Under the pieces are notes generated by a model, which saw only the letters and a program-made list of their open reading frames with translations, was not told the DNA's origin and made no database searches. Positions 1 to 64,000 of a stretch of 64,000 bases of DNA are shown here, in pieces. Location of the stretch: positions 1 to 64,000 of the forward strand of contig NZ_JAILWA010000001.1 in the NCBI RefSeq assembly GCF_025699255.1, read 5' to 3'. The translations under genes and the position numbers were made by a program. The stretch comes from Nitrosopumilus sp. GTDB taxonomy: Archaea; Thermoproteota; Nitrososphaeria; Nitrososphaerales; Nitrosopumilaceae. Position 1 is the first letter of the stretch. Every line of letters begins with the position of its first letter.

Positions 1-79
1 AAAATGAATTGGAAACCCCCATTGAAAATGAATTGGAAACCCCCATTGAAAATGAATTGGAAACCCCCATTGAAAATGA
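1..79 (+). repeat. 24-bp in-frame tandem repeat, 3.3 copies
   Basis: The unit aaaatgaattggaaaccccc-attg is repeated identically at 1-24, 25-48 and 49-72, with a partial fourth copy to 79. It encodes the acidic, proline-containing octapeptide ELETPIEN and may continue left of the window. Perfect identity between copies points to recent slippage or recombination. Confidence 0.95.
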
Positions 80-656
80 TCAAATATTAAACAGCGACGT
101 TCCTATGTTGGATGAAATTGATTCTTCAAAATTCCCTGAAATAAATAATGTCGATGATCATCTTTTGTTTATTACTGATTATGATGGTGCTCGAAGCGTG
201 ATTGTTGAGGGTAGTAATGGCTTGATTGTTATTGATACACTAAATTCATATGAATCTGCTAGTAAAATATTTGATAAACTAAACTTATCTTTTGATAAAC
301 CTGTTAAAACCATAATCCTCACTACAATTAATACTAATACTCATAGTGCTTCTAATGCTTTTGTCGAACAAGGTGATGGAGATGTGGAGATTATAATCCA
401 TGAAGATTTGTTAGATGCATTTCTTGATGAACATGATGCAAATATTCCAAATCTCATAACTTTTTCATCAGAATTCTCTTTAGATGTATCTGATGTACAA
501 ATGACTATTGTGTTTGGTGAGGGAAATGACTCTTATCAAACATATGCCTTTTTGCCCTCCATTGACGGTGTAATTGTTGGGGATAGCTCCCATGGAATTT
601 CACCTTTTGTTTTTCAGATGCGTTACTTGCAAAATTTTGAGCAAAATAACCAATAA
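1..656 (+). CDS. Metallo-beta-lactamase-fold-like protein, metal site lost (5' truncated)
   Basis: The frame is open to the left edge, so the N-terminus is outside the window. The visible protein starts with three copies of the octapeptide ELETPIEN. After residue about 45 the pattern VIVEGSNGLIVIDT ... VKTIILTTIN resembles the first strands of alkyl-sulfatase / metallo-beta-lactamase domains. In active members this strand is followed by HxHxDH; here the residues are NTNTHSAS, so zinc ligands appear to be lost. A later VIVGDSSHG could match the second half of the fold. The assignment rests on fold-like pattern only. A non-catalytic or binding role is inference. Confidence 0.5.
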   Translation, partial: NELETPIENELETPIENELETPIENDQILNSDVPMLDEIDSSKFPEINNVDDHLLFITDYDGARSVIVEGSNGLIVIDTLNSYESASKIFDKLNLSFDKPVKTIILTTINTNTHSASNAFVEQGDGDVEIIIHEDLLDAFLDEHDANIPNLITFSSEFSLDVSDVQMTIVFGEGNDSYQTYAFLPSIDGVIVGDSSHGISPFVFQMRYLQNFEQNNQ

Positions 657-696
657 TTATTAATAGTCAACCTGCCAAATATAGGTTGACCTAATA

Positions 697-1275
697 ATGG
701 TGAGTCATATTGAGCCTGATTTAAAATCATACGAACGAGAACGAGTAGTTTTTGAAGCAATCAAATCTAATCCTAACTTACACCATAATGCTTTGCTCAA
801 ACAAATTGTTCCACAATATATGGCAAAAACAACTTTTGAAAAAACAAGAGATTCCTTGTTAGAAAAAGAAATTATTTTTGTTAAAAAACAAGGCAACATG
901 AAGTTTTATTTTCCAGAACCTGATTTTGAAATAAAATTTCAACATCGAATTGAACAAAAAACGAATAACTCATTCCATAATTTAAAATTACAACTTAGGA
1001 GACTGAGCACAGATTATCCTCACAAAGACATCAACGAAAAAATATTGCTCATTGACACAATCTTGAAAAATTTGATTTTTACCGATAACGGGTTTACCTT
1101 TTTAGACTCCATGAAAAATCCTAAAAAAACATTATACCGAGATGAACATTTACTTATACAACAATTATTTAACCAACTTTTTCAGGTGATTAGAAAAGAT
1201 AAAGATTTTGGAATCGTTTTTCCTACTGTGATGAGCAATTTAGTACAATTAACCCCTCAAAAATTTACTGAATAA
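697..1275 (+). CDS. Winged-helix-like DNA-binding protein
   Basis: 192 residues. Residues about 12-72 read as a winged helix: a helix with ERVVFEAIKSNPNLHHNALL, a second helix around TTFEKTRDSLLEKE, and a wing around IIFVKKQGNMKFYF. The rest is helical and may dimerise. The gene is alone, 40 bp after the metallo-beta-lactamase-like gene, and ends just before a small unknown gene. Target and ligand cannot be read from the sequence. It is probably one of the many small transcription regulators of this lineage. Confidence 0.55.
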   Translation: MVSHIEPDLKSYERERVVFEAIKSNPNLHHNALLKQIVPQYMAKTTFEKTRDSLLEKEIIFVKKQGNMKFYFPEPDFEIKFQHRIEQKTNNSFHNLKLQLRRLSTDYPHKDINEKILLIDTILKNLIFTDNGFTFLDSMKNPKKTLYRDEHLLIQQLFNQLFQVIRKDKDFGIVFPTVMSNLVQLTPQKFTE

Positions 1276-1321
1276 ATAGAATCTCATCTAGTTATTTATT
1301 CAGGGTTGTTTTTGTAATATT

Positions 1322-1555
1322 ATGGGATTGCTTTATACTAAATTTTATATGGATTTTGACGATGAAGAATGGGAGCAGATCTCAAATAATCCAATAATCT
1401 TCCAAACAACCAAAAATAATGTTAGTCTGGAAATTGAGGATACTTCTCATAAATCTTACAAAATTAATTTTAAAGAAGGTGGGAAACTTAACATGTTTAG
1501 AGTAACTGGAAAATTCAGAATTACTTGGGATGATGAAGATATACTTGAACTCTAA
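1322..1555 (+). CDS. Small acidic protein of unknown function
   Basis: 77 residues, not recognised. It is acidic (DFDDEEWEQI near the start, DDEDILEL at the end) and predicted mostly beta, with alternating hydrophobic residues in KSYKINFKEGGKLNMFRVTG. No signal peptide or membrane span. The start is an ATG directly after a T-rich stretch, as expected for leaderless transcripts. Confidence 0.55.
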   Translation: MGLLYTKFYMDFDDEEWEQISNNPIIFQTTKNNVSLEIEDTSHKSYKINFKEGGKLNMFRVTGKFRITWDDEDILEL

Positions 1556-1586
1556 AAATAATAATGAGTATTTTTAAAATAATATT

Positions 1587-1817
1587 GTGTCATTAGAAGC
1601 AAACATTCGAGAAATATTGAAAAATTTTGATCATACTTCCTCAGAAAATTTTTTGAGGGTATTAGAAGAAATTCAACCCTCTTTCAAAAGTCCTCTCATT
1701 TCAGAATATCTTCAAGGAAAAATCCAAAAAATTTTAGATTCTGAATTAGAAGAGGATAAAAAGAAACAGTGTAAGGCATTGACCCCTTATTTTGATTGGT
1801 ATTTGCAAGGATTATGA
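1587..1817 (+). CDS. Small helical protein of unknown function
   Basis: 76 residues from a GTG start; not recognised. Helical and amphipathic (REILKNFDHTSSENFLRVL; KIQKILDSELEEDKKKQ) with a hydrophobic YFDWYL end. It follows the previous small gene by 31 bp, so the two could be co-transcribed. Its last codons overlap the end of the convergent gene on the other strand by 6 bp. Confidence 0.5.
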   Translation: MSLEANIREILKNFDHTSSENFLRVLEEIQPSFKSPLISEYLQGKIQKILDSELEEDKKKQCKALTPYFDWYLQGL

Positions 1818-2240
1818 TTCTTCAGAAAACTGATTAATTTTATCTAATGCTGTTTTGATGAGTTTCAGATCTGTTCTGGCCTTGGCCATGTCTCCTACAA
1901 GTTTTATAAAATACTCATATCCTGTATCTTCCGCTTTGTGAATATCTGCTTCATAACACGTTAATGCTTTTTCAAAAAATGGTATGTCTTCTTGTAGTTT
2001 GTTTGTATTTTGAAATATGTCAAGATTTTTTTCAATTTTTTCAATTGTTTCATTAATTTTTGGAACTGTTTTTCTGGCTTGTTGGTTCAAAACCGATGCA
2101 AACATTGCGGCTGAATCCTTTAACTCTGGACTATCATTAAGCGTCTTTAGTCTTTTTTTATAATGATTTAATGCCTTAAGAATAATTTCATATCCTCCCT
2201 CTTCTTTAAAATAAATTCCTCCTAACCAGACTTTGGTCAT
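1812..2240 (-). CDS. Conserved helical protein of unknown function
   Basis: 142 residues, almost all helix, soluble, no cysteine cluster. It reads as helical hairpins (ILKALNHYKKRLKTLND; KINETIEKIEKNLDIFQ; KARTDLKLIKTALDKIN), as in small four-helix-bundle proteins. No catalytic motif is visible. It is convergent with, and overlaps by 6 bp, the gene before it. I do not recognise a family. Confidence 0.6.
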   Translation of the reverse strand: MTKVWLGGIYFKEEGGYEIILKALNHYKKRLKTLNDSPELKDSAAMFASVLNQQARKTVPKINETIEKIEKNLDIFQNTNKLQEDIPFFEKALTCYEADIHKAEDTGYEYFIKLVGDMAKARTDLKLIKTALDKINQFSEES

Positions 2241-2525
2241 ACTTGTCTTTAATCTTCATGGATTATTATAATTTAGTTACAGTTTGCTATTAGTATGATT
2301 TGTGTTTGTTTTTAATATGTTTATAAATTCTATTTATGATCTGATTGCATCTTATGAATTTGGTATGAAAAACTCAATACAAATTATCCTATGTTATGCT
2401 TACTCAATTTATTGTAGAATGATTCTTATCAGAATAAAATTGTTAGTAAACTGAGAAGTGTTATTTTGTAAAAACTGTTTATATGTCATTGTGGTTAATG
2501 AATACAAAAATTTACTTTCTCAAGT

Positions 2526-2750
2526 TTAAACATCATATTTTTCCTGAATAGGAGGTTCATTTCTGTTTATGAGATATAATAGAATTCCAGCTAAGGTAAC
2601 TCCAATTCCACTTAATCCAATAAACGTACCTGTATTTTTGATTGAACGAAATAACTGATCAGTTTCACCAATTTGAATTGAATAATACATCAATAGCCCT
2701 AAAATGAACATTAGCCCTCCTACTATTATTAATAATACACCTGTTTTCAT
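2526..2750 (-). CDS. Small membrane protein, two spans
   Basis: 74 residues with two hydrophobic segments, residues about 3-25 (VLLIIVGGLMFILGLLMYYS) and 41-62 (FIGLSGIGVTLAGILLYLI), joined by a short polar loop and followed by a short charged tail. Proteins of this shape are common in thaumarchaeal genomes and usually unassigned. It is divergent from the cupredoxin gene; the 94-bp spacer probably holds both promoters. Confidence 0.65.
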   Translation of the reverse strand: MKTGVLLIIVGGLMFILGLLMYYSIQIGETDQLFRSIKNTGTFIGLSGIGVTLAGILLYLINRNEPPIQEKYDV

Positions 2751-2844
2751 ATTCGAGTTTGTGTTTTCTGATTAATAAATTACAATAATGTTCATTGTGA
2801 TGAACAGGAGAAAACCTTTTAGTCACTAATATGAAAAAATTACT

Positions 2845-3651
2845 ATGAATTACTTGTTTTTGATTGGCGCTTTATTTTTAATTTCTATATCTGCAACATC
2901 TTTTGCATATGCACAAAGTACCTACGACGTGAAAATCCCTACAGGTGCAGCAAGTCCCGATGCCCCATATTTCTGGCAAAGTGTAAAAGATGGCTCCACT
3001 GATGGTCACGTTGATATTTTAGTTGGTGATACAATCACTTGGAAGAATGCTGATACTGCTACGCATACAGTTACTTCTGGAACTGCGACAGATGGTCCTG
3101 ATGGTCTTTTTGATAGTGGATTATTTGCTCCTGGCCAATCTTTTTCATTTACATATGATGATATTGGAGATTACCCTTACTATTGTATAGTTCATCCATG
3201 GATGGAGGGAACAATTTTTGTTACTGCCGGATATTCAATAATCCCAAATGTTGGAAAATCTATTGGTGATGGAAATACCCATTTTGATGTTGAGTACAAA
3301 TTTAATCGCTTATTAGCAAACCCTGAAATTAATCAAGATCAAAAATCCATAACATTTGAAATTGTAGGTCAATCTCAGAGTGATGATCATAGTTTAGAAT
3401 TACGATTGCCTTCAAAATTAATTGATGGGAATTTTATACTTTGGGTTGATGGAGAAAAAATCTCCGATTACGAACAAGTAAAAGAAGGGGATCTCAACAC
3501 ATTATTCATTGAATTAACCAAGGATTCCAAAATCCTTACAATAACAGGTACTTCAATTGTTCCAGAATTTGGCTCAATGGCAATGATAATTTTTGGAATC
3601 TCAATTGTATCTATGCTTGTTTTAAGTCAGAAAAATAGAATTAAATTCTAA
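2845..3651 (+). CDS. Secreted cupredoxin with PEFG-CTERM sorting signal
   Basis: 268 residues. Signal peptide 1-23 (ending SFAYA). Residues about 45-130 form a plastocyanin-like domain. The type I copper ligands are visible: the first His in ATHTVTSG and then C, H and M in YYCIVHPWMEG. A second beta domain follows. The C-terminus has VPEFG, a hydrophobic span and a basic tail (KNRIKF), the PEFG-CTERM pattern known from thaumarchaea and linked to archaeosortase processing. So the protein is exported, binds copper and is probably anchored or trimmed at the surface. Blue copper proteins are thought to carry electrons in ammonia oxidation; the specific partner is unknown. Confidence 0.88.
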   Translation: MNYLFLIGALFLISISATSFAYAQSTYDVKIPTGAASPDAPYFWQSVKDGSTDGHVDILVGDTITWKNADTATHTVTSGTATDGPDGLFDSGLFAPGQSFSFTYDDIGDYPYYCIVHPWMEGTIFVTAGYSIIPNVGKSIGDGNTHFDVEYKFNRLLANPEINQDQKSITFEIVGQSQSDDHSLELRLPSKLIDGNFILWVDGEKISDYEQVKEGDLNTLFIELTKDSKILTITGTSIVPEFGSMAMIIFGISIVSMLVLSQKNRIKF

Positions 3652-3789
3652 GATCATTTAGCCTCAAAATCATTAATTTGATAGATTTTCTGTAAATTAA
3701 TGTGATCTTAATCACCTAAAGTTAATTTGAAAGTGAATTATTTTTAAAAAGTTATTTTTACTGGGTTTGATAAAAAATTAATCATAAGC

Positions 3790-5229
3790 ATGGAAAATCA
3801 AACACAATATCTCTCACTTTCACAGACCATTGCTAAAGTAAATGAGTTAATTGATAGTGGAAATGGGGATGCAGGAAGATTATACCATATTATGGAATTT
3901 TTGAAAAGCAACAGGCCCTTATATCAATCAGATAAAAGGTATCTTGAAAATAAACTAAACTCATCATTCTCAGTTGATGATAAACTTGAAGAAGAAAATG
4001 AACTTTTACCAAAAATCAAAAATTTAATAGATGTAGGTAATGGTGATCCTGGAAGATTACAGTATATCTATGATACTCTTGCAAAAAATAAATCTCTTTA
4101 TCAGTCAGATGCTGACTATTTACAGTCAAAACTAAACTCAACAACAGTTGGTTTTTCTGATAAACCTACTGTGACAAAATCTTCTACATCGTTATCTTTT
4201 GAAGACATACCTGCAAAAATTAATGAAACTGTTCCCGACACAATTCCTCAAAAAGCCAAAGGAAGTATGCCTAAAGGATGGTCTGTGGAAAATAAATCTA
4301 AAGAATTAGACCAAATTAAACAAACAATATCTGAGGAAGAACAAAAACTTAAAACTCAAGAAAAAATTAATGACGAGCTTAGTTTACAGCGCTCAAATTT
4401 ATCTCAATTAGTATCACACAGAAAACAATATGAAGAAAAAATAACTCGTGAAAAATCTGCACTTGAATCACAAATACAAGAAGAGCGTGTAAAAATTGAA
4501 ACTCAAACAAAACTATCTGCCGAAATAATTCACCAAAAAGATGAACTTGATAAAGTCAAAAAAGAAAGAACTGCAATCCTTAAAAAAATTAATTCTGAAA
4601 AAGCAAAAATTTCCAAAGATATCTTATCACAAAAAAGACAACTAGTACAAGCACAATTAGAACAAGAAAAAATTGAAAAGCAAGTAAATCGTGAGCAGGA
4701 ACTTCTCTCAAAAATGGCGTCTGAACAAAAATCTAGACTATTAGAACAGGCACAAATTGCTCGTGATATTACTTCAAAACAAAATGAATTGGAAAAAACC
4801 AAACAAGATTATGATGATATTGTGTCTCAGGTTAATTTGGAAAAAGAGAAATTTGCTGAATCTGAAAACCTTAAAAAATTAATTAAGGTTCAAGAAAAGG
4901 ATTTGATTCAAGCTAAGGAAGAACGATTAAAATTAATCAATGTTATTACGGCTGAAAAAGAATTAATTTCAAAAAAAATGAAAGAGGAGAAATTAAAATT
5001 GAAATCTCAAAAAGATCTGACTGCACAATTGAAAAAAGAGGAAAAAGCTTATGACTCCCTAAAAAAGAAACGCGAAAAAATCGAATTACAAATAAAGAGT
5101 AAAAACCAAAAATTAAAAGAAAAACAACAAAAATTAAAAAAACAAATTTCTGAAAAAGACAAGAAATTGAAAACTATTTCCAAACAATTATCTGCAAAAA
5201 AACCTAAAAAATCAACCAAAAAGAAATAG
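3790..5229 (+). CDS. Long coiled-coil protein with duplicated N-terminal module
   Basis: 479 residues. Two copies of a module of about 45 residues at 15-60 and 75-117 share LID.GNGD.GRL..I...L......LYQSD..YL..KLNS. A short linker leads to a coiled coil from about residue 165 to the Lys-rich C-terminus (KKPKKSTKKK), with regular heptads and very high Lys, Glu and Gln content. No membrane span or ATPase motif, so it is not an SMC protein. The N-terminal module resembles short helical modules found at the ends of archaeal membrane or filament proteins. A structural or scaffold role is inference. Confidence 0.7.
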   Translation: MENQTQYLSLSQTIAKVNELIDSGNGDAGRLYHIMEFLKSNRPLYQSDKRYLENKLNSSFSVDDKLEEENELLPKIKNLIDVGNGDPGRLQYIYDTLAKNKSLYQSDADYLQSKLNSTTVGFSDKPTVTKSSTSLSFEDIPAKINETVPDTIPQKAKGSMPKGWSVENKSKELDQIKQTISEEEQKLKTQEKINDELSLQRSNLSQLVSHRKQYEEKITREKSALESQIQEERVKIETQTKLSAEIIHQKDELDKVKKERTAILKKINSEKAKISKDILSQKRQLVQAQLEQEKIEKQVNREQELLSKMASEQKSRLLEQAQIARDITSKQNELEKTKQDYDDIVSQVNLEKEKFAESENLKKLIKVQEKDLIQAKEERLKLINVITAEKELISKKMKEEKLKLKSQKDLTAQLKKEEKAYDSLKKKREKIELQIKSKNQKLKEKQQKLKKQISEKDKKLKTISKQLSAKKPKKSTKKK

Positions 5230-5847
5230 TTATTTTATTTTGATTGTAATTTCTTCGCCGTTACCAATTGATGATGTGATTGTTTTTACCTGTGGATGTT
5301 GTTTTAAATATTCTGAAAATTTTTTCATACCTGCTCTGTATTTTTCTGGGTATAGCATATTGTCTGTAATGATTACTCCTCCAACTATGACCATTGGCAA
5401 AACTAGATCGAAATATTCTTTAACATTTTCTTTGTCTGCATCGATTAAAACTAGATCAAAACCTTTTCTATTTTCATCTTTTTCATTCATTGCTTCTAAG
5501 ATTTTTTTTGCGTTGCCTTCTTTTATCGCAATATGATCACTTGTTCCTGATTTTTCAAAATTTTCCATTGCCCTTCTAATTTTATTGGGGTTTTGTTCAA
5601 TTGTGATGATTTTTCCTGAATTCTCCATTATTGCTTCTGCACACCATATTGTTGAATATCCTACGGATGTCCCGATTTCAAGCATATTTTTTGCATTTTT
5701 CATGCGTAAAATCATGTTTAGCATTTCTCCTGTTTCTTTGGTAATTGCAAGCATTCTGTCTTGTGGAGGAACATCGATTTTTCTTGTTTTTTCAAGATTT
5801 GATTGATTTTCTAACTCATGGAGTATTTTTACTATTGATTCATTCAT
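5230..5847 (-). CDS. SAM-dependent O-methyltransferase, class I
   Basis: 205 residues. A Rossmann-type SAM site is visible: LEIGTSVGYST (motif I), then IITIEQNP with the acidic ribose-binding Glu, and DLVLIDADKE followed by GGVIITDNML. The sequence order and length match the caffeoyl-CoA / catechol O-methyltransferase-like family 3, which uses a divalent metal; the Asp in LIDAD and the DN of ITDN are likely metal ligands. The substrate is not known. The stop codon abuts the stop of the coiled-coil gene, so the two genes are convergent without a spacer. Confidence 0.85.
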   Translation of the reverse strand: MNESIVKILHELENQSNLEKTRKIDVPPQDRMLAITKETGEMLNMILRMKNAKNMLEIGTSVGYSTIWCAEAIMENSGKIITIEQNPNKIRRAMENFEKSGTSDHIAIKEGNAKKILEAMNEKDENRKGFDLVLIDADKENVKEYFDLVLPMVIVGGVIITDNMLYPEKYRAGMKKFSEYLKQHPQVKTITSSIGNGEEITIKIK

Positions 5848-5945
5848 CGTGTGTGATCTGTTTATTGAGTTTTAATTCTCTTTTGAATTTTTTCTTTTTA
5901 AGAGATTTGATAGCTTATATTTAGTCCATATTTTTTTGTAGGTAT

Positions 5946-6323
5946 ATGGCTTCTTCAAAAATAGATTTACTTGATGTAGTTCAAAAAATTCTCAAATTAG
6001 ATACTAAAATGAGATTTGCAGCCATTATTGATTCTAAAGGAAATATTAGAGAAGCCATAATGAAAACAGGAAAAACTAATCTAAAATCCCAAAAAGAAGA
6101 AGAGCATTTTTGTAAACAGGTTGCCCAAAGACGTTCCATGAGAAAAGAGTTTGACAGATCTCTTGGAAAAGTAAGATATGTTCATGTTGAAAGAGAAAAA
6201 GTTTCTCAAATGGTGATTTACACTAAACGAAATATTGTATATTTTACAATGGAACCTGAAATGCCTATTAACACAAAAATCCGATTAATCACTAAAATCA
6301 AAAAAATCACATCTTCACTTTAA
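5946..6323 (+). CDS. Conserved thaumarchaeal protein, possibly roadblock-like
   Basis: 125 residues. The pattern MRFAAIIDSKGNIREAIM, then a helical stretch, then VSQMVIYTKRNIVYFTMEPEM resembles the alternating beta-helix-beta layout of roadblock/LC7 or profilin-like small domains, which many archaea carry as multiple copies. No catalytic residues stand out. The link to roadblock proteins is by pattern only. Confidence 0.55.
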   Translation: MASSKIDLLDVVQKILKLDTKMRFAAIIDSKGNIREAIMKTGKTNLKSQKEEEHFCKQVAQRRSMRKEFDRSLGKVRYVHVEREKVSQMVIYTKRNIVYFTMEPEMPINTKIRLITKIKKITSSL

Positions 6324-6347
6324 TCAAACCTCTTTGTTTTCATTGCT

Positions 6348-6692
6348 ATGGTATTTCAAAAATATCTTGGTGATTCAAAGATGTTTGAATATGATAAATA
6401 CTATCGTGAATGTCAACAACAAAACAAACCCTTTATCAAAGCAAAGATTAACCCTGCCCATGGAAATTATTTTGTACAAATCGATTTGATTACATGTGAT
6501 TACAAGTTATCCAAAGATGATAAAATCCAAATTGAGAAATTCATTCGAGATGAAATTGAATACATAAAATCCCATTTGAAATATGATTTTCATGGGTATC
6601 ATATTACCAAAGAACTTGCGTGGTTTGATGGTATTTCGTCCCCTCATCTGGATTCCTTTTGTAATTTTTTATATGATTTAACTAGGGTTTGA
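6348..6692 (+). CDS. Hypothetical protein
   Basis: 114 residues, not recognised. Soluble, mixed composition, with a central DDKIQIEKFIRDEIEYIKSH helix and a histidine-rich middle (KYDFHGYHITKE). It starts 24 bp after the preceding gene and is probably co-transcribed with it. Its stop is directly followed by the stop of the convergent gene on the other strand. Confidence 0.55.
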   Translation: MVFQKYLGDSKMFEYDKYYRECQQQNKPFIKAKINPAHGNYFVQIDLITCDYKLSKDDKIQIEKFIRDEIEYIKSHLKYDFHGYHITKELAWFDGISSPHLDSFCNFLYDLTRV

Positions 6693-6899
6693 TTAAAATC
6701 TGATCAGGTTTTTTAGAATTTTATCTATAACCTGAATTTCTTGTTTTCTTTCTTTAATCGTAGATTTGTTCCATTCTTTGGCAAATTCTGATTTTTTATC
6801 CAATTTTTCTAATTCTTCTATGTATTTGACAAGGTGAATCTTGTAGTCCTGCAGCAAATCCAAATACTTGTTGTGCTTTTTTTCAGTTGGTGTTGTCAT
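6693..6899 (-). CDS. Small helical protein of unknown function
   Basis: 68 residues, charged and helical throughout (KYLDLLQDYKIHLVKYIEEL; KERKQEIQVIDKILKNLI). It overlaps the upstream gene by 17 bp in another frame, which suggests coupled translation from one mRNA. Both products are short two-helix proteins and could form one complex, but that is inference. Confidence 0.5.
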   Translation of the reverse strand: MTTPTEKKHNKYLDLLQDYKIHLVKYIEELEKLDKKSEFAKEWNKSTIKERKQEIQVIDKILKNLIRF

Positions 6900-7116
6900 C
6901 CCATTCTTCCTCTTTAATATCTGGAAACATATCTCTAATCCGTTTTTTGTCTTTCTCCATTGCTTTTATTCTGTTATCTAAATGAGTGATTATTGCAGGT
7001 TCTGATTCTTGTTTTCTTTCATCTTGAATTTGGGTGATGACTTTGGTTAATGATCTGTAATATGTTAAATGATTCTTTTTTGATTCTTCTGATGTATCTT
7101 CTTCTTTTATGTCCAC
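6883..7116 (-). CDS. Small charged helical protein of unknown function
   Basis: 77 residues, predicted as two helices with many Lys and Glu residues (YRSLTKVITQIQDERKQE; HLDNRIKAMEKDKKRIRDMF). First gene of a two-gene unit with the overlapping 68-residue gene. The upstream spacer to the divergent PIN-like gene is 92 bp. No known motif. Confidence 0.5.
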   Translation of the reverse strand: MDIKEEDTSEESKKNHLTYYRSLTKVITQIQDERKQESEPAIITHLDNRIKAMEKDKKRIRDMFPDIKEEEWDDNTN

Positions 7117-7208
7117 ATTTTTTTATAATATTTTAAAGATAAGAACTTGATCTTTCTGATTGTCCTATAGAATAATCCTTAAGTTATATTGAAAAATCAA
7201 TTAATTTA

Positions 7209-7499
7209 TTGAAAAATGTGCTTATAGATCAAAATATTAAATTTTTAACAAATAACGATTATCAACATCATCTTGAAAACTATGATGAAATATTTGTAGT
7301 TGGCAAAGATTTGAAGCAAAGAGAATATGATGAAGGTTTAGCAAAATTTTGTATAGAAAACAAATGTGATCTATTGACTGCAGATAATAGAGCATATACT
7401 CATTTTCTTGCTGAAAAAATAAAAACTGTTCAAATATCTGAACTATTCTACGATGAAAAAGCTGATAGGCCTATCTATCTTGTTAGGATAATTGACTAG
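7209..7499 (+). CDS. Small PIN-like / DUF5615-type protein
   Basis: 96 residues from a TTG start. The N-terminal VLIDQNIKFL and the later CDLLTADNRAYTHFL, separated by a short alpha/beta stretch, are arranged like the acidic residues of small PIN-like nuclease domains: an early Asp, a middle acidic pair (QREYDE), and DLLTADN near the end. Proteins of this size are often toxins or RNA-processing nucleases. No antitoxin sits next to it on the same strand. The next gene is a convergent regulator overlapping by 4 bp. Nuclease function is inference from the pattern. Confidence 0.5.
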   Translation: MKNVLIDQNIKFLTNNDYQHHLENYDEIFVVGKDLKQREYDEGLAKFCIENKCDLLTADNRAYTHFLAEKIKTVQISELFYDEKADRPIYLVRIID

Positions 7500-8062
7500 T
7501 TTACATTCTTTGAATCTATGTGTGAGATTCTTAAATTTGCAAGAACTTCATTGAGAAAGCCATCTTCCTCTTGATGTGTAATACTATTCATGATCGATTC
7601 CCAACAATCATTAATCTTTCTAATTATTTGAGAATACATTTTATCCTTTTTAAATGCCGGATAATAGGACAACAATTTCATTATTCCATCAGTAGATTGT
7701 ATGATTTGTATTTGATGAATAATTGATCTTAATCTTTCATGAAATGAAAAATTTTCTTCTTTGGATATTTTTTCAAAACTTGAAATTTCTTCATAAATCA
7801 TTTCTACTTCTTTATGCAAATTTTTAAGTTGACTGTTTACTGACTCAGATAAATTAATCAACTCATATTCTATGTGGGACCTACTGTGGACTTTTTTATC
7901 TATTTCACCTGCTTCTACTAGGGCACTTATTTCTCGATATACTATTTTCTCACTGCCTACTTTTTCTATGACTCTTTTTGCTAATTCTGTACCCCGTATT
8001 CTTCCATTTTCATTTAATATTCTAATAATTTCTGTTTTGATAATTTCTGAATTTTTGTCCAT
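7496..8062 (-). CDS. Winged-helix regulator with coiled-coil tail
   Basis: 188 residues. Residues 5-75 read as a winged helix: ETIRILNENGRIRG-like first helix (IIRILNENGRIRGTELAKRV), recognition helix in IVYREISALVEAGEI and a wing with HSRSHIEYELI. The remainder is a helical region with heptads (NSQLKNLHKEVEMIYEEISS). It follows an acidic 77-residue gene by 9 bp on the same strand, so the pair is probably one transcript. The target is unknown. Confidence 0.6.
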   Translation of the reverse strand: MDKNSEIIKTEIIRILNENGRIRGTELAKRVIEKVGSEKIVYREISALVEAGEIDKKVHSRSHIEYELINLSESVNSQLKNLHKEVEMIYEEISSFEKISKEENFSFHERLRSIIHQIQIIQSTDGIMKLLSYYPAFKKDKMYSQIIRKINDCWESIMNSITHQEEDGFLNEVLANLRISHIDSKNVN

Positions 8063-8071
8063 TATTTTCTC

Positions 8072-8305
8072 CTATTTTTGATATTTTTCAAGAACTATTT
8101 TTTCCCCATTCTTATTTATCTCGGTTATTAGATTTTCTAATATCTCTATTCCTTTTCGTATTGGTTCTTTTTCTAAATTTTTGTACTCTAATTTTTGTTT
8201 TAAAATCATTTTTTCATTATTTACAAAACTAAGTAAAGGTACATTTTCTCCCATATTCAAATTTATGAAAAAATCAATATATTCTTCAGTTGATCTTATT
8301 GCCAT
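8072..8305 (-). CDS. Small protein upstream of the winged-helix regulator
   Basis: 77 residues, unknown. Helical second half (MILKQKLEYKNLEKEPIRKG; ENLITEINKNGEKIVLEKYQ). First gene of a probable two-gene unit with the winged-helix gene. A role as the partner or ligand sensor of that regulator is possible but not shown. Confidence 0.5.
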   Translation of the reverse strand: MAIRSTEEYIDFFINLNMGENVPLLSFVNNEKMILKQKLEYKNLEKEPIRKGIEILENLITEINKNGEKIVLEKYQK

Positions 8306-8374
8306 GTTTGTTTCTTCCTAGTATTTACTTGAACTTCTAAGTATACTTATTTACAATTTTGTTAATATTGATTT

Positions 8375-8623
8375 ATGGATCATTGCAATCGTCATATTCG
8401 TGCCTATAAAAATGGTAAAACTTTTGAGCAATGCCGAAATATTGCTGAATCTATGAATCCTGATTTTAAAAATTACATTGAAGTAAATGGAACATTATCC
8501 TGGGATAAAATTCTAGAAAAAGTAGATGGTGATGAAATCGTTTACAAACTTACTCTAAAGTTTTTACGACGTGATGGGTATAATATTGGAAATAACAAAA
8601 TTCCTGAGGTAAAGAAATTCTAG
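8375..8623 (+). CDS. Hypothetical protein
   Basis: 82 residues, not recognised. Two Cys and two His near the N-terminus (DHCNRHIRAYKNGKTFEQC) could bind a metal, but spacing is not that of a standard zinc finger. Second half is alpha/beta (DEIVYKLTLKFLRRDGYNI). It ends 4 bp into the stop region of the convergent membrane-protein gene. Confidence 0.5.
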   Translation: MDHCNRHIRAYKNGKTFEQCRNIAESMNPDFKNYIEVNGTLSWDKILEKVDGDEIVYKLTLKFLRRDGYNIGNNKIPEVKKF

Positions 8624-9444
8624 TCTGAATTTATTTTACAGCTACCGTCAGAATTTCTAAGTTTTTTTGCCATTATGTATGGTGTGATTAATAAAATTGG
8701 TATTGAAATTGCAATGAAAAATGTTTGCAATTGTGATAATGCAATTGATAAAGCAATTCCACTGGCAGTACCTATGAATACTGACAAAAATGTTCCTGCA
8801 CATGTTGGACATGCAATGAACAATCCTGCAATTGCTCCTATACTGCTTGCCCCTCTGCCTTTACGTGAAATAGTATATGCATTTACGGCAATTGCTGCAT
8901 TTAATCCTACTAGATATGAAACAATAATTTGTAATACCAGGTTGATTGGAATTATGTTTAATCCCACATGTTCTGTGAGATAAATAATTATTTGTGGCAT
9001 ATATCCTGGTCCATCACAACATGGTGCAACAAATCCTGAGGGAATTTTTGCCCCATAGTGATAAGAAAAATCTACCTCTGGTTGATACACAAGTGTTCCT
9101 GAAACTAGTGAAAAAAATATCCCATATCCTACAAATGTAGCTAAAAATATTTTTTTTGATTTAGAATTCCATGTTGTAATGGCAATAATTGTTGAAAGAT
9201 CTCTTCCATTAATTTCCACTTTTTCTTTATGATACCTATACATTCCAAATCCCACTGCTCCAAATGCTACTAGTAAAATAATGTAAAACCCATAAGCAAT
9301 TCTTTGAATTGAATCAATTGCACTGGGTGTCAAAAGCTCAGGGTCTTGATATCTGCCATACATGAAAAATAGTATTCCTATGGTCACAAAACCTAATACA
9401 ATCAGTTTTTTTCCTTTATTGTTTTTCTTATTGCTGAATGTCAT
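8620..9444 (-). CDS. Polytopic membrane protein with CC and CPTC motifs
   Basis: 274 residues with about seven hydrophobic segments. Between spans it carries FVAPCCDGPGYMPQ, facing one side, and in a later span LFIACPTCAGTFLS. Cysteine pairs of this type suit metal binding or disulfide exchange. I have no firm family name; proteins with the same CCDGPGYMP signature are, as far as I recall, restricted to ammonia-oxidising archaea. It is followed 35 bp upstream by the TrkH gene on the same strand. Copper or redox handling is a guess from the cysteines. Confidence 0.65.
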   Translation of the reverse strand: MTFSNKKNNKGKKLIVLGFVTIGILFFMYGRYQDPELLTPSAIDSIQRIAYGFYIILLVAFGAVGFGMYRYHKEKVEINGRDLSTIIAITTWNSKSKKIFLATFVGYGIFFSLVSGTLVYQPEVDFSYHYGAKIPSGFVAPCCDGPGYMPQIIIYLTEHVGLNIIPINLVLQIIVSYLVGLNAAIAVNAYTISRKGRGASSIGAIAGLFIACPTCAGTFLSVFIGTASGIALSIALSQLQTFFIAISIPILLITPYIMAKKLRNSDGSCKINSD

Positions 9445-9479
9445 GTTTTTGACTCTTTGTGATGAAATTAAATTCTATC

Positions 9480-11294
9480 TTAACTCAATTTAGGAACAAA
9501 AATGTAGATGATTGCAATAATCTCCAGCCTTCCAAAAATCATTAAAAATCCTAATACGATTTTTGTGGCAGGATCCGTATCAAAATCAATCACTCCTGCT
9601 GAAAGTCCCCCTGTGGTTATCACTCCTACTGCTTCAAAAAATGCATCTTGATATGATACCTCTTCACTTGCAGCAAGATGTAATCCTGCTACAGCTGAAA
9701 TTGTGGGAAATAATGCTAGGATAATTAGAGTTGAAATAACTTCTTTTTTTCCTTGACTTGATAATTCTGAACGTTTAACTTTGCTTAATAATGCTCGAAC
9801 ATCTCTAAGATGAAACAATCTAAAAATTTTTAATCCTCCTGCAGTTGAAAATCCACAACCTCCGATAAACATCAGAATTATCAAAATACTTTGTGCTGCT
9901 CCGTTTAATCCTGATAAGCTTTCTGCCTGAAGTCCTGCAGTTGTACTAGCTGAAACTGAATAAAATGCACTTTCTAATGGATCCCATCCGCTAATTCCAA
10001 TAAACAAAATAGTTGCAGCACCTAAGATTGCAAAATATGTTAAAACTTCTTTTCCAAGCTTTGGGGAGAGAAATTTTTTCCGTACAAATGCATAGTGGAA
10101 TGTAAATGGTAAAGCTCCTAAAATCATTCCTCCGATTAATATCAATTGCTCCTGCCAAACTAATTCTTCAAGAATTGTTGATGTTGGTGTAAATCCTCCT
10201 GTAGCTAACGTACTCATAGATAATGAGAAATTATCTATGATATTTCCTCCATGGAAAACATATAGCAAGAATGCAACAATTACGATGTAAATTGAAAAGA
10301 TAACTGTAATTGTTAAGAATAATTCTTTCATGTGGAGTGTTCTGCCTGAAATAAAACCACGCATTGATTGTAGTTTTGATTCTGGATAAAATGCCGTAAT
10401 TACTAGATAAATGAAACTCATTCCCCCAACAAGTTGAGTGTAACTTCTGAAGAATGTGAAACTCTGTGAAAGATTTTCTGGCTCATCGAACAATGAAATC
10501 CCTCCCGTGGTAAATCCTGCTGCACTAGAAAAGAAAGCATTACTGAACACCTCTATGTTGGTTTCATCACTTGGCAAAACATACAGGTATGGAACGGTTC
10601 CAAACAAAGATAGCAGAAATAGGCTTGAAAATACCAAAATCGACGCCTGTTGAAGATTAAGACTAGATTTTTCTCCATAAGAATTAAGGAAAAACCCTGT
10701 AACCAACAATAGAACTGTAGTTAAGTAGATTCCTGTAGCTGTAGTAGTATCTTCTAATATTGTTGCAACTATTGCAGGTACAAGTAACAACACTCCTGCA
10801 AATTGTAAAACAAATCCTAAATTACCTAAAACTGCTTTTGCTGGTGGACTTAGAAGTCGAGGTGCTGTAGCTGTCGCATCTCTAATCACATTTGCTATTA
10901 CTGTTTGAAAAATCATCCCCACTACTTCGTTTTTCTTTGATAGAACTGGTAATTTTCTAATGTTATTATCTCTCATTTTATGTAGTGCATCTTGTAATGT
11001 TGCTTTTTCGTTAATTGTAATTAATGGAGTACTCATAATATCTCTCAATGTTGTAGCTTCTGCATACACTGTAACATCGCTGACTTTACTTAGAATATCC
11101 TCGTCTGTAACAATTCCAACCGGAAGATTATTTTCATCTGTAACTATGATGTCGTCTGTTTCGTAATGACGTAACATTCTAGCTGCTTCTCTTGTCTGAG
11201 TGTTTTGTCCTAGAATAAGTACATCTTTGTCCATATAGTTTGTAACATATTTGTTTAAAACGTATGAAACAGCTCGTTCTGGATTTGTTGACAT
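9480..11294 (-). CDS. trkH: CBS-domain TrkH/KtrB-type potassium transporter subunit
   Basis: 604 residues. Residues 1-135 contain two CBS motifs (YETDDIIVTDENNLPVGIVT; IRKLPVLSKKNEVVGMI), a nucleotide-sensing module. The rest is a TrkH/KtrB membrane part of about ten spans with glycine-containing pore-loop signatures (SSAAGFTTGGISLF; STLATGGFTP; SASTTAGLQ; GVITTGGLS). TrkH/Ktr proteins form the channel for potassium and normally bind a separate cytoplasmic TrkA/KtrA ring. Here the CBS pair is fused N-terminally and may take over that regulation. No trkA lies in the window. It ends in FGRLEIIAIIYIF, matching the family's C-terminal span, so it looks complete. Confidence 0.85.
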   Translation of the reverse strand: MSTNPERAVSYVLNKYVTNYMDKDVLILGQNTQTREAARMLRHYETDDIIVTDENNLPVGIVTDEDILSKVSDVTVYAEATTLRDIMSTPLITINEKATLQDALHKMRDNNIRKLPVLSKKNEVVGMIFQTVIANVIRDATATAPRLLSPPAKAVLGNLGFVLQFAGVLLLVPAIVATILEDTTTATGIYLTTVLLLVTGFFLNSYGEKSSLNLQQASILVFSSLFLLSLFGTVPYLYVLPSDETNIEVFSNAFFSSAAGFTTGGISLFDEPENLSQSFTFFRSYTQLVGGMSFIYLVITAFYPESKLQSMRGFISGRTLHMKELFLTITVIFSIYIVIVAFLLYVFHGGNIIDNFSLSMSTLATGGFTPTSTILEELVWQEQLILIGGMILGALPFTFHYAFVRKKFLSPKLGKEVLTYFAILGAATILFIGISGWDPLESAFYSVSASTTAGLQAESLSGLNGAAQSILIILMFIGGCGFSTAGGLKIFRLFHLRDVRALLSKVKRSELSSQGKKEVISTLIILALFPTISAVAGLHLAASEEVSYQDAFFEAVGVITTGGLSAGVIDFDTDPATKIVLGFLMIFGRLEIIAIIYIFVPKLS

Positions 11295-11432
11295 TAAGCT
11301 ACCTTAGTTGGGGATTTTAAATAATTTGGGGTTAGGCATGAATCTTGATCGTTAAAAAATAATTTACCTTATCTTTTCTAATTCTGATCTCTATCATTTT
11401 TGCTATCTTTATAAGCACTGATTAGCAAGTTT

Positions 11433-11873
11433 ATGCGTAAAACAATGGAAATTGATCAAGCACAAGATCCTGATTATGATTCTGTAAAAATTGATTATGT
11501 AGGTTTTGTAGATCCTTATGCTGTTGAGGGCATGGTAGTTCTAAAAGCTGATAATGGAAAAGAATTTCACATGCGTGCGTTTTCAGGAGAGGTTGCAAAA
11601 CATATCTCTAGTTTTGGAGAAACTACTGGTGAGGCAGCCCCTTCTATTTACAAAATGATTGAAGAGATATGTGAAGAAAACGAATTGGTGTTAGTTAAAG
11701 TCAAAATCTATGAAAGTGGTGATGTTTTACGTGCAAATCTCTATTTTACGGGAAAAAAAGACCTTGTTTTGAGAAATTACCGTGCTTCTGATGCCATGGC
11801 ATTAGGTGCTTTTTACAATATTCCAATTCTTGTAAGAAAAAATCTTCTCAAAGAAAGTGTAGAGGCAGAATAA
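11433..11873 (+). CDS. DUF151 (bifunctional nuclease-like) protein
   Basis: 146 residues. The domain fills the protein; the hallmark comes late: VLRNYRASDAMALGAFYNIPILV corresponds to the family's RPSDAIALALR...PI.V. Family members include plant nucleases with reported DNase/RNase activity and proteins of unknown role in archaea. Start chosen at the ATG 22 bp downstream of an AT-rich ATAAGCACT promoter-like stretch; an in-frame ATG four codons later is possible. Confidence 0.75.
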   Translation: MRKTMEIDQAQDPDYDSVKIDYVGFVDPYAVEGMVVLKADNGKEFHMRAFSGEVAKHISSFGETTGEAAPSIYKMIEEICEENELVLVKVKIYESGDVLRANLYFTGKKDLVLRNYRASDAMALGAFYNIPILVRKNLLKESVEAE

Positions 11874-11934
11874 TTTTACATAATTGTTCTTTTCATTCGA
11901 ATAGTTTTTCTTATAGTGCAAATGAAGAAAACAT

Positions 11935-12153
11935 ATGAATGAACAAGAACAATTGATGGATAATTTACTAAATATTGATCTTGAAATTATTGACGTTGTA
12001 AGAGAACTTCAACAGGGACATTGGGATTCCATATCATTGAAAGACCAAGTTGGAGATTTATTAAAAATTCGTGATGAAATGGTTCAAACACTAATGTCTA
12101 TGAAAAGCGATGATCATTCCTGCGATTGTGGGCAGGATCACTCTCATGAATAA
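11935..12153 (+). CDS. Small protein with His/Cys-rich C-terminus
   Basis: 72 residues. A helical body ends in DDHSCDCGQDHSHE, a dense His/Cys/Asp tail that would suit metal binding. No known family. The ATG is followed directly by NEQEQLMDNLL. Its stop codon abuts the stop of the convergent 67-residue gene. Confidence 0.5.
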   Translation: MNEQEQLMDNLLNIDLEIIDVVRELQQGHWDSISLKDQVGDLLKIRDEMVQTLMSMKSDDHSCDCGQDHSHE

Positions 12154-12357
12154 TTAGTTTAATTCTTCAAAAAAATTATCTGGAAATTTTTTCTTGATTC
12201 TTAAAATTTCTGATTCATATCTTTGTATTTTTACTTCTATTTCTTTTCTCTGACTACCTTGTTTTTCGTCTAATCGTTTTTGAAGGGACTTAATTTGTTT
12301 TGATAGTGTCTTGTACATTATTGAATATTCTGGAAAATTTTCAGGCAGCTCCACCAT
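12154..12357 (-). CDS. Small coiled-coil protein
   Basis: 67 residues, almost entirely helix with heptads (KTLSKQIKSLQKRLDEKQ; EVKIQRYESEILRIKKKF). No membrane span or motif. It is divergent from the secreted-protein gene that follows. Function unknown. Confidence 0.5.
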   Translation of the reverse strand: MVELPENFPEYSIMYKTLSKQIKSLQKRLDEKQGSQRKEIEVKIQRYESEILRIKKKFPDNFFEELN

Positions 12358-12393
12358 TAATTAGATTAAATACACATCTTACTAATACTAGTT

Positions 12394-12786
12394 ATGAAAA
12401 TTATCTTATTTTTTCTATTCTTTTTATCTTTTGAAATTGGTATTGTATATGGTGATCCAGTTTCTGCACAAACATCTTTTGAAGACAAAATTCATTTTGT
12501 CGATGAACAAATTATGATAACAGCTGATGTTTCAAACAATCAGGACACTCAACAAAATTTTGCTTACATTACACAAGTCAGAAACAATGATGATGTAGTC
12601 ATTTCTTTATCTTGGCTCATCGGATCCTTAACTCCTAGACAGTCTTTTTCTCCTGCACAATCTTGGATTCCAACCGAATCTGGGATTTATCATATTGAAG
12701 TATTTGTTTGGGAGGGAATAGACAATCCTTCAGCATTATCTCCACCATTATCTCTGACTGTAAAAGTTACTGAACGACAAACTTGA
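12394..12786 (+). CDS. Secreted beta-sandwich protein of unknown function
   Basis: 130 residues. Signal peptide 1-20 (FFLFFLSFEIGIVYG). The mature part is beta-rich with the pattern of an extracellular Ig-like domain: QIMITADVSNNQ, AYITQVRNNDDVVISL, GIYHIEVFVWEG, LSLTVKVTE. Small secreted Ig-like domains recur in thaumarchaeal genomes. No anchor is visible. Confidence 0.7.
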   Translation: MKIILFFLFFLSFEIGIVYGDPVSAQTSFEDKIHFVDEQIMITADVSNNQDTQQNFAYITQVRNNDDVVISLSWLIGSLTPRQSFSPAQSWIPTESGIYHIEVFVWEGIDNPSALSPPLSLTVKVTERQT

Positions 12787-12816
12787 ACTGATTTTTAAAT
12801 ATGCTTCATAATTCGG

Positions 12817-12850
12817 CAAACTCATCATCTATCAGTGATAGCTTAGTTTG
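12817..12850. repeat. Two-tier inverted repeat, possible RNA hairpin or operator
   Basis: Outer arms CAAACT (12817-12822) and AGTTTG (12845-12850) enclose the palindrome CTATCA-G-TGATAG (12829-12841). It lies between two plus-strand genes. On the minus strand it reads CTGA, three bases, ATGATGA, resembling the D'/C' core of a C/D guide RNA, but flanking C and D boxes at normal distance were not convincing. Confidence 0.4.
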
Positions 12851-12927
12851 TTGGTTAATCATCAGCAAACATTCTTAAAATTTCTATTGTATAATATTAT
12901 CCAATTAAAAATCCGAACATTTTTGAA

Positions 12928-13194
12928 ATGAGATGTCTTATTGATATTATGACTAATTTTGAAAAAATGTATTTGAGAGTTGCAAAACAAATTATTCAAA
13001 GATGTCATGGGGCAATCAAAATCACTAAACATGGGAAAATTATTGAGGTTTATGACACTAAACGTCACATTTGGAGTCATGGTCTTGCGGGTCTAATTAT
13101 CAAAGAAGAATGTAGAAATGCAAATTTACGTGAATGGGAATTTGCCCATGTCAGAACCTTTGTGATTCAGGAATTATTAAAAAAATCCAATTAA
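12928..13194 (+). CDS. Hypothetical basic protein
   Basis: 88 residues; an internal ATG at 12949 (MTNFEKMYLRVAKQ) is an equally likely start. Basic and helical with a CHGAIKITKHGKIIEVYDTK beta-hairpin in the middle. No recognised family. It overlaps the end of the convergent zinc-ribbon gene by 4 bp. Confidence 0.5.
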   Translation: MRCLIDIMTNFEKMYLRVAKQIIQRCHGAIKITKHGKIIEVYDTKRHIWSHGLAGLIIKEECRNANLREWEFAHVRTFVIQELLKKSN

Positions 13195-13451
13195 TATACA
13201 ACTTTTCTGATCAAATGTGGTTCTTTTAACATAATCGTGTCATCTTTTGTTGATGACAATTCTACTTGTTTGATATTGTGATTGGTTATCACAATCAATG
13301 CTTCACATCTTGTACACAGAATAGTTTTTCCACCTGATCTTTCTTCTCTGATGATGTCTTTTTCTAACTTGTCTTCTTTTTGGCATGTTGGGCAAAATTT
13401 GGGTTCTTTAAGAATTGAAATTATTTCTTTGATGAAAATGGTTCTGGCCAT
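13191..13451 (-). CDS. Small zinc-ribbon protein
   Basis: 86 residues from the ATG at 13451 (MARTIFIKEI); a GTG six codons upstream is also in frame. CPTC and, 25-30 residues on, CTRC form a four-cysteine zinc ribbon with a beta-rich end (AYLI-like ALIVITNHN). Single zinc ribbons of this size in archaea bind nucleic acid or act as transcription accessory factors. The specific role is not known. Confidence 0.65.
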   Translation of the reverse strand: MARTIFIKEIISILKEPKFCPTCQKEDKLEKDIIREERSGGKTILCTRCEALIVITNHNIKQVELSSTKDDTIMLKEPHLIRKVVY

Positions 13452-13486
13452 AATTAATTGTCTTAACACTTCCTAAAGAATTGTAA

Positions 13487-13588
13487 TGTTAATTGGTATC
13501 AGCAATCCATTTTGAATGTCAAACCGTTTTAATCATTCAAAATTAGAACGAATGGTATTCAGTATATTTCCAATCTAACCAATTAACA
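13487..13588. repeat. 102-bp segment with 11-bp terminal inverted repeats and an inner hairpin
   Basis: TGTTAATTGGT at 13487-13497 is the exact reverse complement of ACCAATTAACA at 13578-13588. Inside, ATTTTGAATG (13509-13518) pairs perfectly with CATTCAAAAT (13534-13543). It lies in the 173-bp spacer between the RHH gene and the zinc-ribbon gene, both on the minus strand. It may be a structured leader, an operator, or a very short MITE-like relic. No target-site duplication is evident. Confidence 0.55.
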
Positions 13589-13624
13589 CTATTTTATAGT
13601 GGTTCTTGAAAATATATTTTTACT

Positions 13625-13765
13625 TTAGATTGCTTTTCGCAGTAATTCGTTTACTACTTTTGAATAGCTATGTGCAGAATTCTCTTTTTGAATTTTTTTT
13701 GCTTGGTATGCTCTAATTTTCTTATCTATGTCATCTTCTATCATTATAGTTACTCGTCTTGACAT
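13625..13765 (-). CDS. Ribbon-helix-helix (CopG/Arc-like) regulator, 46 aa
   Basis: 46 residues found by reading the spacer before purP. The N-terminal strand SRRVTIMIEDDIDKKIRAY is followed by a helix and a second helix (SYSKVVNELLRKAI), which is the compact RHH fold: the strand inserts in the DNA major groove as a dimer. Length is normal for solitary RHH proteins. These often repress their own gene or act as antitoxins, but no toxin-like neighbour is adjacent. The nested inverted repeat just downstream could be a target. ATG start; promoter lies in the 86-bp gap before it. Confidence 0.75.
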   Translation of the reverse strand: MSRRVTIMIEDDIDKKIRAYQAKKIQKENSAHSYSKVVNELLRKAI

Positions 13766-13851
13766 ACACATTATTGCATTTTTACGTATTAATACCACAA
13801 ACGTATTTTCTCCTAGTGGTAATTTTTTGTATGTTTAAATGATTGAACCTT

Positions 13852-14943
13852 CTATGTGACTATTTCATCTAATCTGTCTTCTTCTTGGGCACGTTTTATC
13901 TCCATGGCGATCCTTCTGCCTACTCCAAATGTTTGTCCGTATTGGTATTTTGTATATGGGCTAGTTGTTGCTACTATTGGGTTTCCAGGTACTCTTAATG
14001 AGACGTCATATACAATCAATTCCAAATCTTTTGTAATTACACTTTGAAGTGAGAATGGCCCTATGATTCCTGGGGCATATTCTTTTTTTACTGCTGCAAC
14101 AAATTTGTCTCCCATTTTGAGTACTTTTTCTAATAATGATTCTCTAATACTTGCAGGTGTGTGACCTACTTCGATATTCTGTAAATCCATATCTATCTCC
14201 ATTTGTTCTCTTGCTGGTAGTGCATTGTAATCATGAATATTGGTTTGTAATCTTCTTTCTATTCCAATAAAGTCAACTTGGTTTGAAATTGGAGTATGAA
14301 AGAAATTAAAATTCATGTATGTTCCTATTGCTAATTCTTCAATGCTTGCCTTTTGTAGATCTTTTCTGTCAATTACGCCTTGCTTGATTTTTTCTTCTGA
14401 TTTTTGCAAATAATCTTTGTAGGACGACACCGTAAAGAAAGCTCTTTCTAATGGTCTTCTTTTTTCTTGCACTTTAACAATACACGGTTTATTGATTTTC
14501 TTTGGATCTTTGAATAATTTTGGATATTTGATTCTGGCCTTTTCTAACAGGTAGTACTGCCCTTTTTTTGCTGTTCTTTCTTCTGCCTGAAATAATTTTC
14601 TGTTCCCAAAAATTGGAACCTTGAATGCGTTCTCAATTGTTTTGTAACCTAAATAGACTGTAAGTGATCTGTGTGGAACTATTATTGTATTAGAATCTCG
14701 TAATTCTTTTTGATATTTGGCTGATGCCATTTCTTTGAATTTATTAACAATTGTAATTTCATCTGCAATGCGTCCAAATCTTTGATATGGTCCTTCTCTT
14801 CCTTTTTGACAGAAAACACGGGTTTGAAAATCTTCATCTTTTGCGCCATCCATGATTTCAAGTGCAGAATGGCTTCCTAGAACGCCTATTTTTACATCAG
14901 TATACTGATTAACAATTTTCTTGATTTCTGAACTTTTAATCAC
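13852..14943 (-). CDS. purP: FAICAR synthetase (archaeal-type, ATP/formate dependent)
   Basis: 363 residues, the normal PurP length. N-terminal GVLGSHSALEIMDGAKDE and FQTRVFCQKGREGPY match the family start; an ATP-grasp layout follows (PCIVKVQEKRRPLERAFF; GPFSLQSVITKDLELIVYDV near the end). PurP forms FAICAR from AICAR, formate and ATP, replacing the folate-dependent PurH step in archaea. It lies 3.4 kb from purS on the other strand, with the rest of the pathway in the following 12 kb. A PurP paralogue without this exact role exists in some archaea, so experimental assignment could differ. Confidence 0.88.
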   Translation of the reverse strand: MIKSSEIKKIVNQYTDVKIGVLGSHSALEIMDGAKDEDFQTRVFCQKGREGPYQRFGRIADEITIVNKFKEMASAKYQKELRDSNTIIVPHRSLTVYLGYKTIENAFKVPIFGNRKLFQAEERTAKKGQYYLLEKARIKYPKLFKDPKKINKPCIVKVQEKRRPLERAFFTVSSYKDYLQKSEEKIKQGVIDRKDLQKASIEELAIGTYMNFNFFHTPISNQVDFIGIERRLQTNIHDYNALPAREQMEIDMDLQNIEVGHTPASIRESLLEKVLKMGDKFVAAVKKEYAPGIIGPFSLQSVITKDLELIVYDVSLRVPGNPIVATTSPYTKYQYGQTFGVGRRIAMEIKRAQEEDRLDEIVT

Positions 14944-15037
14944 ACAATGGCTAGATGTTGGGATCTAATATAGCTAATTTTTATTTTCATGATCGGCTGA
15001 TCAATAGATTTTTTTTGATTGATCTCAATTACAAATC

Positions 15038-15181
15038 ATGCTTTATCATTTTGAACTTCAACTTATTGGAGCTCTTCTTCTTCCTGTGATGCTTGCTATT
15101 GGTGTTTTTTTATGGTTTAAAAGAAGAAAAGCAAATCAAGAATTATCTGATTCAAAAAATGATGATTCTCATAATCTCTAG
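15038..15181 (+). CDS. Single-span membrane micro-protein, 47 aa
   Basis: 47 residues: a hydrophobic stretch LQLIGALLLPVMLAIGVFLW followed by KRRK and an acidic, polar tail, a normal N-out/C-in single-span protein. ATG start, clean stop, and it is the only gene in the 292-bp gap between purP and ubiX. It ends 54 bp before ubiX and may share its transcript. Function unknown. Confidence 0.55.
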   Translation: MLYHFELQLIGALLLPVMLAIGVFLWFKRRKANQELSDSKNDDSHNL

Positions 15182-15235
15182 TGTTAATTTTGATTTTCTA
15201 TCTAATACATAAAATACTCTGGTTTTGTAGATTCT

Positions 15236-15796
15236 GTGTTGAAACTTGTAATTGGAATCACAGGTAGTACAGGTGCCATTTATGGAATCCGAATGCTTGA
15301 GACCTTAAAAAAATTAAACATTGAAACACATCTGATAATTTCTGAATGGGGTGAAAAGTGTATTTCTATGGAAACTGATTTTTCTCTTGAGTATGTAAAA
15401 TCTTTAGCAACAAACACGTCTGATGAAAAGAACATGGCATCAAGTGTTTCTAGTGGCACACATAGAATTGATGGCATGATTGTGGCTCCTTGTAGTATGA
15501 AAACTCTGGCAGCTATTGCAAATGGTTATGATGACACCTTAGTTGCTAGAGCTGCTGGAGTGACAATCAAAGAATCTCGAAAATTAATTTTAATGGTTAG
15601 AGAAACACCTCTGTCGGCAATTCATTTAGAAAACATGTTAAAATTATCTAGACTAGGTATTGTTATTTTGCCTCCTGTAACTGAATTTTATACAAAACCA
15701 CAAACTATTGATGATATTGTAAATCATGGTGTTGGGAAATGTCTGGATCAATTTGACATAGAGCACGATTTATACCCTCGATGGGGCACTCTTTAA
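15236..15796 (+). CDS. ubiX: UbiX-like flavin prenyltransferase
   Basis: 186 residues. The family hallmarks are present: GITGSTGAIYGIRML (flavin phosphate loop), APCSMKTLAAIANGYDDTL.ARAA in the middle, and LMVRETPLSAIHLENML. UbiX makes the prenylated FMN cofactor for UbiD-type decarboxylases. Start at GTG 15236 with a TTG next to it. The START-like gene follows after 7 bp, suggesting one transcript. Thaumarchaea make menaquinones, so a quinone-related role is plausible, but ubiD is not in the window. Confidence 0.9.
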   Translation: MLKLVIGITGSTGAIYGIRMLETLKKLNIETHLIISEWGEKCISMETDFSLEYVKSLATNTSDEKNMASSVSSGTHRIDGMIVAPCSMKTLAAIANGYDDTLVARAAGVTIKESRKLILMVRETPLSAIHLENMLKLSRLGIVILPPVTEFYTKPQTIDDIVNHGVGKCLDQFDIEHDLYPRWGTL

Positions 15797-15803
15797 ACTG
15801 CTA

Positions 15804-16232
15804 TTGCCTAAGTTTTCTGTAGAAAAAATAGTTTACGCAAAAAGAGATGTTGTTTTTGAAATCTTTTCAAACTTTGAAAATTATCAAAAACTAGTTCCAA
15901 AATACTATCCTTCTGTTCGAGTTCGTTCAGTTCGTGGTGATGTTTCTGTAGTTGAAGAACATTTTATTCTTGGAGATGTTGAGTTGTTGATAATGGCAAA
16001 ACATGTTTTTGAAAAACCAATTTTACATAATATTTTTGTAATTGGTGGTGATGCGAAAGGCAGTCAAATCAAACAAGAGTTTATTGAACTAGAAAATAAT
16101 ACCAAAATTCTAGTTGATGTTGATTTAAAACTTAAAGGAAAACTGAAAATTAAAAGTATGTTTGGAGATAATATATTCAAACAGGATTATGGTAAACTTG
16201 TGGATACTTTGGCAAAAATTGCTGAAAATTAA
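15804..16232 (+). CDS. COQ10/START-like (SRPBCC) lipid-binding protein
   Basis: 142 residues from a TTG start. The order fits the START/polyketide-cyclase fold: KFSVEKIVYAKRDVVFEIFSNFENY (strand plus helix), KLVPKYYPSVRVRSV, and the long C-terminal helix (FKQDYGKLVDTLAKIAEN). The COQ10 branch binds quinone or its precursors. The gene directly follows ubiX, which supports a shared link to prenylated cofactors or quinones. It ends 4 bp into tatA on the opposite strand. Confidence 0.75.
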   Translation: MPKFSVEKIVYAKRDVVFEIFSNFENYQKLVPKYYPSVRVRSVRGDVSVVEEHFILGDVELLIMAKHVFEKPILHNIFVIGGDAKGSQIKQEFIELENNTKILVDVDLKLKGKLKIKSMFGDNIFKQDYGKLVDTLAKIAEN

Positions 16233-16435
16233 TCTGTTTTTACGTTTTTATCTTTAGATGCACTGTCAATTTCTTCTTTGAATTCTTTTAGGTCTTTATC
16301 TGCCTCAATTTTCCCTTTCTCAAATTCTCCTTTGGCTTTTCCAAATGTTTTTGCAAGTTCGGGAATTTTCTTTGCACCAAAAATCAATACTCCTATCACT
16401 ACTACTAATATGATAATTTCAGTACTTCCCAACAT
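16229..16435 (-). CDS. tatA: Sec-independent translocase subunit TatA
   Basis: 68 residues. One N-terminal span (TEIIILVVVIGVLIFG), the hinge AKKIPELAKTFGKAKGEF and an acidic/basic amphipathic tail are the standard TatA architecture. TatA oligomers form the transport path for folded Tat substrates. tatC lies directly upstream on the same strand (25 bp), giving a tatCA unit. No tatB is expected in archaea. Confidence 0.93.
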   Translation of the reverse strand: MLGSTEIIILVVVIGVLIFGAKKIPELAKTFGKAKGEFEKGKIEADKDLKEFKEEIDSASKDKNVKTD

Positions 16436-16460
16436 ACGTCAAACTTGCACAATTTCAGAT

Positions 16461-17252
16461 TTAAGTGTTCAACTTTTTTCGTTCCTTACGCTCAATAATT
16501 ATCATGCCTGCCGCATACAACGCAATCATTGGTCCTGCAACAAACATCATTGTTACACCCGTTCCATCGGGAGTGATTATCGCTCCAAAGATCACTATGA
16601 TCACTATGGCATATCTAATGTTTTTCCTCCAAAAATCTGCATCTACCATTCCTGATGCTGATATTGCATACATTACCAGAGGAAGTTGAAATGAAAAACC
16701 AAATGCCAACAAGAATTGTAAGACAAATGTTACAAATTCCATGACGTTGAGAAAAGTAACTAATCCTGCTCCTTCCCCATATCTGTACAAAAATTCTAAC
16801 ATGTATGGAATCACAAGATTATATGAAAACACACATCCTGCAGTGAACAATCCTAACGCTGGTATTGAAATAGTTCTACTAACGTCAATTTCATTTTCTT
16901 TTAATGCAGGTTTGATGAATCCTACTAACTCTTTAATAATTACAGGCATACTGACTACAATTCCAACGAGTGCTGCAACATACATTTGTGCAAAAAAAGC
17001 TTGTCCTGGAGCTGTTTGTATTAATTGTACATCCTCTGGCACTAAGTTGATTCTCATATGGTTTGTAATTTGTGCCGCAATATTGTGAGTTGGTTCCATG
17101 GTTGGATAGTACAAAGTGAATTGGTTTATTTGAAATGGTTCGGCGTGAAATACTAGCAAAAATACAGAAATCCCTCCTACTACTAGAACAATTCGAACTA
17201 ATCTTTTTCTTAATTCTTCTAAATGTTGATTTATCCCTTCCAATTCGGACAT
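16461..17252 (-). CDS. tatC: Sec-independent translocase subunit TatC
   Basis: 263 residues, six spans. The N-terminal ELEGINQHLEELRKRL is the TatC signature that binds the twin-arginine signal, and FGFSFQLPLVMYAISASG matches the conserved mid-region. TatC is the receptor of the twin-arginine pathway. Upstream of tatA on the same strand. Likely substrates here would be cofactor-containing exported proteins such as copper or PQQ enzymes; no clear RR signal peptide was noted in this window. Confidence 0.93.
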   Translation of the reverse strand: MSELEGINQHLEELRKRLVRIVLVVGGISVFLLVFHAEPFQINQFTLYYPTMEPTHNIAAQITNHMRINLVPEDVQLIQTAPGQAFFAQMYVAALVGIVVSMPVIIKELVGFIKPALKENEIDVSRTISIPALGLFTAGCVFSYNLVIPYMLEFLYRYGEGAGLVTFLNVMEFVTFVLQFLLAFGFSFQLPLVMYAISASGMVDADFWRKNIRYAIVIIVIFGAIITPDGTGVTMMFVAGPMIALYAAGMIIIERKERKKLNT

Positions 17253-17281
17253 CTGATATCTTTGATTCTAAACTATATCAA

Positions 17282-17749
17282 TTATGTGGGAATTGGCAAT
17301 AATTTTGCTTCTGGTAGTCCTGCTTCTTTGAGTTCTTCAGCAGTTATTTCGCCAAATTCTAAAGATATGATTGCTTTTGTATTAAATTTGGACTCCATCT
17401 CCTTTGCCAAATCTGAAATTTCTTTTGCAGAGTAGATTTCTTTTGAATCTTTAAGGAAAATTCTTTCACCTTTTTCCATTTCTTTGCCATTGTATTTTCC
17501 TTGCAAAAATTTGGTAATTTCCGGCACTTCTTTTCTATCTATGTTATTATGAAAAAAGCAAATCCCTTTTACCGATTCATAATCATATGCAGTTCCGTTT
17601 CGATACATGAAAACTCCGATAAAGTGTGCTTCATCTTCTGGTTCTCTCACACATTTGATCTCCCAATTAAGTAATTTACTTTCATCATACGAATATCCTC
17701 CTAATTCATCTGAAGTCAATTTCCAATATCTCATTCTGCCTTTAGCCAT
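17282..17749 (-). CDS. Conserved protein of unknown function
   Basis: 155 residues, not recognised. Begins MAKGRMRYWKLTSDELGGYS. It is a soluble alpha/beta protein with many aromatic residues in the first half and an EITAEELKEAGLPEAKLLPIPT end. No metal or nucleotide motif. It follows tatC by 29 bp upstream on the same strand and could be in the same transcript. Confidence 0.6.
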   Translation of the reverse strand: MAKGRMRYWKLTSDELGGYSYDESKLLNWEIKCVREPEDEAHFIGVFMYRNGTAYDYESVKGICFFHNNIDRKEVPEITKFLQGKYNGKEMEKGERIFLKDSKEIYSAKEISDLAKEMESKFNTKAIISLEFGEITAEELKEAGLPEAKLLPIPT

Positions 17750-17835
17750 TATGATTAACTGAGAATTGTGCTGATATAAATTCCATCTCTATGTGACTAG
17801 TGCCCTTTTTTATAGGAAATCTATGATATTTCTCC

Positions 17836-18210
17836 ATGACAGATCCATCCAATCCTCTTTTTCCTGTAGAGGTCGATGATTATCCAAAACTCTTTGATTA
17901 TGTACTTACTGCAAATGGATTAGTCTATTTTCAAGTTTTAAAAAGAAATTACGTTCTTGGAAATGATATGTCTCAGGATGAATACAATAAACTGCGATTG
18001 TTGTATGTGTACTATGCAACTGCAAATCGTAATCCTAAAGAAGTGTTTGCATGGCAAGATATTTGCGTAACTCTTGATGAAAAAGGAATCATAGAAAAAA
18101 ATATGTTTCAATCAAAAGAAGATTTAAAAAATAAATTGTTAATTATTGAGAATCCAAATTACCGTTCTGGGCTTTATCGAAAATATGTTGATTACTCTAA
18201 AGGAAAATAA
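17836..18210 (+). CDS. Conserved protein of unknown function
   Basis: 124 residues, not recognised. Soluble, tyrosine-rich (LRLLYVYYATANRNP; YRSGLYRKYVDY). It precedes the purSQLF group in the same direction, separated by 145 bp holding a GC-richer, foldable stretch and a TATA box, so it is probably not in the pur transcript. Confidence 0.55.
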   Translation: MTDPSNPLFPVEVDDYPKLFDYVLTANGLVYFQVLKRNYVLGNDMSQDEYNKLRLLYVYYATANRNPKEVFAWQDICVTLDEKGIIEKNMFQSKEDLKNKLLIIENPNYRSGLYRKYVDYSKGK

Positions 18211-18221
18211 ATTCAAAGTAA

Positions 18222-18291
18222 CCGGACTGGGCTGATAATATCCATACAATACAAGTCCTCAGAACCGGATACCTGCCATGTATCTCCAAGG
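18222..18291 (+). ncRNA. Candidate structured RNA or leader upstream of purS
   Basis: About 46% G+C against about one third around it. GGACT (18224-18228) can pair with AGTCC (18254-18258), and GGATAC (18267-18272) with GTATCT (18280-18285); CCGG occurs at 18222 and 18265 and allows an alternative pairing. A TATA box lies just after it, so it is either a short RNA of its own, the 3' end of the preceding transcript, or a DNA-level control site for the pur genes. Strand is assumed. Confidence 0.3.
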
Positions 18292-18294
18292 AAG

Positions 18295-18301
18295 TATAAA
18301 A
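18295..18301 (+). promoter_or_regulatory. TATA box for the purS-purQ-purL transcript
   Basis: TATAAAA at 18295-18301, 55 bp before the purS ATG. With the usual archaeal spacing, transcription would start near 18323-18327, leaving a 5' leader of about 30 bases. Confidence 0.5.
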
Positions 18302-18355
18302 GCACAAAACTTTTCGGAAGATAGATTAACCTCAATTTTGTTTTTTAACTTGTAA

Positions 18356-18616
18356 ATGGCAACATACAGTGTACACGTGGTTATTGAAAACAAGCCTGGG
18401 ATTAGTGATCCTGAAGGTGATACCATACTAAATGATTTAGTTCTAAAGGGAACTCACAAAACTGTTTCTAAAATCAAAACTGCCAAAATGCTAAAATTCA
18501 CAATTAAAGAAAAAGACAAAAAAACTGCAAAATTAAAAGTTCAAGAAATTTGTGACGATTTGAGGGTGTATAATCCTATGGTTAGTAAAGTAACTCTGGA
18601 TGTTTTTGAAAATTAA
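18356..18616 (+). CDS. purS: FGAM synthase subunit PurS
   Basis: 86 residues, the normal length. ATYSVHVVIENKPGISDPEG and the C-terminal CDDLRVYNPMVSKVTLDV fit the small PurS dimer. PurS links PurQ and PurL and channels ammonia to form FGAM from FGAR. It begins the purS-purQ-purL-purF run on the plus strand. Confidence 0.93.
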   Translation: MATYSVHVVIENKPGISDPEGDTILNDLVLKGTHKTVSKIKTAKMLKFTIKEKDKKTAKLKVQEICDDLRVYNPMVSKVTLDVFEN

Positions 18617-18690
18617 ATTGTTCTTGAAAAGATCGTAAAAACTCAATCCTTAATCATATAGTTTAGATATCTCTGAATACTAAAACGATT

Positions 18691-19371
18691 GTGAAAGTCG
18701 GAGTTGTAGTTTTTCCTGGTAGTAATTGTGATCGGGATATGTTTCATGTTTTAACAGATGTGTTTAATCTTGATGCTCAGTATTATTGGCATGAAAAAAG
18801 CCTCCCAAAAAATATTGATGCTGTAATTCTTCCTGGCGGATTCTCTTATGGTGATAGACTCCGAGCAGGAGTTATCGCAGCTCATAGTCCGATAATTAAA
18901 GACGTTAAAAAAATGGCCGAGAAAGGCATTCCAATTTTGGGGGTCTGTAACGGATTTCAAATTCTGGTAGAGTCAGGACTTCTTCCTGGTGTTTTACTGA
19001 AAAACGAATCTCTTAATTTTATGTGTGAATGGACTAGTCTGATTGTTGAAAACAATAAAACCCCTTTTACAAATAAATTTAAACTCAATCAGAGAATTCC
19101 AATCCCTATAGCAAATGGCGAAGGCAGGTATTATGTTGATGATGACATGATGAAAAAATTAATGAAAAAAAATCAAATAGTTTTTAGATATAGTGAAATT
19201 GTAAATGGCTCTGTAAATCGAATTGCTGGTGTTTGTAATGAAGATGGAAATGTTGTGGGAATGATGCCTCATCCTGAAAGAGCAGTAGAATCTGATATTA
19301 ACCCCATTGATAACAAACCTTCTTCACTTATCTTTGAATCCCTATTAACACAAACGGGTGTTGCTAAATGA
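18691..19371 (+). CDS. purQ: FGAM synthase glutaminase subunit PurQ
   Basis: 226 residues from a GTG start. Class I glutamine amidotransferase: GVVVFPGSNCDRD at the start, PGGFSYGDRLRAG, nucleophile Cys86 in GVCNGFQIL, and the His/Glu pair in MMPHPERAVE. It releases ammonia from glutamine for PurL. Its stop overlaps the purL start (ATGA), a typical translational coupling. Confidence 0.95.
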   Translation: MKVGVVVFPGSNCDRDMFHVLTDVFNLDAQYYWHEKSLPKNIDAVILPGGFSYGDRLRAGVIAAHSPIIKDVKKMAEKGIPILGVCNGFQILVESGLLPGVLLKNESLNFMCEWTSLIVENNKTPFTNKFKLNQRIPIPIANGEGRYYVDDDMMKKLMKKNQIVFRYSEIVNGSVNRIAGVCNEDGNVVGMMPHPERAVESDINPIDNKPSSLIFESLLTQTGVAK

Positions 19372-21539
19372 GTCTAGAAGAACAAGAGCTTGATGAACTT
19401 AAATCAAAAATTGGAAGAGATCCTACTTCTACTGAATTACAAATTGTAGCTGCAGAATGGTCTGAACATTGTTCATACAAATCCTCAAAAAGACACCTCA
19501 AAATGTTGCCTATGACTGGTCCTTTAATTATCAACGAGAAAGGATACGATTCTGGCGTTTTAGATGTTGGTGATGGATATGTTGTCACTGCTCATATTGA
19601 AAGTCATAATCATCCATCCGCTGTTGAACCCTATGGTGGTGCAGCAACAGGTGTTGGTGGTGTAATTAGAGATATTTTATCTGCTGGAACTAGACCTGTT
19701 GCAATTTTTAATGGATTGCGATTTGGAAATATTGAAAAAGATATTCAAGCTCGTTGGTTATTCAAAAATGCTGTCACTGGAATTGCTGATTATGGAAATT
19801 GTTTAGGTATTCCAACTATAGGTGGTGAAGTTGAATTTGATCAATGTTATGAAAATTATGCACTAGTTGATGTTGCTGCATTAGGTTTTGGCAAAAAAGA
19901 AAACTTGATCAAAAATCATGCAAAAAAAGACGACATTGTAGTTTTGATGGGAGGTTCAACTGGCAGAGATGGAATAGGTGGCTCACAATTTGCTTCTGAC
20001 TCTTTAGAATCAGAAGACCGTTCTGCTGTTCAAATACCAGATCCTTTCATTGAAAAATTGATTATTGAAGCTGTTTTACAAGCTCGTAATGATGGATTGA
20101 TTCACGCTATGAAGGATCTTGGCGGCGGTGGATTGTCCTGTGCAATTTCTGAGACTGCAGATGCACTTGAAATTGGTATAGAGATGGATGTTGACAAAGT
20201 TCACACTCGTGAATCTGATATGCATCCTGATGAAATCATGATTTCTGAATCTCAAGAAAGAATGTTGATTGTTACAAGTAAAACTAAATTAAAAAAACTA
20301 CAAGATATTTGTAAAAAATTTCGTATTGGTTGTTCTGTAATTGGTAAGGTGAAATTTGATAATCAAATGCATGTCAAAAAAGGCAAAAAAACATTTGCAA
20401 ATTTGCCTACTGATGTTGTAGCTAATGCTACTTTGCTTGATTTACCTTCTCAAAAACCTGTTTATCTAAAGTCTATCGAAAATGAAAAAAAACTTAAATC
20501 TATTTCTAATTTTTCCAAAACCTTGATGAAGTTACTTAAATCTCCAAATATTGCAAGCAAGATTTGGGTATATGGCCAATATGATCATGAGGTTGGAATT
20601 CGCACTGTTGTCAAACCTGGATCTGATGCTTCTGTATTAAGATTAGATAATGGAAAATATCTTTCAGCAAAAATTGACGGAAATCCCAAACAATGTTATA
20701 TTAATCCTAGAGAAGGTGCAATTGGTTGTTTTGAAGAAGCATGTAGAAATGTTGTTTGTACAGGAGCAAAACCTATTGGAATGCTTGATCACCTGCAATT
20801 TGGTAATCCCAAAGACCCAGAAATTTTTTGGACCTTTTTGGAATCTTTGAAAGGCTTAACTGATTTTGCAAAATCCTTTGAAATTCCATGTGTTGGTGGT
20901 AAAGTTAGTTTGTATAATGAGACTCCTGCAGGTCCGATTAAACCAACTCCTGTCATTGGCGTAATTGGATTAATTGACAAAAAACCATCAATCCCACAGA
21001 AAATAGTAAAAAATGATGTGCTTCTCATAATTGGTAATACTAAAAATGAACTTGGAGGCTCTGAATATTTTGAATACATTCATAAATTTGTTGGAGGCAA
21101 GTGTCCTACAGTAAACTTTGAAGATTCAAAGAAAAATATGAAATCTGTTCTAAGTCTAATTGACAAAAATCTTGTAAAATCTGTACATGATTGCTCAAAA
21201 GGCGGATTGGCTGTTGCTGTTTCTGAAATTTGCATGATTAATCAAATTGGATGTAAAATTTTACTGAATAAAGTCCCTGCTGAAAAACTAGATGTAGACC
21301 GAATTTTGTTTTCTGAAAGTCATTCCAGATATTTGATTTCTTTTGACAAGAAAAATCTTTCAAAGATTGAAAGCATTCTCAAAAAGAACAAAATTTTATT
21401 CAAAGAAATTGGTCAGTTTGGTGGTGAAAAAATTCAATTTATGAATAGTACAAAATCTGTTGTTAATCTTGATGTAAAAAAAGCACAAAAATCTTGGTTA
21501 CATGCTCTTCCCAATTTGGTTCTTCACGGCAAAAAGTGA
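19368..21539 (+). CDS. purL: FGAM synthase large subunit PurL
   Basis: 723 residues, the small-type PurL that works with separate PurS and PurQ. Signatures: AEWSEHCSYKSSKRHL, HIESHNHPSAVEPYGGAATG with the phosphate/metal region, GGGGLSCAISETADAL, and in the second half HDCSKGGLAVAVSEICM. It uses ATP to convert FGAR plus ammonia to FGAM. Starts within the purQ stop codon. Confidence 0.96.
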   Translation: MSLEEQELDELKSKIGRDPTSTELQIVAAEWSEHCSYKSSKRHLKMLPMTGPLIINEKGYDSGVLDVGDGYVVTAHIESHNHPSAVEPYGGAATGVGGVIRDILSAGTRPVAIFNGLRFGNIEKDIQARWLFKNAVTGIADYGNCLGIPTIGGEVEFDQCYENYALVDVAALGFGKKENLIKNHAKKDDIVVLMGGSTGRDGIGGSQFASDSLESEDRSAVQIPDPFIEKLIIEAVLQARNDGLIHAMKDLGGGGLSCAISETADALEIGIEMDVDKVHTRESDMHPDEIMISESQERMLIVTSKTKLKKLQDICKKFRIGCSVIGKVKFDNQMHVKKGKKTFANLPTDVVANATLLDLPSQKPVYLKSIENEKKLKSISNFSKTLMKLLKSPNIASKIWVYGQYDHEVGIRTVVKPGSDASVLRLDNGKYLSAKIDGNPKQCYINPREGAIGCFEEACRNVVCTGAKPIGMLDHLQFGNPKDPEIFWTFLESLKGLTDFAKSFEIPCVGGKVSLYNETPAGPIKPTPVIGVIGLIDKKPSIPQKIVKNDVLLIIGNTKNELGGSEYFEYIHKFVGGKCPTVNFEDSKKNMKSVLSLIDKNLVKSVHDCSKGGLAVAVSEICMINQIGCKILLNKVPAEKLDVDRILFSESHSRYLISFDKKNLSKIESILKKNKILFKEIGQFGGEKIQFMNSTKSVVNLDVKKAQKSWLHALPNLVLHGKK

Positions 21540-21540
21540 T

Positions 21541-21733
21541 CCTAATATTTTGACGTATTTGTCCTCTAGTTTTATTTGATAAACGTATTTTTGATCGCAC
21601 AAAGTGATCAGCATTTTTATTGTTCAAAGTTACATGATGGATCAGGGATGGGGTCATTATCTGATTTATCAGCTGAGTCTTACACTTTTTCTAATTTTTT
21701 AACATTATCTGAAACAAGGGGAATGAAATAGCA
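21541..21733. other. purL-purF spacer with repeated ATCAG/CTGAT motifs
   Basis: A 193-bp spacer with no gene. ATCAG appears at 21607, 21641 and 21668, and its complement CTGAT at 21661, so CTGAT can pair with either neighbour (the nearest gives CTGAT-TT-ATCAG). TGATC at 21592 and GATCA at 21606 form another small dyad. It may carry the purF promoter and a control site. A C/D guide RNA reading was considered and not accepted. Confidence 0.3.
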
Positions 21734-23179
21734 TTGCCTAAAGTTAAGGAGAATTGTGGTGTAGTTGGAATTTACAGCTTAACTGGAAAAAATGTCATTC
21801 CTATGGTTTTTGATGCTTTACGGGCTTTACAACATAGAGGGCAAGAAGCTTGGGGCTTTGCAGTTCCAAACAAACCTCCATTCAAAAGAGTAGGTTTGGT
21901 TTCGCATTCTTCGTCTGAATTTAAAAAAATAGCTCAAGAATATGAATCACCTTGTGTTATTGGACATGTTAGATATTCTACAATGGGTAAAAGTACTCTT
22001 GAAAATGCGCAACCTCTGAAAGTAAAAGATCTATGTATTGCACATAATGGCACCATTGCAAATGCACAAGAACTATCTAACTTGGTAGGTGGATGCTCTT
22101 TTACTCCTCAAAATGCCAGTGATACTCTAGTAGCTGCTGAACGTCTGGTCTCATTAATTTCTGAAAATGGTCAAATGGGAAAAGCATTATCTATTTTAAA
22201 AAATGAAATGGTTGGCTCTTATTGTTTTACTTTTATTTCGGATGATAATTCTGTATATGCAGCTAGAGACCCCAAAGGATTTCGTCCAATGGTTTTAGGA
22301 CACAAAGAATCTGATAATACATACATTGTAACTTCTGAATCATCTGCAGTTACTGCAGTTGGTGCAACACTTCAACGCGATGTAATTCCTGGAGAATTAA
22401 TTAAATTAAGCAAAACTGGTTTGGAAACTGAAAAATTTTCAACTGATACTTCTCGAGCTCATTGCTCTTTTGAATTCACTTACTTTGCACATCCTTCAAG
22501 TAATATGGAGGGACACAACATTTACCTTTCAAGAAAAAAAATTGGGCAGTTTATGGCAAAGAAGTTCCCTATCGTAGATGCAGATTTGGTAATTCCGGTA
22601 CCTGATTCTGCAAGACCAGCTGCGTTGGGTTATGCTCAAGAACTTGGTGTATCTTTTGATGAAGGTTTACTAAAAGACAGATACAGTAAGAAAGGTCCTT
22701 TGAGAAGTTTCATTGAGCCACATCAAAGTGACAGAGTTGACATAAATCGTTGGATAATTCCCATTACTGAAATAATTAAAGATAAACATGTGGTTGTAAT
22801 TGATGATAGTCTAGTTAGAGGTACTAGCTCAAAAGCCATTATTAAGGCTCTTCGTCGTGCAGGAGCTAAAAAAATTAGCATGTTAATCACATATCCTCAG
22901 ATAAACTATCCTTGTTATGCGGGAATTGATTTTCCTTCCCAAGAAGAATTAGCTACGTTTGCTAATGGAAAAGAAATGACTAGTGATGAAATTACTGAGA
23001 TGGTAAGACAAAGTATTGGTGTTGATTTTTTGGGTTATAATGATGCTGAAAATCTAGCAAATGCTGTTGGAATTCCAAAAGATTCTATGTGCTTTACTTG
23101 TTCTTCCGGAAATTATGATTCTTTGGGGATACAACCTGATTTCACTAAACGTGAACAAATTAAAGGAATTAAAAATTAA
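21734..23179 (+). CDS. purF: Amidophosphoribosyltransferase
   Basis: 481 residues from a TTG start. Cys8 after MPKVKEN is the N-terminal nucleophile once the short leader is removed (CGVVGIYSLTG). The glutaminase part has ALQHRGQEAWGFAV and CIAHNGTIANAQELSN; the phosphoribosyltransferase part has the PRPP loop VVVIDDSLVRGTSSKAI. It commits PRPP to purine synthesis. C-terminal cysteines (CFTCSSGNY) match PurF types that carry an Fe-S cluster. Fourth in the pur run. Confidence 0.95.
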   Translation: MPKVKENCGVVGIYSLTGKNVIPMVFDALRALQHRGQEAWGFAVPNKPPFKRVGLVSHSSSEFKKIAQEYESPCVIGHVRYSTMGKSTLENAQPLKVKDLCIAHNGTIANAQELSNLVGGCSFTPQNASDTLVAAERLVSLISENGQMGKALSILKNEMVGSYCFTFISDDNSVYAARDPKGFRPMVLGHKESDNTYIVTSESSAVTAVGATLQRDVIPGELIKLSKTGLETEKFSTDTSRAHCSFEFTYFAHPSSNMEGHNIYLSRKKIGQFMAKKFPIVDADLVIPVPDSARPAALGYAQELGVSFDEGLLKDRYSKKGPLRSFIEPHQSDRVDINRWIIPITEIIKDKHVVVIDDSLVRGTSSKAIIKALRRAGAKKISMLITYPQINYPCYAGIDFPSQEELATFANGKEMTSDEITEMVRQSIGVDFLGYNDAENLANAVGIPKDSMCFTCSSGNYDSLGIQPDFTKREQIKGIKN

Positions 23180-23223
23180 TCCTTTGGGATTTAATTAAAT
23201 ATAGTTTGCACTTTTCTTTTATT

Positions 23224-23502
23224 ATGCAAGCAATCTGGAATGATGTAGTCATTGCTGAAAGTGATGATACCGTAGAGGTTGAAGGGAATCATTATTTTCC
23301 ATTTGATTCTATAAAACAAGAATATTTTAAAAAAACTGAACTAACTACTTTTTGTGGTTGGAAAGGGATGGCAAATTATTATTCTGTTAGCGTAAATGGA
23401 AAAACAAACAAAGATTGTGCTTGGTATTATGCTGATCCAAATGATGCAGCCATAAAAATTAAAGGGATGATTGCATTTTGGAATGGTGTCAAAGTCAAGT
23501 AA
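23224..23502 (+). CDS. DUF427 family protein
   Basis: 92 residues from the ATG at 23224 (MQAIWNDVVIAESD); a TTG six codons upstream is in frame but the family normally begins at this ATG. Family pattern: VIAESDDTVEVEGNHYFPF, TTFCGWKGMANYYSV, and CAWYYADP.DAA. A small beta barrel of unknown biochemical role, widespread in bacteria and archaea. Confidence 0.85.
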   Translation: MQAIWNDVVIAESDDTVEVEGNHYFPFDSIKQEYFKKTELTTFCGWKGMANYYSVSVNGKTNKDCAWYYADPNDAAIKIKGMIAFWNGVKVK

Positions 23503-23524
23503 TTATTTTTAATTAGAACAAATA

Positions 23525-23920
23525 TTGTTAACTGTGAGACAATACACCGTAATCATTGGTCTGGGAATTGGTGCAATTACAGTAATGGGAATTTTTTTTG
23601 GAATGGACATTTTAAAATTATCTGTTTCAACTCAAGAATATGATATCTTTGTTGATCCAATTTTGGACAAACAAAGTTTGTTTGTAATGGGCAGAGTAAC
23701 AATACAAAATACTGGTTCTCAACCTTTGACAAATGTACATGTAAATTTTGGTGATGGCGATACTTTGGACTTGGGAACTTTGAAAAAAGGCCAAAAAATT
23801 ATTGTGTCTCCTCCTCCTGAAAATTCAATGCAGTTTGTAATGATAAGTGCAGATAATGATATTTTTGTAAGTAAAGCGTATCGAGAAATGCCAAAAATGG
23901 TTGGAATGATGGGTTCTTAA
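23525..23920 (+). CDS. Membrane-anchored extracytoplasmic beta domain
   Basis: 131 residues, TTG start (a GTG three codons in is also possible). One N-terminal span (YTVIIGLGIGAITVMGIFFGM) and then a beta domain with DKQSLFVMGRVTIQNTGSQPLTNVHVNFGD cut by the usual Ig/CARDB-like alternation. Probably an exported, N-terminally anchored small domain. Function unknown. Confidence 0.65.
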   Translation: MLTVRQYTVIIGLGIGAITVMGIFFGMDILKLSVSTQEYDIFVDPILDKQSLFVMGRVTIQNTGSQPLTNVHVNFGDGDTLDLGTLKKGQKIIVSPPPENSMQFVMISADNDIFVSKAYREMPKMVGMMGS

Positions 23921-24073
23921 TTTCTCTATATTGTTCTTTTTCTAATTCCTCAGTTGTGCGTAAATATGGAAAATTAAATTTCCCATATTTGGGACTTAAC
24001 ACTATAACATAATAAGAAAAAGTATGAACACCATATTAGAATAAAATATGATTAAAATTAAGAGGAGTGTCCA

Positions 24074-24673
24074 TTGACTAATTGTATAATAATAGATGAT
24101 GATTCTGATATTTGTGATATTTTTTGTGAATTGTTAGATATTGTCAATGTGAAAGTTCTTGGAGTTAGTACTGATGGAAAAGATGCATTAAATCTCTATA
24201 AAAAACACGGTCCAGATATTGTTTTTACGGATCTGCAAATGGAACGCCATGATGGTTATTTTGTAGTTGAAACAATCAAAGATGAATACCCTGATGCAAA
24301 GATTGCGGTAATTACAGGAGATCTAAATGCTGTGCATTCTCCAATTCTTAATTTACTCAAAATTCCAATTATTCAAAAACCCTTTGACATACATGAAATC
24401 AAACAACTTCTAATTGATATCTTTTTGATGGATTTTTCAATTCCATCATCTTTTGAAATTCAATATAAATTCAAAAATGATGTAACTGTATATTCTTGCA
24501 ATGTAAATTATTCCCAATATAGAAATTTTAAAAAATTGCCTGTTGTTGAAGATTGTGTTGTGACTAGTGAGAAAAACATCCCTGCTTCTAATCAACTAGA
24601 AGATGCTCTTCAAATGGCAAACCAGAACGATACCACTAAAATTCGTAATTTATCTGAGGTTGTTGTAGAATGA
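24074..24673 (+). CDS. Response regulator, receiver domain only plus short tail
   Basis: 199 residues from a TTG start preceded by GAGGAG. Receiver features: acidic pocket Asp8-Asp10 in IIIDDDSD, phospho-acceptor Asp53 in DIVFTDLQM, Thr81 in VITGD and Lys102 in IIQKPF. After residue 125 there is a beta/alpha tail without a recognised DNA-binding fold, so the output may be by protein contact. A winged-helix gene follows after 51 bp in the same direction and may be its partner. Confidence 0.85.
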   Translation: MTNCIIIDDDSDICDIFCELLDIVNVKVLGVSTDGKDALNLYKKHGPDIVFTDLQMERHDGYFVVETIKDEYPDAKIAVITGDLNAVHSPILNLLKIPIIQKPFDIHEIKQLLIDIFLMDFSIPSSFEIQYKFKNDVTVYSCNVNYSQYRNFKKLPVVEDCVVTSEKNIPASNQLEDALQMANQNDTTKIRNLSEVVVE

Positions 24674-24724
24674 ACTTGAAAATGACCTTATATTCAATGA
24701 AAATTAATATGAAAGTAATGGAGT

Positions 24725-25345
24725 ATGAATATTATGACTGATATTGACACTTTTTTTGCTCCTTCACTTGAAAAAATCATTTCTGACAATTTGGGCAAAA
24801 CTACTTTTCATAGCATCCAAAATCGACTATTTGAAAAATATGGTGTTTCGATAACTGAATCAATTAAGGATTTCAAAAAATTAGATTCTGTATTACGAGA
24901 ATTTTTTGGCGCTGGTGCTGAAGGATTAGAAAAAAAATTCCTAGACCGCATATGCGCAATAAAATCAAAACAAGACAGAATTGAAAAAAGATTTACTATA
25001 TCTGATCCTGAAATCAGTCAATCTATTCTAAAAGCATTTAGTGATGATGAAATGTCTAGAATCCTTAACTCTTCAATTGGAGAACCTTGGACCATTTCTG
25101 AAATTTTAGAGAAATTGGATATTCCAACCACTTCTGGATATAGAAAAATCAATTCCTTAATCAAAGATGGATTATTGATAAAAACAGGTTCTGAATTGAC
25201 TTCTAATAATAGAGTTGTTGAGAAATACAAATCTCTTTTTGACAATGTCAATATTGATTTTAACAATAAAGTAACTGTTCATGTTCAATTTACTCAAGAA
25301 GTTATTATGAACAGCACTGTTCTAAAAACAGTTTATGGCGAATAA
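24725..25345 (+). CDS. Winged-helix transcription regulator
   Basis: 206 residues. The N-terminal 90 residues are helical (DTFFAPSLEKIISDNLGKTT; KKFLDRICAIKSKQDRIEKR). Residues 105-165 are a winged helix: SRILNSSIGEPWTISEILEK with recognition helix PTTSGYRKINSLIKDGLL. The C-terminal beta part (VTVHVQFTQEVIMN) may dimerise or bind ligand. Start at ATG 24725; ATG 24734 is possible. It follows the receiver protein and may be controlled by it. Confidence 0.7.
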   Translation: MNIMTDIDTFFAPSLEKIISDNLGKTTFHSIQNRLFEKYGVSITESIKDFKKLDSVLREFFGAGAEGLEKKFLDRICAIKSKQDRIEKRFTISDPEISQSILKAFSDDEMSRILNSSIGEPWTISEILEKLDIPTTSGYRKINSLIKDGLLIKTGSELTSNNRVVEKYKSLFDNVNIDFNNKVTVHVQFTQEVIMNSTVLKTVYGE

Positions 25346-25380
25346 CTACCTGGATATTTTGTGACATTTTTTAATACTTT

Positions 25381-25449
25381 TTAATCGTCATCAAAATCAT
25401 AATCGTCATCATCATAACACTCGATGAAATCAAAATCATACATTTTCAT
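25381..25449 (-). CDS. Acidic micro-ORF, 22 aa
   Basis: Reads MKMYDFDFIECYDDDDYDFD plus DD and a stop. Tyr/Asp-rich tails of this kind end other small thaumarchaeal proteins. Followed by a T-rich stretch typical of archaeal termination. Expression is uncertain; the simple composition could also be chance. Confidence 0.25.
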   Translation of the reverse strand: MKMYDFDFIECYDDDDYDFDDD

Positions 25450-25525
25450 AATTTGATTAGATTTACATGGTATATTGATGCTAAGTATGTAAATCCTGTT
25501 TTTTACAAAAACTATATAGTTTTTG

Positions 25526-25744
25526 TCACTTATCTACTTTTTTGTTATACTCGTCTATTTGTTGATTATACTCGTCTATTTGTTGATTATATTCGTCTAT
25601 GAGTTTATTTTCTTCATCAATGTTATCTTCGAACAGTTCTGGGTTGTCTTCTAATGCTTTTTTCATTAATTTTTTAAATGTGTCTGGATCGTCTTTTTGA
25701 AGTTCTAGCAAAATTTTGCCAATTGAATCATCTAGATTGCTCAT
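25526..25744 (-). CDS. Small acidic protein with C-terminal heptapeptide repeats
   Basis: 72 residues. The first 45 are helical and acidic (GKILLELQKDDPDTFKKLM). The C-terminus has DEYNQQI repeated, from a 21-bp unit repeated nearly perfectly at 25550-25600. No family recognised. Copy number probably varies between strains. Confidence 0.6.
   Translation of the reverse strand: MSNLDDSIGKILLELQKDDPDTFKKLMKKALEDNPELFEDNIDEENKLIDEYNQQIDEYNQQIDEYNKKVDK
25545..25605 (-). repeat. 21-bp in-frame tandem repeat
   Basis: The plus-strand unit gtctatttgttgattatact-c is present about 2.7 times, with one base change in the copy nearest the start codon. It encodes the DEYNQQI heptad at the C-terminus of the 72-residue protein. 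Confidence 0.85.
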
Positions 25745-25827
25745 AATTAGAACCTCTTACAAACTAGTATATCTCTTCTTGAGACCCCTCCTAGCAGTTA
25801 AATTCTATCAATATTAGGCATAAGTAA

Positions 25828-26652
25828 TTGAAGTTTCTTACTAGTGGTAAAGTAAAGGATCTTTACGAAATAGATGAGTCTAGTATGTTGTTCAAATTTT
25901 CAAATCGTGTTTCAGCATTTGACGTAAAATTCCATCAGGACATTCCTAGGAAAGGGGAAGTTCTTTGTAAATTTGCAGAATTTTGGTTTAATGAACTATC
26001 TGTGCCAAATCACTTTATCGAAAGGAAAACTGATACTGAAATTATTGTAAAAAAGATGAAAATGCTTCCAATAGAGTGTGTAGTGCGTGGATATTTTTAT
26101 GGTAGTCTTGTAAGCAGATGGAAAAAAGGAGAAGTAAAAATTCCAGAAGGCACAGACACTACGTTAGCTGCAAAATTACCCGAACCTGTCTTTGATCCTA
26201 CTACTAAATCTGAACATGATATACCAATAGACAAGTCTAAGGCACTAGAAATGAATTTGGTTACTGAAGATCAATATGTTTGGTTAGAAAAAACCTCTAT
26301 TGAAATTTACAAAAAAATGGCCAAAATTGCTGATAATGTTGGCTTTATTCTTGCGGATTTAAAATTGGAATTTGGATTACTTGATGGTAAAATTACCTTG
26401 GGGGATTCTATTGGACCTGATGAATATAGATTGTGGCCAAAAGATTCCTTTGAAGTAGGAAAAATTCAAGAAGCATATGACAAACAACTTCTTCGTGATT
26501 GGTTGACTGCAAATGGTTATCAGAAACAATTTGAAGATGAACGTGATGCCGGTAGAGAACCTATTGCACCTGAAATCCCTGAAGAGATTATTTCAAAAAT
26601 GACGGAACGATATGTTACAGCATATGAAAAATTAACTGGACATTCATTATAA
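25828..26652 (+). CDS. purC: SAICAR synthetase
   Basis: 274 residues from a TTG start ([16 protein letters not shown]). Signatures: [41 protein letters not shown] and [12 protein letters not shown]. It ligates aspartate to CAIR with ATP. It stands 2.6 kb after purF in the same direction, separated by signalling and unknown genes, so it probably has its own promoter. purD, purM, purE, purB were not found in the window. Confidence 0.95.
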
Positions 26653-26993
26653 TTTTCATTATTTGTTGACTAACAGTTAACTTTCAACTCGAATATGGTA
26701 TTTCGTTATTTGCTAAAATAGGGATGTGATGCCCTTTTGCTGACATGTTTTCTGAAAATATCTTTTTTTGGACATTTTACAATTTTTCTTAAACCGTTAC
26801 AATATGTATTCCATCTATACTATATTGATTATAATGGTATTAAAAATATTGAAGTTACTATCATATTTTTCATAGTGGTATCGTAATTTTTAGTAACACT
26901 ATGATGTTTTTAAAAGTGAAAAAAAATTAATGCTATTAGACAAAAAAATGTGATACAAGGATCTTTTAGATCATACCTAAATCTAGTCATTGT
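26653..26993. promoter_or_regulatory. Long promoter region with interlocking dyads before the ArsR-like gene
   Basis: 341 bp without a gene. GTTACTA (26854-26860) is the inverse of TAGTAAC (26891-26897), and CATAGTG (26871-26877) the inverse of CACTATG (26897-26903), so two dyads interlock. A TATA-like TTTTTAAAA follows at 26907-26915. The 5' leader holds GATCT-TTT-AGATC (26960-26972). This suits an operator region, possibly for the downstream regulator itself. Confidence 0.5.
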
Positions 26994-27497
26994 ATGTCTA
27001 CTCTGTTAGAAAAACAAATCAAAGTAAATCGTATTGTTACGACAAGTATTGAACACGCCAGAGCAATTGAAGACCCTGCTCGAGCAAAAATCGTAGAAAT
27101 CTTATACCGTCAAGCAATGTCTGCAGACCAAATCGCCACTGCACTCAAAAAGACAGGATACAAAAAAGCACTTACAACTGTCCGACATCACTTAGAGATT
27201 CTCAAAGAATCTGGTCTAATAGAGATTGCAAAAATTGAAGAATCACGTGGAGCCATAACAAAATACTATAGTACAACAACAAAACTACTTGATTTTCAAA
27301 CTCCTGAAGATTTTGAATCGACGTATTCAAAAATTATAGACAACACCTCTACCAAAATCGAAAAGATCCTCAAAGGATTAACTCCTAAAACCTCGAAAAC
27401 CAAAGGGAAAAAATCTGCAGAATACTCTCAGTATTTGGTCATGGAAATAATGAACCGTGCTATGACAAATGTATTTGAAAACTCTGACAAAAAATAA
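26994..27497 (+). CDS. ArsR-like winged-helix regulator
   Basis: 167 residues. Residues 20-95 have the ArsR layout: ARAIEDPARAKIVEILYRQ, MSADQIATALKKTGYKK, ALTTVRHHLEILKESGLIEI and a wing SRGAITKYYSTT. There are no cysteine metal ligands, so it is not a classical arsenic or zinc sensor. The C-terminal helix likely dimerises. It heads a possible unit with two downstream genes and has a long, dyad-rich promoter region. Confidence 0.8.
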   Translation: MSTLLEKQIKVNRIVTTSIEHARAIEDPARAKIVEILYRQAMSADQIATALKKTGYKKALTTVRHHLEILKESGLIEIAKIEESRGAITKYYSTTTKLLDFQTPEDFESTYSKIIDNTSTKIEKILKGLTPKTSKTKGKKSAEYSQYLVMEIMNRAMTNVFENSDKK

Positions 27498-27534
27498 ACG
27501 GTAAACCTAAGTATTTCTGCAAAGTAATTTTTGC

Positions 27535-27849
27535 ATGGTACGAGTGTTTTACAGTCAAAAGACGGAGGATCTCATTGAAAAGATGACTCTGACTAACTGG
27601 AGAAGCCAAGTTCAAGATGAACTCGGTAAGGAACACCAGGATATGTCAGATAATTGGAAAATGTGTGCAATTGGAGAACGCATACGTATTGAAGGACGAG
27701 ATCTAGAGTCTATAAAAGATCTTTCTCCCGAAGCGATCCAACTTGGATATGACTTTTCAATTGCCATGCAAGAAAAAGACAATCAAAAAGCATTAGAAAT
27801 AATTACAAAGATAGAACAACTGCCAACAATCTGGAGAGATGAAAAATAA
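27535..27849 (+). CDS. Conserved protein of unknown function
   Basis: 104 residues, not recognised. Helical and soluble (TEDLIEKMTLTNWRSQVQDE; NQKALEIITKIEQLPTIW). Its stop codon TAATG overlaps the ATG of the next gene by one base, so the two are translated together. Confidence 0.65.
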   Translation: MVRVFYSQKTEDLIEKMTLTNWRSQVQDELGKEHQDMSDNWKMCAIGERIRIEGRDLESIKDLSPEAIQLGYDFSIAMQEKDNQKALEIITKIEQLPTIWRDEK

Positions 27850-28253
27850 TGGATGAAAAAGCAATCAAATTACTTTCTGAAAAAAATCTTGTCTTTATTG
27901 CAACAATTATGAAAGATGGTTCTCCACAAGTTTCTCCTGTTTGGGCAAATTATGAAAATGGATTTGTTTTGGTTAATACTGCTGAAGGTAGAATAAAACA
28001 CAAAAATGTTTTACGAGATCCACGTGTTGCAGTTTCAGTTGTATCAAAAGACAATCCACTTGACATGACAACTATTCGTGGAACTGTAGAAGAACTAATT
28101 CCTGATTATGAATACAAACATGCAGACAAGCTTACACAACAATACATGAGACGTGAACATTATCCTTTCAAACGTGATGATGAAAAAAGAGTCATACTAA
28201 AAATAAAACCAAACAAAGTATTTGTTTTGCCTGAATTAAAAATGTCAGAGTAA
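27849..28253 (+). CDS. Pyridoxamine-phosphate-oxidase-like FMN/F420 binding protein
   Basis: 134 residues. Split-barrel pattern: NLVFIATIMKDGSPQVSPVW, FVLVNTAEGRIKHKNVLRDPRVAVSVV, TTIRGTVEEL and a VILKIKPNKVF end. The RIKHKNVLRDPRV helix region fits the PPOX class with F420 or FMN binding. Ammonia-oxidising archaea use F420, so an F420-linked reduction is plausible; substrate unknown. Coupled to the gene before it. Confidence 0.8.
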   Translation: MDEKAIKLLSEKNLVFIATIMKDGSPQVSPVWANYENGFVLVNTAEGRIKHKNVLRDPRVAVSVVSKDNPLDMTTIRGTVEELIPDYEYKHADKLTQQYMRREHYPFKRDDEKRVILKIKPNKVFVLPELKMSE

Positions 28254-28265
28254 CAATTTTTAATG

Positions 28266-28287
28266 TTTCTAAATTCGAATTTAGAAA
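28266..28287. repeat. 22-bp palindrome, copy 1 (perfect)
   Basis: Arms TTTCTAAATTC and GAATTTAGAAA, perfect over all 11 pairs. Lies between two convergent genes, 12 bp after the oxidoreductase stop. Related copies at 31713, 32352 and 32422 share the arms, and all four continue with TA after AGAAA. Confidence 0.9.
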
Positions 28288-28335
28288 TATAATACATTCA
28301 GTAGGGTAAATTAGAAAAAAGGTAGCATAGACAGT

Positions 28336-28713
28336 TTAACGGCGACGTTTAGCTGTCTTTCTCTTAGGAGCGGCTTTGCGTTTAGCTGCAGCTTTTCTCT
28401 TTGGTGCTGCTTTGCGTTTAGCTGCCTTTCTCTTAGGAGCTGCTTTTTTAGCTGCAGTTCTTCTCTTAGGAGCGGCTTTGCGTTTAGCTGCCTTTCTCTT
28501 AGGAGCTGCTTTTTTAGCTGCAGTTCTTCTCTTAGGAGCGGCTTTTCTCTTAGGAGCTGCTTTACCTGCATTCTTCCTTCGAGTTGCTGCTGCCTTTCTC
28601 TTACGAGCTGCTGCTGCTTTTAGTGCTTCAGCTGCTTTTTTAGCTGCATTTCTCTTTCGAGTTCTTGCTGCTTTTTTAGCTGCTTCGGCTCTTTTGGCTT
28701 TAGATATTGCCAT
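28336..28713 (-). CDS. Histone-H1-like Lys/Ala/Arg-rich repeat protein
   Basis: 125 residues made almost wholly of Lys, Ala, Arg and Pro. Two near-identical 22-residue units (APKRRTAAKKAAPKRKAAKR plus two) and related fragments fill residues 52-125. Composition is that of H1-tail or HU-tail proteins, which coat and condense DNA without sequence preference. Several thaumarchaea carry such genes. The nucleotide repeats are 66 bp and nearly exact, so length may vary between strains. Confidence 0.75.
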   Translation of the reverse strand: MAISKAKRAEAAKKAARTRKRNAAKKAAEALKAAAARKRKAAATRRKNAGKAAPKRKAAPKRRTAAKKAAPKRKAAKRKAAPKRRTAAKKAAPKRKAAKRKAAPKRKAAAKRKAAPKRKTAKRRR

Positions 28714-28814
28714 GACTGATTTCGAAAATCATCTGTGTTATATGGTAAAAGTCACACATTACTACGCATTATATAGAAAAATTTGACACTTTTTTTATTT
28801 TTTAAAATTTACGA

Positions 28815-29300
28815 TCAACAATTTGTAATACAAACCACAGCTGTATCGACAGTTGATTGATCTTTTTGTGGACGAATAATTATTTTGTATTGTTTTTCTT
28901 CATCAAATGGAACATCAAACTGTGTTGTTTTTTCAACTGCTTTGTTTGGTTCTAACCATTCTAAAAGCAAGTCTTTAGATGAGAATTCTCCATAAACTGC
29001 TTGATGTTTTTGTTCTTTTTCATCTACAATGTATAATTGTCCTCCTGAAAAGAGAGTTTTTTCATCTCCGATATTTTTTGCAGTGATTCCAATCATAACA
29101 AACGTATTTTCTGGCATTACATCCTTGCTTCCTTCATGAGTTCCTTCAAAAGTGACTACATATTCTACAGGACCTACGGTAATTTTTTCTCCTGCAACTG
29201 ATTCAATGTAATTTGTTGTATATTGTGTGTACATGTAATTTGCAATTATCATTGAAGCTATAATTGCACCAACCACAATTACAACTCCGATTCTTGCCAT
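28815..29300 (-). CDS. Membrane-anchored extracytoplasmic DUF4352-like domain
   Basis: 161 residues. One N-terminal span (VVIVVGAIIASMIIANYMYT) and then a beta-sandwich. The pattern MIGITAKNIGDEKTLF, GGQLYIVDEKEQKHQ and PFDEEKQYKIIIRP fits the immunoprotective/DUF4352 Ig-like type. Two C-terminal cysteines (VVCITNC) may form a disulfide. Probably faces the outside of the membrane. Role unknown. Confidence 0.65.
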   Translation of the reverse strand: MARIGVVIVVGAIIASMIIANYMYTQYTTNYIESVAGEKITVGPVEYVVTFEGTHEGSKDVMPENTFVMIGITAKNIGDEKTLFSGGQLYIVDEKEQKHQAVYGEFSSKDLLLEWLEPNKAVEKTTQFDVPFDEEKQYKIIIRPQKDQSTVDTAVVCITNC

Positions 29301-29585
29301 AATTCATCTGAATTATTTTGGTATATAGTTGAAACGCATAATATTGCTCAAAAACCCTGCCTATTTTGAGGCAAATTTGGTTCATTTTTGATTTTTTGTT
29401 AGAACAAAAACACACACATGATTATCTAGTAATTTGTTGTAGACTATTTGATCAAGCCTTGGGACTGTTTTAGTCATTAATTACTATCTTGGGGTTTTTG
29501 ATCTTTTTTGCGATCTATTCTGGTTTGTAGCTTTTACGTCTGACATTAGGATCTGCTTAAATTCTTCAGTTTGGGATTTGTACCA

Positions 29586-30191
29586 ATGACTAAAACAGTT
29601 ACTATTGCAGCAATTCTAGCAGTTTCTGCTGGATTATTGTTTGCAGTACCAATGGCCGTTTATGCACATGATGTTGGTAGTTGGAAAGACCTTGATTCTG
29701 CAACTAAAGCAGTAAAAGGAAATTCTCTAAAATTGACCGTATCTGCTCATGGTGATATCACTAAAGATGGTAGTATGTTTGATACTACTACAAACAAAGC
29801 AGTTGTGGGATATGCATGGGTTGAAGCTAATCCAAGAGATGATGGCAAAGTCTATGGCTTTGTTGCAGCATTACATCCTTTGTTTAGAGATTCAAACCAA
29901 AATCCTGATGCATGGCATACACACAGTGTTGCTTTACAACCAAGTAATGGTCCAAATTTCTGTCTTGACTTTGCAGATCTTGGAACCACACAAGCTGGAA
30001 TTTCCATCAAAGGAAATGATCTAAAATTATCTACACCATTAAAACAATCTGGTGTAATCTATGGTGATTTAGCAGCAGCAACATCATTCACAATTACAAC
30101 TCCGCCTGCAAATGGTGCATGTGATGATGGTGAATTACAAGTAAGAGCAAACGGAATTGCAAGAGGGCATGCAGTAGGAATTACTGAATAA
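29586..30191 (+). CDS. Secreted protein of unknown function
   Basis: 201 residues from the ATG at 29586 (MTKTVTIAAILAVSAG); a TTG five codons upstream is less likely because it would precede the signal peptide. Signal peptide ends PMAVYA. The mature part is beta-rich with two Cys (NFCLDF; GACDDGEL) that may pair. Contains HDVGSWKDLDSATKAV directly after cleavage and many His (DAWHTHSVAL). No family recognised. T-rich terminator-like stretch follows. Confidence 0.7.
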   Translation: MTKTVTIAAILAVSAGLLFAVPMAVYAHDVGSWKDLDSATKAVKGNSLKLTVSAHGDITKDGSMFDTTTNKAVVGYAWVEANPRDDGKVYGFVAALHPLFRDSNQNPDAWHTHSVALQPSNGPNFCLDFADLGTTQAGISIKGNDLKLSTPLKQSGVIYGDLAAATSFTITTPPANGACDDGELQVRANGIARGHAVGITE

Positions 30192-30226
30192 TCTCTACTT
30201 TTTCATCTTTTTTTATTCAAAATTTA

Positions 30227-30335
30227 GGGGGTTGAGCTTTTACGCATGATGATAATAGTTTGGGTATGTTTAGCTGGGAGAGCTTGGTGGAATTAGGGTT
30301 GCTTGTTGTAGTTAGGCACAAGTGTTCAACCCCCC
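30227..30335 (+). ncRNA. Candidate structured non-coding RNA closed by a G5/C5 helix
   Basis: GGGGGTTGAGC (30227-30237) pairs with GTTCAACCCCC (30324-30334), 11 pairs with one G-U. Inside are AGCT-GGGAG-AGCT (30272-30284) and CTTGT/ACAAG (30302-30306 with 30318-30322). About 47% G+C in an AT-rich spacer. No open frame explains it. It does not match tRNA, 5S, SRP or RNase P hallmarks I can recall. Strand is not certain, as the stem is symmetric; plus is chosen because a T-rich stretch and the end of the previous gene precede it. Confidence 0.4.
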
Positions 30336-30380
30336 ATCAAAATACTTATTTTTGAAAATTTTACATTGTGACTAAACTAG

Positions 30381-30428
30381 ATAATTTACAAGGGGGGTTT
30401 AACGCCTAGGCATAATTTTGTAAATTAT
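30381..30428. repeat. 11-bp perfect inverted repeat with a G6 loop
   Basis: ATAATTTACAA (30381-30391) and TTGTAAATTAT (30418-30428) enclose a loop that contains GGGGGGTT and the palindrome GCCTAGGC. GGGGGGTT (30392-30399) is complementary over 8 bases to AACCCCCC (30328-30335) in the element before it, so the two structures could compete. It begins right after the stop of the 51-residue minus-strand ORF. Confidence 0.8.
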
Positions 30429-30429
30429 A

Positions 30430-30585
30430 TTATTTTACCAAATTTTCGGTTATTGATGTAATCCAATCAAAAACTTGTAAAAATAAACCCGATGATAACT
30501 CTCTGAATTCGTCAAATATGTTATTTGTAGATGCAAATGTTTCATTAATTGATGATTCATCAATCTGTAGTGATGTATACTTCAT
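30430..30585 (-). CDS. Small ORF, 51 aa, unknown
   Basis: Reads MKYTSLQIDESSINETFAST then NNIFDEFRELSSGLFLQVFD and WITSITENLVK. The second half forms an amphipathic helix with many aromatics. ATG start; an inverted repeat ATGTGTG/CACACAT lies upstream (30618-30641). The hairpin with the G6 loop starts one base after its stop. Expression is not certain. Confidence 0.4.
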   Translation of the reverse strand: MKYTSLQIDESSINETFASTNNIFDEFRELSSGLFLQVFDWITSITENLVK

Positions 30586-30617
30586 TCTTTATTTTCGAAT
30601 AATTTTGATTTTACTGT

Positions 30618-30641
30618 ATGTGTGCACTTTTGGACACACAT
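30618..30641. repeat. 7-bp inverted repeat
   Basis: ATGTGTG (30618-30624) and CACACAT (30635-30641), 10-base loop. It sits 33 bp upstream of the 51-residue ORF start on the minus strand, a possible operator position. Confidence 0.5.
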
Positions 30642-30718
30642 TTTATGTCAAATAAGGGGGGTTTTTACAAAAAATTACCCATATGGTGTGGTTTGGGATT
30701 GTTTTTGAAACTAATTTC

Positions 30719-30805
30719 TTAACGTTGATTCAATTCTTTTTGAACTGTTTTTACAATGTAATGTACTGCTAGTGCGATTCCCATCACTTTGAGAAAATTA
30801 TTCAT
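30719..30805 (-). CDS. Micro-gene C, 28 aa, with perfect Shine-Dalgarno
   Basis: MNNFLKVMGIALAVHYIVKT then VQKELNQR. AAGGAGGT lies 8 bases before the ATG, a full anti-SD match, which is rare for chance ORFs in this AT-rich genome. The short hydrophobic part with flanking Lys suits an amphipathic or membrane-associated peptide. Its start overlaps the end of micro-gene B by 8 bp. Confidence 0.5.
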   Translation of the reverse strand: MNNFLKVMGIALAVHYIVKTVQKELNQR

Positions 30806-30887
30806 GGGTTTTAACCTCCTTGTTCTCATATGTTTCAAGAATCTCATCTATCATTTTGATGATGTTCAATTTTGAATCAACTCCCAT
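30798..30887 (-). CDS. Micro-gene B, 29 aa
   Basis: MGVDSKLNIIKMIDEILETY then ENKEVKTHE: one amphipathic helix with acidic and basic ends. It overlaps micro-gene A by 22 bp and micro-gene C by 8 bp, giving a chain of three overlapping tiny frames. Its 3' part contains the Shine-Dalgarno of micro-gene C, so translation of the two may be coupled. Confidence 0.4.
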   Translation of the reverse strand: MGVDSKLNIIKMIDEILETYENKEVKTHE

Positions 30888-30952
30888 CGTTTTTCAGTAT
30901 CTTTCAGTCTCAATCTGCTGACATTGATCCTGACATTGATTTCGTAGTTCAT
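30866..30952 (-). CDS. Micro-gene A, 28 aa
   Basis: MNYEINVRINVSRLRLKDTE then KRWELIQN. First of the chain. AATATTTTATT lies about 20 bp upstream in the minus direction, close enough for a leaderless start near the ATG. The perfect palindrome GTTCAT-TTT-ATGAAC is 31 bp upstream. No similarity recognised. Confidence 0.35.
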   Translation of the reverse strand: MNYEINVRINVSRLRLKDTEKRWELIQN

Positions 30953-30982
30953 GGTTGCATGCCTGAATAAAATATTGACTAT

Positions 30983-30997
30983 GTTCATTTTATGAAC
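30983..30997. promoter_or_regulatory. Perfect palindrome GTTCAT-TTT-ATGAAC, possible operator
   Basis: 6-bp arms around TTT. It lies between the micro-gene chain (minus) and the small membrane-protein gene (plus) whose ATG at 30992 is inside the right arm. The adjacent AATAAAATATT block could serve as TATA for both directions, so a dimeric regulator here could control both. Confidence 0.45.
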
Positions 30998-31243
30998 ACC
31001 ACCAAAGTTGCAATCATGGATAAAACAAAGACCTTGTTTTTTGAAGCCTTCAATTTGAGAATTTGGCTTTCAATGAAACCTGTTTCCGGTTTGCATATTG
31101 TTGGGTTGTTTGTTGTAATTTTTGTTGTTTTCATGTTGTATTATGGTGAATTTATGATAAAAGGGCCGCGTAGAACTGATAAATCATCTATTTTTCTAAA
31201 ACGTTTTCAGCAAAAATCTTGCTGTTTTATCATATTTTTCTGA
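30992..31243 (+). CDS. Small single-span membrane protein
   Basis: 83 residues; a start at ATG 31016 (MDKTKTLFFEAFNL) is equally possible. One span (HIVGLFVVIFVVFMLYYGEF) followed by a basic tail. The last 16 codons run into the convergent DUF2299-like gene, so the true C-terminus could be questioned. Function unknown. Confidence 0.45.
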   Translation: MNTTKVAIMDKTKTLFFEAFNLRIWLSMKPVSGLHIVGLFVVIFVVFMLYYGEFMIKGPRRTDKSSIFLKRFQQKSCCFIIFF

Positions 31244-31645
31244 AACACTATCTATTGCTTCAAACATGGTCTGCTGATTGATATTTTCTTTGTCATCTAA
31301 TACAACATAAACTCCAATCTTTTGTTTTCCATCTTCTGTAATTATTTTATTAATTGCTTGAATTGAATAACAGAATTCTCCTACCTTTTTCTCAAATTTT
31401 TCTTTTTCTTCAGGATTAAATCCTAAATATCTTGCAATTTGATTGTTTTTCATCACTACTTTGGCGCCTACTACTAGTATTCCTGGTTGTCCTTTTGGTT
31501 CAAAAATCTCTACTGGAATTCCGTATGGTCCTGCATGTTTAATTATGATGTGAAAACTATTTTCAGGATTTTTAATTTCTTCAAACGAAAGGCTCTCGTG
31601 AATAACCCATCTTTCTACATTATCTCTCATCCTGGTTGTACTCAT
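31196..31645 (-). CDS. DUF2299-like protein
   Basis: 149 residues from ATG 31645 (MSTTRMRDNVERWVIHESLS); a GTG four codons upstream is in frame. Alpha/beta: SFHIIIKHAGPYGIPVEIFE, GILVVGAKVVMKNN, then a helix and IGVYVVLDDKE. The layout is that of small archaeal DUF2299 proteins, which look like type III secretion chaperones; this match is from memory of the pattern and is not certain. Soluble. One copy of the 22-bp palindrome lies upstream. Confidence 0.55.
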   Translation of the reverse strand: MSTTRMRDNVERWVIHESLSFEEIKNPENSFHIIIKHAGPYGIPVEIFEPKGQPGILVVGAKVVMKNNQIARYLGFNPEEKEKFEKKVGEFCYSIQAINKIITEDGKQKIGVYVVLDDKENINQQTMFEAIDSVSEKYDKTARFLLKTF

Positions 31646-31712
31646 AAAAAACATCACACCATAGTTCTATATGATTCTAAATCCAATTGATTGCCTTAGT
31701 AAATTTACAATA

Positions 31713-31734
31713 TTTCTAAATTCGAGTTTAGAAA
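31713..31734. repeat. 22-bp palindrome, copy 2
   Basis: TTTCTAAATTC then GAGTTTAGAAA; one arm position differs from the perfect copy. It lies 39 bp after the stop of the two-span membrane-protein gene and 68 bp upstream of the DUF2299-like ATG (both minus strand). Confidence 0.9.
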
Positions 31735-31772
31735 TAGCTCTTTTCAATATGTGAACAACAAACAAAAATTTG

Positions 31773-32000
31773 CTATATGTTTACATTAAATCCTGAATCT
31801 ATTCCTGGAATTGATGCTGCAATCAAAATATTTACAATAATTCCAATTATCATAAATACAATACCTAGATAGAGACAATTTCTTGCTTTACGTGGATCAT
31901 CTTGTCGTAAAATAAAAAATGCAATTATTCCTCCTATGACTCCAAAGAAAATTGGTAACAAAAACCATACGTTGCTTCTTGGTTTTTCTGGATATGTCAT
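31773..32000 (-). CDS. Small membrane protein, two spans
   Basis: 75 residues. Spans at about 11-30 (VWFLLPIFFGVIGGIIAFFI) and 41-63 (YLGIVFMIIGIIVNILIAAS), joined by RQDDPRKARNC. The middle motif RQDDPRKAR is typical of a family of small archaeal membrane proteins without assigned role. Follows the zinc-ribbon gene by 11 bp on the same strand. Confidence 0.7.
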   Translation of the reverse strand: MTYPEKPRSNVWFLLPIFFGVIGGIIAFFILRQDDPRKARNCLYLGIVFMIIGIIVNILIAASIPGIDSGFNVNI

Positions 32001-32011
32001 ATTGTGTTACC

Positions 32012-32260
32012 TTATTTTGCAATTACTGCTTTTTTCTGCAATTGTGTTATCTCTATTTCAACTGTTTCTAAAGGATCTTCTACTTGATTACGTCTTATCG
32101 AAAACATTTTTGGTTTTTCAAAGTCATCTGTACAATCAGGACATGCATAAACTAAAACTCTGTGTTCGTTTGGGGCTTTAGGATTGGATAATCTTGGATA
32201 ATATACCAATCTTGCACCGCAATCAACACAATATCTGTTGGCCCTTCTAGTTCTGACCAA
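32012..32260 (-). CDS. Small zinc-ribbon protein
   Basis: 82 residues from a TTG start. CVDCG and CPDC, about 25 residues apart, form one zinc ribbon with a basic N-terminus (VRTRRANRY). The C-terminal half is acidic/basic (VEDPLETVEIEITQLQ). Likely nucleic-acid binding. First gene of a unit with the two-span membrane protein. Confidence 0.65.
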   Translation of the reverse strand: MVRTRRANRYCVDCGARLVYYPRLSNPKAPNEHRVLVYACPDCTDDFEKPKMFSIRRNQVEDPLETVEIEITQLQKKAVIAK

Positions 32261-32351
32261 TGTAATCCTCCTGCATTATTCTTAATGTGCGATCATCTAT
32301 TAGATCTATGTTGTCTAATAGAGTAAACTAATTACTAACAACCGATCAATG

Positions 32352-32373
32352 TTTCTATATTCGAATTTAGAAA
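32352..32373. repeat. 22-bp palindrome, copy 3
   Basis: TTTCTATATTC then GAATTTAGAAA; one mismatch pair. Lies 92 bp upstream of the zinc-ribbon start and 70 bp from copy 4, downstream of tRNA-Asn on the minus strand. Confidence 0.9.
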
Positions 32374-32421
32374 TATGTTTAATTTTATATGATGATTGTT
32401 TTTCATATGTCAAAATTTATG

Positions 32422-32443
32422 TTTCAAAACTCGAATTTAGAAA
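32422..32443. repeat. 22-bp palindrome, copy 4
   Basis: TTTCAAAACTC then GAATTTAGAAA; two positions of the left arm differ. It begins 7 bases after the 3' end of tRNA-Asn, where a tRNA transcript would end or be trimmed. Confidence 0.85.
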
Positions 32444-32450
32444 TAAGAGC

Positions 32451-32523
32451 GCCTCCCACCAGACTTGAACTGGTGACCAACCGGTTAACAGCCGGTTGCT
32501 CTACCACGCTGAGCTAGGGAGGC
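32451..32523 (-). tRNA. tRNA-Asn (GTT)
   Basis: 73 bases. Acceptor stem GCCTCCC/GGGAGGC, D arm TAGCTCAGCGTGGTAGAGCA, anticodon arm CCGGCTGTTAACCGG with anticodon GTT, T arm with GTTCAAGTC. All four stems pair. No intron and no encoded CCA. Only tRNA seen in the window. Confidence 0.97.
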
Positions 32524-32594
32524 ACAAGTAAAGACCTTGCCAAAAGTGATTTAATCTTTCCGACTATGCAAATTAGACTAAAGTTTAGAATTGT

Positions 32595-32882
32595 TCAGTT
32601 AAATTTTGCAAAAAATTCTTTGATTTCTTTTGCATGACTTTCGACTAATTCGATTATTTCTAAATGTTCATCAGCTGTTGGTTCCCTTTGATGAACAATT
32701 TGAAAAGCACTAAGTGCAGAACCAACCATTTCTCCTACAAAAAATCCACACAAAAAATCTCCAATGTTTCCACATTCCCATGTTTCTCCAATTCTTGGAG
32801 ATGCTCCTGCAGATTTGTATAGTTCTAATGTTTGTTCAATTAAATCTGTAGTTTGTTTTGAAAACTCGGGGTCTAGAGTCAT
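32595..32882 (-). CDS. Conserved helical protein next to the ribosomal cluster
   Basis: 95 residues. Helical (DLIEQTLELYKSAG; FLCGFFVGEMVGSALSAFQI; EIIELVESHAKEIKEFF). Cys residues at CGNIGDFLCGFF. It lies 15 bp after the L6 stop and is probably the last gene of the ribosomal transcript. I recognise no family. Confidence 0.6.
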   Translation of the reverse strand: MTLDPEFSKQTTDLIEQTLELYKSAGASPRIGETWECGNIGDFLCGFFVGEMVGSALSAFQIVHQREPTADEHLEIIELVESHAKEIKEFFAKFN

Positions 32883-32897
32883 TTGAAAAGAATAATT

Positions 32898-33455
32898 CTA
32901 TTTGTCAATGCCTTTTTTCTTCTCAAATGCATAAATGCCGTCTAAGAATACTCTATGATCTTTGTTCTTAACTTTTGATTTAAGTTCAATATTTGCTGCA
33001 GTTTGAGTAATGTCTGTCCATACTTCTCCTGTAAGGATTACGTCTTCTCCTTTTGGAACTACTTTTGTGTTTCCTACAATATTTGTGATTCTTGGAGCTC
33101 GTTCACCTTGAAAGTTTTCAATTAGAATTTTTTTCCCTTCTACTTTTACTGTGATAGGAAAGTGTGAAAAAACAATTTTCATTTTTATTGTATATCCTGT
33201 TACTAAACCCTCACAAATATTTTTGATAATTGATCTTGCAGTATGTAGAATTGCATAATCTCTTTTCTTTTGATTAATTGCAGATAAGAGAACTTTGCCG
33301 TCGTTAACTTCTACATTAATTGGTATGCTTCTGAAACTTTTGTATGTTTTTCCTAATGGTCCTACAAATGATACCATGTGTTTATCTACTGATACTGTTA
33401 CACCTTCAGGAATGTCTACCTGATCTTTGAATTCTTCTAGTTGATTAGTAGACAT
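32898..33455 (-). CDS. rpl6: Ribosomal protein uL6
   Basis: 185 residues. VSFVGPLGKTYKSF and the second alpha/beta repeat with the C-terminal IYAFEKKKGI fit archaeal uL6, which binds 23S rRNA near the factor site. It overlaps S8 by 11 bp. In many archaea L32e, L19e, L18 and S5 follow; here they do not. Confidence 0.95.
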   Translation of the reverse strand: MSTNQLEEFKDQVDIPEGVTVSVDKHMVSFVGPLGKTYKSFRSIPINVEVNDGKVLLSAINQKKRDYAILHTARSIIKNICEGLVTGYTIKMKIVFSHFPITVKVEGKKILIENFQGERAPRITNIVGNTKVVPKGEDVILTGEVWTDITQTAANIELKSKVKNKDHRVFLDGIYAFEKKKGIDK

Positions 33456-33837
33456 AACCTATCAAAAATCCTCCAATTCCTTTTTGCGATGCTTCATGAT
33501 GAGACATTACTCCTTGGTTTGTTGTAACTAGAAGCATTCCACGATCGTATGCTGGTAGATACTGTTGTTCCCAATTATTGTATTCGTCATTTTTGACTTT
33601 GAATCTTGGGGATATGGCACCACACTTGTTAATTTTTGCTAATAGTTTAATTTTGAATTTTCCTCCTCTTTTGTCATCAATATGTTCGAACTCTCCAATG
33701 TATCCGTCTTTTTGCAAAGTTTTGAGAACTTCAATACCTAATTTTGATGTCGGAAGTATGACACAGTCTGATTTTCTTCGTGATTCGTTATTGTAAAGTG
33801 TGACAAATAGATTTGCTAAGATATTTGTTGCTGGCAT
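33445..33837 (-). CDS. rps8: Ribosomal protein uS8
   Basis: 130 residues. Begins MPATNILANLFVTLYNNESR and ends with VTTNQGVMSHHEASQKGIGG, the uS8 signature that contacts helix 21 of 16S rRNA. Between S14 and L6 as usual for the spc group. Confidence 0.95.
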   Translation of the reverse strand: MPATNILANLFVTLYNNESRRKSDCVILPTSKLGIEVLKTLQKDGYIGEFEHIDDKRGGKFKIKLLAKINKCGAISPRFKVKNDEYNNWEQQYLPAYDRGMLLVTTNQGVMSHHEASQKGIGGFLIGYVY

Positions 33838-33843
33838 GTTATA

Positions 33844-34023
33844 TCACTTGTTTTTCCTGAACCCTAAAGATGTTGCGACTTCTCTGAAGCATCGTCTGCA
33901 TAACATTAAATCATATTTTTGGATGACAGCTGTATAGTCTCCACATCTTTTACACCATTTTGAACCTCTTCCAAAGTCATGTTTTTTTCTACCTGTTGCT
34001 TCATAAGATCTATCTTTTGCCAT
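33844..34023 (-). CDS. rps14: Ribosomal protein uS14, zinc-binding type
   Basis: 59 residues, read directly from the L5-S8 gap. Four cysteines (WCKRCGDY and LMLCRRCFRE) form the zinc knuckle of the short archaeal uS14; the C-terminus SLGFRKNK is typical. Its ATG shares one base with the L5 stop (TAATG), so translation is coupled. Confidence 0.95.
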   Translation of the reverse strand: MAKDRSYEATGRKKHDFGRGSKWCKRCGDYTAVIQKYDLMLCRRCFREVATSLGFRKNK

Positions 34024-34544
34024 TATGTTACGGTCACTCCAAATTCTTTTGCTAGATAATCTTTTGCTTCTTGACTTTTTATGATGTGTGATTTTCCTAC
34101 TCTGGCTTTGTGTTTACTTCGTGTTCTTATTCCATATCCTGGTCTTGTTAATGTAACTGAAATACCTAAACCTAAAATTCCGATCTGTGGATCATATTTC
34201 ACTCCTGGAATATCAATATGTTCTCTAATTCCAAATGAAAAATTACCAAAATTATCAAATGATCTGCCATTTACGGTGTTGCCTTTCGCTTCTAGTAATC
34301 TTTTTAGTAACGCCACGGCATCGTTGCCTCTAATTGTAACTGCAGCTCCGATTGGTTCTCCTTTTCTTACTCCCCAATCTCTTTGTGTTTCTTTTGCATT
34401 TCGTGCAGAAGATTTTTTTCCAGATATTTGATCAAGAGCTTTTCTTGCAATGCTAATTATGTCTCCTGATTTGCCTACACCCATATTCAATACCACTTTC
34501 TCTAATGAGATTTTTTTCATTGGGGATTCTGTTACTTGAGACAT
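34023..34544 (-). CDS. rpl5: Ribosomal protein uL5
   Basis: 173 residues. EKVVLNMGVGKSGD, KETQRDWGVRKGEPIGAAVT and the FSFGIREHIDIPGVKYDPQI region are uL5 hallmarks; it binds 5S rRNA. Position between S4e and S14 is standard for archaea. Confidence 0.96.
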   Translation of the reverse strand: MSQVTESPMKKISLEKVVLNMGVGKSGDIISIARKALDQISGKKSSARNAKETQRDWGVRKGEPIGAAVTIRGNDAVALLKRLLEAKGNTVNGRSFDNFGNFSFGIREHIDIPGVKYDPQIGILGLGISVTLTRPGYGIRTRSKHKARVGKSHIIKSQEAKDYLAKEFGVTVT

Positions 34545-34548
34545 AAGA

Positions 34549-35265
34549 TCACTTTAATTGAATAATTGGCTCCTCTTTTCCAATTGGCATAATGATGTCT
34601 GCGGGGATTTCAATTTTTCTATCTCCTAATGAGAGTATGACTCTTTTTGGCAGAATGAATGTTCCTTCTTCTATGGTTTCAATCTTGCCAATTCTTCCTG
34701 CATTATTTCCACGTGTTACTAATCCTTGACATCCTGTTTCTAATTTAATTACCTCTATAATTTTTTGATCTGGAATTTGTATTAGACATGTATCTCCAAC
34801 ATTTACTTTAGTATCTGAAATAATTGCACGACCATCATGGAATCCGATTTGCAATTTTCCTTTGTTGATAGTTGTCTTGCTTACAACTCTAACAAGTTTC
34901 TTAGATTTTTCTGATTCGTTAATCTTTATTGGTTTTAACAACTTGTCTTCTGTTGGAACTAGACGATAAACATCTGTAACATCTTGAAGTTCTACAACAT
35001 CCATTAATCCAATTGCATGATGAAGTGATTTTCTTACAACTCCATCAATCTTTACTCTTCCAGAATATATTGCAGTCTTTGCTTCTCTTAAACTTGTAAC
35101 TATATTCAACATATCTCTAAGAAATACTGCAGTTGGTACAGAATGATTCTTTTTATGTGGTCCTGGTTTGACTGTGATTACAAATCGTTTATCTTTTCTT
35201 GTAATTCCCCAGAATTGTGGGGCCATTTGTCTTTTGAGTTTTTTACTGCCTGAAATGCTTACCAT
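34549..35265 (-). CDS. rps4e: Ribosomal protein eS4
   Basis: 238 residues. Archaeal/eukaryotic eS4: N-terminal KKLKRQMAPQFWGITRKDKR, an S4 RNA-binding part with SGRVKIDGVVRK, and a KOW-like end (GNNAGRIGKIETIEEG). Its ATG overlaps the L24 stop by one base. Confidence 0.96.
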   Translation of the reverse strand: MVSISGSKKLKRQMAPQFWGITRKDKRFVITVKPGPHKKNHSVPTAVFLRDMLNIVTSLREAKTAIYSGRVKIDGVVRKSLHHAIGLMDVVELQDVTDVYRLVPTEDKLLKPIKINESEKSKKLVRVVSKTTINKGKLQIGFHDGRAIISDTKVNVGDTCLIQIPDQKIIEVIKLETGCQGLVTRGNNAGRIGKIETIEEGTFILPKRVILSLGDRKIEIPADIIMPIGKEEPIIQLK

Positions 35266-35717
35266 TATTTCTCATCTTCCTCTTTTTTGACCTTATCTGC
35301 TACTTTTGTTTCTTTAGGAACCTCTTTCACTGTTTCTGATTTTGGTGCAGTCTTTGGTTGATTGCTTGGATCTTTTCCTTCTAATTTTGCAATTCTCCAT
35401 TTGTCTTCTCCATTTAGTGATGTAACAACTAGATTTGAAGTGTGAATGTAAACATCATATTTTTCACCTTTTGTTGCTTCTTTTTTAATACCCTCAACTG
35501 CAACACTACTTTTCTGTGTAGATATTTTAGAAATCTTGCCGTCTACTCCTTTGAATTCTCCTCTAACAATTTTGATGCTGTCTCCTTCAACTACTCTTAC
35601 ACTTCTTTTTCCATATTTTTTCTGAAGATCTTTTGAAAGTGCACTTCCAAGTTGTTTACTTTTTGTAGTGTAAGTTGATTGATAAATCATCTGATTGCGC
35701 ATTTTTGTTGGTTTCAT
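35265..35717 (-). CDS. rpl24: Ribosomal protein uL24 with acidic/Lys-rich tail
   Basis: 150 residues. The KOW part [20 protein letters not shown] identifies uL24, an assembly initiator of the large subunit. After residue about 115 there is a charged extension ([18 protein letters not shown]) ending KKEEDEK that typical archaeal L24 lacks; it may be disordered. Confidence 0.94.
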
Positions 35718-35721
35718 TTTA

Positions 35722-36144
35722 TCATACCACCATTGATGCCAAGTTAGCTACTCTTGGCCATTTTTCTGTTGCTTCAGCTGCTACTGGTCCTTTGATGTCC
35801 GTTCCTTTTGTTTCTCCTTCTGGAGTAATTAACACTGCTGCATTATCTTCAAAACAAACTCTTACACCGTTTAATCTTCTAATTGCATATTTTTGTCTAA
35901 TGATTACGGCACCGTAAACTTGTTTTCTTAATTCTGCAGGACCTTTTTTAACTACTACATTACAAAAGTCTCCCACAGATGCTGATGCTAGTCTTGATGA
36001 TCTAGTGTGATGTCTTGGAACATTAATGACTTCTAAAATTTTGGCCCCTGAATTATCTGCACATACTATGTTTGCACCGATAGGAATTACTTTAGTTACA
36101 TATGGTCGAAATTCTTCTACTCCTTTACCTGCTTGCTTTGCCAT
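35722..36144 (-). CDS. rpl14: Ribosomal protein uL14
   Basis: 140 residues. [38 protein letters not shown] and [17 protein letters not shown] are uL14 hallmarks. It contacts uL19-like partners and 23S rRNA at the subunit interface. Its start overlaps the S17 stop. Confidence 0.96.
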
Positions 36145-36467
36145 TATGCTTTAACCTCCACAACTACATAAGATACTGATTTTGAGATTGGTCTGCATTC
36201 TGCAGTCAATACGTGATCTCCTGTTTCGACATCTAAACATGCTGGTACATGTGCATGTATGGTACTTGTGCCTCTGGCATATCTCTTAAACTTGTTAAAG
36301 TAAATTGGGGCATCTTTTTGTAACGTAATTGTTTGTCTTGCTTTGCTTCCTGTAACTTTACCATCAAAGAGCTTTCCTCTAATTGATAAACCTCCGTGGA
36401 ATGGACAATGCTTATCCTCACATTCTCTTGTTGGTTCTTTTACTTTTAATCCGATGTTTTGAGTCAT
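36144..36467 (-). CDS. rps17: Ribosomal protein uS17
   Basis: 107 residues. Archaeal form with an N-terminal ECEDKHCPFHGGLSIRGKLF, the OB-fold region ARQTITLQKDAPIYFNKFKR and HAHVPACLDVETGDHVL. The Cys/His pattern near the start (CEDKHCPFH) may bind zinc, as in some archaeal S17. Overlaps Rpp29 by 4 bp. Confidence 0.95.
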   Translation of the reverse strand: MTQNIGLKVKEPTRECEDKHCPFHGGLSIRGKLFDGKVTGSKARQTITLQKDAPIYFNKFKRYARGTSTIHAHVPACLDVETGDHVLTAECRPISKSVSYVVVEVKA

Positions 36468-36730
36468 GTTTTTCCTCCTATTCTGTCAAAAGGTCTTTTT
36501 GCAATTTTGGTACCTTCTATTTCGATTGATTTACCATCAACTGTGAATTCCCAATTGTTGGTATTTTTTGCAATTGTTTTTGCACCTTTTTTTGTATTAA
36601 TCGTAAACATTGATTTTGTTTCATTAACAATTCTTCCATTTAATCCTATTATTTCGGGATTAGTAGACTGAACAATTTTGGTTTCTAATCCGATTAATTC
36701 ATGTGAAAATATGTTATCTACATTAATCAT
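36464..36730 (-). CDS. rnp1: RNase P protein component 1 (Rpp29/POP4)
   Basis: 88 residues. HELIGLETKIVQSTNPEIIG, GRIVNETKSMFTINTKKGAK and the terminal IAKRPFDRIG match archaeal Rpp29, the Sm-like barrel protein that supports the RNase P RNA in tRNA 5' maturation. It is found between L29 and S17 in most archaeal S10/spc groups. Confidence 0.93.
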   Translation of the reverse strand: MINVDNIFSHELIGLETKIVQSTNPEIIGLNGRIVNETKSMFTINTKKGAKTIAKNTNNWEFTVDGKSIEIEGTKIAKRPFDRIGGKT

Positions 36731-36933
36731 TTTTCTTTCCTCATTTCGTTCAATCTAGTTAGCATTCTTGCAATGTCATGACGTATTGGTTTAAGTTTAC
36801 CGCTTTCTTTTCTCAATGTTCCTTTAGAAGCATCAATTCTAAGTTTAGCAAGTTCACTACGTGATTCATTGATTTTACTTTTAAGATCTTTTTCGTTTAA
36901 TTGTTTTATCGTTTTCATACTGAGTCTGGTCAT
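36727..36933 (-). CDS. rpl29: Ribosomal protein uL29
   Basis: 68 residues. Two-helix protein: [20 protein letters not shown] and [20 protein letters not shown]. It sits near the exit tunnel. Overlaps both neighbours by 4 bp. Confidence 0.94.
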
Positions 36934-37718
36934 TTCATCTTGGCCTCCTCCTCTTCTAATGTGTCAATGGATTCCATTTTCTTTGCTTCTAATGCAATTC
37001 TCTCTGATTCTGATTTGGCTTTATCTGCCTTACCTTTAACTTTAACAACTTCAACTTTAGCTCCTTCAACATCAATCTCTTCAACTTTGATTTTTTCATC
37101 TTGTGCTTGTTTTGCTTTCATTGCTTTTTCTGTTCTCATTTCAAATTCTGGTATCAGTCTTTCTTTTCTAGCAATTCTGATTCTGATTCCAATCAAACCC
37201 ATGGCCGTTTTGACATGTGCGATGTCTTCATCCACAACAATTTCGGCATGATGTCCTGCTCTTGGTAAAATTCCTTGAGTATGTTTTTCAAATGCAGAAC
37301 GGTCTCCTCTAAGTTTTCCTGATATTGTAATTTGAACGCCCATTGCGCCTCCTTCCATAATTTGTTTCAAAGTCCACATTGTTGCTCTTCTAAATGCAGT
37401 TCCTCTTTCCAAGTGGGACGCCATCCTATTACACATTACACTAGGTGCAAGTTCTGGTTTTTCAATTTCAACCACTGAAATTTGTGGATTTTTTAATCCA
37501 AAATCTGTCGCTAGTTTTTCAGTAAGTGTTCTTATTCCTGAACCTTTTCTTCCAATGACAATTCCTGGTCTTGTTACATGTAATGCTACTCTGGTTCCTA
37601 CAGGTGTTTTTGAAATTTCTGCATGTGAAAACCCGGCATCTTTGATTGCTTCTCTAAGATAATCTTTGAGTAGCATCATGTTGTAGTTGTCTTTAATTAC
37701 ATTTTTTACTGCAGACAT
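36930..37718 (-). CDS. rps3: Ribosomal protein uS3 with charged C-terminal extension
   Basis: 262 residues. KH domain with [20 protein letters not shown], then [20 protein letters not shown] and [20 protein letters not shown]. The last 50 residues are Lys/Glu-rich ([19 protein letters not shown] ... EEEEAK), longer than usual. uS3 lines the mRNA entry channel. Confidence 0.96.
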
Positions 37719-37720
37719 TT

Positions 37721-38179
37721 CTAAATCTCCTTTGCCACCAATTCTACATGTGTTAATACATTGTTCTTTGGAGTAGCTCTACCCATTGCTCTTGGGATGA
37801 ATCTCTTTACAATTACTCCTTTGTGAACTGTTGCATTAACAATTCTTAATCTGTCTAAATCCATTCCTTTGTATTCTGCATTTGATTCTAAATTGTCTAA
37901 TACTTTGATGAATTCTTTTGCAGTTTTTTGTGGATATCTTCCAGACATTACTCCCGGATCTGGTCTGTGTCCAACTTGATTCTTATATCTTCTAAATGGA
38001 ACTGCTCTGTTCTTATCAACTACTGCAATAAGATAATCTCTTGCTTTCTCAATTGATAATCCTTTGATGGAAACTGCAACTTCTCTAGCATGTTTATGTG
38101 AAATATCTTTTTCCCTTAATGAAGAACGTACGTGTCTGGTTGGATCATAATTTTGGAAAGCGTAATCGAATCTACCCAT
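37721..38179 (-). CDS. rpl22: Ribosomal protein uL22
   Basis: 152 residues from ATG 38179 ([20 protein letters not shown]); a GTG three codons upstream overlaps the S19 stop. [20 protein letters not shown] and [12 protein letters not shown] fit archaeal uL22, which reaches into the exit tunnel. Confidence 0.95.
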
Positions 38180-38184
38180 AACAA

Positions 38185-38580
38185 TCACTTCAATGGTACA
38201 TAGAGACTGGATCTTGATGCACCAACACCTGGGGCACCGTGTGAAACTCTCTTGTTTGTTATTACATATTCTCCTAGATAATGTCCAATCATCTCAGTTA
38301 CTATTGCAACTGGTTGGAATTCTTTCCCTGAAAATACATTTACTGTAACACCTACCATGTATGGCAGAATAATTAAATCTCTAACATGAGTCTTTATTGG
38401 ATTTTTTATTTTTCCTGCTTTTGCAGCTTTGATTTCTTCAATAAGTTTTCTTTTTCCATCTGTGATTCCTCTTGTAAGAGATCGTCTTTGCCTGGAATTG
38501 AATAATGTAAATAATTTTTCTAATGATAAAGCATCAAGTTCCTCTTGTGGAATTCCTCTGTATAAAAATTCTTTAACCAT
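38185..38580 (-). CDS. rps19: Ribosomal protein uS19
   Basis: 131 residues. KTHVRDLIILPYMVGVTVNV, GHYLGEYVITNKRVSHGAPG are uS19 hallmarks. It follows L23 by 41 bp; in most archaea L2 lies in this gap, but here the 41 bases hold no gene. Confidence 0.96.
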   Translation of the reverse strand: MVKEFLYRGIPQEELDALSLEKLFTLFNSRQRRSLTRGITDGKRKLIEEIKAAKAGKIKNPIKTHVRDLIILPYMVGVTVNVFSGKEFQPVAIVTEMIGHYLGEYVITNKRVSHGAPGVGASRSSLYVPLK

Positions 38581-38621
38581 TTTTCTTCTCCATTGTTGTA
38601 CTTCGAGTTTTATGGTCCATA

Positions 38622-38888
38622 TTATAGCATTCCTATCTTCGTTGCCAAATCTCTGGCCTTTTCAGTATTTTCAAACTGCACAAAAGCTTTTTTGCCATAA
38701 ATTGTTCTTGCAGTGTTTACTTTTTTGACTTTTTCATTGTAAAGTGTATTTACTGCTTCTGAAATTTCAGTTTTATTTGCAGATATTTCTACTATGAAGC
38801 AAATCTTACTTTCGTTTTCAACCATAGCAAATGTCTTCTCAGTAATGTAAGGTTTAATGATAATTTTCATTGCTTGATCTACATTCAT
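38622..38888 (-). CDS. rpl23: Ribosomal protein uL23
   Basis: 88 residues. IIKPYITEKTFAMVENESKI, VEISANKTEISEAVNTLY and KKAFVQF fit uL23, the docking site of SRP at the tunnel exit. Overlaps L4 by 4 bp. Confidence 0.95.
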   Translation of the reverse strand: MNVDQAMKIIIKPYITEKTFAMVENESKICFIVEISANKTEISEAVNTLYNEKVKKVNTARTIYGKKAFVQFENTEKARDLATKIGML

Positions 38889-39697
38889 TGTCTTTTCACC
38901 ATGATCTCCAAATGTGTTGATTTAATTTTTCCAATTTCTTCGATTGCTGATTTTGAATAGACTGTTAATCTAATTGGATCTGAGCCTGGTGCTAAATCTA
39001 AAACACTTAATTCTTTAACACTTCTAACGTCAACTCCAGGAATTGCGCCAACTGCTTTTGATAAGTTTGCTGAATCTGTAGTTACAAATAAGACACTTTT
39101 TCCAACTTTCTTGCTTCTACCTCTAAGTCTTGATTGACCTGAACGTGGTTTTCTTGCATCCAATCTTTCAATATCTTGTGTTAACTTTAATGATTCTAGA
39201 ACTTTGGTAATCTCACTTGCCTTGGAAATTGTTTCGATGTCATTTGATACAATGATTGGAAATGATTCTATGCCTTTGATTTTATGTCCTCTGCTTTCTA
39301 TAAGATCTTTTGATGCTGTTGCTGCAATAGCTGAACACAATGCAAGTTTATTTTCTTTTTTGTTTAGTTTTTTGTAAATTACCTTTTCGACTATTGGTGG
39401 GTGTGCTTGTCTTCCTCCTCTGGTAGATGCGACTTCTGCTCCTTGCCCTTGTCTGCCTCCTCCTCCGCCTTGCATTCTTGCAACACGTGATACTCCTTGA
39501 CCTGTTGGAGGATCATTCGAATCTGCAACAACATCCATTCCTGCCATTGGTTTTCTCCCTTGTTTTTGGAATTTATGAGATGTTAGATTAGTGAAAGCCT
39601 TGTGAATTAGTTCTCTTCTAAATGGAGTTGAGAAAACAATTGGAAGTTCTATGTCTGTATCTTTAGTTCCAGTTGTTGTGTAAGAGGATGTTTTCAT
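38885..39697 (-). CDS. rpl4: Ribosomal protein uL4
   Basis: 270 residues. PTGQGVSRVARMQGGGGGRQ with a Gly-rich loop that enters the tunnel, GGRQAHPPIVEKVIYKKLNK and DARKPRSGQSRLRGRSKKVG are archaeal uL4 features. Overlaps L3 by one base. Confidence 0.96.
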   Translation of the reverse strand: MKTSSYTTTGTKDTDIELPIVFSTPFRRELIHKAFTNLTSHKFQKQGRKPMAGMDVVADSNDPPTGQGVSRVARMQGGGGGRQGQGAEVASTRGGRQAHPPIVEKVIYKKLNKKENKLALCSAIAATASKDLIESRGHKIKGIESFPIIVSNDIETISKASEITKVLESLKLTQDIERLDARKPRSGQSRLRGRSKKVGKSVLFVTTDSANLSKAVGAIPGVDVRSVKELSVLDLAPGSDPIRLTVYSKSAIEEIGKIKSTHLEIMVKRQ

Positions 39698-40692
39698 TAT
39701 ACAACTACCTCCAAGATATTTGGTTTGTTAATTTTTGTTGGAACATTTCTAATTTGACTTCTTAATTTGATTAATCTTTTGTATGTGCCTGGAACTGAAC
39801 CTTTTAGAATAATGAAATCTCCTTTAACTAAACCAAAATGTTTGAACCCTCCTTCAGGATTAATTTTAATCTCATTTGATTCTGTGTTTCCCATGATTAG
39901 AATTCTTTTGTCGTATTCTACTCTTTGATGAAAACCTGTTTGTCCTGCTCTTGGAACTGTGTACATAACACTTTGTGGTGAAATTGGACCCAATGAACCA
40001 ACTTCTCTAACTGTTTTTCTTGATTTGTGCTGTTTCTTCTTCACATTCCATCTTCTCATGACTCCTTGCCATCCATGACCTTTTGTAATTGCTGCAACAT
40101 CAACGGATGAACCTGTTTCAAAAATTTGATCAATTTTAATTTCTTTTCCTAATGATTCTTTAACATGTGCAAACTGCTTTTCAATATCTCCACCACTAAC
40201 AGATGCTTCAAAGATGTATGGCTTTTTCTGTTCTAATCCTGCTGCTCTTGGAGATACTGCAACAATTGCAAAAATTTCTTTAATTTTTCTTAATCTTGAT
40301 TCTGCATTTTCAATTGAACCTGAAGTATTTTTTATTGTGATTTCTTTTGCAATGCTTTTTGGAATGTCTTCTGCATATACATCAAATTCTGCATGTTTTC
40401 CATCATGATCTTTTGAATATCCTCTAATCCCTAAAACTAAAACTGGTGGAGTAACTAACACTGTTCCCAGATTCACTAGTTGTTTTCCTGCATTGGGTAC
40501 TTTTTCTCGATCATCAATGCTGACAACTTGGACACATCCTGCTTTGAATCCACAATGTGCCAAAATTTTTGGTTCATCTGATGCTGATAATTTTGGCCAA
40601 GCTCTTATTCTGGCTTCCATGCTTCTTGCACGCACTCTTGGTGAATATGCAAGACTTCCTCTACGTGGTTGGTGTCTTTTTCGAGCTCCCAT
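39697..40692 (-). CDS. rpl3: Ribosomal protein uL3
   Basis: 331 residues. ARKRHQPRRGSLAYSPRVRA at the start, AITKGHGWQGVMRRWNVKKK near the peptidyl-transferase-proximal part and RAGQTGFHQRVEYDKRIL are typical. First gene of the ribosomal run on the minus strand. TTTAATA near 40728 could be its TATA box, with paired GTTAAC motifs just upstream. Confidence 0.96.
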   Translation of the reverse strand: MGARKRHQPRRGSLAYSPRVRARSMEARIRAWPKLSASDEPKILAHCGFKAGCVQVVSIDDREKVPNAGKQLVNLGTVLVTPPVLVLGIRGYSKDHDGKHAEFDVYAEDIPKSIAKEITIKNTSGSIENAESRLRKIKEIFAIVAVSPRAAGLEQKKPYIFEASVSGGDIEKQFAHVKESLGKEIKIDQIFETGSSVDVAAITKGHGWQGVMRRWNVKKKQHKSRKTVREVGSLGPISPQSVMYTVPRAGQTGFHQRVEYDKRILIMGNTESNEIKINPEGGFKHFGLVKGDFIILKGSVPGTYKRLIKLRSQIRNVPTKINKPNILEVVV

Positions 40693-40740
40693 GACTAAAA
40701 CGCATCATCGAATTCCCTCTATTAAACCATGTGAGATATC

Positions 40741-40770
40741 GTTAACTGCTAAAAAATTTTTGGTTAACCA
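40741..40770. promoter_or_regulatory. Paired GTTAAC motif upstream of rpl3
   Basis: GTTAAC at 40741-40746 and GGTTAACC at 40762-40769 (inside the palindrome TTGGTTAACCAA), 22 bp start to start. It lies about 50 bp upstream of the L3 ATG, just before a TTTAATA element. By eye it resembles the bioB operator as well as any other site here. Its regulator is unknown. Confidence 0.35.
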
Positions 40771-40785
40771 ACTGTGCCTAATTTA

Positions 40786-40896
40786 TTATGGTGAAATCAA
40801 CTCGTTAATTGAATTCCAAATGGTGTATCCGCCTATAATGATCCCTATAATTCCTAATCCTATCGCCATTAACAAAAAATTTTTTCTTTCAGCCAT
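40786..40896 (-). CDS. Single-span membrane micro-protein, 36 aa
   Basis: MAERKNFLLMAIGLGIIGII then IGGYTIWNSINELISP. One span with a basic N-terminus. It begins 4 bp after the SPOUT methyltransferase stop and ends about 94 bp before rpl3, so it is probably the second gene of that transcript. Clear coding look; function unknown. Confidence 0.65.
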   Translation of the reverse strand: MAERKNFLLMAIGLGIIGIIIGGYTIWNSINELISP

Positions 40897-40900
40897 GATG

Positions 40901-41707
40901 TTAGCTCTGAGCATTGATAATGGATAAAGTTCCAAGTAGTGCTTCTTCTAATCTTACAGTTTCAGTAGCTTGATTTGGAAAAAAGTTTAATGATTTTGCG
41001 TTTTGTACTTTGTTCATTCTTCCGCCAATGATCTCATGAATTCCTTTTTCGGGAGATCCAAATACTACTAGAGTAGATTCATCTGATTTTTTGTATTTTG
41101 ATAAAAGATCATTTGTTATTGGTTTGCCCTTTCTTGATGTCAAAATAATGTTTCCTTTCCATTCTGATAATACTGAAAATAAATTTGCTCTCTCTTTTAC
41201 TGAATATCCCCAATATGATGGAATATCTTTTCTGTCTATTTCCTTCACTGACAATCTTGGATATCCTTCTTTAAATTGAACTGTAACTCGTTTTCCAGTT
41301 GACATATTTCCATAATATTGAATTAATTGATTAATTCCAACATCTACAAATTTTTTCCCCTTTACACTAACTACAATTCCTTCTCTGATGTCTCCAGATT
41401 TAATTTTTTTAGAATTAACTGGTGTAACGTGACTTGGAATTTTTAATGGCTGTAAAACTCCTGCAAATTTTAAATCATTCATTTTTGGAAACAATCTCCT
41501 TCGCAAAAATTGAGGTGTTTCTAAATATTTTAAAATCATTACTAGTAATGCACCGTCTGATTTGTTATTTCCTTCTTGATACACATAGATTGTATCAATT
41601 TTAAAAATTGCACAGGCTCTTGCTAGAACTGAAATCTTTCGAGTTTTATCTATTTTTAAAGACTCATCTGATAATGCAGACTGGGGAATTGCAACAGATA
41701 ATTTCAA
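40901..41707 (-). CDS. SPOUT-class RNA methyltransferase (COG2106-like)
   Basis: 268 residues. N-terminal ISVLARACAIFKIDTIYVYQ and KYLETPQFLRRRLFPKMNDL, an inserted OB-like part (GDIREGIVVSVKGKKFVDVG) and a knotted SPOUT end with TLVVFGSPEKGIHEIIGG and FFPNQATETVRLEEALLGTL. The order matches archaeal COG2106 proteins that often neighbour rpl3; they are believed to methylate rRNA. Site not known. Confidence 0.85.
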   Translation of the reverse strand: MKLSVAIPQSALSDESLKIDKTRKISVLARACAIFKIDTIYVYQEGNNKSDGALLVMILKYLETPQFLRRRLFPKMNDLKFAGVLQPLKIPSHVTPVNSKKIKSGDIREGIVVSVKGKKFVDVGINQLIQYYGNMSTGKRVTVQFKEGYPRLSVKEIDRKDIPSYWGYSVKERANLFSVLSEWKGNIILTSRKGKPITNDLLSKYKKSDESTLVVFGSPEKGIHEIIGGRMNKVQNAKSLNFFPNQATETVRLEEALLGTLSIINAQS

Positions 41708-41738
41708 TGTAATTTAATCTCACAGGTGCTCAAAACAA

Positions 41739-42476
41739 TTATTTTTGTTCATGTGGGTATTTTTCTTTTGCAGCATTAGCATATTGGGTAATCTGCTCAT
41801 CTGAAACTAATTCATACAAGCCGTTTTCTTTTTTGATATGTGCCATTCTGATGTGGCTTGTTCCTTCTTTGTCTTCACTTGATAGATAAATTCCTGCAGC
41901 TGCTAATGTTGCAGCATCATCAAGTGAAAGATCTTCTTTGTATGTTTTCTCTAAAAAGTCTGTTACTTGATCAGAACCTGAACCTATCGCAATTGCATCA
42001 TACGAAATGTATGTTCCACTAGGATCAGTCAAATACAATTGTGGTGTATTGTTTACAACTCCTCCTAAAATCAGTGCAACTCCGTAAGGTCTCACTCCTG
42101 CATATTGTGTATATTGTTGACATTGATCAGCTAAATGTTTTGCAATGGTTTCAACTTCTACTGGTTCATCATAAATCATTTTGTTACTTTGTGAAAAGAA
42201 TCTAGCATTATCTACTTGACTTCTTGCATCTGGGATATATCCTGCAGCTGCTACTCCTACATGATCATCAATTTGGAAAATCTTTTGAGCAGTGTCTGAA
42301 ATTTGTAATTTTCTTGGTTTTTCTTCCACTGCTATGACAATTCCTTCTTTACATTTTACACCAACTGCAATGGTTCCTCTTCTTACAGTTTCAATTGCAT
42401 ATTCTACTTGGTATAGTCTGCCATCTGGTGAGAATACCGTAATTGCTCTGTCATAACCTTGTTGTGCAGGAAGCAT
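41739..42476 (-). CDS. psmA: Proteasome alpha subunit
   Basis: 245 residues. YDRAITVFSPDGRLYQVEYA is the alpha-type N-terminal signature that gates the 20S pore; RRGTIAVGVKCKEGIVIAVE and PYGVALILGG follow. There is no catalytic N-terminal Thr, as expected for alpha. It stands upstream of the methyltransferase gene on the same strand. The beta subunit is not in the window. Confidence 0.96.
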   Translation of the reverse strand: MLPAQQGYDRAITVFSPDGRLYQVEYAIETVRRGTIAVGVKCKEGIVIAVEEKPRKLQISDTAQKIFQIDDHVGVAAAGYIPDARSQVDNARFFSQSNKMIYDEPVEVETIAKHLADQCQQYTQYAGVRPYGVALILGGVVNNTPQLYLTDPSGTYISYDAIAIGSGSDQVTDFLEKTYKEDLSLDDAATLAAAGIYLSSEDKEGTSHIRMAHIKKENGLYELVSDEQITQYANAAKEKYPHEQK

Positions 42477-42609
42477 TTGATTGCAATGCTTTGATTATAC
42501 AATTTAAACCATGCCAATAATTGAATACGATAATTGGTTTGATCGGAGCCTGTATGAATCTCATTTTATTTGTCAAACCTTAATTTGAAACCAAATTCAT
42601 CATGAATTT

Positions 42610-43026
42610 GTGAAATTTGAAATTGAATTTTTTGGACATGAAAATATTCGTTCCAATCATCAAAAAACAATTGAAATTACAAAAGAATCTAACTTGACTC
42701 CTCGAGGTGATTGCATTGTTGGTGTTAATGCAAAATCTAGCTGTGCTGATTTACCTGCGAGTCTTAAATCAAAACTAAAAAATCCTGATGTCAAAATAAA
42801 ATTTTCAATCCGCGTTGACGGCGAATCTTTTATAATTGAGGGCAAGGGACATCCTGATCTTATTTTGTCTCACTCTGAAGATATTGTTATTAGAAAAAGT
42901 GATTTTATTTGCCCCCGAACTCTAGGAATACAATGTGACAAAGCATCTGATTTGTTACCTAGAAGCATGGTGAAGAAATTACAAAATCCAAAAACTCTTG
43001 GTATTTTTACTATCATTGTTGATTAA
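42610..43026 (+). CDS. DUF371 family protein
   Basis: 138 residues from a GTG start. Family pattern: EFFGHENIRSNHQKTIEITK, TPRGDCIVGVNAKSSCADLP, IRVDGESFIIEGKGHPDLIL and IVIRKSDFICPRTLGIQCDK. An archaeal family of unknown biochemical role; the conserved Cys and the near-complete RGDCIVGVNA block suggest a binding site. Confidence 0.9.
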   Translation: MKFEIEFFGHENIRSNHQKTIEITKESNLTPRGDCIVGVNAKSSCADLPASLKSKLKNPDVKIKFSIRVDGESFIIEGKGHPDLILSHSEDIVIRKSDFICPRTLGIQCDKASDLLPRSMVKKLQNPKTLGIFTIIVD

Positions 43027-43065
43027 AACTGTGACAATTTTATAGGTAAAGTTTTGATTGTTTTT

Positions 43066-43185
43066 ATGGGCAGAAAAACAAACTTTTTTCTTTTAATTCC
43101 ACTAGCAACTTTTGCTGCAATAATAATTGGATTTGGAATGTATAATACTATTTGTAAAAATTCAAACATTCCAATAAACTGTTGA
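43066..43185 (+). CDS. Single-span membrane micro-protein, 39 aa
   Basis: MGRKTNFFLLIPLATFAAII then IGFGMYNTICKNSNIPINC. One span with a basic N-terminus and two Cys in the exposed tail. It fills the gap between DUF371 and the dehydrogenase and ends 16 bp before the convergent dehydrogenase stop. Confidence 0.55.
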   Translation: MGRKTNFFLLIPLATFAAIIIGFGMYNTICKNSNIPINC

Positions 43186-43201
43186 ATTTTTCCAAACATT
43201 C

Positions 43202-44452
43202 CTATTTCTTGTTTTTGTTCATTAATTTTTTAATTACTATAAACCCGATAACCATTCCAACCAAACCTATTCCTGTAATTGCATAAAGTTCACCAGCATA
43301 ACTTCTAGGCTCTCTAAAGTCTATGGGATTTGGTTTTTTTTCTATGTTTTCGTTTATTCCAGTGTGGTTTATGGGAATGATTCGTAAAATTTTATCATCG
43401 TTTGTTTTTGGAATTCCTCTTCCATCTTGATTACTAGTCAGAATATACAAAAAACCATCTGGGCCTGTTTGTATGTCTCTTAATCTTCCAAATTCATTTT
43501 CAAATAATTTTTCATGGGATTTGACCAAATTTTGAGAATTAAACTCAATTACATGTAGATGATTTCCACGTAATGTTGCAACAAAATATTTTCCTTTCCA
43601 CTGAGGAATTTTATCGCCATAATAAAATTCAGCTCCTGAAGGTGCCCATGTTTCATCTCCTGAATGTAAAATTGGTGTTTTCATGTTGTCTTTTTTTTCA
43701 TCTCCGATAATGGTTGGCCAACCATAGTTTTTTCCTGCAATTATGTGATTTACTTCATCATGAGCAACTCCTCTCCATCCTGAAGGTCCATGTTCAGTAG
43801 CAAACAAATTTCCTGATTTATCCCAATCAATTCCTTGAGGATTTCTGTGTCCTATAGAGTAGATTGGAGAGTTTTTCCATGGATTGTCCTTTGGGATTGT
43901 TCCATCAGAATTTATTCTGAGAATTTTTCCTCCTAATGATTTCAAATCTTGGGATAAATCTGGTAGACCTGCCTCGCCTGTTGTAACGTAAAGTTTTCCA
44001 TCCGGCCCAAATTGAATTCTGCCTCCATCATGAAAAGGTCCTCCTGGAATCTTATCAATCAACACTTTATCTTCAATTAGTATACCATCTGTAAATTGGT
44101 ATCTTACAAGTTTGTTAGATGTTGTTAAAAATTCATTGGTGGTATAATACACGTAAATGTAATTGTTTTCTGAAAATTCTGGATCAACTGCAATTCCCAA
44201 CATTCCTCCTTCTACTCCGCCAACATTTAATGACAAAAGAGGGTCATCTAACAATATTCCGTGCTGAATAATCCTAAGATGCCCGTTTCTTTCAGTAAAT
44301 AGAATTGTTCCATCAGGTAACCAATCTATGCTCCATGGAATCGTTAGATTGTCTGCTACAACCTCAATTTTTATTCCCTCTTCTGGATATTCTTGAGCAA
44401 ATGAAACTGGAATAAGTGATAATAATATTACTATGATGATAAATTCTTTCAC
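43202..44452 (-). CDS. PQQ-dependent aldose/sorbosone dehydrogenase-like protein, membrane anchored
   Basis: 416 residues. Signal peptide 1-19 (ending SFAQ). Beta-propeller of the soluble glucose dehydrogenase type: LTIPWSIDWLPDGTILFTER, FHDGGRIQFGPDGKLYVTTG, SIGHRNPQGIDWD, FATEHGPSGWRGVAHDEVN, all matching PQQ/calcium-site regions. A C-terminal span (AITGIGLVGMVIGFIVIKKL) and KNKK tail anchor it, which the bacterial soluble enzyme lacks. Oxidises an aldose or similar outside the membrane; substrate unknown and PQQ synthesis genes not seen here. Confidence 0.85.
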   Translation of the reverse strand: MKEFIIIVILLSLIPVSFAQEYPEEGIKIEVVADNLTIPWSIDWLPDGTILFTERNGHLRIIQHGILLDDPLLSLNVGGVEGGMLGIAVDPEFSENNYIYVYYTTNEFLTTSNKLVRYQFTDGILIEDKVLIDKIPGGPFHDGGRIQFGPDGKLYVTTGEAGLPDLSQDLKSLGGKILRINSDGTIPKDNPWKNSPIYSIGHRNPQGIDWDKSGNLFATEHGPSGWRGVAHDEVNHIIAGKNYGWPTIIGDEKKDNMKTPILHSGDETWAPSGAEFYYGDKIPQWKGKYFVATLRGNHLHVIEFNSQNLVKSHEKLFENEFGRLRDIQTGPDGFLYILTSNQDGRGIPKTNDDKILRIIPINHTGINENIEKKPNPIDFREPRSYAGELYAITGIGLVGMVIGFIVIKKLMNKNKK

Positions 44453-44576
44453 TCTTTAACAAAACCTGTTTTTGCATTAAATGTTTGTTACAAAATAATC
44501 ACAATCAAAAATGATCATGTTTTGTTAATTCTCCTTTAGCAAGAATCTCTTAAGGAATGATGATTCCTAGTTTTTC

Positions 44577-44918
44577 ATGGTAAAACCTACTATAGAATTA
44601 CCAATTTCTAAGAAACCTACTGATATAGAACTAAAAAAACTTAAAGATTATTTTAAAGAAATGCCTGTGTCTGAAATTCTTACAGGTCTAAAATTTGCAA
44701 AAAATCGATGGTCTGCAAAAGATGCAGGAACTTTAAAGGTTGGTAGAAAAAGTATTATCCAAAAAGAAGTTCATTCTGTAACTACTGAACAAGCACAATG
44801 GCGATTAAAAAATTGGAAGATGATGATAGCAAATTATCGTAGACGTGGATATAGCTATCCTACAATATCTAGAATAAAGAAAATTTTGGTTCAAAAAAGT
44901 AAAAAGAAATCAAAGTGA
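44577..44918 (+). CDS. Conserved basic protein of unknown function
   Basis: 113 residues, basic. ATG lies just after a promoter-like stretch. WRLKNWKMMIANYRRRGYSY and the Lys-rich end (KKILVQKSKKKSK) suggest contact with nucleic acid. No known fold recognised; the start contains IELPISKKPTDIELKKLKDY. Confidence 0.6.
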   Translation: MVKPTIELPISKKPTDIELKKLKDYFKEMPVSEILTGLKFAKNRWSAKDAGTLKVGRKSIIQKEVHSVTTEQAQWRLKNWKMMIANYRRRGYSYPTISRIKKILVQKSKKKSK

Positions 44919-44953
44919 TTGAAAAAATTATTGTTTTAACACGTTGATGATTT

Positions 44954-45313
44954 TTAGGATGTCCATCCTCTACTAATTATTTTTTCAACGCTTGTTGTTT
45001 TCACACATGCTGGTTCTCCTGAATGTTTAAAGATCAATTCCATTGATGATTTACATTGTATATCTTTTGGTGCAATTCCTTCTTTGATTTGTTTTAGTGG
45101 GGACAAAATCGTTGTTTGTTCTGGTTTTTCATTATTGGTAGTCATTTTTAATGATTCATCAAGCTCGACTGTCTTTTTTGATTCATCTTTTGGTTTTTCA
45201 TTGGTAGTCATTTTCATTGATTCTTCTAATTCTATTTCTATGGATTCTGCAAAAACCATTGGCATGCTTATTGCTATTGATAAAATTAAAAATGCAAACA
45301 TGATATTATTCAT
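44954..45313 (-). CDS. Secreted protein with duplicated acidic segment
   Basis: 119 residues. Signal peptide 1-22 (ending MVFA). Two similar segments (ELEESMKMTTNEKPKDESKK; ELDESLKMTTNNEKPEQT) make the N-terminal half of the mature part. The C-terminus holds IQCKSSMELIFKHSGEPACV, whose two Cys likely form a disulfide; this short module with GEPACVK recurs at the ends of thaumarchaeal secreted proteins. Role unknown. Confidence 0.7.
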   Translation of the reverse strand: MNNIMFAFLILSIAISMPMVFAESIEIELEESMKMTTNEKPKDESKKTVELDESLKMTTNNEKPEQTTILSPLKQIKEGIAPKDIQCKSSMELIFKHSGEPACVKTTSVEKIISRGWTS

Positions 45314-45352
45314 TCTGAATATTGTATTTTATGTTAAGATTAAAACTTTTTT

Positions 45353-46003
45353 TTAGATAAAGATATCTGTTTTTTTCTCAACAATTTGTTGTTTGAGTGA
45401 ATCAGGCACATCTGGAATTGATGATTTAGTTTGTCCTGCTATGACGCTGTGAGCTTCTTCAAGAATTGCCAATGTGTCTGCATTTGCTTCCGGAGCTGCA
45501 CTCATGCTGTCTCCTATACCCATAGATGAACCAGACATTACATCTCCTAATATCTGAGATAAATCTTGCATGGATGCATTTGCTTCTGGCATAATTCCAC
45601 TAAGTGAAGGGCTTAGACCTTTGATTATTGCCATGCATGGACTAAGTGTAACTACTACATCTCCTAATTCTGACACCGTGTCTAATCTTAGTTTAACCTG
45701 CTCCATGGACAATTTTGCACCACTTACCATGTTTTTCATCTTTCTAACCTGTGCTAACTCTCCAGCATATGCTTGTGCATATCCATTTTTGTTATTTCTT
45801 TGAGCATTGACTATTTTTTCAAAAATCATATCATGTTTTTTCTTTAATTTCTCATCAATTCCATCTAGTTTAGATATTTGAAATTGTAATTTTTTTTGTG
45901 CAAAATCTATCTTGTTTTTTAGAGGTTCATCAGGCTTTACTTTGCCCATGACTCGCTGAGATATGCTTTCTCCCTCTGTTTTATTCCAAGAATTGCTGAT
46001 CAT
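45353..46003 (-). CDS. ESCRT-III (Snf7/CdvB) family protein
   Basis: 216 residues. Helical core: PLKNKIDFAQKKLQFQISKL, KKHDMIFEKIVNAQRNNKNG, AYAGELAQVRKMKNMVSGAK, and a helix with LRLDTVSELGDVVVTLSPCM. This is the Snf7-like fold of CdvB proteins. The C-terminal part is acidic/hydrophobic and has no clear winged helix, as in CdvB paralogues rather than CdvB itself. Thaumarchaea divide with the Cdv system; cdvA and cdvC are not here, so this is a dispersed paralogue. Confidence 0.85.
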   Translation of the reverse strand: MISNSWNKTEGESISQRVMGKVKPDEPLKNKIDFAQKKLQFQISKLDGIDEKLKKKHDMIFEKIVNAQRNNKNGYAQAYAGELAQVRKMKNMVSGAKLSMEQVKLRLDTVSELGDVVVTLSPCMAIIKGLSPSLSGIMPEANASMQDLSQILGDVMSGSSMGIGDSMSAAPEANADTLAILEEAHSVIAGQTKSSIPDVPDSLKQQIVEKKTDIFI

Positions 46004-46094
46004 GCATTAAACCTGAATACCATTGAATTTTTTGTTTTAAACAGATTTGTCACTCATGGTGATGTAACTGGAGTTACAATACCATAGAGTTACA

Positions 46095-47201
46095 CTATCC
46101 AAAGGTAAATGTAAAAATTTGAAATCCTTTACCCTTTACGTTTATTTCAAGAACATGAGACTCACTAGATTCACTATCGATGATGTTGTATAATCCTGCA
46201 TCTGAAACATGTAAAGTATTTTTATCCATCACGTCATTTCCTGAATATTTTTCAGATAGGGGGATTCCGTCAAGAAATATCTCTAATTCTGCAGAATTTT
46301 CAGTTACAATATTTACTTCTTTTGCGTTATACAGCAACTTGATGATCCCTTTTTCAGAAACTAATTCCATGCTGTCCTCATTATTTTTCCACTCTCCTAT
46401 TGGGTAGAACTTGTGCAAATCTATTTTATCTGGTTCTGAATATGCTATAGTTTTATCTGGTTGGAATCCTTCTTCACTTCCTAACTGGTTTCTGTTTTGT
46501 GCAAACTTGTAACCAAAATATAATTCAGGAGTTCTAAATAATGTATGTTCAAATTCTTTAATATCTACTAATGAATATGCTGATACTTCTAATCCTAAGG
46601 ATTTAGATCTTTCTTCTAATAATTTTTGAATTACTTTTTCAGTTTCTTGATATCTTCCTTCTCCTATGTGATCATATCGTAAATAACCTTCATGGTCTGC
46701 AATGTATTTTCTTGGCCAATATCTATTTTCAAAAGCTTTCCAAGTTTCCATGTCATTATCCATAACTACTGGATACTTGATTCCATGTTTTTCAATTGCC
46801 ATCTTTACATTTTCAGAATTCTTTTCAAATTCAAATTCAGGAGAATGAATTCCTATAATCAACAATCCTTGATCAGAGTATTTGTCATCCCATGCAATGA
46901 TGTATGGTAATGTTCGAATACAATTGATGCAACTGTATGTCCAGATGTCATATAAAATCACTTTGTCTTTCATTATTTTTTGCAACTTTTGAGGGGTGGT
47001 GTTTAGATAATCTGCAATTCCAACAAGTTGTGGTGCTTTTTTGAATCCTGATTTATCTATAATCGAAGTTGAATTAATTTCTATGAATGCTGTTGATGGT
47101 TGTGGTTCTTGATCTAATGTAGAAAAGATCGTGCCTAAAATTCCCAAACCTGCAGCAATAATGATTCCTAGAATTAACCCTGTTTTAATTTCTGAATTCA
47201 T
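46095..47201 (-). CDS. Membrane-anchored thioredoxin-like protein (DipZ-type)
   Basis: 368 residues. N-terminal span (GLILGIIIAAGLGILGTIFS). A thioredoxin domain with the active site TYSCINCIRTLPYI, then GLLIIGIHSPEFEFEKNSEN and YWPRKYIADHEGYLRYDHIG typical of the DipZ/AhpC-TSA branch. The C-terminal 150 residues are a beta domain (carbohydrate-binding-like, as in DipZ). The gene lies 4 bp from ccdA and the two make a split DipZ: CcdA moves electrons across the membrane and this protein uses them outside. Confidence 0.88.
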   Translation of the reverse strand: MNSEIKTGLILGIIIAAGLGILGTIFSTLDQEPQPSTAFIEINSTSIIDKSGFKKAPQLVGIADYLNTTPQKLQKIMKDKVILYDIWTYSCINCIRTLPYIIAWDDKYSDQGLLIIGIHSPEFEFEKNSENVKMAIEKHGIKYPVVMDNDMETWKAFENRYWPRKYIADHEGYLRYDHIGEGRYQETEKVIQKLLEERSKSLGLEVSAYSLVDIKEFEHTLFRTPELYFGYKFAQNRNQLGSEEGFQPDKTIAYSEPDKIDLHKFYPIGEWKNNEDSMELVSEKGIIKLLYNAKEVNIVTENSAELEIFLDGIPLSEKYSGNDVMDKNTLHVSDAGLYNIIDSESSESHVLEINVKGKGFQIFTFTFG

Positions 47202-47205
47202 TTCA

Positions 47206-47937
47206 TCATCCTAACAATACCAACTCATTTAGAAGTGGAAAATTTGCAATATATGCAAGTTGATTTGTAAATACTAAAATTCCTAAAATGATTATGAATG
47301 CGCCCAAAATTATGTTGTAATATTTTAGATGCTTTGTCATCGAACGAATTATCTTTGTTGCTCGTGAAAAAAATACTCCCATCAGAATGAATGGAATGCC
47401 TAATCCAAAAGAATATGCAAGAAGCAAGCTAAAAGAAATTGATGGTGTTGTTGCTGCTAAAGTTAGAATTGTTCCAAGAATTGGGCCTACACATGGCGTC
47501 CATCCTGCAGCAAAGGCCAATCCAAATACAAATGACATTGGATAGCTGGTTTTTGAATTTTTAGGAAAGAATTTTTTTTCTACATTCAATCTACGAATTT
47601 TTGTTGATAATAACAGAAACATTCCAAAAGAAATAATGATTATTCCTCCTACCATGTTTAGGGTTTCTGTAAATTCATTAGCTGCGCTTGAAAGCACACT
47701 ATTTATCAGCACTCCTAATGTCGAAAATACTACTGAAAACCCTAAAACAAAAAATATTGTATTGAATATTATGTTGATTCTATTTATTGATAAAACTGAT
47801 CCATTTTTAGAACTTAATTCAGTAACTGTTGTTCCAGAAATATAAGCTAGAAAAGCAGGAATCATAGGCAAAATACAGGGTGCAACAAAAGATCCTAACC
47901 CTGCTAATAGTGCAACGAAAATTGTTGGATCTGCCAT
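47206..47937 (-). CDS. ccdA: CcdA/DsbD-type thiol-disulfide membrane transporter
   Basis: 243 residues, six spans. Cysteines in SFVAPCILPMIPAFLAYISG and AAGWTPCVGPILGT are the redox pair of the CcdA family. First gene of the pair with the DipZ-like thioredoxin (4-bp gap). Supplies reducing equivalents to extracytoplasmic thiol proteins, possibly for copper or cytochrome maturation. Confidence 0.92.
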   Translation of the reverse strand: MADPTIFVALLAGLGSFVAPCILPMIPAFLAYISGTTVTELSSKNGSVLSINRINIIFNTIFFVLGFSVVFSTLGVLINSVLSSAANEFTETLNMVGGIIIISFGMFLLLSTKIRRLNVEKKFFPKNSKTSYPMSFVFGLAFAAGWTPCVGPILGTILTLAATTPSISFSLLLAYSFGLGIPFILMGVFFSRATKIIRSMTKHLKYYNIILGAFIIILGILVFTNQLAYIANFPLLNELVLLG

Positions 47938-48034
47938 ATGTAAAATTTGTAATTTTTACTTTAAAGCATTCTTCCAATTCTATTCTAACTTTTGTTTTCA
48001 ATCCCTTTTTAACTGGGCAATTATCAATTTTGAT

Positions 48035-48139
48035 ATGAATAAGCGATTTATCATAGTTGGAATTGCTTTAGGTATTGTGGTTGCTCTTGCGGTAATTATA
48101 GGTTCACCTGCAATTGGTGGCTTTGATGCTATGCGATAG
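48035..48139 (+). CDS. Single-span membrane micro-protein, 34 aa
   Basis: MNKRFIIVGIALGIVVALAV then IIGSPAIGGFDAMR. Basic N-terminus plus one span with small residues. It occupies the 219-bp gap between ccdA and the LamG pilin-like gene. Function unknown. Confidence 0.5.
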   Translation: MNKRFIIVGIALGIVVALAVIIGSPAIGGFDAMR

Positions 48140-48156
48140 ATGATTCTGCAATTTTT

Positions 48157-50571
48157 CTATGTTACTGAAACTGTTCCAAACTCAATTGTTCTTGAGATGC
48201 TTTTTCCGTCTATATCATATCCACTAATTTGCATCTTCATATTGTAACTTCCAATTGGAATCTGACCTGTTGAACCTGTAGTTGCTGGGGGATTTTTTGG
48301 TGTTGAAAAAGTAAGTTCAATGATTTCCCCTACTGGAAAAGCAATGCTATCTTGAACAGAATTAACATCGGTAGAATTTGCCTGTAAAATCATTGCTGCA
48401 TAAGTGTTTGAACTGGAAATATCCTCAAAGGTTAATCGTGTTCCTTCATATGTAATCCATGCTGTATTTGGACCTCCATTACTAATTGATAATGTACTTG
48501 TTTGATCTGCATCAATTGTCACATATGACTGAAAAGACTCTGCAACTGAAGGATATTGTAAATATGAACTCTCTGGATATCCTGACAATGAAACATCATC
48601 AATTCTCATATCCATATCTAATCCACCGATGAATTCCATATCTAATACAAGTCGTTCCGAATTTGTAAAATTAGTCCAACTTACAATTGATGTTGTATAA
48701 TTGAAACTATTTAGGAATTCATCATTTTCTTTTCCGTCAAGAAATTTTAATGGATAACTACTGTTTGTAACAATATTAGATTGAACAATGCCTGCACTAT
48801 TTGTTTTATTCATGAAAAATGTTACAACGTGTGCTGAATTTCCGTAATTTGTATTGTAAAGATCTGTGACTTCAGTTGATGACAATGCATGATTATCCCA
48901 ATGCAACAAATCATCAATACTACCAACAAATCCTTCATTTGGATTACTGTCTTCTGCCCCGATGAAATTCTCATCTGTGTTGACTTGACTGCCTCCACTA
49001 CCTATACTACTTACATCTATAGATGTTGCATTGATGTATAATTCACATTGATGAGTACCTGGTCTTACAGCGACTAGATGCTGCCAGTTACCATTTTCAT
49101 AATCAAATCCACTAGATTCACATGTTGTGGGAGTTCCACCTGAACTAGTTCTAAATGTAAAATAAACATCATCATCTACATCTATTCCTATCTCATAATA
49201 GTCGCTATTGCTATTTTCATTTACACGATAAAGAACTTGATTATAGTTTGTCCCATCATCTGCATTAAACCATAATGAAGTTGAATCAGGATAACTTCCA
49301 ATATCATTTTCACTTTCATTATCTAATTCGATATAATCTCCTCCATCAAATCTAAATGCTCCAGAACCATGTGGACCTCCAGTTGTTTGATGTGTTGGTC
49401 TCTCGCTTCCAGAACCTAGATTGTGCCCATTTGTATTTCCGGTAGAGTCCTCGGGGGAGGCATTTTCTTCAAAATGAAATTTCATGTTCAATGAATTATC
49501 ATCTATCAAACTATCTGGAAATGGTGCACTAAAGTAAGTCAAACTTGCATTCCATACACCGGCGGGAATATTGATTGCCCCTCCATAATTTGTGAAAAAC
49601 TCTGGGTTATCTGTTTCAACTGAAATTGACAATCCGTTAGAATCTGGATCTCCTGAAAACATCTGGTATTCACCATTAGGTGTAGCAGTAGTTTCTCCAT
49701 GAAAAATTAAACGGTCTTTAATTGAAGGCGATATTAATTCATTAGATGATAAGGATGTTTGAGATTGTTGTGCAAGCAAAACGTCGTTAACTGTTACTGT
49801 TGTAGATGCAGTATTTTGTGGCAATCCATTTTCAAGTGAAGCAGTAAAAGTAATTGTATCTCCAAGAGTTCCTGAAATTTCATATGTCCATGTAAAATAT
49901 GCAGTATCTCCTTTGCTTAAAGTAGAAATTTGATTTGGATCCATATCTGATATCAATGTGAAATCACCCGTTCCAGTTGTTTGAGGGGTTTTCATTGTTG
50001 GTTTGATGTTTAGAAGTGTGTCACTTTTTGTCATATTGTTTGTAACTGCTAACAATAGTGTAGTTCTAAATCCATCTGAAACCGTTTCAGGTAATGACAT
50101 AAGTTTAAGATCTATGACTTCTTCATTAGGAGAGTTGATGGTAAATTCTTTTCCAAGTCCTCTCTGTGTTACTATTTTGATTGAATATGCTTGTGATTCT
50201 AGTGCCTGAAGTTCTAATTCTTGACCTATATTCATAATTGTCTCTTTAGGTGTTGATATTTTATTAAGTGTAAAATTTTGAAGTGGCCATGTTGAATCCG
50301 TTACATTATTTATCCAAAACCTAGTAAAATTTATTGGAATTTCTCCTGTGTTGTATATTGTTAAATTAAATTTTCCTGCATCAATTCTTGCATTTGTAAT
50401 TTCAAAATCTTCTTTTGATTTGTCTTGAATTTCAATCATTTTAAAAACAACTTCGTCATTCACTTTTTCAATTAGATTCATACTATACGTAAAATATCCT
50501 GCAGTTGAGCTTAAAACGATTACAAGAAAGATCATCCCTATAACACTGCTTAAACCTCTACTTTTAATCAT
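48157..50571 (-). CDS. Large pilin-like secreted protein with LamG domain
   Basis: 804 residues. Residues 1-32 are pilin-like: KSRG, then LSSVIGMIFLVIVLSSTAGY, the archaeal class III (type IV pilin/flagellin) signal. The rest is extracellular beta: Ig-like parts and, at about 355-575, a LamG/concanavalin-like domain beginning LNMKFHFEENASPEDSTG with HGSGAFRFDGGDYIELDN. A second pilin-like gene lies upstream on the same strand. Likely an adhesive filament or surface protein; the processing peptidase is not in the window. Confidence 0.8.
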   Translation of the reverse strand: MIKSRGLSSVIGMIFLVIVLSSTAGYFTYSMNLIEKVNDEVVFKMIEIQDKSKEDFEITNARIDAGKFNLTIYNTGEIPINFTRFWINNVTDSTWPLQNFTLNKISTPKETIMNIGQELELQALESQAYSIKIVTQRGLGKEFTINSPNEEVIDLKLMSLPETVSDGFRTTLLLAVTNNMTKSDTLLNIKPTMKTPQTTGTGDFTLISDMDPNQISTLSKGDTAYFTWTYEISGTLGDTITFTASLENGLPQNTASTTVTVNDVLLAQQSQTSLSSNELISPSIKDRLIFHGETTATPNGEYQMFSGDPDSNGLSISVETDNPEFFTNYGGAINIPAGVWNASLTYFSAPFPDSLIDDNSLNMKFHFEENASPEDSTGNTNGHNLGSGSERPTHQTTGGPHGSGAFRFDGGDYIELDNESENDIGSYPDSTSLWFNADDGTNYNQVLYRVNENSNSDYYEIGIDVDDDVYFTFRTSSGGTPTTCESSGFDYENGNWQHLVAVRPGTHQCELYINATSIDVSSIGSGGSQVNTDENFIGAEDSNPNEGFVGSIDDLLHWDNHALSSTEVTDLYNTNYGNSAHVVTFFMNKTNSAGIVQSNIVTNSSYPLKFLDGKENDEFLNSFNYTTSIVSWTNFTNSERLVLDMEFIGGLDMDMRIDDVSLSGYPESSYLQYPSVAESFQSYVTIDADQTSTLSISNGGPNTAWITYEGTRLTFEDISSSNTYAAMILQANSTDVNSVQDSIAFPVGEIIELTFSTPKNPPATTGSTGQIPIGSYNMKMQISGYDIDGKSISRTIEFGTVSVT

Positions 50572-50619
50572 ACTAACCTAATACTATATTACGATGTTAA
50601 AATATTATTTACTAAAATT

Positions 50620-51081
50620 TTATGTACTAATCTGTGTCTGGATTATGTTCCCTCTTTCAGTTGAACTTTGAATATCTAAAACACTAAATGATGAAAATGA
50701 TGGATCATTTATAGGAACTACAATGCTTGAATTTGGTCTAATTTCTCCTTCTGAAATACTGTGAATTTTACTAAACCCTGAATTTTTTTCTGATATGGTT
50801 ATTTTTTCAATATCTATTCCAATTTTTCCATTATTGGTAATTATCACAATAATTGTGTTACAAGGTGAATCGCTGCAATATACATATTCAAACGTCGCTG
50901 ATTCATTTAGCTTGTTTGTATAGTCATCTACTGTTTTTGACATCTCAATTTGTTGCGTTGATAATGATGTTTGACTCCATACAACTCCTGCACTACCTAA
51001 AATACACACTGCTGACATCATTATGGCTGAAGTAACTATTGTTGCTAAACCTCTTCTTTTTTGAATGTGTTTGGATGTCAT
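50620..51081 (-). CDS. Pilin-like secreted protein
   Basis: 153 residues. QKRRGLATIVTSAIMMSAVC with a following hydrophobic stretch is an archaeal class III signal. A C-terminal beta domain with CSDSPCNTIIVIITNNGKIG follows. It probably assembles with, or anchors, the 804-residue protein 48 bp downstream on the same strand. Confidence 0.75.
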   Translation of the reverse strand: MTSKHIQKRRGLATIVTSAIMMSAVCILGSAGVVWSQTSLSTQQIEMSKTVDDYTNKLNESATFEYVYCSDSPCNTIIVIITNNGKIGIDIEKITISEKNSGFSKIHSISEGEIRPNSSIVVPINDPSFSSFSVLDIQSSTERGNIIQTQIST

Positions 51082-51168
51082 ATTTTATTTCCCATTTTTG
51101 GGAATTTATTTTAAAGTCTGTTATTCTAATAACAAACTACTCTAATATGATATTATTATATGAGTTTA

Positions 51169-52305
51169 TTAATAAATATTGAATTTTTTAAAAGATTTTT
51201 CAAAAACACTTAGAGCTTTTTCAATGTCCTTGTCTGATAACCATGCTGTAACTGAAACCCTTAATCTTGCCTTGTTTTTAGGAACAGTTGGATATCTTAT
51301 TGGTTGAGCATATACTCCATTATTGAATAAAAATTTCCCAAATTCAAGTGCCTTTTTTTCATTACCAATAATAATCGGAATAATTTGTGTAGGGGATTTT
51401 ATTTCATATCCTAATTGTTTAAGGCCTCTTATCAGCATTTTTCTGTTTTCTTCTAATTTTTTTTGTTGTTTGCATCTGTTAGTTTGGAATCTTTTGTATG
51501 AATAATCTATTAAAAATGATGGAAGTGCAGATGTGTAGATAAAAGATTTTGATTTGTTAATGCACAAATCAACAATATTGTTTTGAGATGCAATATATCC
51601 TCCAAATGATCCTAATCCTTTACTTAAACTACTGATATACAAATCAATTTTTTTTGAAACATTAAAGTGATCTGGAGTTCCTTTCCCGTCTTTACCTAGT
51701 ACAAAATCCCCATGTGCATCATCTACAATTGTGATTGCGTCAGATTTTTCAGAAATTTCTGTCATTTCTTTTAATGATGAAATATCTCCATCCATACTGA
51801 AAACACCTTCAGTAATCACAAACTTGTTTTTTCCTTTCTGTTTTATTTTATTCTTCAAATCCTCCATGTCATTGTGTTTGTAAATTGAAACTTTTGCATC
51901 TGTCAGCTTACATGATTCAATTATGCTTGCATGATTTAATTCGTCACTAAATATGATGTCTCCTTTTTTTGCAATAGCTGAAATTGCTCCCAAATTTGCC
52001 ATGTATCCTGTCGGAAAAATCAAACTATTTTGTTGTGATTTGTGTTTTGCAAGTCTTTCTTCTAATTTCTTATATTCTTCATCATTTCCTGAAACTAACC
52101 TTGAACTTGATTGTAATTGTTTAATGTGAATTTTAGTTGTAGGAATTCCTAAATAATCATTTGAACATAAATTAAGCAATTTTTTGTTATTGATTGTTAT
52201 TTGCGAACCATGATTTGTCACATATCGTAATTTCCTGTATAGGTTTTTTTTCTTTAATTCTTCTAATTCCAAATCTATGAAATTTAGTTTATGTTTGGAG
52301 GCCAA
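51169..52305 (-). CDS. bioF: 8-amino-7-oxononanoate synthase
   Basis: 378 residues. PLP fold type I of the alpha-oxoamine synthase family: NLCSNDYLGIPTT, EERLAKHKSQQNSLIFPTGY, TIVDDAHGDFVLG, and the PLP lysine in YISSLSKGLGSFGGYIA. It joins pimeloyl-CoA (or ACP) and alanine. Overlaps the end of bioB by 17 bp, so both come from one mRNA. Confidence 0.95.
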   Translation of the reverse strand: MASKHKLNFIDLELEELKKKNLYRKLRYVTNHGSQITINNKKLLNLCSNDYLGIPTTKIHIKQLQSSSRLVSGNDEEYKKLEERLAKHKSQQNSLIFPTGYMANLGAISAIAKKGDIIFSDELNHASIIESCKLTDAKVSIYKHNDMEDLKNKIKQKGKNKFVITEGVFSMDGDISSLKEMTEISEKSDAITIVDDAHGDFVLGKDGKGTPDHFNVSKKIDLYISSLSKGLGSFGGYIASQNNIVDLCINKSKSFIYTSALPSFLIDYSYKRFQTNRCKQQKKLEENRKMLIRGLKQLGYEIKSPTQIIPIIIGNEKKALEFGKFLFNNGVYAQPIRYPTVPKNKARLRVSVTAWLSDKDIEKALSVFEKSFKKFNIY

Positions 52306-53266
52306 TTTTTTCTATCAATTTTCTATCTTTTTCAGCCTTATTTCCACCCATTGTTAGGTATCCTTCAGTGATAATCCCATTTGCCCCGCTCTGAAGAAGT
52401 TCTTCTCCTGAATCTCCCAATTTTGATTCTCTACCTCCAGAAATTTTGATAACTGATTCTGGAAGTAGAAATCTAATTACTGAAAACATCCTTACTATTT
52501 CGGAATTTGGAAGATCTGTTTGTAATTCTAAAGGCGTTCCTGGCATTGGAACAAGTATGTTTATGGTTACTTCTTCTGGAAATAACCTTCCTAGTTCTAT
52601 TGCGAGCTCTAATCTTTGTTCTCTAGTTTCTCCTAATCCAATAATTCCACCAGTACATAATTCTAAACCGGCGTCTCTTGCTATTGCTAATGTTTTCAAT
52701 CTGTCTTCATATGTATGAGTTGTACAAATTTCAGAAAATTTTGATTTTGCTGTTTCTAAATTATGATTATATCTTTTTACATTAAGTTCTTTTAATTTCT
52801 CTGCTTGTTTTGTTGTTAAAAATCCTAAACTACACTCTACACTAATTCCAACTTTGTCATTAATTTCTGTAATGATTTTACATACTTTTTCAAAATCTTT
52901 AGGTGATGGCTCTCTCCACGCTGCCACAAGACAATATGATTCTGCACCATCTTCTTTAGCTTTTTGTGCTTTTGAAACTACATCTTCTGGTGATGGTAAT
53001 TGGTATGTTTCTATACCTGTATCAAAAAATGCTGATTGTCCGCAAAATGTACAGTCTTCACTACATGCATTTTTTTTAATATTGTTTAATTGTTCTACAT
53101 CTACTTTTTTACCATTAAAATCCTGTGTAATTTCATTTGCAGATTTTGCTAATTCACTTAAAAACTCTTCAGGAATATTCAATAATTTTTTTGCATCCTC
53201 AGAGGATATTCCTATACCTGAAAAAACTTTTTCTTTACATTCTTTAATAATTTCTAGAGAATTCAT
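52289..53266 (-). CDS. bioB: Biotin synthase
   Basis: 325 residues. Radical-SAM site CSEDCTFC (Cys68, Cys72, Cys75), then SYCLVAAWREPSPKDFEKV, VECSLGFLT, KRYNHNLETAKSKF and GGIIGLGETREQRLELAIEL. Inserts sulfur into dethiobiotin. TATAAATA lies 21 bp before the ATG on the minus strand, so the transcript is probably leaderless, and the paired GTTAAC operator is directly upstream of it. Confidence 0.96.
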   Translation of the reverse strand: MNSLEIIKECKEKVFSGIGISSEDAKKLLNIPEEFLSELAKSANEITQDFNGKKVDVEQLNNIKKNACSEDCTFCGQSAFFDTGIETYQLPSPEDVVSKAQKAKEDGAESYCLVAAWREPSPKDFEKVCKIITEINDKVGISVECSLGFLTTKQAEKLKELNVKRYNHNLETAKSKFSEICTTHTYEDRLKTLAIARDAGLELCTGGIIGLGETREQRLELAIELGRLFPEEVTINILVPMPGTPLELQTDLPNSEIVRMFSVIRFLLPESVIKISGGRESKLGDSGEELLQSGANGIITEGYLTMGGNKAEKDRKLIEKIGLQT

Positions 53267-53286
53267 ACTATTTTTACGAAATATTC

Positions 53287-53294
53287 TATTTATA
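53287..53294 (-). promoter_or_regulatory. TATA box of bioB
   Basis: TATAAATA on the minus strand. Usual archaeal spacing would put the transcription start at or within a few bases of the bioB ATG. Confidence 0.65.
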
Positions 53295-53308
53295 ACAATA
53301 ATGGATAG

Positions 53309-53338
53309 GTTAACCTTCTCTCAAGCAGGGGGTTAACA
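53309..53338. promoter_or_regulatory. BirA-type biotin operator
   Basis: GTTAACC (53309-53315), 15 bases, GGTTAACA (53331-53338). This is the arm sequence and spacing of the BirA box known from bacteria and reported also for archaea (roughly TTGTwAACC-N14-16-GGTTwACAA). It lies between bioA and bioB, directly upstream of the bioB TATA box, where a bound biotin repressor would block TFB/TBP. The repressor gene is not in the window. Confidence 0.65.
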
Positions 53339-53339
53339 G

Positions 53340-54662
53340 TCAAATTATTTTTGGTATCGTGGCCTTGATTGTTTGGATTGTTCTGTTTAGGAGTAATTCT
53401 AGTTCATTTTCCGATATTGCCAAAGGGGGAACAAGCATGACTATGTTGCCTAATGTGCGGAGATAGATACCTTGTTTTCTTCCTTCTTCAAAGAATATCT
53501 TGTTAATGGATTTTTTAGGATGAATTGGCGTCTTTCTGTCTTTATTTGTAACTAGTTCTATTCCCATTAACATTCCTTTATGCCTAATATCTCCTACAAC
53601 ACCTATTTCAGAAATTTCTTGATAGAATTCCTCAAAAACCTTGGATGTTTTTTGTATTTTTTTAATGAGTTTATTTCTTTGATACATTTTGATATTTTGA
53701 TTCGCGATTGCAGCTGCAATAGGATTACCTGTATATGTATGTCCGTGAAAGAGATGCTTCCAATCATTGAAATCTCCCAAAAATGAATCATATACTTTTT
53801 TGGATGTTAAGGTTGCAGCCATTGTTAGATATCCACCAGTTAACATTTTTCCATATGCTACAATATCTGGAATGCTTTTTTGTTCTTCATATTGTATCAT
53901 TGATCCCAATCTTCCAAACCCCGTTGCTATTTCATCTAAAACAAACAACACATGATATTTTTTGCATAATTGACTAATCTTCTTTTGAAAATCTTTTGGA
54001 TAAATGATCACTCCTCCAGCTACCTGTGCCCCACTTTCCATGATGAATGCTGCAATGTCATTATTTTTTGAAAATCTTTTTTCAATTTTATCTAAACAAT
54101 AATTCTGATAATCTAAAAATGTAAATCCTTTTGGAATTCTGTATTTATTAGGAACTGAAAACTGTACTGTTGAGAATAATTGTTTTCTGAATTTTCCAAA
54201 AAATTCTGGAACATACCCTACAGACATTGCACCAAATGTGTCGCCATGATACCCGTTTTCAACTGTCGCAATCTTTGTCTTATTTTTCTCTCCTATATTT
54301 TTCCAATACTGTAATGCAATTTTTATTGCAATTTCCATTGCTGATGAACCATTATCAGAATAAAACACTCTGTGCATCCCAGGGGAAATTTTTACTAGAC
54401 TTTCTCCAAGGCTTTCTGCAGGTTCATTTGTTAAATTAAACATTGAGGAGTGTTGGAGTTTTTTACTTTGATTTATGATGGCTTTGACTAGTTCTGGATT
54501 TGAATGCCCCCAAACATTACACCACATAGATGCTACTGCATCTATCATTTTCTTTCCTTTTGAATCTGTTAACCATACTCCTTTAGCACTTTTTATCTCT
54601 CCAAATGAGTCCCATTCTTTCATCTGGGTGTTTGGATACCATACAAAACTAGACTTTTTCAA
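53340..54662 (-). CDS. bioA: Adenosylmethionine-8-amino-7-oxononanoate aminotransferase
   Basis: 440 residues. Class III aminotransferase: WPN-like SFVWYPNTQMKEWDSF start, ASMWCNVWGHSNPELVKAII, VENGYHGDTFGAMSVG, FVLDEIATGFGRLG and PLP lysine in IVAYGKMLTGGYLTMA; SAM-binding Tyr region near HGHTYTGNPIAAA. Converts KAPA to DAPA. It ends 2 bp from the operator and has bioD divergent on its other side. Confidence 0.95.
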   Translation of the reverse strand: MKKSSFVWYPNTQMKEWDSFGEIKSAKGVWLTDSKGKKMIDAVASMWCNVWGHSNPELVKAIINQSKKLQHSSMFNLTNEPAESLGESLVKISPGMHRVFYSDNGSSAMEIAIKIALQYWKNIGEKNKTKIATVENGYHGDTFGAMSVGYVPEFFGKFRKQLFSTVQFSVPNKYRIPKGFTFLDYQNYCLDKIEKRFSKNNDIAAFIMESGAQVAGGVIIYPKDFQKKISQLCKKYHVLFVLDEIATGFGRLGSMIQYEEQKSIPDIVAYGKMLTGGYLTMAATLTSKKVYDSFLGDFNDWKHLFHGHTYTGNPIAAAIANQNIKMYQRNKLIKKIQKTSKVFEEFYQEISEIGVVGDIRHKGMLMGIELVTNKDRKTPIHPKKSINKIFFEEGRKQGIYLRTLGNIVMLVPPLAISENELELLLNRTIQTIKATIPKII

Positions 54663-54733
54663 GTAGTATCTGTAACTCCAATGTTCTTAATAATCAAACG
54701 ATAAGATTAATCAGTAATCTCTTCTCACATTTC

Positions 54734-55423
54734 TTGTTGAAGTCGTTATTTGTTACAGGAACTGATACTGATGTTGGTAAAACCTACATTACTGCAGGAT
54801 TGGCTATCACTTTGCGTAAAATGGGGATGGATGTTGGGGTGATGAAACCTTTTGCTGCAGGCACTGCCCAGAAAAAAGGCTACAAATCTGAAGATGTGGA
54901 AATTTTATCTAATTCTGCACAAGTAAAGGATTCTGAAAATTTGATAAATCCTCAATTTTTTCCAATACCTGCTTCACCATATACTGCATGGAAAACTTTG
55001 AAAACTAAACCCAATCTAAATTTGATAATATCTAATTTCAAAAAATTATCAAAACTTCATGAGATGATGCTGGTTGAAGGTATGGGTGGAATAATGACCC
55101 CTATCCTCAAAAACTATTTTGTAACTGATCTGATAAAAGCAATGAAACTTCCTGTAGTTATTGTTACACGAACCAAAGTTGGAACTGTTAATCACACTAT
55201 AATGACTGTAAAGATGTGCGAAAAATACAAAATTCCAATTAAAGGAATAATAATAAATGATTTTGACTCTAATGGTTACAAAATAAATGAACTTTCTCGC
55301 GACTTGAAGAATTTAACTAATATTCCGATTTTAGGTTCAATTCCTTTTATCAAAGATATGAGTGATTCATCCATGTACAAAATTTTTAAGAAAAATCTTG
55401 ACCTGAAATTAATTTTAAAGTGA
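54734..55423 (+). CDS. bioD: Dethiobiotin synthetase
   Basis: 229 residues from a TTG start. P-loop GTDTDVGKT (residues 9-17), then VGVMKPFAAG and MMLVEGMGGIMTP. It closes the ureido ring with CO2 and ATP. Divergent from bioA; the 71-bp spacer has no paired GTTAAC site, so only the bioB promoter carries the operator. Its stop overlaps the next gene by 4 bp. Confidence 0.93.
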   Translation: MLKSLFVTGTDTDVGKTYITAGLAITLRKMGMDVGVMKPFAAGTAQKKGYKSEDVEILSNSAQVKDSENLINPQFFPIPASPYTAWKTLKTKPNLNLIISNFKKLSKLHEMMLVEGMGGIMTPILKNYFVTDLIKAMKLPVVIVTRTKVGTVNHTIMTVKMCEKYKIPIKGIIINDFDSNGYKINELSRDLKNLTNIPILGSIPFIKDMSDSSMYKIFKKNLDLKLILK

Positions 55424-56699
55424 ATGAAATGACATTAAAAAATTATATTTTTAAAAACTTGTGGCTCCAAGTTGTAATATCTCTAATGATTGGTCTCCCT
55501 GTTGGGTTGATTTTAGGATATGATCTAGGGATGGGACTAAATGATGATAGTCTCAGTTTTATTACTTCTTATCTCTCGATTCCTGCCAACATTTTTCTGA
55601 GTCTTATTTACATGATAATAGTTCCGTTAATCTTTTCTTCAATTGTTGTAGCAATTACATCGTTAGGTACTACCAACAAACTAAAAACTCTGGGATTGGG
55701 TGTTGGAGCTTATTTTGTAATGACTACAATAATTGCAATTCTTGTGGCTGTATTTCTTGTGTCTGTGATATCTCCTGGAACTGTCATCGACTTTTCTTCA
55801 CTAAAGGAATCGTATGATCTTTCAGATGCCGATGTTGAGATTACTGATGGATTTTCTTTAGATGATATTCCAAATGCTGTATCTAGCATTATTCCAAGAA
55901 ATCCTATAACTTCATATCTTGAAGGACAGATGCTAAGCATTTTGATATTTGCTTTGATTATAGGTATGTCTCTTGCAGCGCTACCAAAAGAATCTGCCAA
56001 ACCTCTTTTAGACATTCTTGAAACAATTCAAAAAGTAACGCTATACATCCTATTGTTTTCTATGAAGATTGTACCGTTTGCTGTTTTTGGATTGATTGTT
56101 GGAATGATCTCCAAAGTGGGCATAGGTTCTATGATAGGAATGGGTGCATACATGGGAACTGTAGTACTGGGTCTTGGAGTTATGTTATTAGTATACACAT
56201 TATTTTTGAAGTTTGTAGCAAAGAGACCAATCTCTTCCACGTTTTCAAAATTCCGCAATCCACAAACAGTGTCTTTTTCAACTGCTAGCTCAATGGCTAC
56301 CATGCCTGTTACATTAAAGACTGCAGAAGAAAGTCTAAAGATAGACACAGGGGCTCAAAATTTGTAATTCCATTTGGAACTACTGTTAACATGGATGGCA
56401 CCGCATTATATCAGGTCATAGCTGTATTTTTCTTGGCCCAACTCTTTTCCATTGAATTGAGCATGCTGTCTATTTTTGTAATCATTGTCACATCTCTTTT
56501 GGCATCTATTGGAACTCCTGCTGTACCTGGAGCTGGCGTAATTGTATTGTCTACAATACTAATAACGGTTGGCATTCCTCCAGTTGGAATTTTACTGTTG
56601 ATTTCTGTGGATAGAATTTTGGATATGATTAGAACTATGGTCAATGTTACAGGTGATCTTACAGCTTGTTGTGTATTTGACAAAATAACTCGAGACTAG
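55420..56699 (+). pseudogene. Dicarboxylate/amino-acid:cation symporter with a single-base frameshift
   Basis: DAACS (GltP/DctA-like) family. Frame one runs to a stop at 56365-56367: ISLMIGLPVGLILGYDLGMG, FLSLIYMIIVPLIFSSIVVA and FSTASSMATMPVTLKTAEES, the serine-rich loop. The next conserved part, SKFVIPFGTTVNMDGTALYQ, is intact but in the next frame from about 56355. One missing base in the GGGGCTC stretch (56350-56356) explains it. With one base added, the protein would be 426 residues, the family length. Either a recent pseudogene, a sequencing error, or recoding. It overlaps bioD by 4 bp. Confidence 0.85.
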
Positions 56700-56704
56700 A
56701 AGCA

Positions 56705-57253
56705 TTATATTCGTAAAATTTTGAACTTGTTGGTTCCTTCAACATTGCTAAATTGAGCAATTTCAAAGATGATTTTTGAAAATGACTTGCTTTCCTTTGA
56801 CAACACAAAAGATTTTTTGTTTATTGGTAAATTTTCAGATAAAATTAACCATATGTTATCTTTTTCAGGCTGAATTTTCTCTAGTTGAAGAATCTTTTTT
56901 TCAATTATCTTGATGTCTGAAGATTTTGGTATGCAAATCAACAATGTCTTTTTTGGATCTTTCTCTAATGTTTTGATATCTGGGATTACAATGTCTAGTT
57001 CATTTTGCTTATATTCGACTTTTCTTTGACTGGCAATTAGTGCATTTGTAAGCAAATAGTGTAATAACCCAGTAGCTAGTGCCCCTACTGATTCATCTTT
57101 ATCCCCCATGAATAGAATTTCATCATAACAGTTTTTGATAACTTCCTCAATTATAACATCAAATTTTTTTTCAATTATTAATTTGGGGATTGATTCTGAA
57201 TTTTTGATATATTCAAACAAATAATCTTTAATTGGATTTGATTCTTCTTCCAA
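56705..57253 (-). CDS. Conserved protein of unknown function
   Basis: 182 residues, not recognised. Soluble alpha/beta: FDVIIEEVIKNCYDEILFMG, then KKTLLICIPKSSDIKIIEKK and NIWLILSENLPINKKSF. The regular strand-helix order suggests a Rossmann-like fold without a P-loop. Convergent with the symporter gene (5-bp gap). Confidence 0.6.
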   Translation of the reverse strand: MEEESNPIKDYLFEYIKNSESIPKLIIEKKFDVIIEEVIKNCYDEILFMGDKDESVGALATGLLHYLLTNALIASQRKVEYKQNELDIVIPDIKTLEKDPKKTLLICIPKSSDIKIIEKKILQLEKIQPEKDNIWLILSENLPINKKSFVLSKESKSFSKIIFEIAQFSNVEGTNKFKILRI

Positions 57254-57329
57254 GCTGTTTAAAACATGTTTTTCTTTTTAATTAATCCTTGGCAAATAAT
57301 TTTAAAAAGCATGTTGGGTTTTTTCTATC

Positions 57330-57800
57330 ATGTCTATTTTTGGAGATTTAGTTGAATTAACTGATGATGAATCCGTTCACCAATTTGATGAAAAAACAAT
57401 TGAAAGCATTCCTTGGGAATTGCATGAAGGCATCAAAATTCCATCTGAAACATGTTCATTATATTCAATTGGTTTAGATCATCTTTCTATTGATGAATTA
57501 CCTTCTGCCATATTTGAAATTATTAAAAAATCTTCATTCAGTCATATTTATCCACATATTTACCCATATGATGAATTGTTGATATTGTTCTTTGAGTTTG
57601 CCATTGAAAAAGATACAGATCAATTTGAATTTGGACATTTCGGCATAGTTCCTGCCAGTGATTTTTTTAATGCATTAAATGATGATTACGTTATTAAAAT
57701 AAGAGATAAAAAATTCAAACTTAAAAAATCTGCTTTAAAAAAAATTCTAGAAAAAGTAACTGAATTTAAAAATCAATTTCCTAATAATTCATTATTGTAA
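57330..57800 (+). CDS. Conserved protein of unknown function
   Basis: 156 residues, not recognised. Soluble, acidic. HIYPHIYPYDELLILFFEFA is the most unusual part; a basic helix ends it (KFKLKKSALKKILEKVTEFK). Divergent from the 182-residue gene, so they may share a promoter region. Confidence 0.6.
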   Translation: MSIFGDLVELTDDESVHQFDEKTIESIPWELHEGIKIPSETCSLYSIGLDHLSIDELPSAIFEIIKKSSFSHIYPHIYPYDELLILFFEFAIEKDTDQFEFGHFGIVPASDFFNALNDDYVIKIRDKKFKLKKSALKKILEKVTEFKNQFPNNSLL

Positions 57801-57825
57801 ACAGATAATCTTATTTTACAACACA

Positions 57826-59220
57826 CTATTCATTGAAAATATAACGTCTTTCTCCTCTGGATTCTTTCTCTGTATCTACATGTACAAGAACAAACTCTTT
57901 TTTTGAATCTACCATAGATTCTTCTGGAGATAACTTGTTTTCATGTAATTCTTCATATTCTTCCCAAGTAAGCCTTCTTCTTTCTCCAATCTCTGTTTCC
58001 AAATTCATGTTCTTTACAATTTCTTTGTAGGTTGGTTGTACCACTCCACTAAACACCATGGCACTACTTCCACTTCCGTAGGAACCAAATCCTATTCTTT
58101 TTCCATCAAGATCAATTCCTTTTTGATATTCAAATTCTAGACTACTTCGGAATCCCAAATACAATGATGCCGTGTAAAGATTACCAATCATACTGGATGC
58201 AATAAGTGAACTTGATAGTTTTGATTCATAGACTTCTTGATATGCTTGTGTTTTTGTAAACAGTTTAGTGAATTCATGATCCTTTGCCATGAATTCCTCA
58301 TCTCCCAATACTGATTCTATGGTTCCACGAGGATCTTTTGGAATAGGTTCTTCAATTCCTATTTCTTGTAAAATTTTCTTCCATCTTGGTAATTGTCTCC
58401 ATTCATGTCGAACTAGATATGCTAATGCTTTTTTCCCCATATTGCTATATGGCAAATGCATATTGATGTAATCCATATGATCTAAAATTGTTTCACCTGG
58501 TTCCATTTTGATCAGTCCTGTTGAGATTACTTTTTTCTTGTATGCTTCAAGTGCTTTTCTTACTTGAATCATGTATAGTAAATTGGAGTATTGGCCATGA
58601 ACAATAGGAGTTTCTTTTCCAAATGGTCTGTAAAAATCATATTCATCTTTAATGGATGTGGATGTTACTTTGGGATCAAATGCTAACAATCTTGGATTGT
58701 CATTTAGAAGCATAACTACTGCCCCTGCACCTTGTGTCATTTCTCCACTTGAACCCATATCATATTTTGCAATATCTGACACTACTACTAACGCATGTTT
58801 TCCTTCTGCTTCTCCTGCTCTAATCCAATTTGTATTATCATAAAGTGCATACGACCCACTTACACAAGCAAATTTAGTTTCAACTCCTCCACAATGCTCA
58901 AATGCACCTTGTCCGTAAACTTGTTCTAACATACCTACAACATACGAGTTCATTGCTTTTGATTCATCAAATGCTGATTCTGTTGAAACATACAATCTGC
59001 CAATATCTTCAGGTGACAGTTTATTTTTTTGCATTATTCGTAAACATGCGTTTGCAGCTAGACATGCTGGATCCTGATTTGCATCCACAATTGCCATTTG
59101 AGAAACACCTAGACCTTTTTGCAATTTGACTGGGTCTAGTCCTCTATTATCTGCAAAATCAGATGCATCTAGGTATAATCTAGGGATGTAGATTGCAATA
59201 TCGTCAATTCCAGCTGCCAT
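57826..59220 (-). CDS. Hydroxymethylglutaryl-CoA synthase
   Basis: 464 residues from ATG 59220, which has GGAGG 8 bases upstream; an ATG eight codons earlier is less likely. Catalytic Glu82 (STESAFDESKAMNSYV) and Cys119 (ETKFACVSGSYALY) are visible, and GPGAG-like SYGSGSSAMVFSG closes the fold. It condenses acetyl-CoA and acetoacetyl-CoA, the first committed step to mevalonate and archaeal lipids. No thiolase or DUF35 gene adjoins it, unlike in many archaea. Confidence 0.94.
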   Translation of the reverse strand: MAAGIDDIAIYIPRLYLDASDFADNRGLDPVKLQKGLGVSQMAIVDANQDPACLAANACLRIMQKNKLSPEDIGRLYVSTESAFDESKAMNSYVVGMLEQVYGQGAFEHCGGVETKFACVSGSYALYDNTNWIRAGEAEGKHALVVVSDIAKYDMGSSGEMTQGAGAVVMLLNDNPRLLAFDPKVTSTSIKDEYDFYRPFGKETPIVHGQYSNLLYMIQVRKALEAYKKKVISTGLIKMEPGETILDHMDYINMHLPYSNMGKKALAYLVRHEWRQLPRWKKILQEIGIEEPIPKDPRGTIESVLGDEEFMAKDHEFTKLFTKTQAYQEVYESKLSSSLIASSMIGNLYTASLYLGFRSSLEFEYQKGIDLDGKRIGFGSYGSGSSAMVFSGVVQPTYKEIVKNMNLETEIGERRRLTWEEYEELHENKLSPEESMVDSKKEFVLVHVDTEKESRGERRYIFNE

Positions 59221-59331
59221 AAGCTTGCCTCCGAGTTTGTACATTTAAGGATATTGGGTAAATTCTAAGTAACTAGGAAGGAAATTTTAGTAATTTTTTA
59301 ATAATTTGATTTATAAAATGATCGCAATTTA

Positions 59332-60036
59332 TTATTGTTTTAATTCATCTTCAAAAACTTTTTCAAAAGTTTCATAAGGCTGAGCTCCAAACAACCTTGT
59401 TGTTTTTCCATCTGGTCCTATGACAAAAAATGCGGGCGTTCCAGTAAGTTCCAAACTCTTTGCATCCTCATTGCTTCCCAAGATTGTTTGAGAGTGCATT
59501 CCTTCTAACATACATTCAGTCCAGATATCCATGTCTAATCCAATTTCCTGTGCAAATCTTCCAAGATTTTCCGATGATGCCCACCCGTTATTTTCTCCCG
59601 TCCAATTAGTGTACAAAATATCGTGATATTCCCAAAACAATCCTTGATCTTTTGCACAATGGGCTCCATGTGAGGCATTTACTGAATCAGGACCAATAAT
59701 GTTGTAATCTTTAAAGATCATTTTGACCTTGCCTGTTTCTACATAATTTTTCAAAATACTGTCTTCTGTAGAATGAAAGAAAACATTACAAAAATGACAT
59801 TGATAGTCACCAAATTCAATCAAAGTTACTGGAGCTGTGGGATTTCCAAGTATGGGTGAACCATTTGCCAAAAATGTATTCATTGTGATTTTTGCAGGAC
59901 CTATTGGTTGAATAGTGGGTGTAGGCTCTATTTTTAATTCCGCAGGGTTTGTTATTTCTTCAAATGCTATAAATGCAATAATTATTACTATTGCAGATAT
60001 TCCAGATCCTATTGCAATAGAGGGACCATGTATCAT
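59332..60036 (-). CDS. DsbA/DSBA-like thioredoxin-fold protein, membrane anchored
   Basis: 234 residues. N-terminal span (AIGSGISAIVIIIAFIAFEE). DsbA-like domain: PVTLIEFGDYQCHFCNVFFH with active-site CHFC, then NASHGAHCAKDQGLFWEYHD and ELTGTPAFFVIGPDGKTT with the cis-Pro. Likely forms or isomerises disulfides outside the membrane, as do several paralogues in thaumarchaea. Confidence 0.9.
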   Translation of the reverse strand: MIHGPSIAIGSGISAIVIIIAFIAFEEITNPAELKIEPTPTIQPIGPAKITMNTFLANGSPILGNPTAPVTLIEFGDYQCHFCNVFFHSTEDSILKNYVETGKVKMIFKDYNIIGPDSVNASHGAHCAKDQGLFWEYHDILYTNWTGENNGWASSENLGRFAQEIGLDMDIWTECMLEGMHSQTILGSNEDAKSLELTGTPAFFVIGPDGKTTRLFGAQPYETFEKVFEDELKQ

Positions 60037-60077
60037 TGAATTTTATTATTTTTTAGTACATTTAGTCTTTTGTGATT

Positions 60078-60791
60078 TTAATTTGAATCGTGATCAGGTA
60101 TTTCACCTAAACTAAATATTTGAAATATTTTAGAAGTAGACGAACTGTCGTTTTCTGCATTTATTGTCAAGATTAGTGTTTCTCTTTTTGAATTTTCAGG
60201 AATTAAGTACTGTGTTTCAAATAACCCTCTTTGATTTGTTGTACCGTTTGATGAAAATATCTCTTCTCCTTCTTCATTAGTTAATTTCAAATTAATACCT
60301 GCATTTGAAATATATCCATAATTCTGATTAAACTCATTCAGTTTATTTTGAGTTTTATCATATGTTTTCACATCAACATAAATTGTTTTTTCAGAATATG
60401 CTCTTTGAGTATATTTCACTAACAGTAAAATATTTTCATCTTTTTCAACTTTTTTATCTTCAAAAATCACTTGTTCAAAATTTAATTTTTTAAATTCTCC
60501 TTGTATGAAAATTACTCCATATGTATCGATTTTATCTCCTAAAATTTTTGAATATGTAATGTATGGGAACCCTTCTAATGTTAAACCTGAGACACGGATA
60601 ATCTTATCATCTAATAGCCCTCTTACGTTTATTAGATCACTTATTTGAAATTCATTTTCTGATGTATGTATTGTCCCAGTTTGAAAAAACTCTATTTCTG
60701 ATAATGGATCAATTTGTGCCAAAACAGGATTAATTGACATGATTCCACAAAACAATAGAACAAACAATCCAAGAATAATAAAATAATTCAT
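60078..60791 (-). CDS. Secreted protein with Ig-like C-terminal domain
   Basis: 237 residues. Signal peptide 1-25 (ending PVLAQ). The mature part is beta-rich; the C-terminal half (NLKLTNEEGEEIFSSNGTTN; YLIPENSKRETLILTINA) fits a big/Ig-like extracellular module. No anchor or catalytic motif. Follows the DsbA gene on the same strand (41 bp). Confidence 0.65.
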   Translation of the reverse strand: MNYFIILGLFVLLFCGIMSINPVLAQIDPLSEIEFFQTGTIHTSENEFQISDLINVRGLLDDKIIRVSGLTLEGFPYITYSKILGDKIDTYGVIFIQGEFKKLNFEQVIFEDKKVEKDENILLLVKYTQRAYSEKTIYVDVKTYDKTQNKLNEFNQNYGYISNAGINLKLTNEEGEEIFSSNGTTNQRGLFETQYLIPENSKRETLILTINAENDSSSTSKIFQIFSLGEIPDHDSN

Positions 60792-60861
60792 GTTGATTGT
60801 CTAAATTAACATGTTTTATTTTATAAACAATTTTTATTTTAGTTTAAAATGATTACTTTCA

Positions 60862-61818
60862 TTGACTGCTAAAAATTCTGTTCTAATAATTGAAGATAGT
60901 CCTGCTGTAGGTATGCTTTTAGCTGAATTCATGCGAAAATTAGGATACACAGACATCAAAACTGCTGAAACTGGACATGCTGGCATTACTCTTTTCAAAC
61001 AATATGTTCAAGATGGGATAACCCCGTTAATTTTTTTAGACTATAATTTACCTGATAGTACTGCAAATTCTATCATGTCTCAGATTTTACCAATCAAACC
61101 ATTCACTAAAATTATCATTGAAACTGCAAATGGTAAAGAAGAAGAAACAATTAAGGAAGTAATTGGTTTAGGCGCATATCACTATCTCCAAAAACCAATC
61201 CATTTTAATGATGTAGAAAGAATAATTACTATTTTAGAAGAAGAAGAATCCTATTTAGAGAAAAAATCTCAACAAAAAGAAACATCTAAAGATACTGATA
61301 TAGATGAAGAAAAAATTACTGAACACATTAATTTTATTTTAACAACCACCAGTCAAATCAGTTTAAATAAAATTTCCCAAATTCTTGGATTTTCGAATAA
61401 TGTTGTTGATGATTATTTAAAAAAATTAGAAAGTAAAGGTAGGCTAGTTCAATTAGATAGTAAAAAAGAAATTGCATGTAATCAATGTGATTCTATTAGA
61501 ACATCTCAGATTTTTTATTGTCCTAATTGTAAGAGTTCTAATTTCAAATTGGGCAAACTTATAGAACACTATGATTGTGGGAACATTACTGAAGAAGGAA
61601 CTTATCAAAACGATCTATGTCCTAATTGTAAAAAAGAAATCAAAGCATTAGGGGTGGATTATAGAGTAATGCAAAATCATTACATTTGTAATGACTGTAA
61701 TGAATTTTTTCCTGAAATTTCTACTAGTTACATTTGCTTGAAATGTGAAAATAAATTCAAACTTGAGGATGCTAGATGGAAATCAAGTGTAAATTATAAA
61801 GTAGTCAATACAAAATAA
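60862..61818 (+). CDS. Response regulator with zinc-ribbon thaumarchaeal output module
   Basis: 318 residues from a TTG start. Receiver 6-125: acidic Glu11-Asp12, phospho-acceptor Asp60 (LIFLDYNLPD), IIIETANG, Lys in HYLQKPIHF. Residues 150-200 hold a winged-helix-like part (NKISQILGFSNNVVDDYLKK). The C-terminal 120 residues have five Cys pairs (CNQC; CPNC; CPNC; CNDC; CLKC) with LIEHYDCGNITEEGTY and ALGVDYRVMQNHYICNDCNE, which I take as the thaumarchaeal output domain TackOD1. No histidine kinase is next to it. Overlaps the deacetylase gene by 14 bp. Confidence 0.85.
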   Translation: MTAKNSVLIIEDSPAVGMLLAEFMRKLGYTDIKTAETGHAGITLFKQYVQDGITPLIFLDYNLPDSTANSIMSQILPIKPFTKIIIETANGKEEETIKEVIGLGAYHYLQKPIHFNDVERIITILEEEESYLEKKSQQKETSKDTDIDEEKITEHINFILTTTSQISLNKISQILGFSNNVVDDYLKKLESKGRLVQLDSKKEIACNQCDSIRTSQIFYCPNCKSSNFKLGKLIEHYDCGNITEEGTYQNDLCPNCKKEIKALGVDYRVMQNHYICNDCNEFFPEISTSYICLKCENKFKLEDARWKSSVNYKVVNTK

Positions 61819-63739
61819 TTCCATTTTTTACCATGTATTCAATTCCTTGAACAAATGTTTTATCCTCAATTGTTCCATCTGCCCACCATCTTGCATTATT
61901 TTTAATCCACACAGGAACACTTTGTTCAGATGTATTGGTTTGAGATTTTTCTGATACTTTGATAATTCCATTTTTTACCATGTATTCAATTCCTTGAACA
62001 AATGTTTTATCCTCAATTGTTCCATCTGCCCACCATCTTGCATTATTTTTAATCCACACAGGAACACTTTGTTCAGATGTATTGGTTTGAGAGTCCAAAT
62101 TCATTTCTCTAATTAACACAATTTGTATTCCTTCACTTTCAATCCTTTCAATTAATTTCTTCAGTTCTAAGATCTGTTCTAAATTAGATTCATTAACATA
62201 TGTTCCATTAACCACTTTTGAAAATTCTTGCGGGTGAGAAGTAATTACTGCAAACCCATAATTATCTAGACCGTTTATTACATCGGTAAATGTTTGTTCA
62301 TGTGAAATCCCTACAAAGATATTTTGATCTGGTTCAAACGTTCCAGTAGTTGCAATTTCTGGGAATTGATATAACTCCTCTCCTTTTAATGGAAATGGCG
62401 GAGGATCACCGTGAAGTAGACTTGAACTGATATGTGTAAACCCATTATCTGATAATACTTGTTTTGTGTCTTCATTGAATCTGTTTTGAGGAGGAATGAA
62501 TACTTTGGAATCAATACCTAATTTTTCTTTAAGCAATTGCATTGATAATTTTAATTTCGCATCTTGTTCTTCTTTCACAAATTCCGTAAAGGGATTGTTT
62601 CCAATTCCATGGTTGGCAATATCAAATTTATTATTTTTTTGAGATTTTACAAAATCCAACAATGTTAAATCATTTCCAAATGAATCTGAAATAACACCTA
62701 TGGTTAGTGGGATATTTTTGTCAACAAATACTTGCATAAACTGAATTTGTACTTTATTTAACCAATAATCTTGTACATCATCAAATCTAAATGCCACACA
62801 ATTACAAGATTCTATATGAGATAATTCTTGTTTTTCTGAAACATTTTGAATTTCTTTTTTGAAAATATTGAACTGGTTATCTTTTCCAATTATTTGAATT
62901 TCAGTTTCAGGCCATAAATTCTCTAAATTAGGTTCAATTTTTACATTATATGTGCCTGTTTTTAGATTTGAAAATTTAGCTTGTCCTCTAAAATCAACAT
63001 TACTTGTTATTGATTCATTCCCTAATTTTTTGTTTAACGTAACTGTAATTTTATCATTTGATGAACTGACTTTGTTTGTTGAATTATTGTATAGAGTTAC
63101 AGTAATTAAATCCTCTACAATTTTTGGTACTCCGACTATTATCTTTTCATTAATTGATGATCCTGGTAGTAATTTTACAGGATATTGTGATTTCAGAAAT
63201 ATTTCTCCTAAATAAACATCTACTATATAATATTCATCAGGATTAACTGTTGATTGAATCCAATAACGTAAAGTTTCTCCCATTTTGTTGGTTATTCCTT
63301 GACGTAATTCTGCATTGTCAAAAGTTTTGATGACTACTCTTGCATCTTCAATTGGAGTTTCCCCGTCCTCATAAAACACATTAATTTTCAAACCTCCTGA
63401 TAATGGAATATTGATTTGGATCTTTTTTGATGTGTTATCTAATTGTACATATTCTACATCCGCATAAATTCCATTGACAAATACTTCAATTTTATATCTG
63501 TGATTTTCAGGAACCATTATGACATCAGGATTACTTTCTAATTTTTTTTCTAAAAATACTTCTTTGTTAAAATCTTGATACACTAATAATTTTATTTCAC
63601 TATGATCTGCTCTATCTCCATTAGTGTATTTTATTTCGACTTCGATTTTTTCTAATTCTTCTGCATCTAGAGTCTCAACAGATGTTATTATCACTAAGAA
63701 TGAAATAATCAAACACAGTCCTAGATATTTTGGTTTCAT
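61805..63739 (-). CDS. NodB-like polysaccharide deacetylase with WADG-type C-terminal repeats
   Basis: 644 residues. Signal peptide 1-27. Residues 30-310 are beta modules (KIEVEIKYTNGDRADHSEIK; VDVYLGEIFLKSQYPV). Residues about 320-545 fit a NodB/DUF2334-type deacetylase: VAFRFDDVQDYW (metal Asp), IANHGIGNNPF, FIPPQNRF and a final ITSHPQEF. The C-terminus has two identical 43-residue copies of a module with WIKNNARWWADGTIEDKTF and GIEYMVKNGII, common at the ends of thaumarchaeal surface proteins. Likely trims acetyl groups from a cell-surface glycan. A membrane glycosyltransferase tail lies directly upstream. Confidence 0.82.
   Translation of the reverse strand: MKPKYLGLCLIISFLVIITSVETLDAEELEKIEVEIKYTNGDRADHSEIKLLVYQDFNKEVFLEKKLESNPDVIMVPENHRYKIEVFVNGIYADVEYVQLDNTSKKIQINIPLSGGLKINVFYEDGETPIEDARVVIKTFDNAELRQGITNKMGETLRYWIQSTVNPDEYYIVDVYLGEIFLKSQYPVKLLPGSSINEKIIVGVPKIVEDLITVTLYNNSTNKVSSSNDKITVTLNKKLGNESITSNVDFRGQAKFSNLKTGTYNVKIEPNLENLWPETEIQIIGKDNQFNIFKKEIQNVSEKQELSHIESCNCVAFRFDDVQDYWLNKVQIQFMQVFVDKNIPLTIGVISDSFGNDLTLLDFVKSQKNNKFDIANHGIGNNPFTEFVKEEQDAKLKLSMQLLKEKLGIDSKVFIPPQNRFNEDTKQVLSDNGFTHISSSLLHGDPPPFPLKGEELYQFPEIATTGTFEPDQNIFVGISHEQTFTDVINGLDNYGFAVITSHPQEFSKVVNGTYVNESNLEQILELKKLIERIESEGIQIVLIREMNLDSQTNTSEQSVPVWIKNNARWWADGTIEDKTFVQGIEYMVKNGIIKVSEKSQTNTSEQSVPVWIKNNARWWADGTIEDKTFVQGIEYMVKNGIILY
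61815..62092 (-). repeat. Perfect 131-bp tandem duplication, 147-bp period
   Basis: 61815-61945 and 61962-62092 are identical at all 131 positions. They encode the two WADG modules of the deacetylase, and the first copy also covers the last 4 bases of the response-regulator gene. Identity at synonymous sites means the duplication is recent or is kept even by gene conversion. Confidence 0.95.
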
Positions 63740-63740
63740 T

Positions 63741-64000
63741 CTATATTCCTACTCTCTTTGCACTAGTCCAAATAGCTTTCTTGTTTCTTAATTGTTCTAT
63801 AATTGCTTTCAACAACAGGAAATCTACTATTTGTTTGAATCCAAAAACCAAAAATATTGCATACCACAACAATTTTGGATCTTCTTTATCTATTCTTAAT
63901 GCTAATGCAGTCATAAGATAGTGCACTACTATGAATATTGCAGAAATTTGGAGGATGTACAAACCATCTCCCATAATAACTCCCAATATTGCATTTGCAG
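63741..64000 (-). CDS. Membrane glycosyltransferase, C-terminal part (truncated by window)
   Basis: The frame is open to the right edge, so only about 86 C-terminal residues are seen. Two spans (LYILQISAIFIVVHYLMTAL; LLWYAIFLVFGFKQIVDFLL) and the ending KKAIWTSAKRVGI, which resembles the end of membrane family-2 glycosyltransferases such as PgaC/NodC. It stands 1 bp from the deacetylase on the same strand, a common pairing for making and trimming a surface glycan. The catalytic part is outside the window. Confidence 0.6.
   Translation of the reverse strand, partial: ANAILGVIMGDGLYILQISAIFIVVHYLMTALALRIDKEDPKLLWYAIFLVFGFKQIVDFLLLKAIIEQLRNKKAIWTSAKRVGI

Follow-up and report, generated by a model that had tools for sequence, protein, structure and literature searches.

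Why should four long palindromes lie within 4.2 kb of a Nitrosopumilus sp. chromosome, and nowhere else in it? The question arose from a 64-kb stretch of this genome (hereafter the window), in which a first-pass annotation had described four intergenic copies of a 22-bp palindrome, differing by 0-2 changes and each followed by TA, and had considered that they could be a dimeric-regulator operator, a 3'-end signal or a small dispersed palindromic repeat. All four were recovered as described, at 28266-28287, 31713-31734, 32352-32373 and 32422-32443, carrying 0, 1, 1 and 2 mismatches to TTTCTAAATTCGAATTTAGAAA. No copy is expected in the 64 kb from 100 dinucleotide shuffles, and four points placed at random in 1.65 Mb would all be contained in 4.2 kb with a probability of approximately 6e-8. 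The absence of further copies from the window extends to the entire 1.65-Mb genome, where none was found at up to three mismatches. It was thus correctly perceived that the clustering needs an explanation, since copies are restricted to a single locus in genome after genome, a restriction that excludes a small dispersed palindromic repeat.

Anatomy of the palindromic sites

The alignment of 336 sites and their flanks gave a consensus in which the conserved unit is not the initially proposed 22 bp, and is instead a 28-bp palindrome with arms ATRTTTCWAAAYTC and GARTTTWGAAAYAT, beyond which the information is near zero. In the window, site 1 (ATGTTTCTAAATTCGAATTTAGAAATAT; 28263-28290) lies between convergent genes for PNPOx-like and lysine-rich H1-like proteins, the former (pyridoxamine 5'-phosphate oxidase-like; 27849-28253, plus strand; Pfam PF01243, E=2.7e-17) being the oxidoreductase gene that had rightly been placed with its end 12 bp before the site. 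Site 2 (ATATTTCTAAATTCGAGTTTAGAAATAG; 31710-31737) has the start of a DUF2299 gene on one side and the 3' end of a small membrane-protein gene on the other. Sites 3 (ATGTTTCTATATTCGAATTTAGAAATAT; 32349-32376) and 4 (ATGTTTCAAAACTCGAATTTAGAAATAA; 32419-32446) form a close pair, 70 bp apart as previously noted, and site 4 adjoins a tRNA-Asn (GTT) gene identified with ARAGORN and Rfam (32449-32523, minus strand), to which the ARAGORN coordinates give a distance of 5 bp rather than 7 bp.

Within Nitrosopumilus, site-to-site identity is 0.88 over the 28-mer and 0.32 in the flanks, for 0.28 expected by composition. Close pairs fall, with few exceptions, into spacing classes of 59-60, 68-72 and 80-82 bp (peaks at 60, 70-71 and 80-82 bp), and the steps between classes correspond to one helical turn (R=0.81 at 10.5 bp when weighted by unique sequence, a weighting that counts related genomes repeatedly; R=0.53 for distinct values alone). 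In GC-rich genomes the outer arms are kept and the centre is altered symmetrically, to CCCGGG in G020 and CCCGAG in G306, as exemplified by TGTTTCCAAACCCGGGTTCTGAAACA; such two-arm changes would be the signature of a symmetric protein that reads both arms. Sites are intergenic in 94% of cases, and convergent, divergent and co-directional gaps are occupied in background proportions.

Sequence-specific conservation, symmetric variants and helical spacing make it well supported that the palindromes would be sites for a dimeric protein, and we infer that such a protein binds them. Of the operator role initially suggested, the dimeric-protein site is hence retained; the transcriptional role is disfavoured by the background orientations and by the turnover of neighbouring genes described below.

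Distribution among ammonia-oxidizing archaea

A search of the genome and its relatives, as had been proposed at the outset, revealed a single cluster in the genome itself and conservation of the motif across ammonia-oxidizing archaea (AOA). In the genus, 83 of 95 genomes carry 1-5 copies, a proportion that reaches 54/56 among good-quality genomes, mostly with 2-5 copies each, and in the genus genomes listed the copies are confined to one locus, with an order and spacing that are stable across the genus (in G043, for instance, the sites are at 703,318, 706,348, 706,985 and 707,056). When 400 genomes of the order were scanned, clustered copies appeared in the AOA families f1, f2, f3 and f8, and the other families of the order showed no copies or single chance-level matches. 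Most clusters extend over 1-8 kb, those of Nitrososphaeraceae over as much as 20 kb. From GTDB contigs the motif likewise retrieved mostly AOA genera (Nitrosopumilus, Nitrosarchaeum, Nitrosotenuis, Nitrosotalea, Nitrosopelagicus, Nitrososphaera, Nitrosocosmicus and Nitrosocaldus), together with scattered bacterial matches (approximately 21 of 119 stretches). The motif is an AOA trait: nearly all AOA, of the Nitrosopumilus, Nitrosotalea, Nitrososphaera and Nitrosocaldus types, have 2-5 copies at one locus, and their non-AOA relatives have none.

Sites were not found in G311, G312 and G141, indicating that the system is dispensable. The apparent absence of sites from G020, G331, G229 and G306 proved to be false, as sequence drift had hidden them, and in G097, G048, G101, G024 and G201 rpl5 itself was not found, so that the site region may be unassembled. 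IMG/VR contained no copy of the palindrome, and a viral or mobile origin was rejected on this basis. Three exact strings taken from the motif had no occurrence in the papers searched.

Gene neighbourhood

On the far side of the tRNA gene lies the 3' part of a ribosomal-protein operon (rpl6, rps8, rpl5, rps4e, rpl24, rpl14, rps17 and rps3, named from their translations; 32898-37718, minus strand), which is transcribed toward the sites and adjoins them in most AOA. It is followed by a gene for a small conserved protein of 113 amino acids with no assigned function (44577-44918, plus strand), which accompanies cdvB and the sites in other AOA families, and by a CdvB-type ESCRT-III (Snf7) gene (45353-45949, minus strand; Pfam PF03357, E=1.6e-6). 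The distance from cdvB to the sites is 0.2-6 kb in other AOA families, and 13 kb here, with the ribosomal-protein operon in between.

Nitrosopumilus genomes have, in sequence, the ArsR-like gene, PNPOx, the sites, the ribosomal-protein operon, the small-protein gene, cdvB and bioFB; families f2, f3 and f8 and the g18/g24 genera have bioBF, cdvB, the small-protein gene, the sites and the ribosomal-protein operon, followed in g18, g24 and g51 by the ArsR-like gene after another 10-14 kb. A single inversion of the block of sites plus operon converts one order into the other. The old neighbourhood is one of bioBF, cdvB, the sites, the ribosomal-protein operon and an ArsR-like winged-helix gene. 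Neighbouring genes differ between families and the sites persist. Anchoring by the ribosomal-protein operon was rejected as the cause of the arrangement, since the sites of G259 and G306 are 14 and 57 kb from the operon, respectively; the linkage between sites and genes could be inherited synteny.

Chromosomal position

Three families supplied 28 single-contig genomes, which are related to each other; in all 28 the cluster lies within 0.104 of the chromosome length from the orc1/cdc6 antipode (median 0.039), 0.40-0.60 of the way round the chromosome from orc1. Distance from the origin is conserved for genes generally (rho 0.46 between G006 and G150), and 18 of 24 near-terminus orthologues stay near the terminus, so that the position of the cluster may be passively inherited.

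The AT skew at four-fold sites, corrected for gene strand, displays a sharp switch (likelihood ratio 710 in G006), which coincides with the geometric midpoint (0.50) in the complete genomes G006 and G012. In the Nitrosopumilus genomes G000, G006 and G012 this switch is 47-54 kb from the cluster, on the side of the ribosomal operon, indicating that the cluster is near, and not at, the point where forks meet, and that forks normally pass it. In G150, of the Nitrososphaeraceae, the skew is too weak to place a terminus.

A candidate binding protein

Upstream of the PNPOx gene, the window encodes an ArsR/HTH_20-type winged-helix protein (26994-27497, plus strand; Pfam HTH_20, E=1.3e-9), whose nearest solved relative is PH1932 and whose AlphaFold model is poor (pLDDT 49). 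The gene occurs mainly in AOA and is linked to the sites in most of them. Among genomes with sites, those of f1, f3 and part of f8 clearly encode the protein, which was not found in G311, G312 and G141, all of which are devoid of sites. G306 carries the protein and at first search showed no sites near the ribosomal operon; we predicted that sites would lie beside its ArsR-like gene, and a looser pattern indeed uncovered five variants within 3.3 kb (2985-2988 kb), 57 kb from rpl5. An orthologue was not detected in the site-bearing genome G025, and in three f8-g8 Nitrososphaeraceae genomes the best match (35-37% identity) is near the origin. Linkage makes this protein the leading candidate for binding the sites, an assignment that we put forward tentatively.

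Other binders were considered. ParB is absent from genomes bearing sites: the ParB domain (PF02195) had no match in G000, the genome of the window, or in the complete genome G006, and ParA/SegA-type genes in G000 were limited to two short, weak AAA_31 matches. CdvA was rejected because Nitrosocaldus contigs (L067) bear sites and N. cavascurensis is reported to lack CdvA (PMC5797428).

Alternative explanations

The sites could be operators of a local regulon, in which an ArsR-like repressor would control adjacent genes (PNPOx and a zinc-ribbon gene, and elsewhere cdvB and the biotin genes). ArsR/SmtB operators are long, symmetric sites for winged-helix dimers, and the size and symmetry of the AOA element suit such a protein, whose gene is often 1-2 kb from the sites; furthermore, in Nitrosotalea- and Nitrosotenuis-type genomes cdvB is preceded by one site at approximately 180 bp, and in some Nitrososphaeraceae bioB is preceded by one at approximately 70 bp. 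We nevertheless consider this unlikely: at the loci examined the promoter region of the ArsR-like gene itself holds no site, the cluster stays at one locus whatever the orientation of the genes, with all three types of gap occupied as in the background and no copies elsewhere in the genome, and the set of neighbours differs from family to family whereas the sites persist. An RNA hairpin that works as an intrinsic terminator or in 3'-end processing is much less probable still. Three of the four copies do fold well, with loops of 4-10 nt, which upholds part of the initial hairpin proposal, and 69 of 279 distances to the 3' end of a neighbouring gene are at most 30 bp. However, the tRNA-proximal copy folds poorly (-2.2 kcal/mol, z -1.1), a genome has merely 2-5 copies, many of them in divergent or co-directional gaps, base identity is conserved and not pairing alone, and no Rfam family matched the palindromes, the tRNA being the only hit.

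The cluster lies where the ribosomal-protein operon ends and close to the orc1 antipode, a location that would also suit a terminus (Ter) element or fork barrier at which replication forks are halted before they enter this operon head-on. This is improbable, given that the skew switch of three genomes lies beyond the cluster on the operon side, that perfect palindromes have no polarity, and that, within Nitrososphaeraceae, the operon is not consistently on one side of the antipode. A position near the terminus and 11-bp arms, as in dif, are compatible with a chromosome-dimer resolution site for another recombinase, and a replacement is conceivable as thaumarchaea are reported to lack XerA (PMC2958812). 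We give this possibility the least credence, for the arms have no spacer between them, and recombination among 2-5 copies in a few kilobases would delete or invert the intervening DNA, yet the copies keep their order and spacing throughout the genus.

Comparison with known systems

The bacterial parS site has a TGTTTC half-site and a 16-bp consensus of the TGTTTCACGTGAAACA type. The AOA cluster resembles the ParABS arrangement in having few palindrome copies within kilobases and a possible binder gene nearby, and its outer half-site, TRTTTC, resembles that of parS; the rest of the consensus is not shared, and the AOA unit is 28 bp instead of 16 bp, is found near the terminus and not the origin, and occurs in complete genomes without ParB, where a winged-helix protein is the candidate. 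The matS/MatP and tidL/tidR systems of E. coli consist, like the proposed AOA system, of palindromic sites for dimeric proteins on the terminus side of the chromosome. There are two tid sites per genome, comparable to the 2-5 sites of AOA, whereas matS is a 13-bp site of unrelated sequence with 23 copies over 800 kb (PMC3330122), compared to 1-20 kb for the AOA cluster. MatP bound to matS connects the terminus with division (PMC6538776) and, in that same place, unloads MukBEF (PMC8669397), and a parallel in function with the AOA cluster is plausible, with no homology being claimed.

Among archaea, SegAB of Sulfolobales also relies on palindromes, to which a dimeric protein that functions in segregation binds; its SegB motif, TCTAGASTCTAGA, is present at 46 sites throughout the chromosome, mostly inside genes (PMC12284271). 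The AOA element, also an archaeal palindrome and a putative dimer site, differs in motif, in forming one largely intergenic cluster, and in the weakness of the ParA/SegA-type matches in its own genome. Xer/dif systems rely on a single site with arms of 11-15 bp around a 4-10 bp spacer (PMC2958812), unlike the multiple, spacerless AOA palindromes, and the Ter sites of Tus and RTP are polar and located where replichores meet, in contrast to symmetric sites that are tens of kilobases away from the skew switch.

A possible role at the level of the chromosome

That the sites keep to one locus, have the symmetry of a dimer target, pair at helical intervals, are arranged irrespective of transcription and persist from one AOA family to another points to a binding cluster that acts at the level of the chromosome. 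We consider it probable, if by no means certain, that the palindromes are high-specificity dimer-binding sites, grouped in one cluster per chromosome, which serve a chromosome-level process of a centromere- or Ter-like kind and not the transcription of neighbouring genes. Each 28-bp site would bind one symmetric dimer, and dimers on two sites separated by whole helical turns would lie on the same face of the DNA and could interact, generating a local complex. Such a complex would provide a fixed landmark within the terminus half of the chromosome, in the manner of the bacterial parS, matS or tid sites, and might serve segregation, the organisation of the terminus-side domain, or the control of Smc-ScpA there.

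Thaumarchaea have Smc and ScpA (PMC7055376); with XerA reported absent from them and, in the genome of the window, no ParB and only weak ParA-type matches, the slot of a loader, unloader or anchor is open. A more speculative possibility is an AOA-specific centromere- or Ter-like system, in which an ArsR-type dimer would connect replication termination and chromosome segregation with Smc-ScpA and with division by Cdv/ESCRT-III; cdvB would then have belonged to the same ancestral locus as the palindromes.

AOA rank with the most abundant of all archaea, and the familiar archaeal and bacterial handles on chromosome segregation and organisation, namely ParB, SegAB and XerA, were undetected in the genomes examined or are reported absent. 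The palindrome cluster has the look of a landing site, not described before, for a protein that organises or segregates the chromosome. Restricted to a single locus in one AOA family after another, the motif offers the exact DNA with which to capture that protein and to label the locus in live cells. The appearance of archaeal centromeres, and whether these cluster, is a question raised previously (PMC5120986), which this motif makes directly testable.

Genes neighbouring the palindromic sites

Site 1 of the palindrome (28263-28290) has as its immediate neighbour a gene (28336-28713) coding for a 125-aa Lys/Ala-rich protein, which carries AAKRKAAPKRK repeats and resembles the tail of eukaryotic histone H1; a Pfam search of this protein returned no match. 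Further along, the gene for a 113-aa conserved protein (44577-44918) co-occurs with the sites and the ESCRT-III gene cdvB at almost every locus examined.

Atypical palindrome occurrences

The GTDB contig scan with the IUPAC form of the palindrome identified matches on four contigs of one Deltaproteobacteria MAG, ALJrbin.12 (loci L097, L112, L120 and L127), which may belong to an unrelated dispersed repeat. Genome G018 has a tandem array of three copies (L038:2522-2878) that recur roughly every 168 bp and whose flanking sequences are conserved. This arrangement differs from the usual cluster of ammonia-oxidizing archaea (AOA), and could stem either from the assembly or from a distinct element.

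Terminus signal and operon position

In Nitrosopumilus, AT skew at four-fold sites, corrected for gene strand, marks the terminus far more sharply than GC skew does. Its sign change is completed within 20-30 kb in the source genome (G000:C1, about 70-85 kb) and in two other Nitrosopumilus genomes (G006:C1, 780-790 kb; G012:C1, 1090-1100 kb). Operons of this type usually lie near the origin, but in AOA the main ribosomal-protein operon, located here at 32898-44000, occupies the terminus side of the chromosome.
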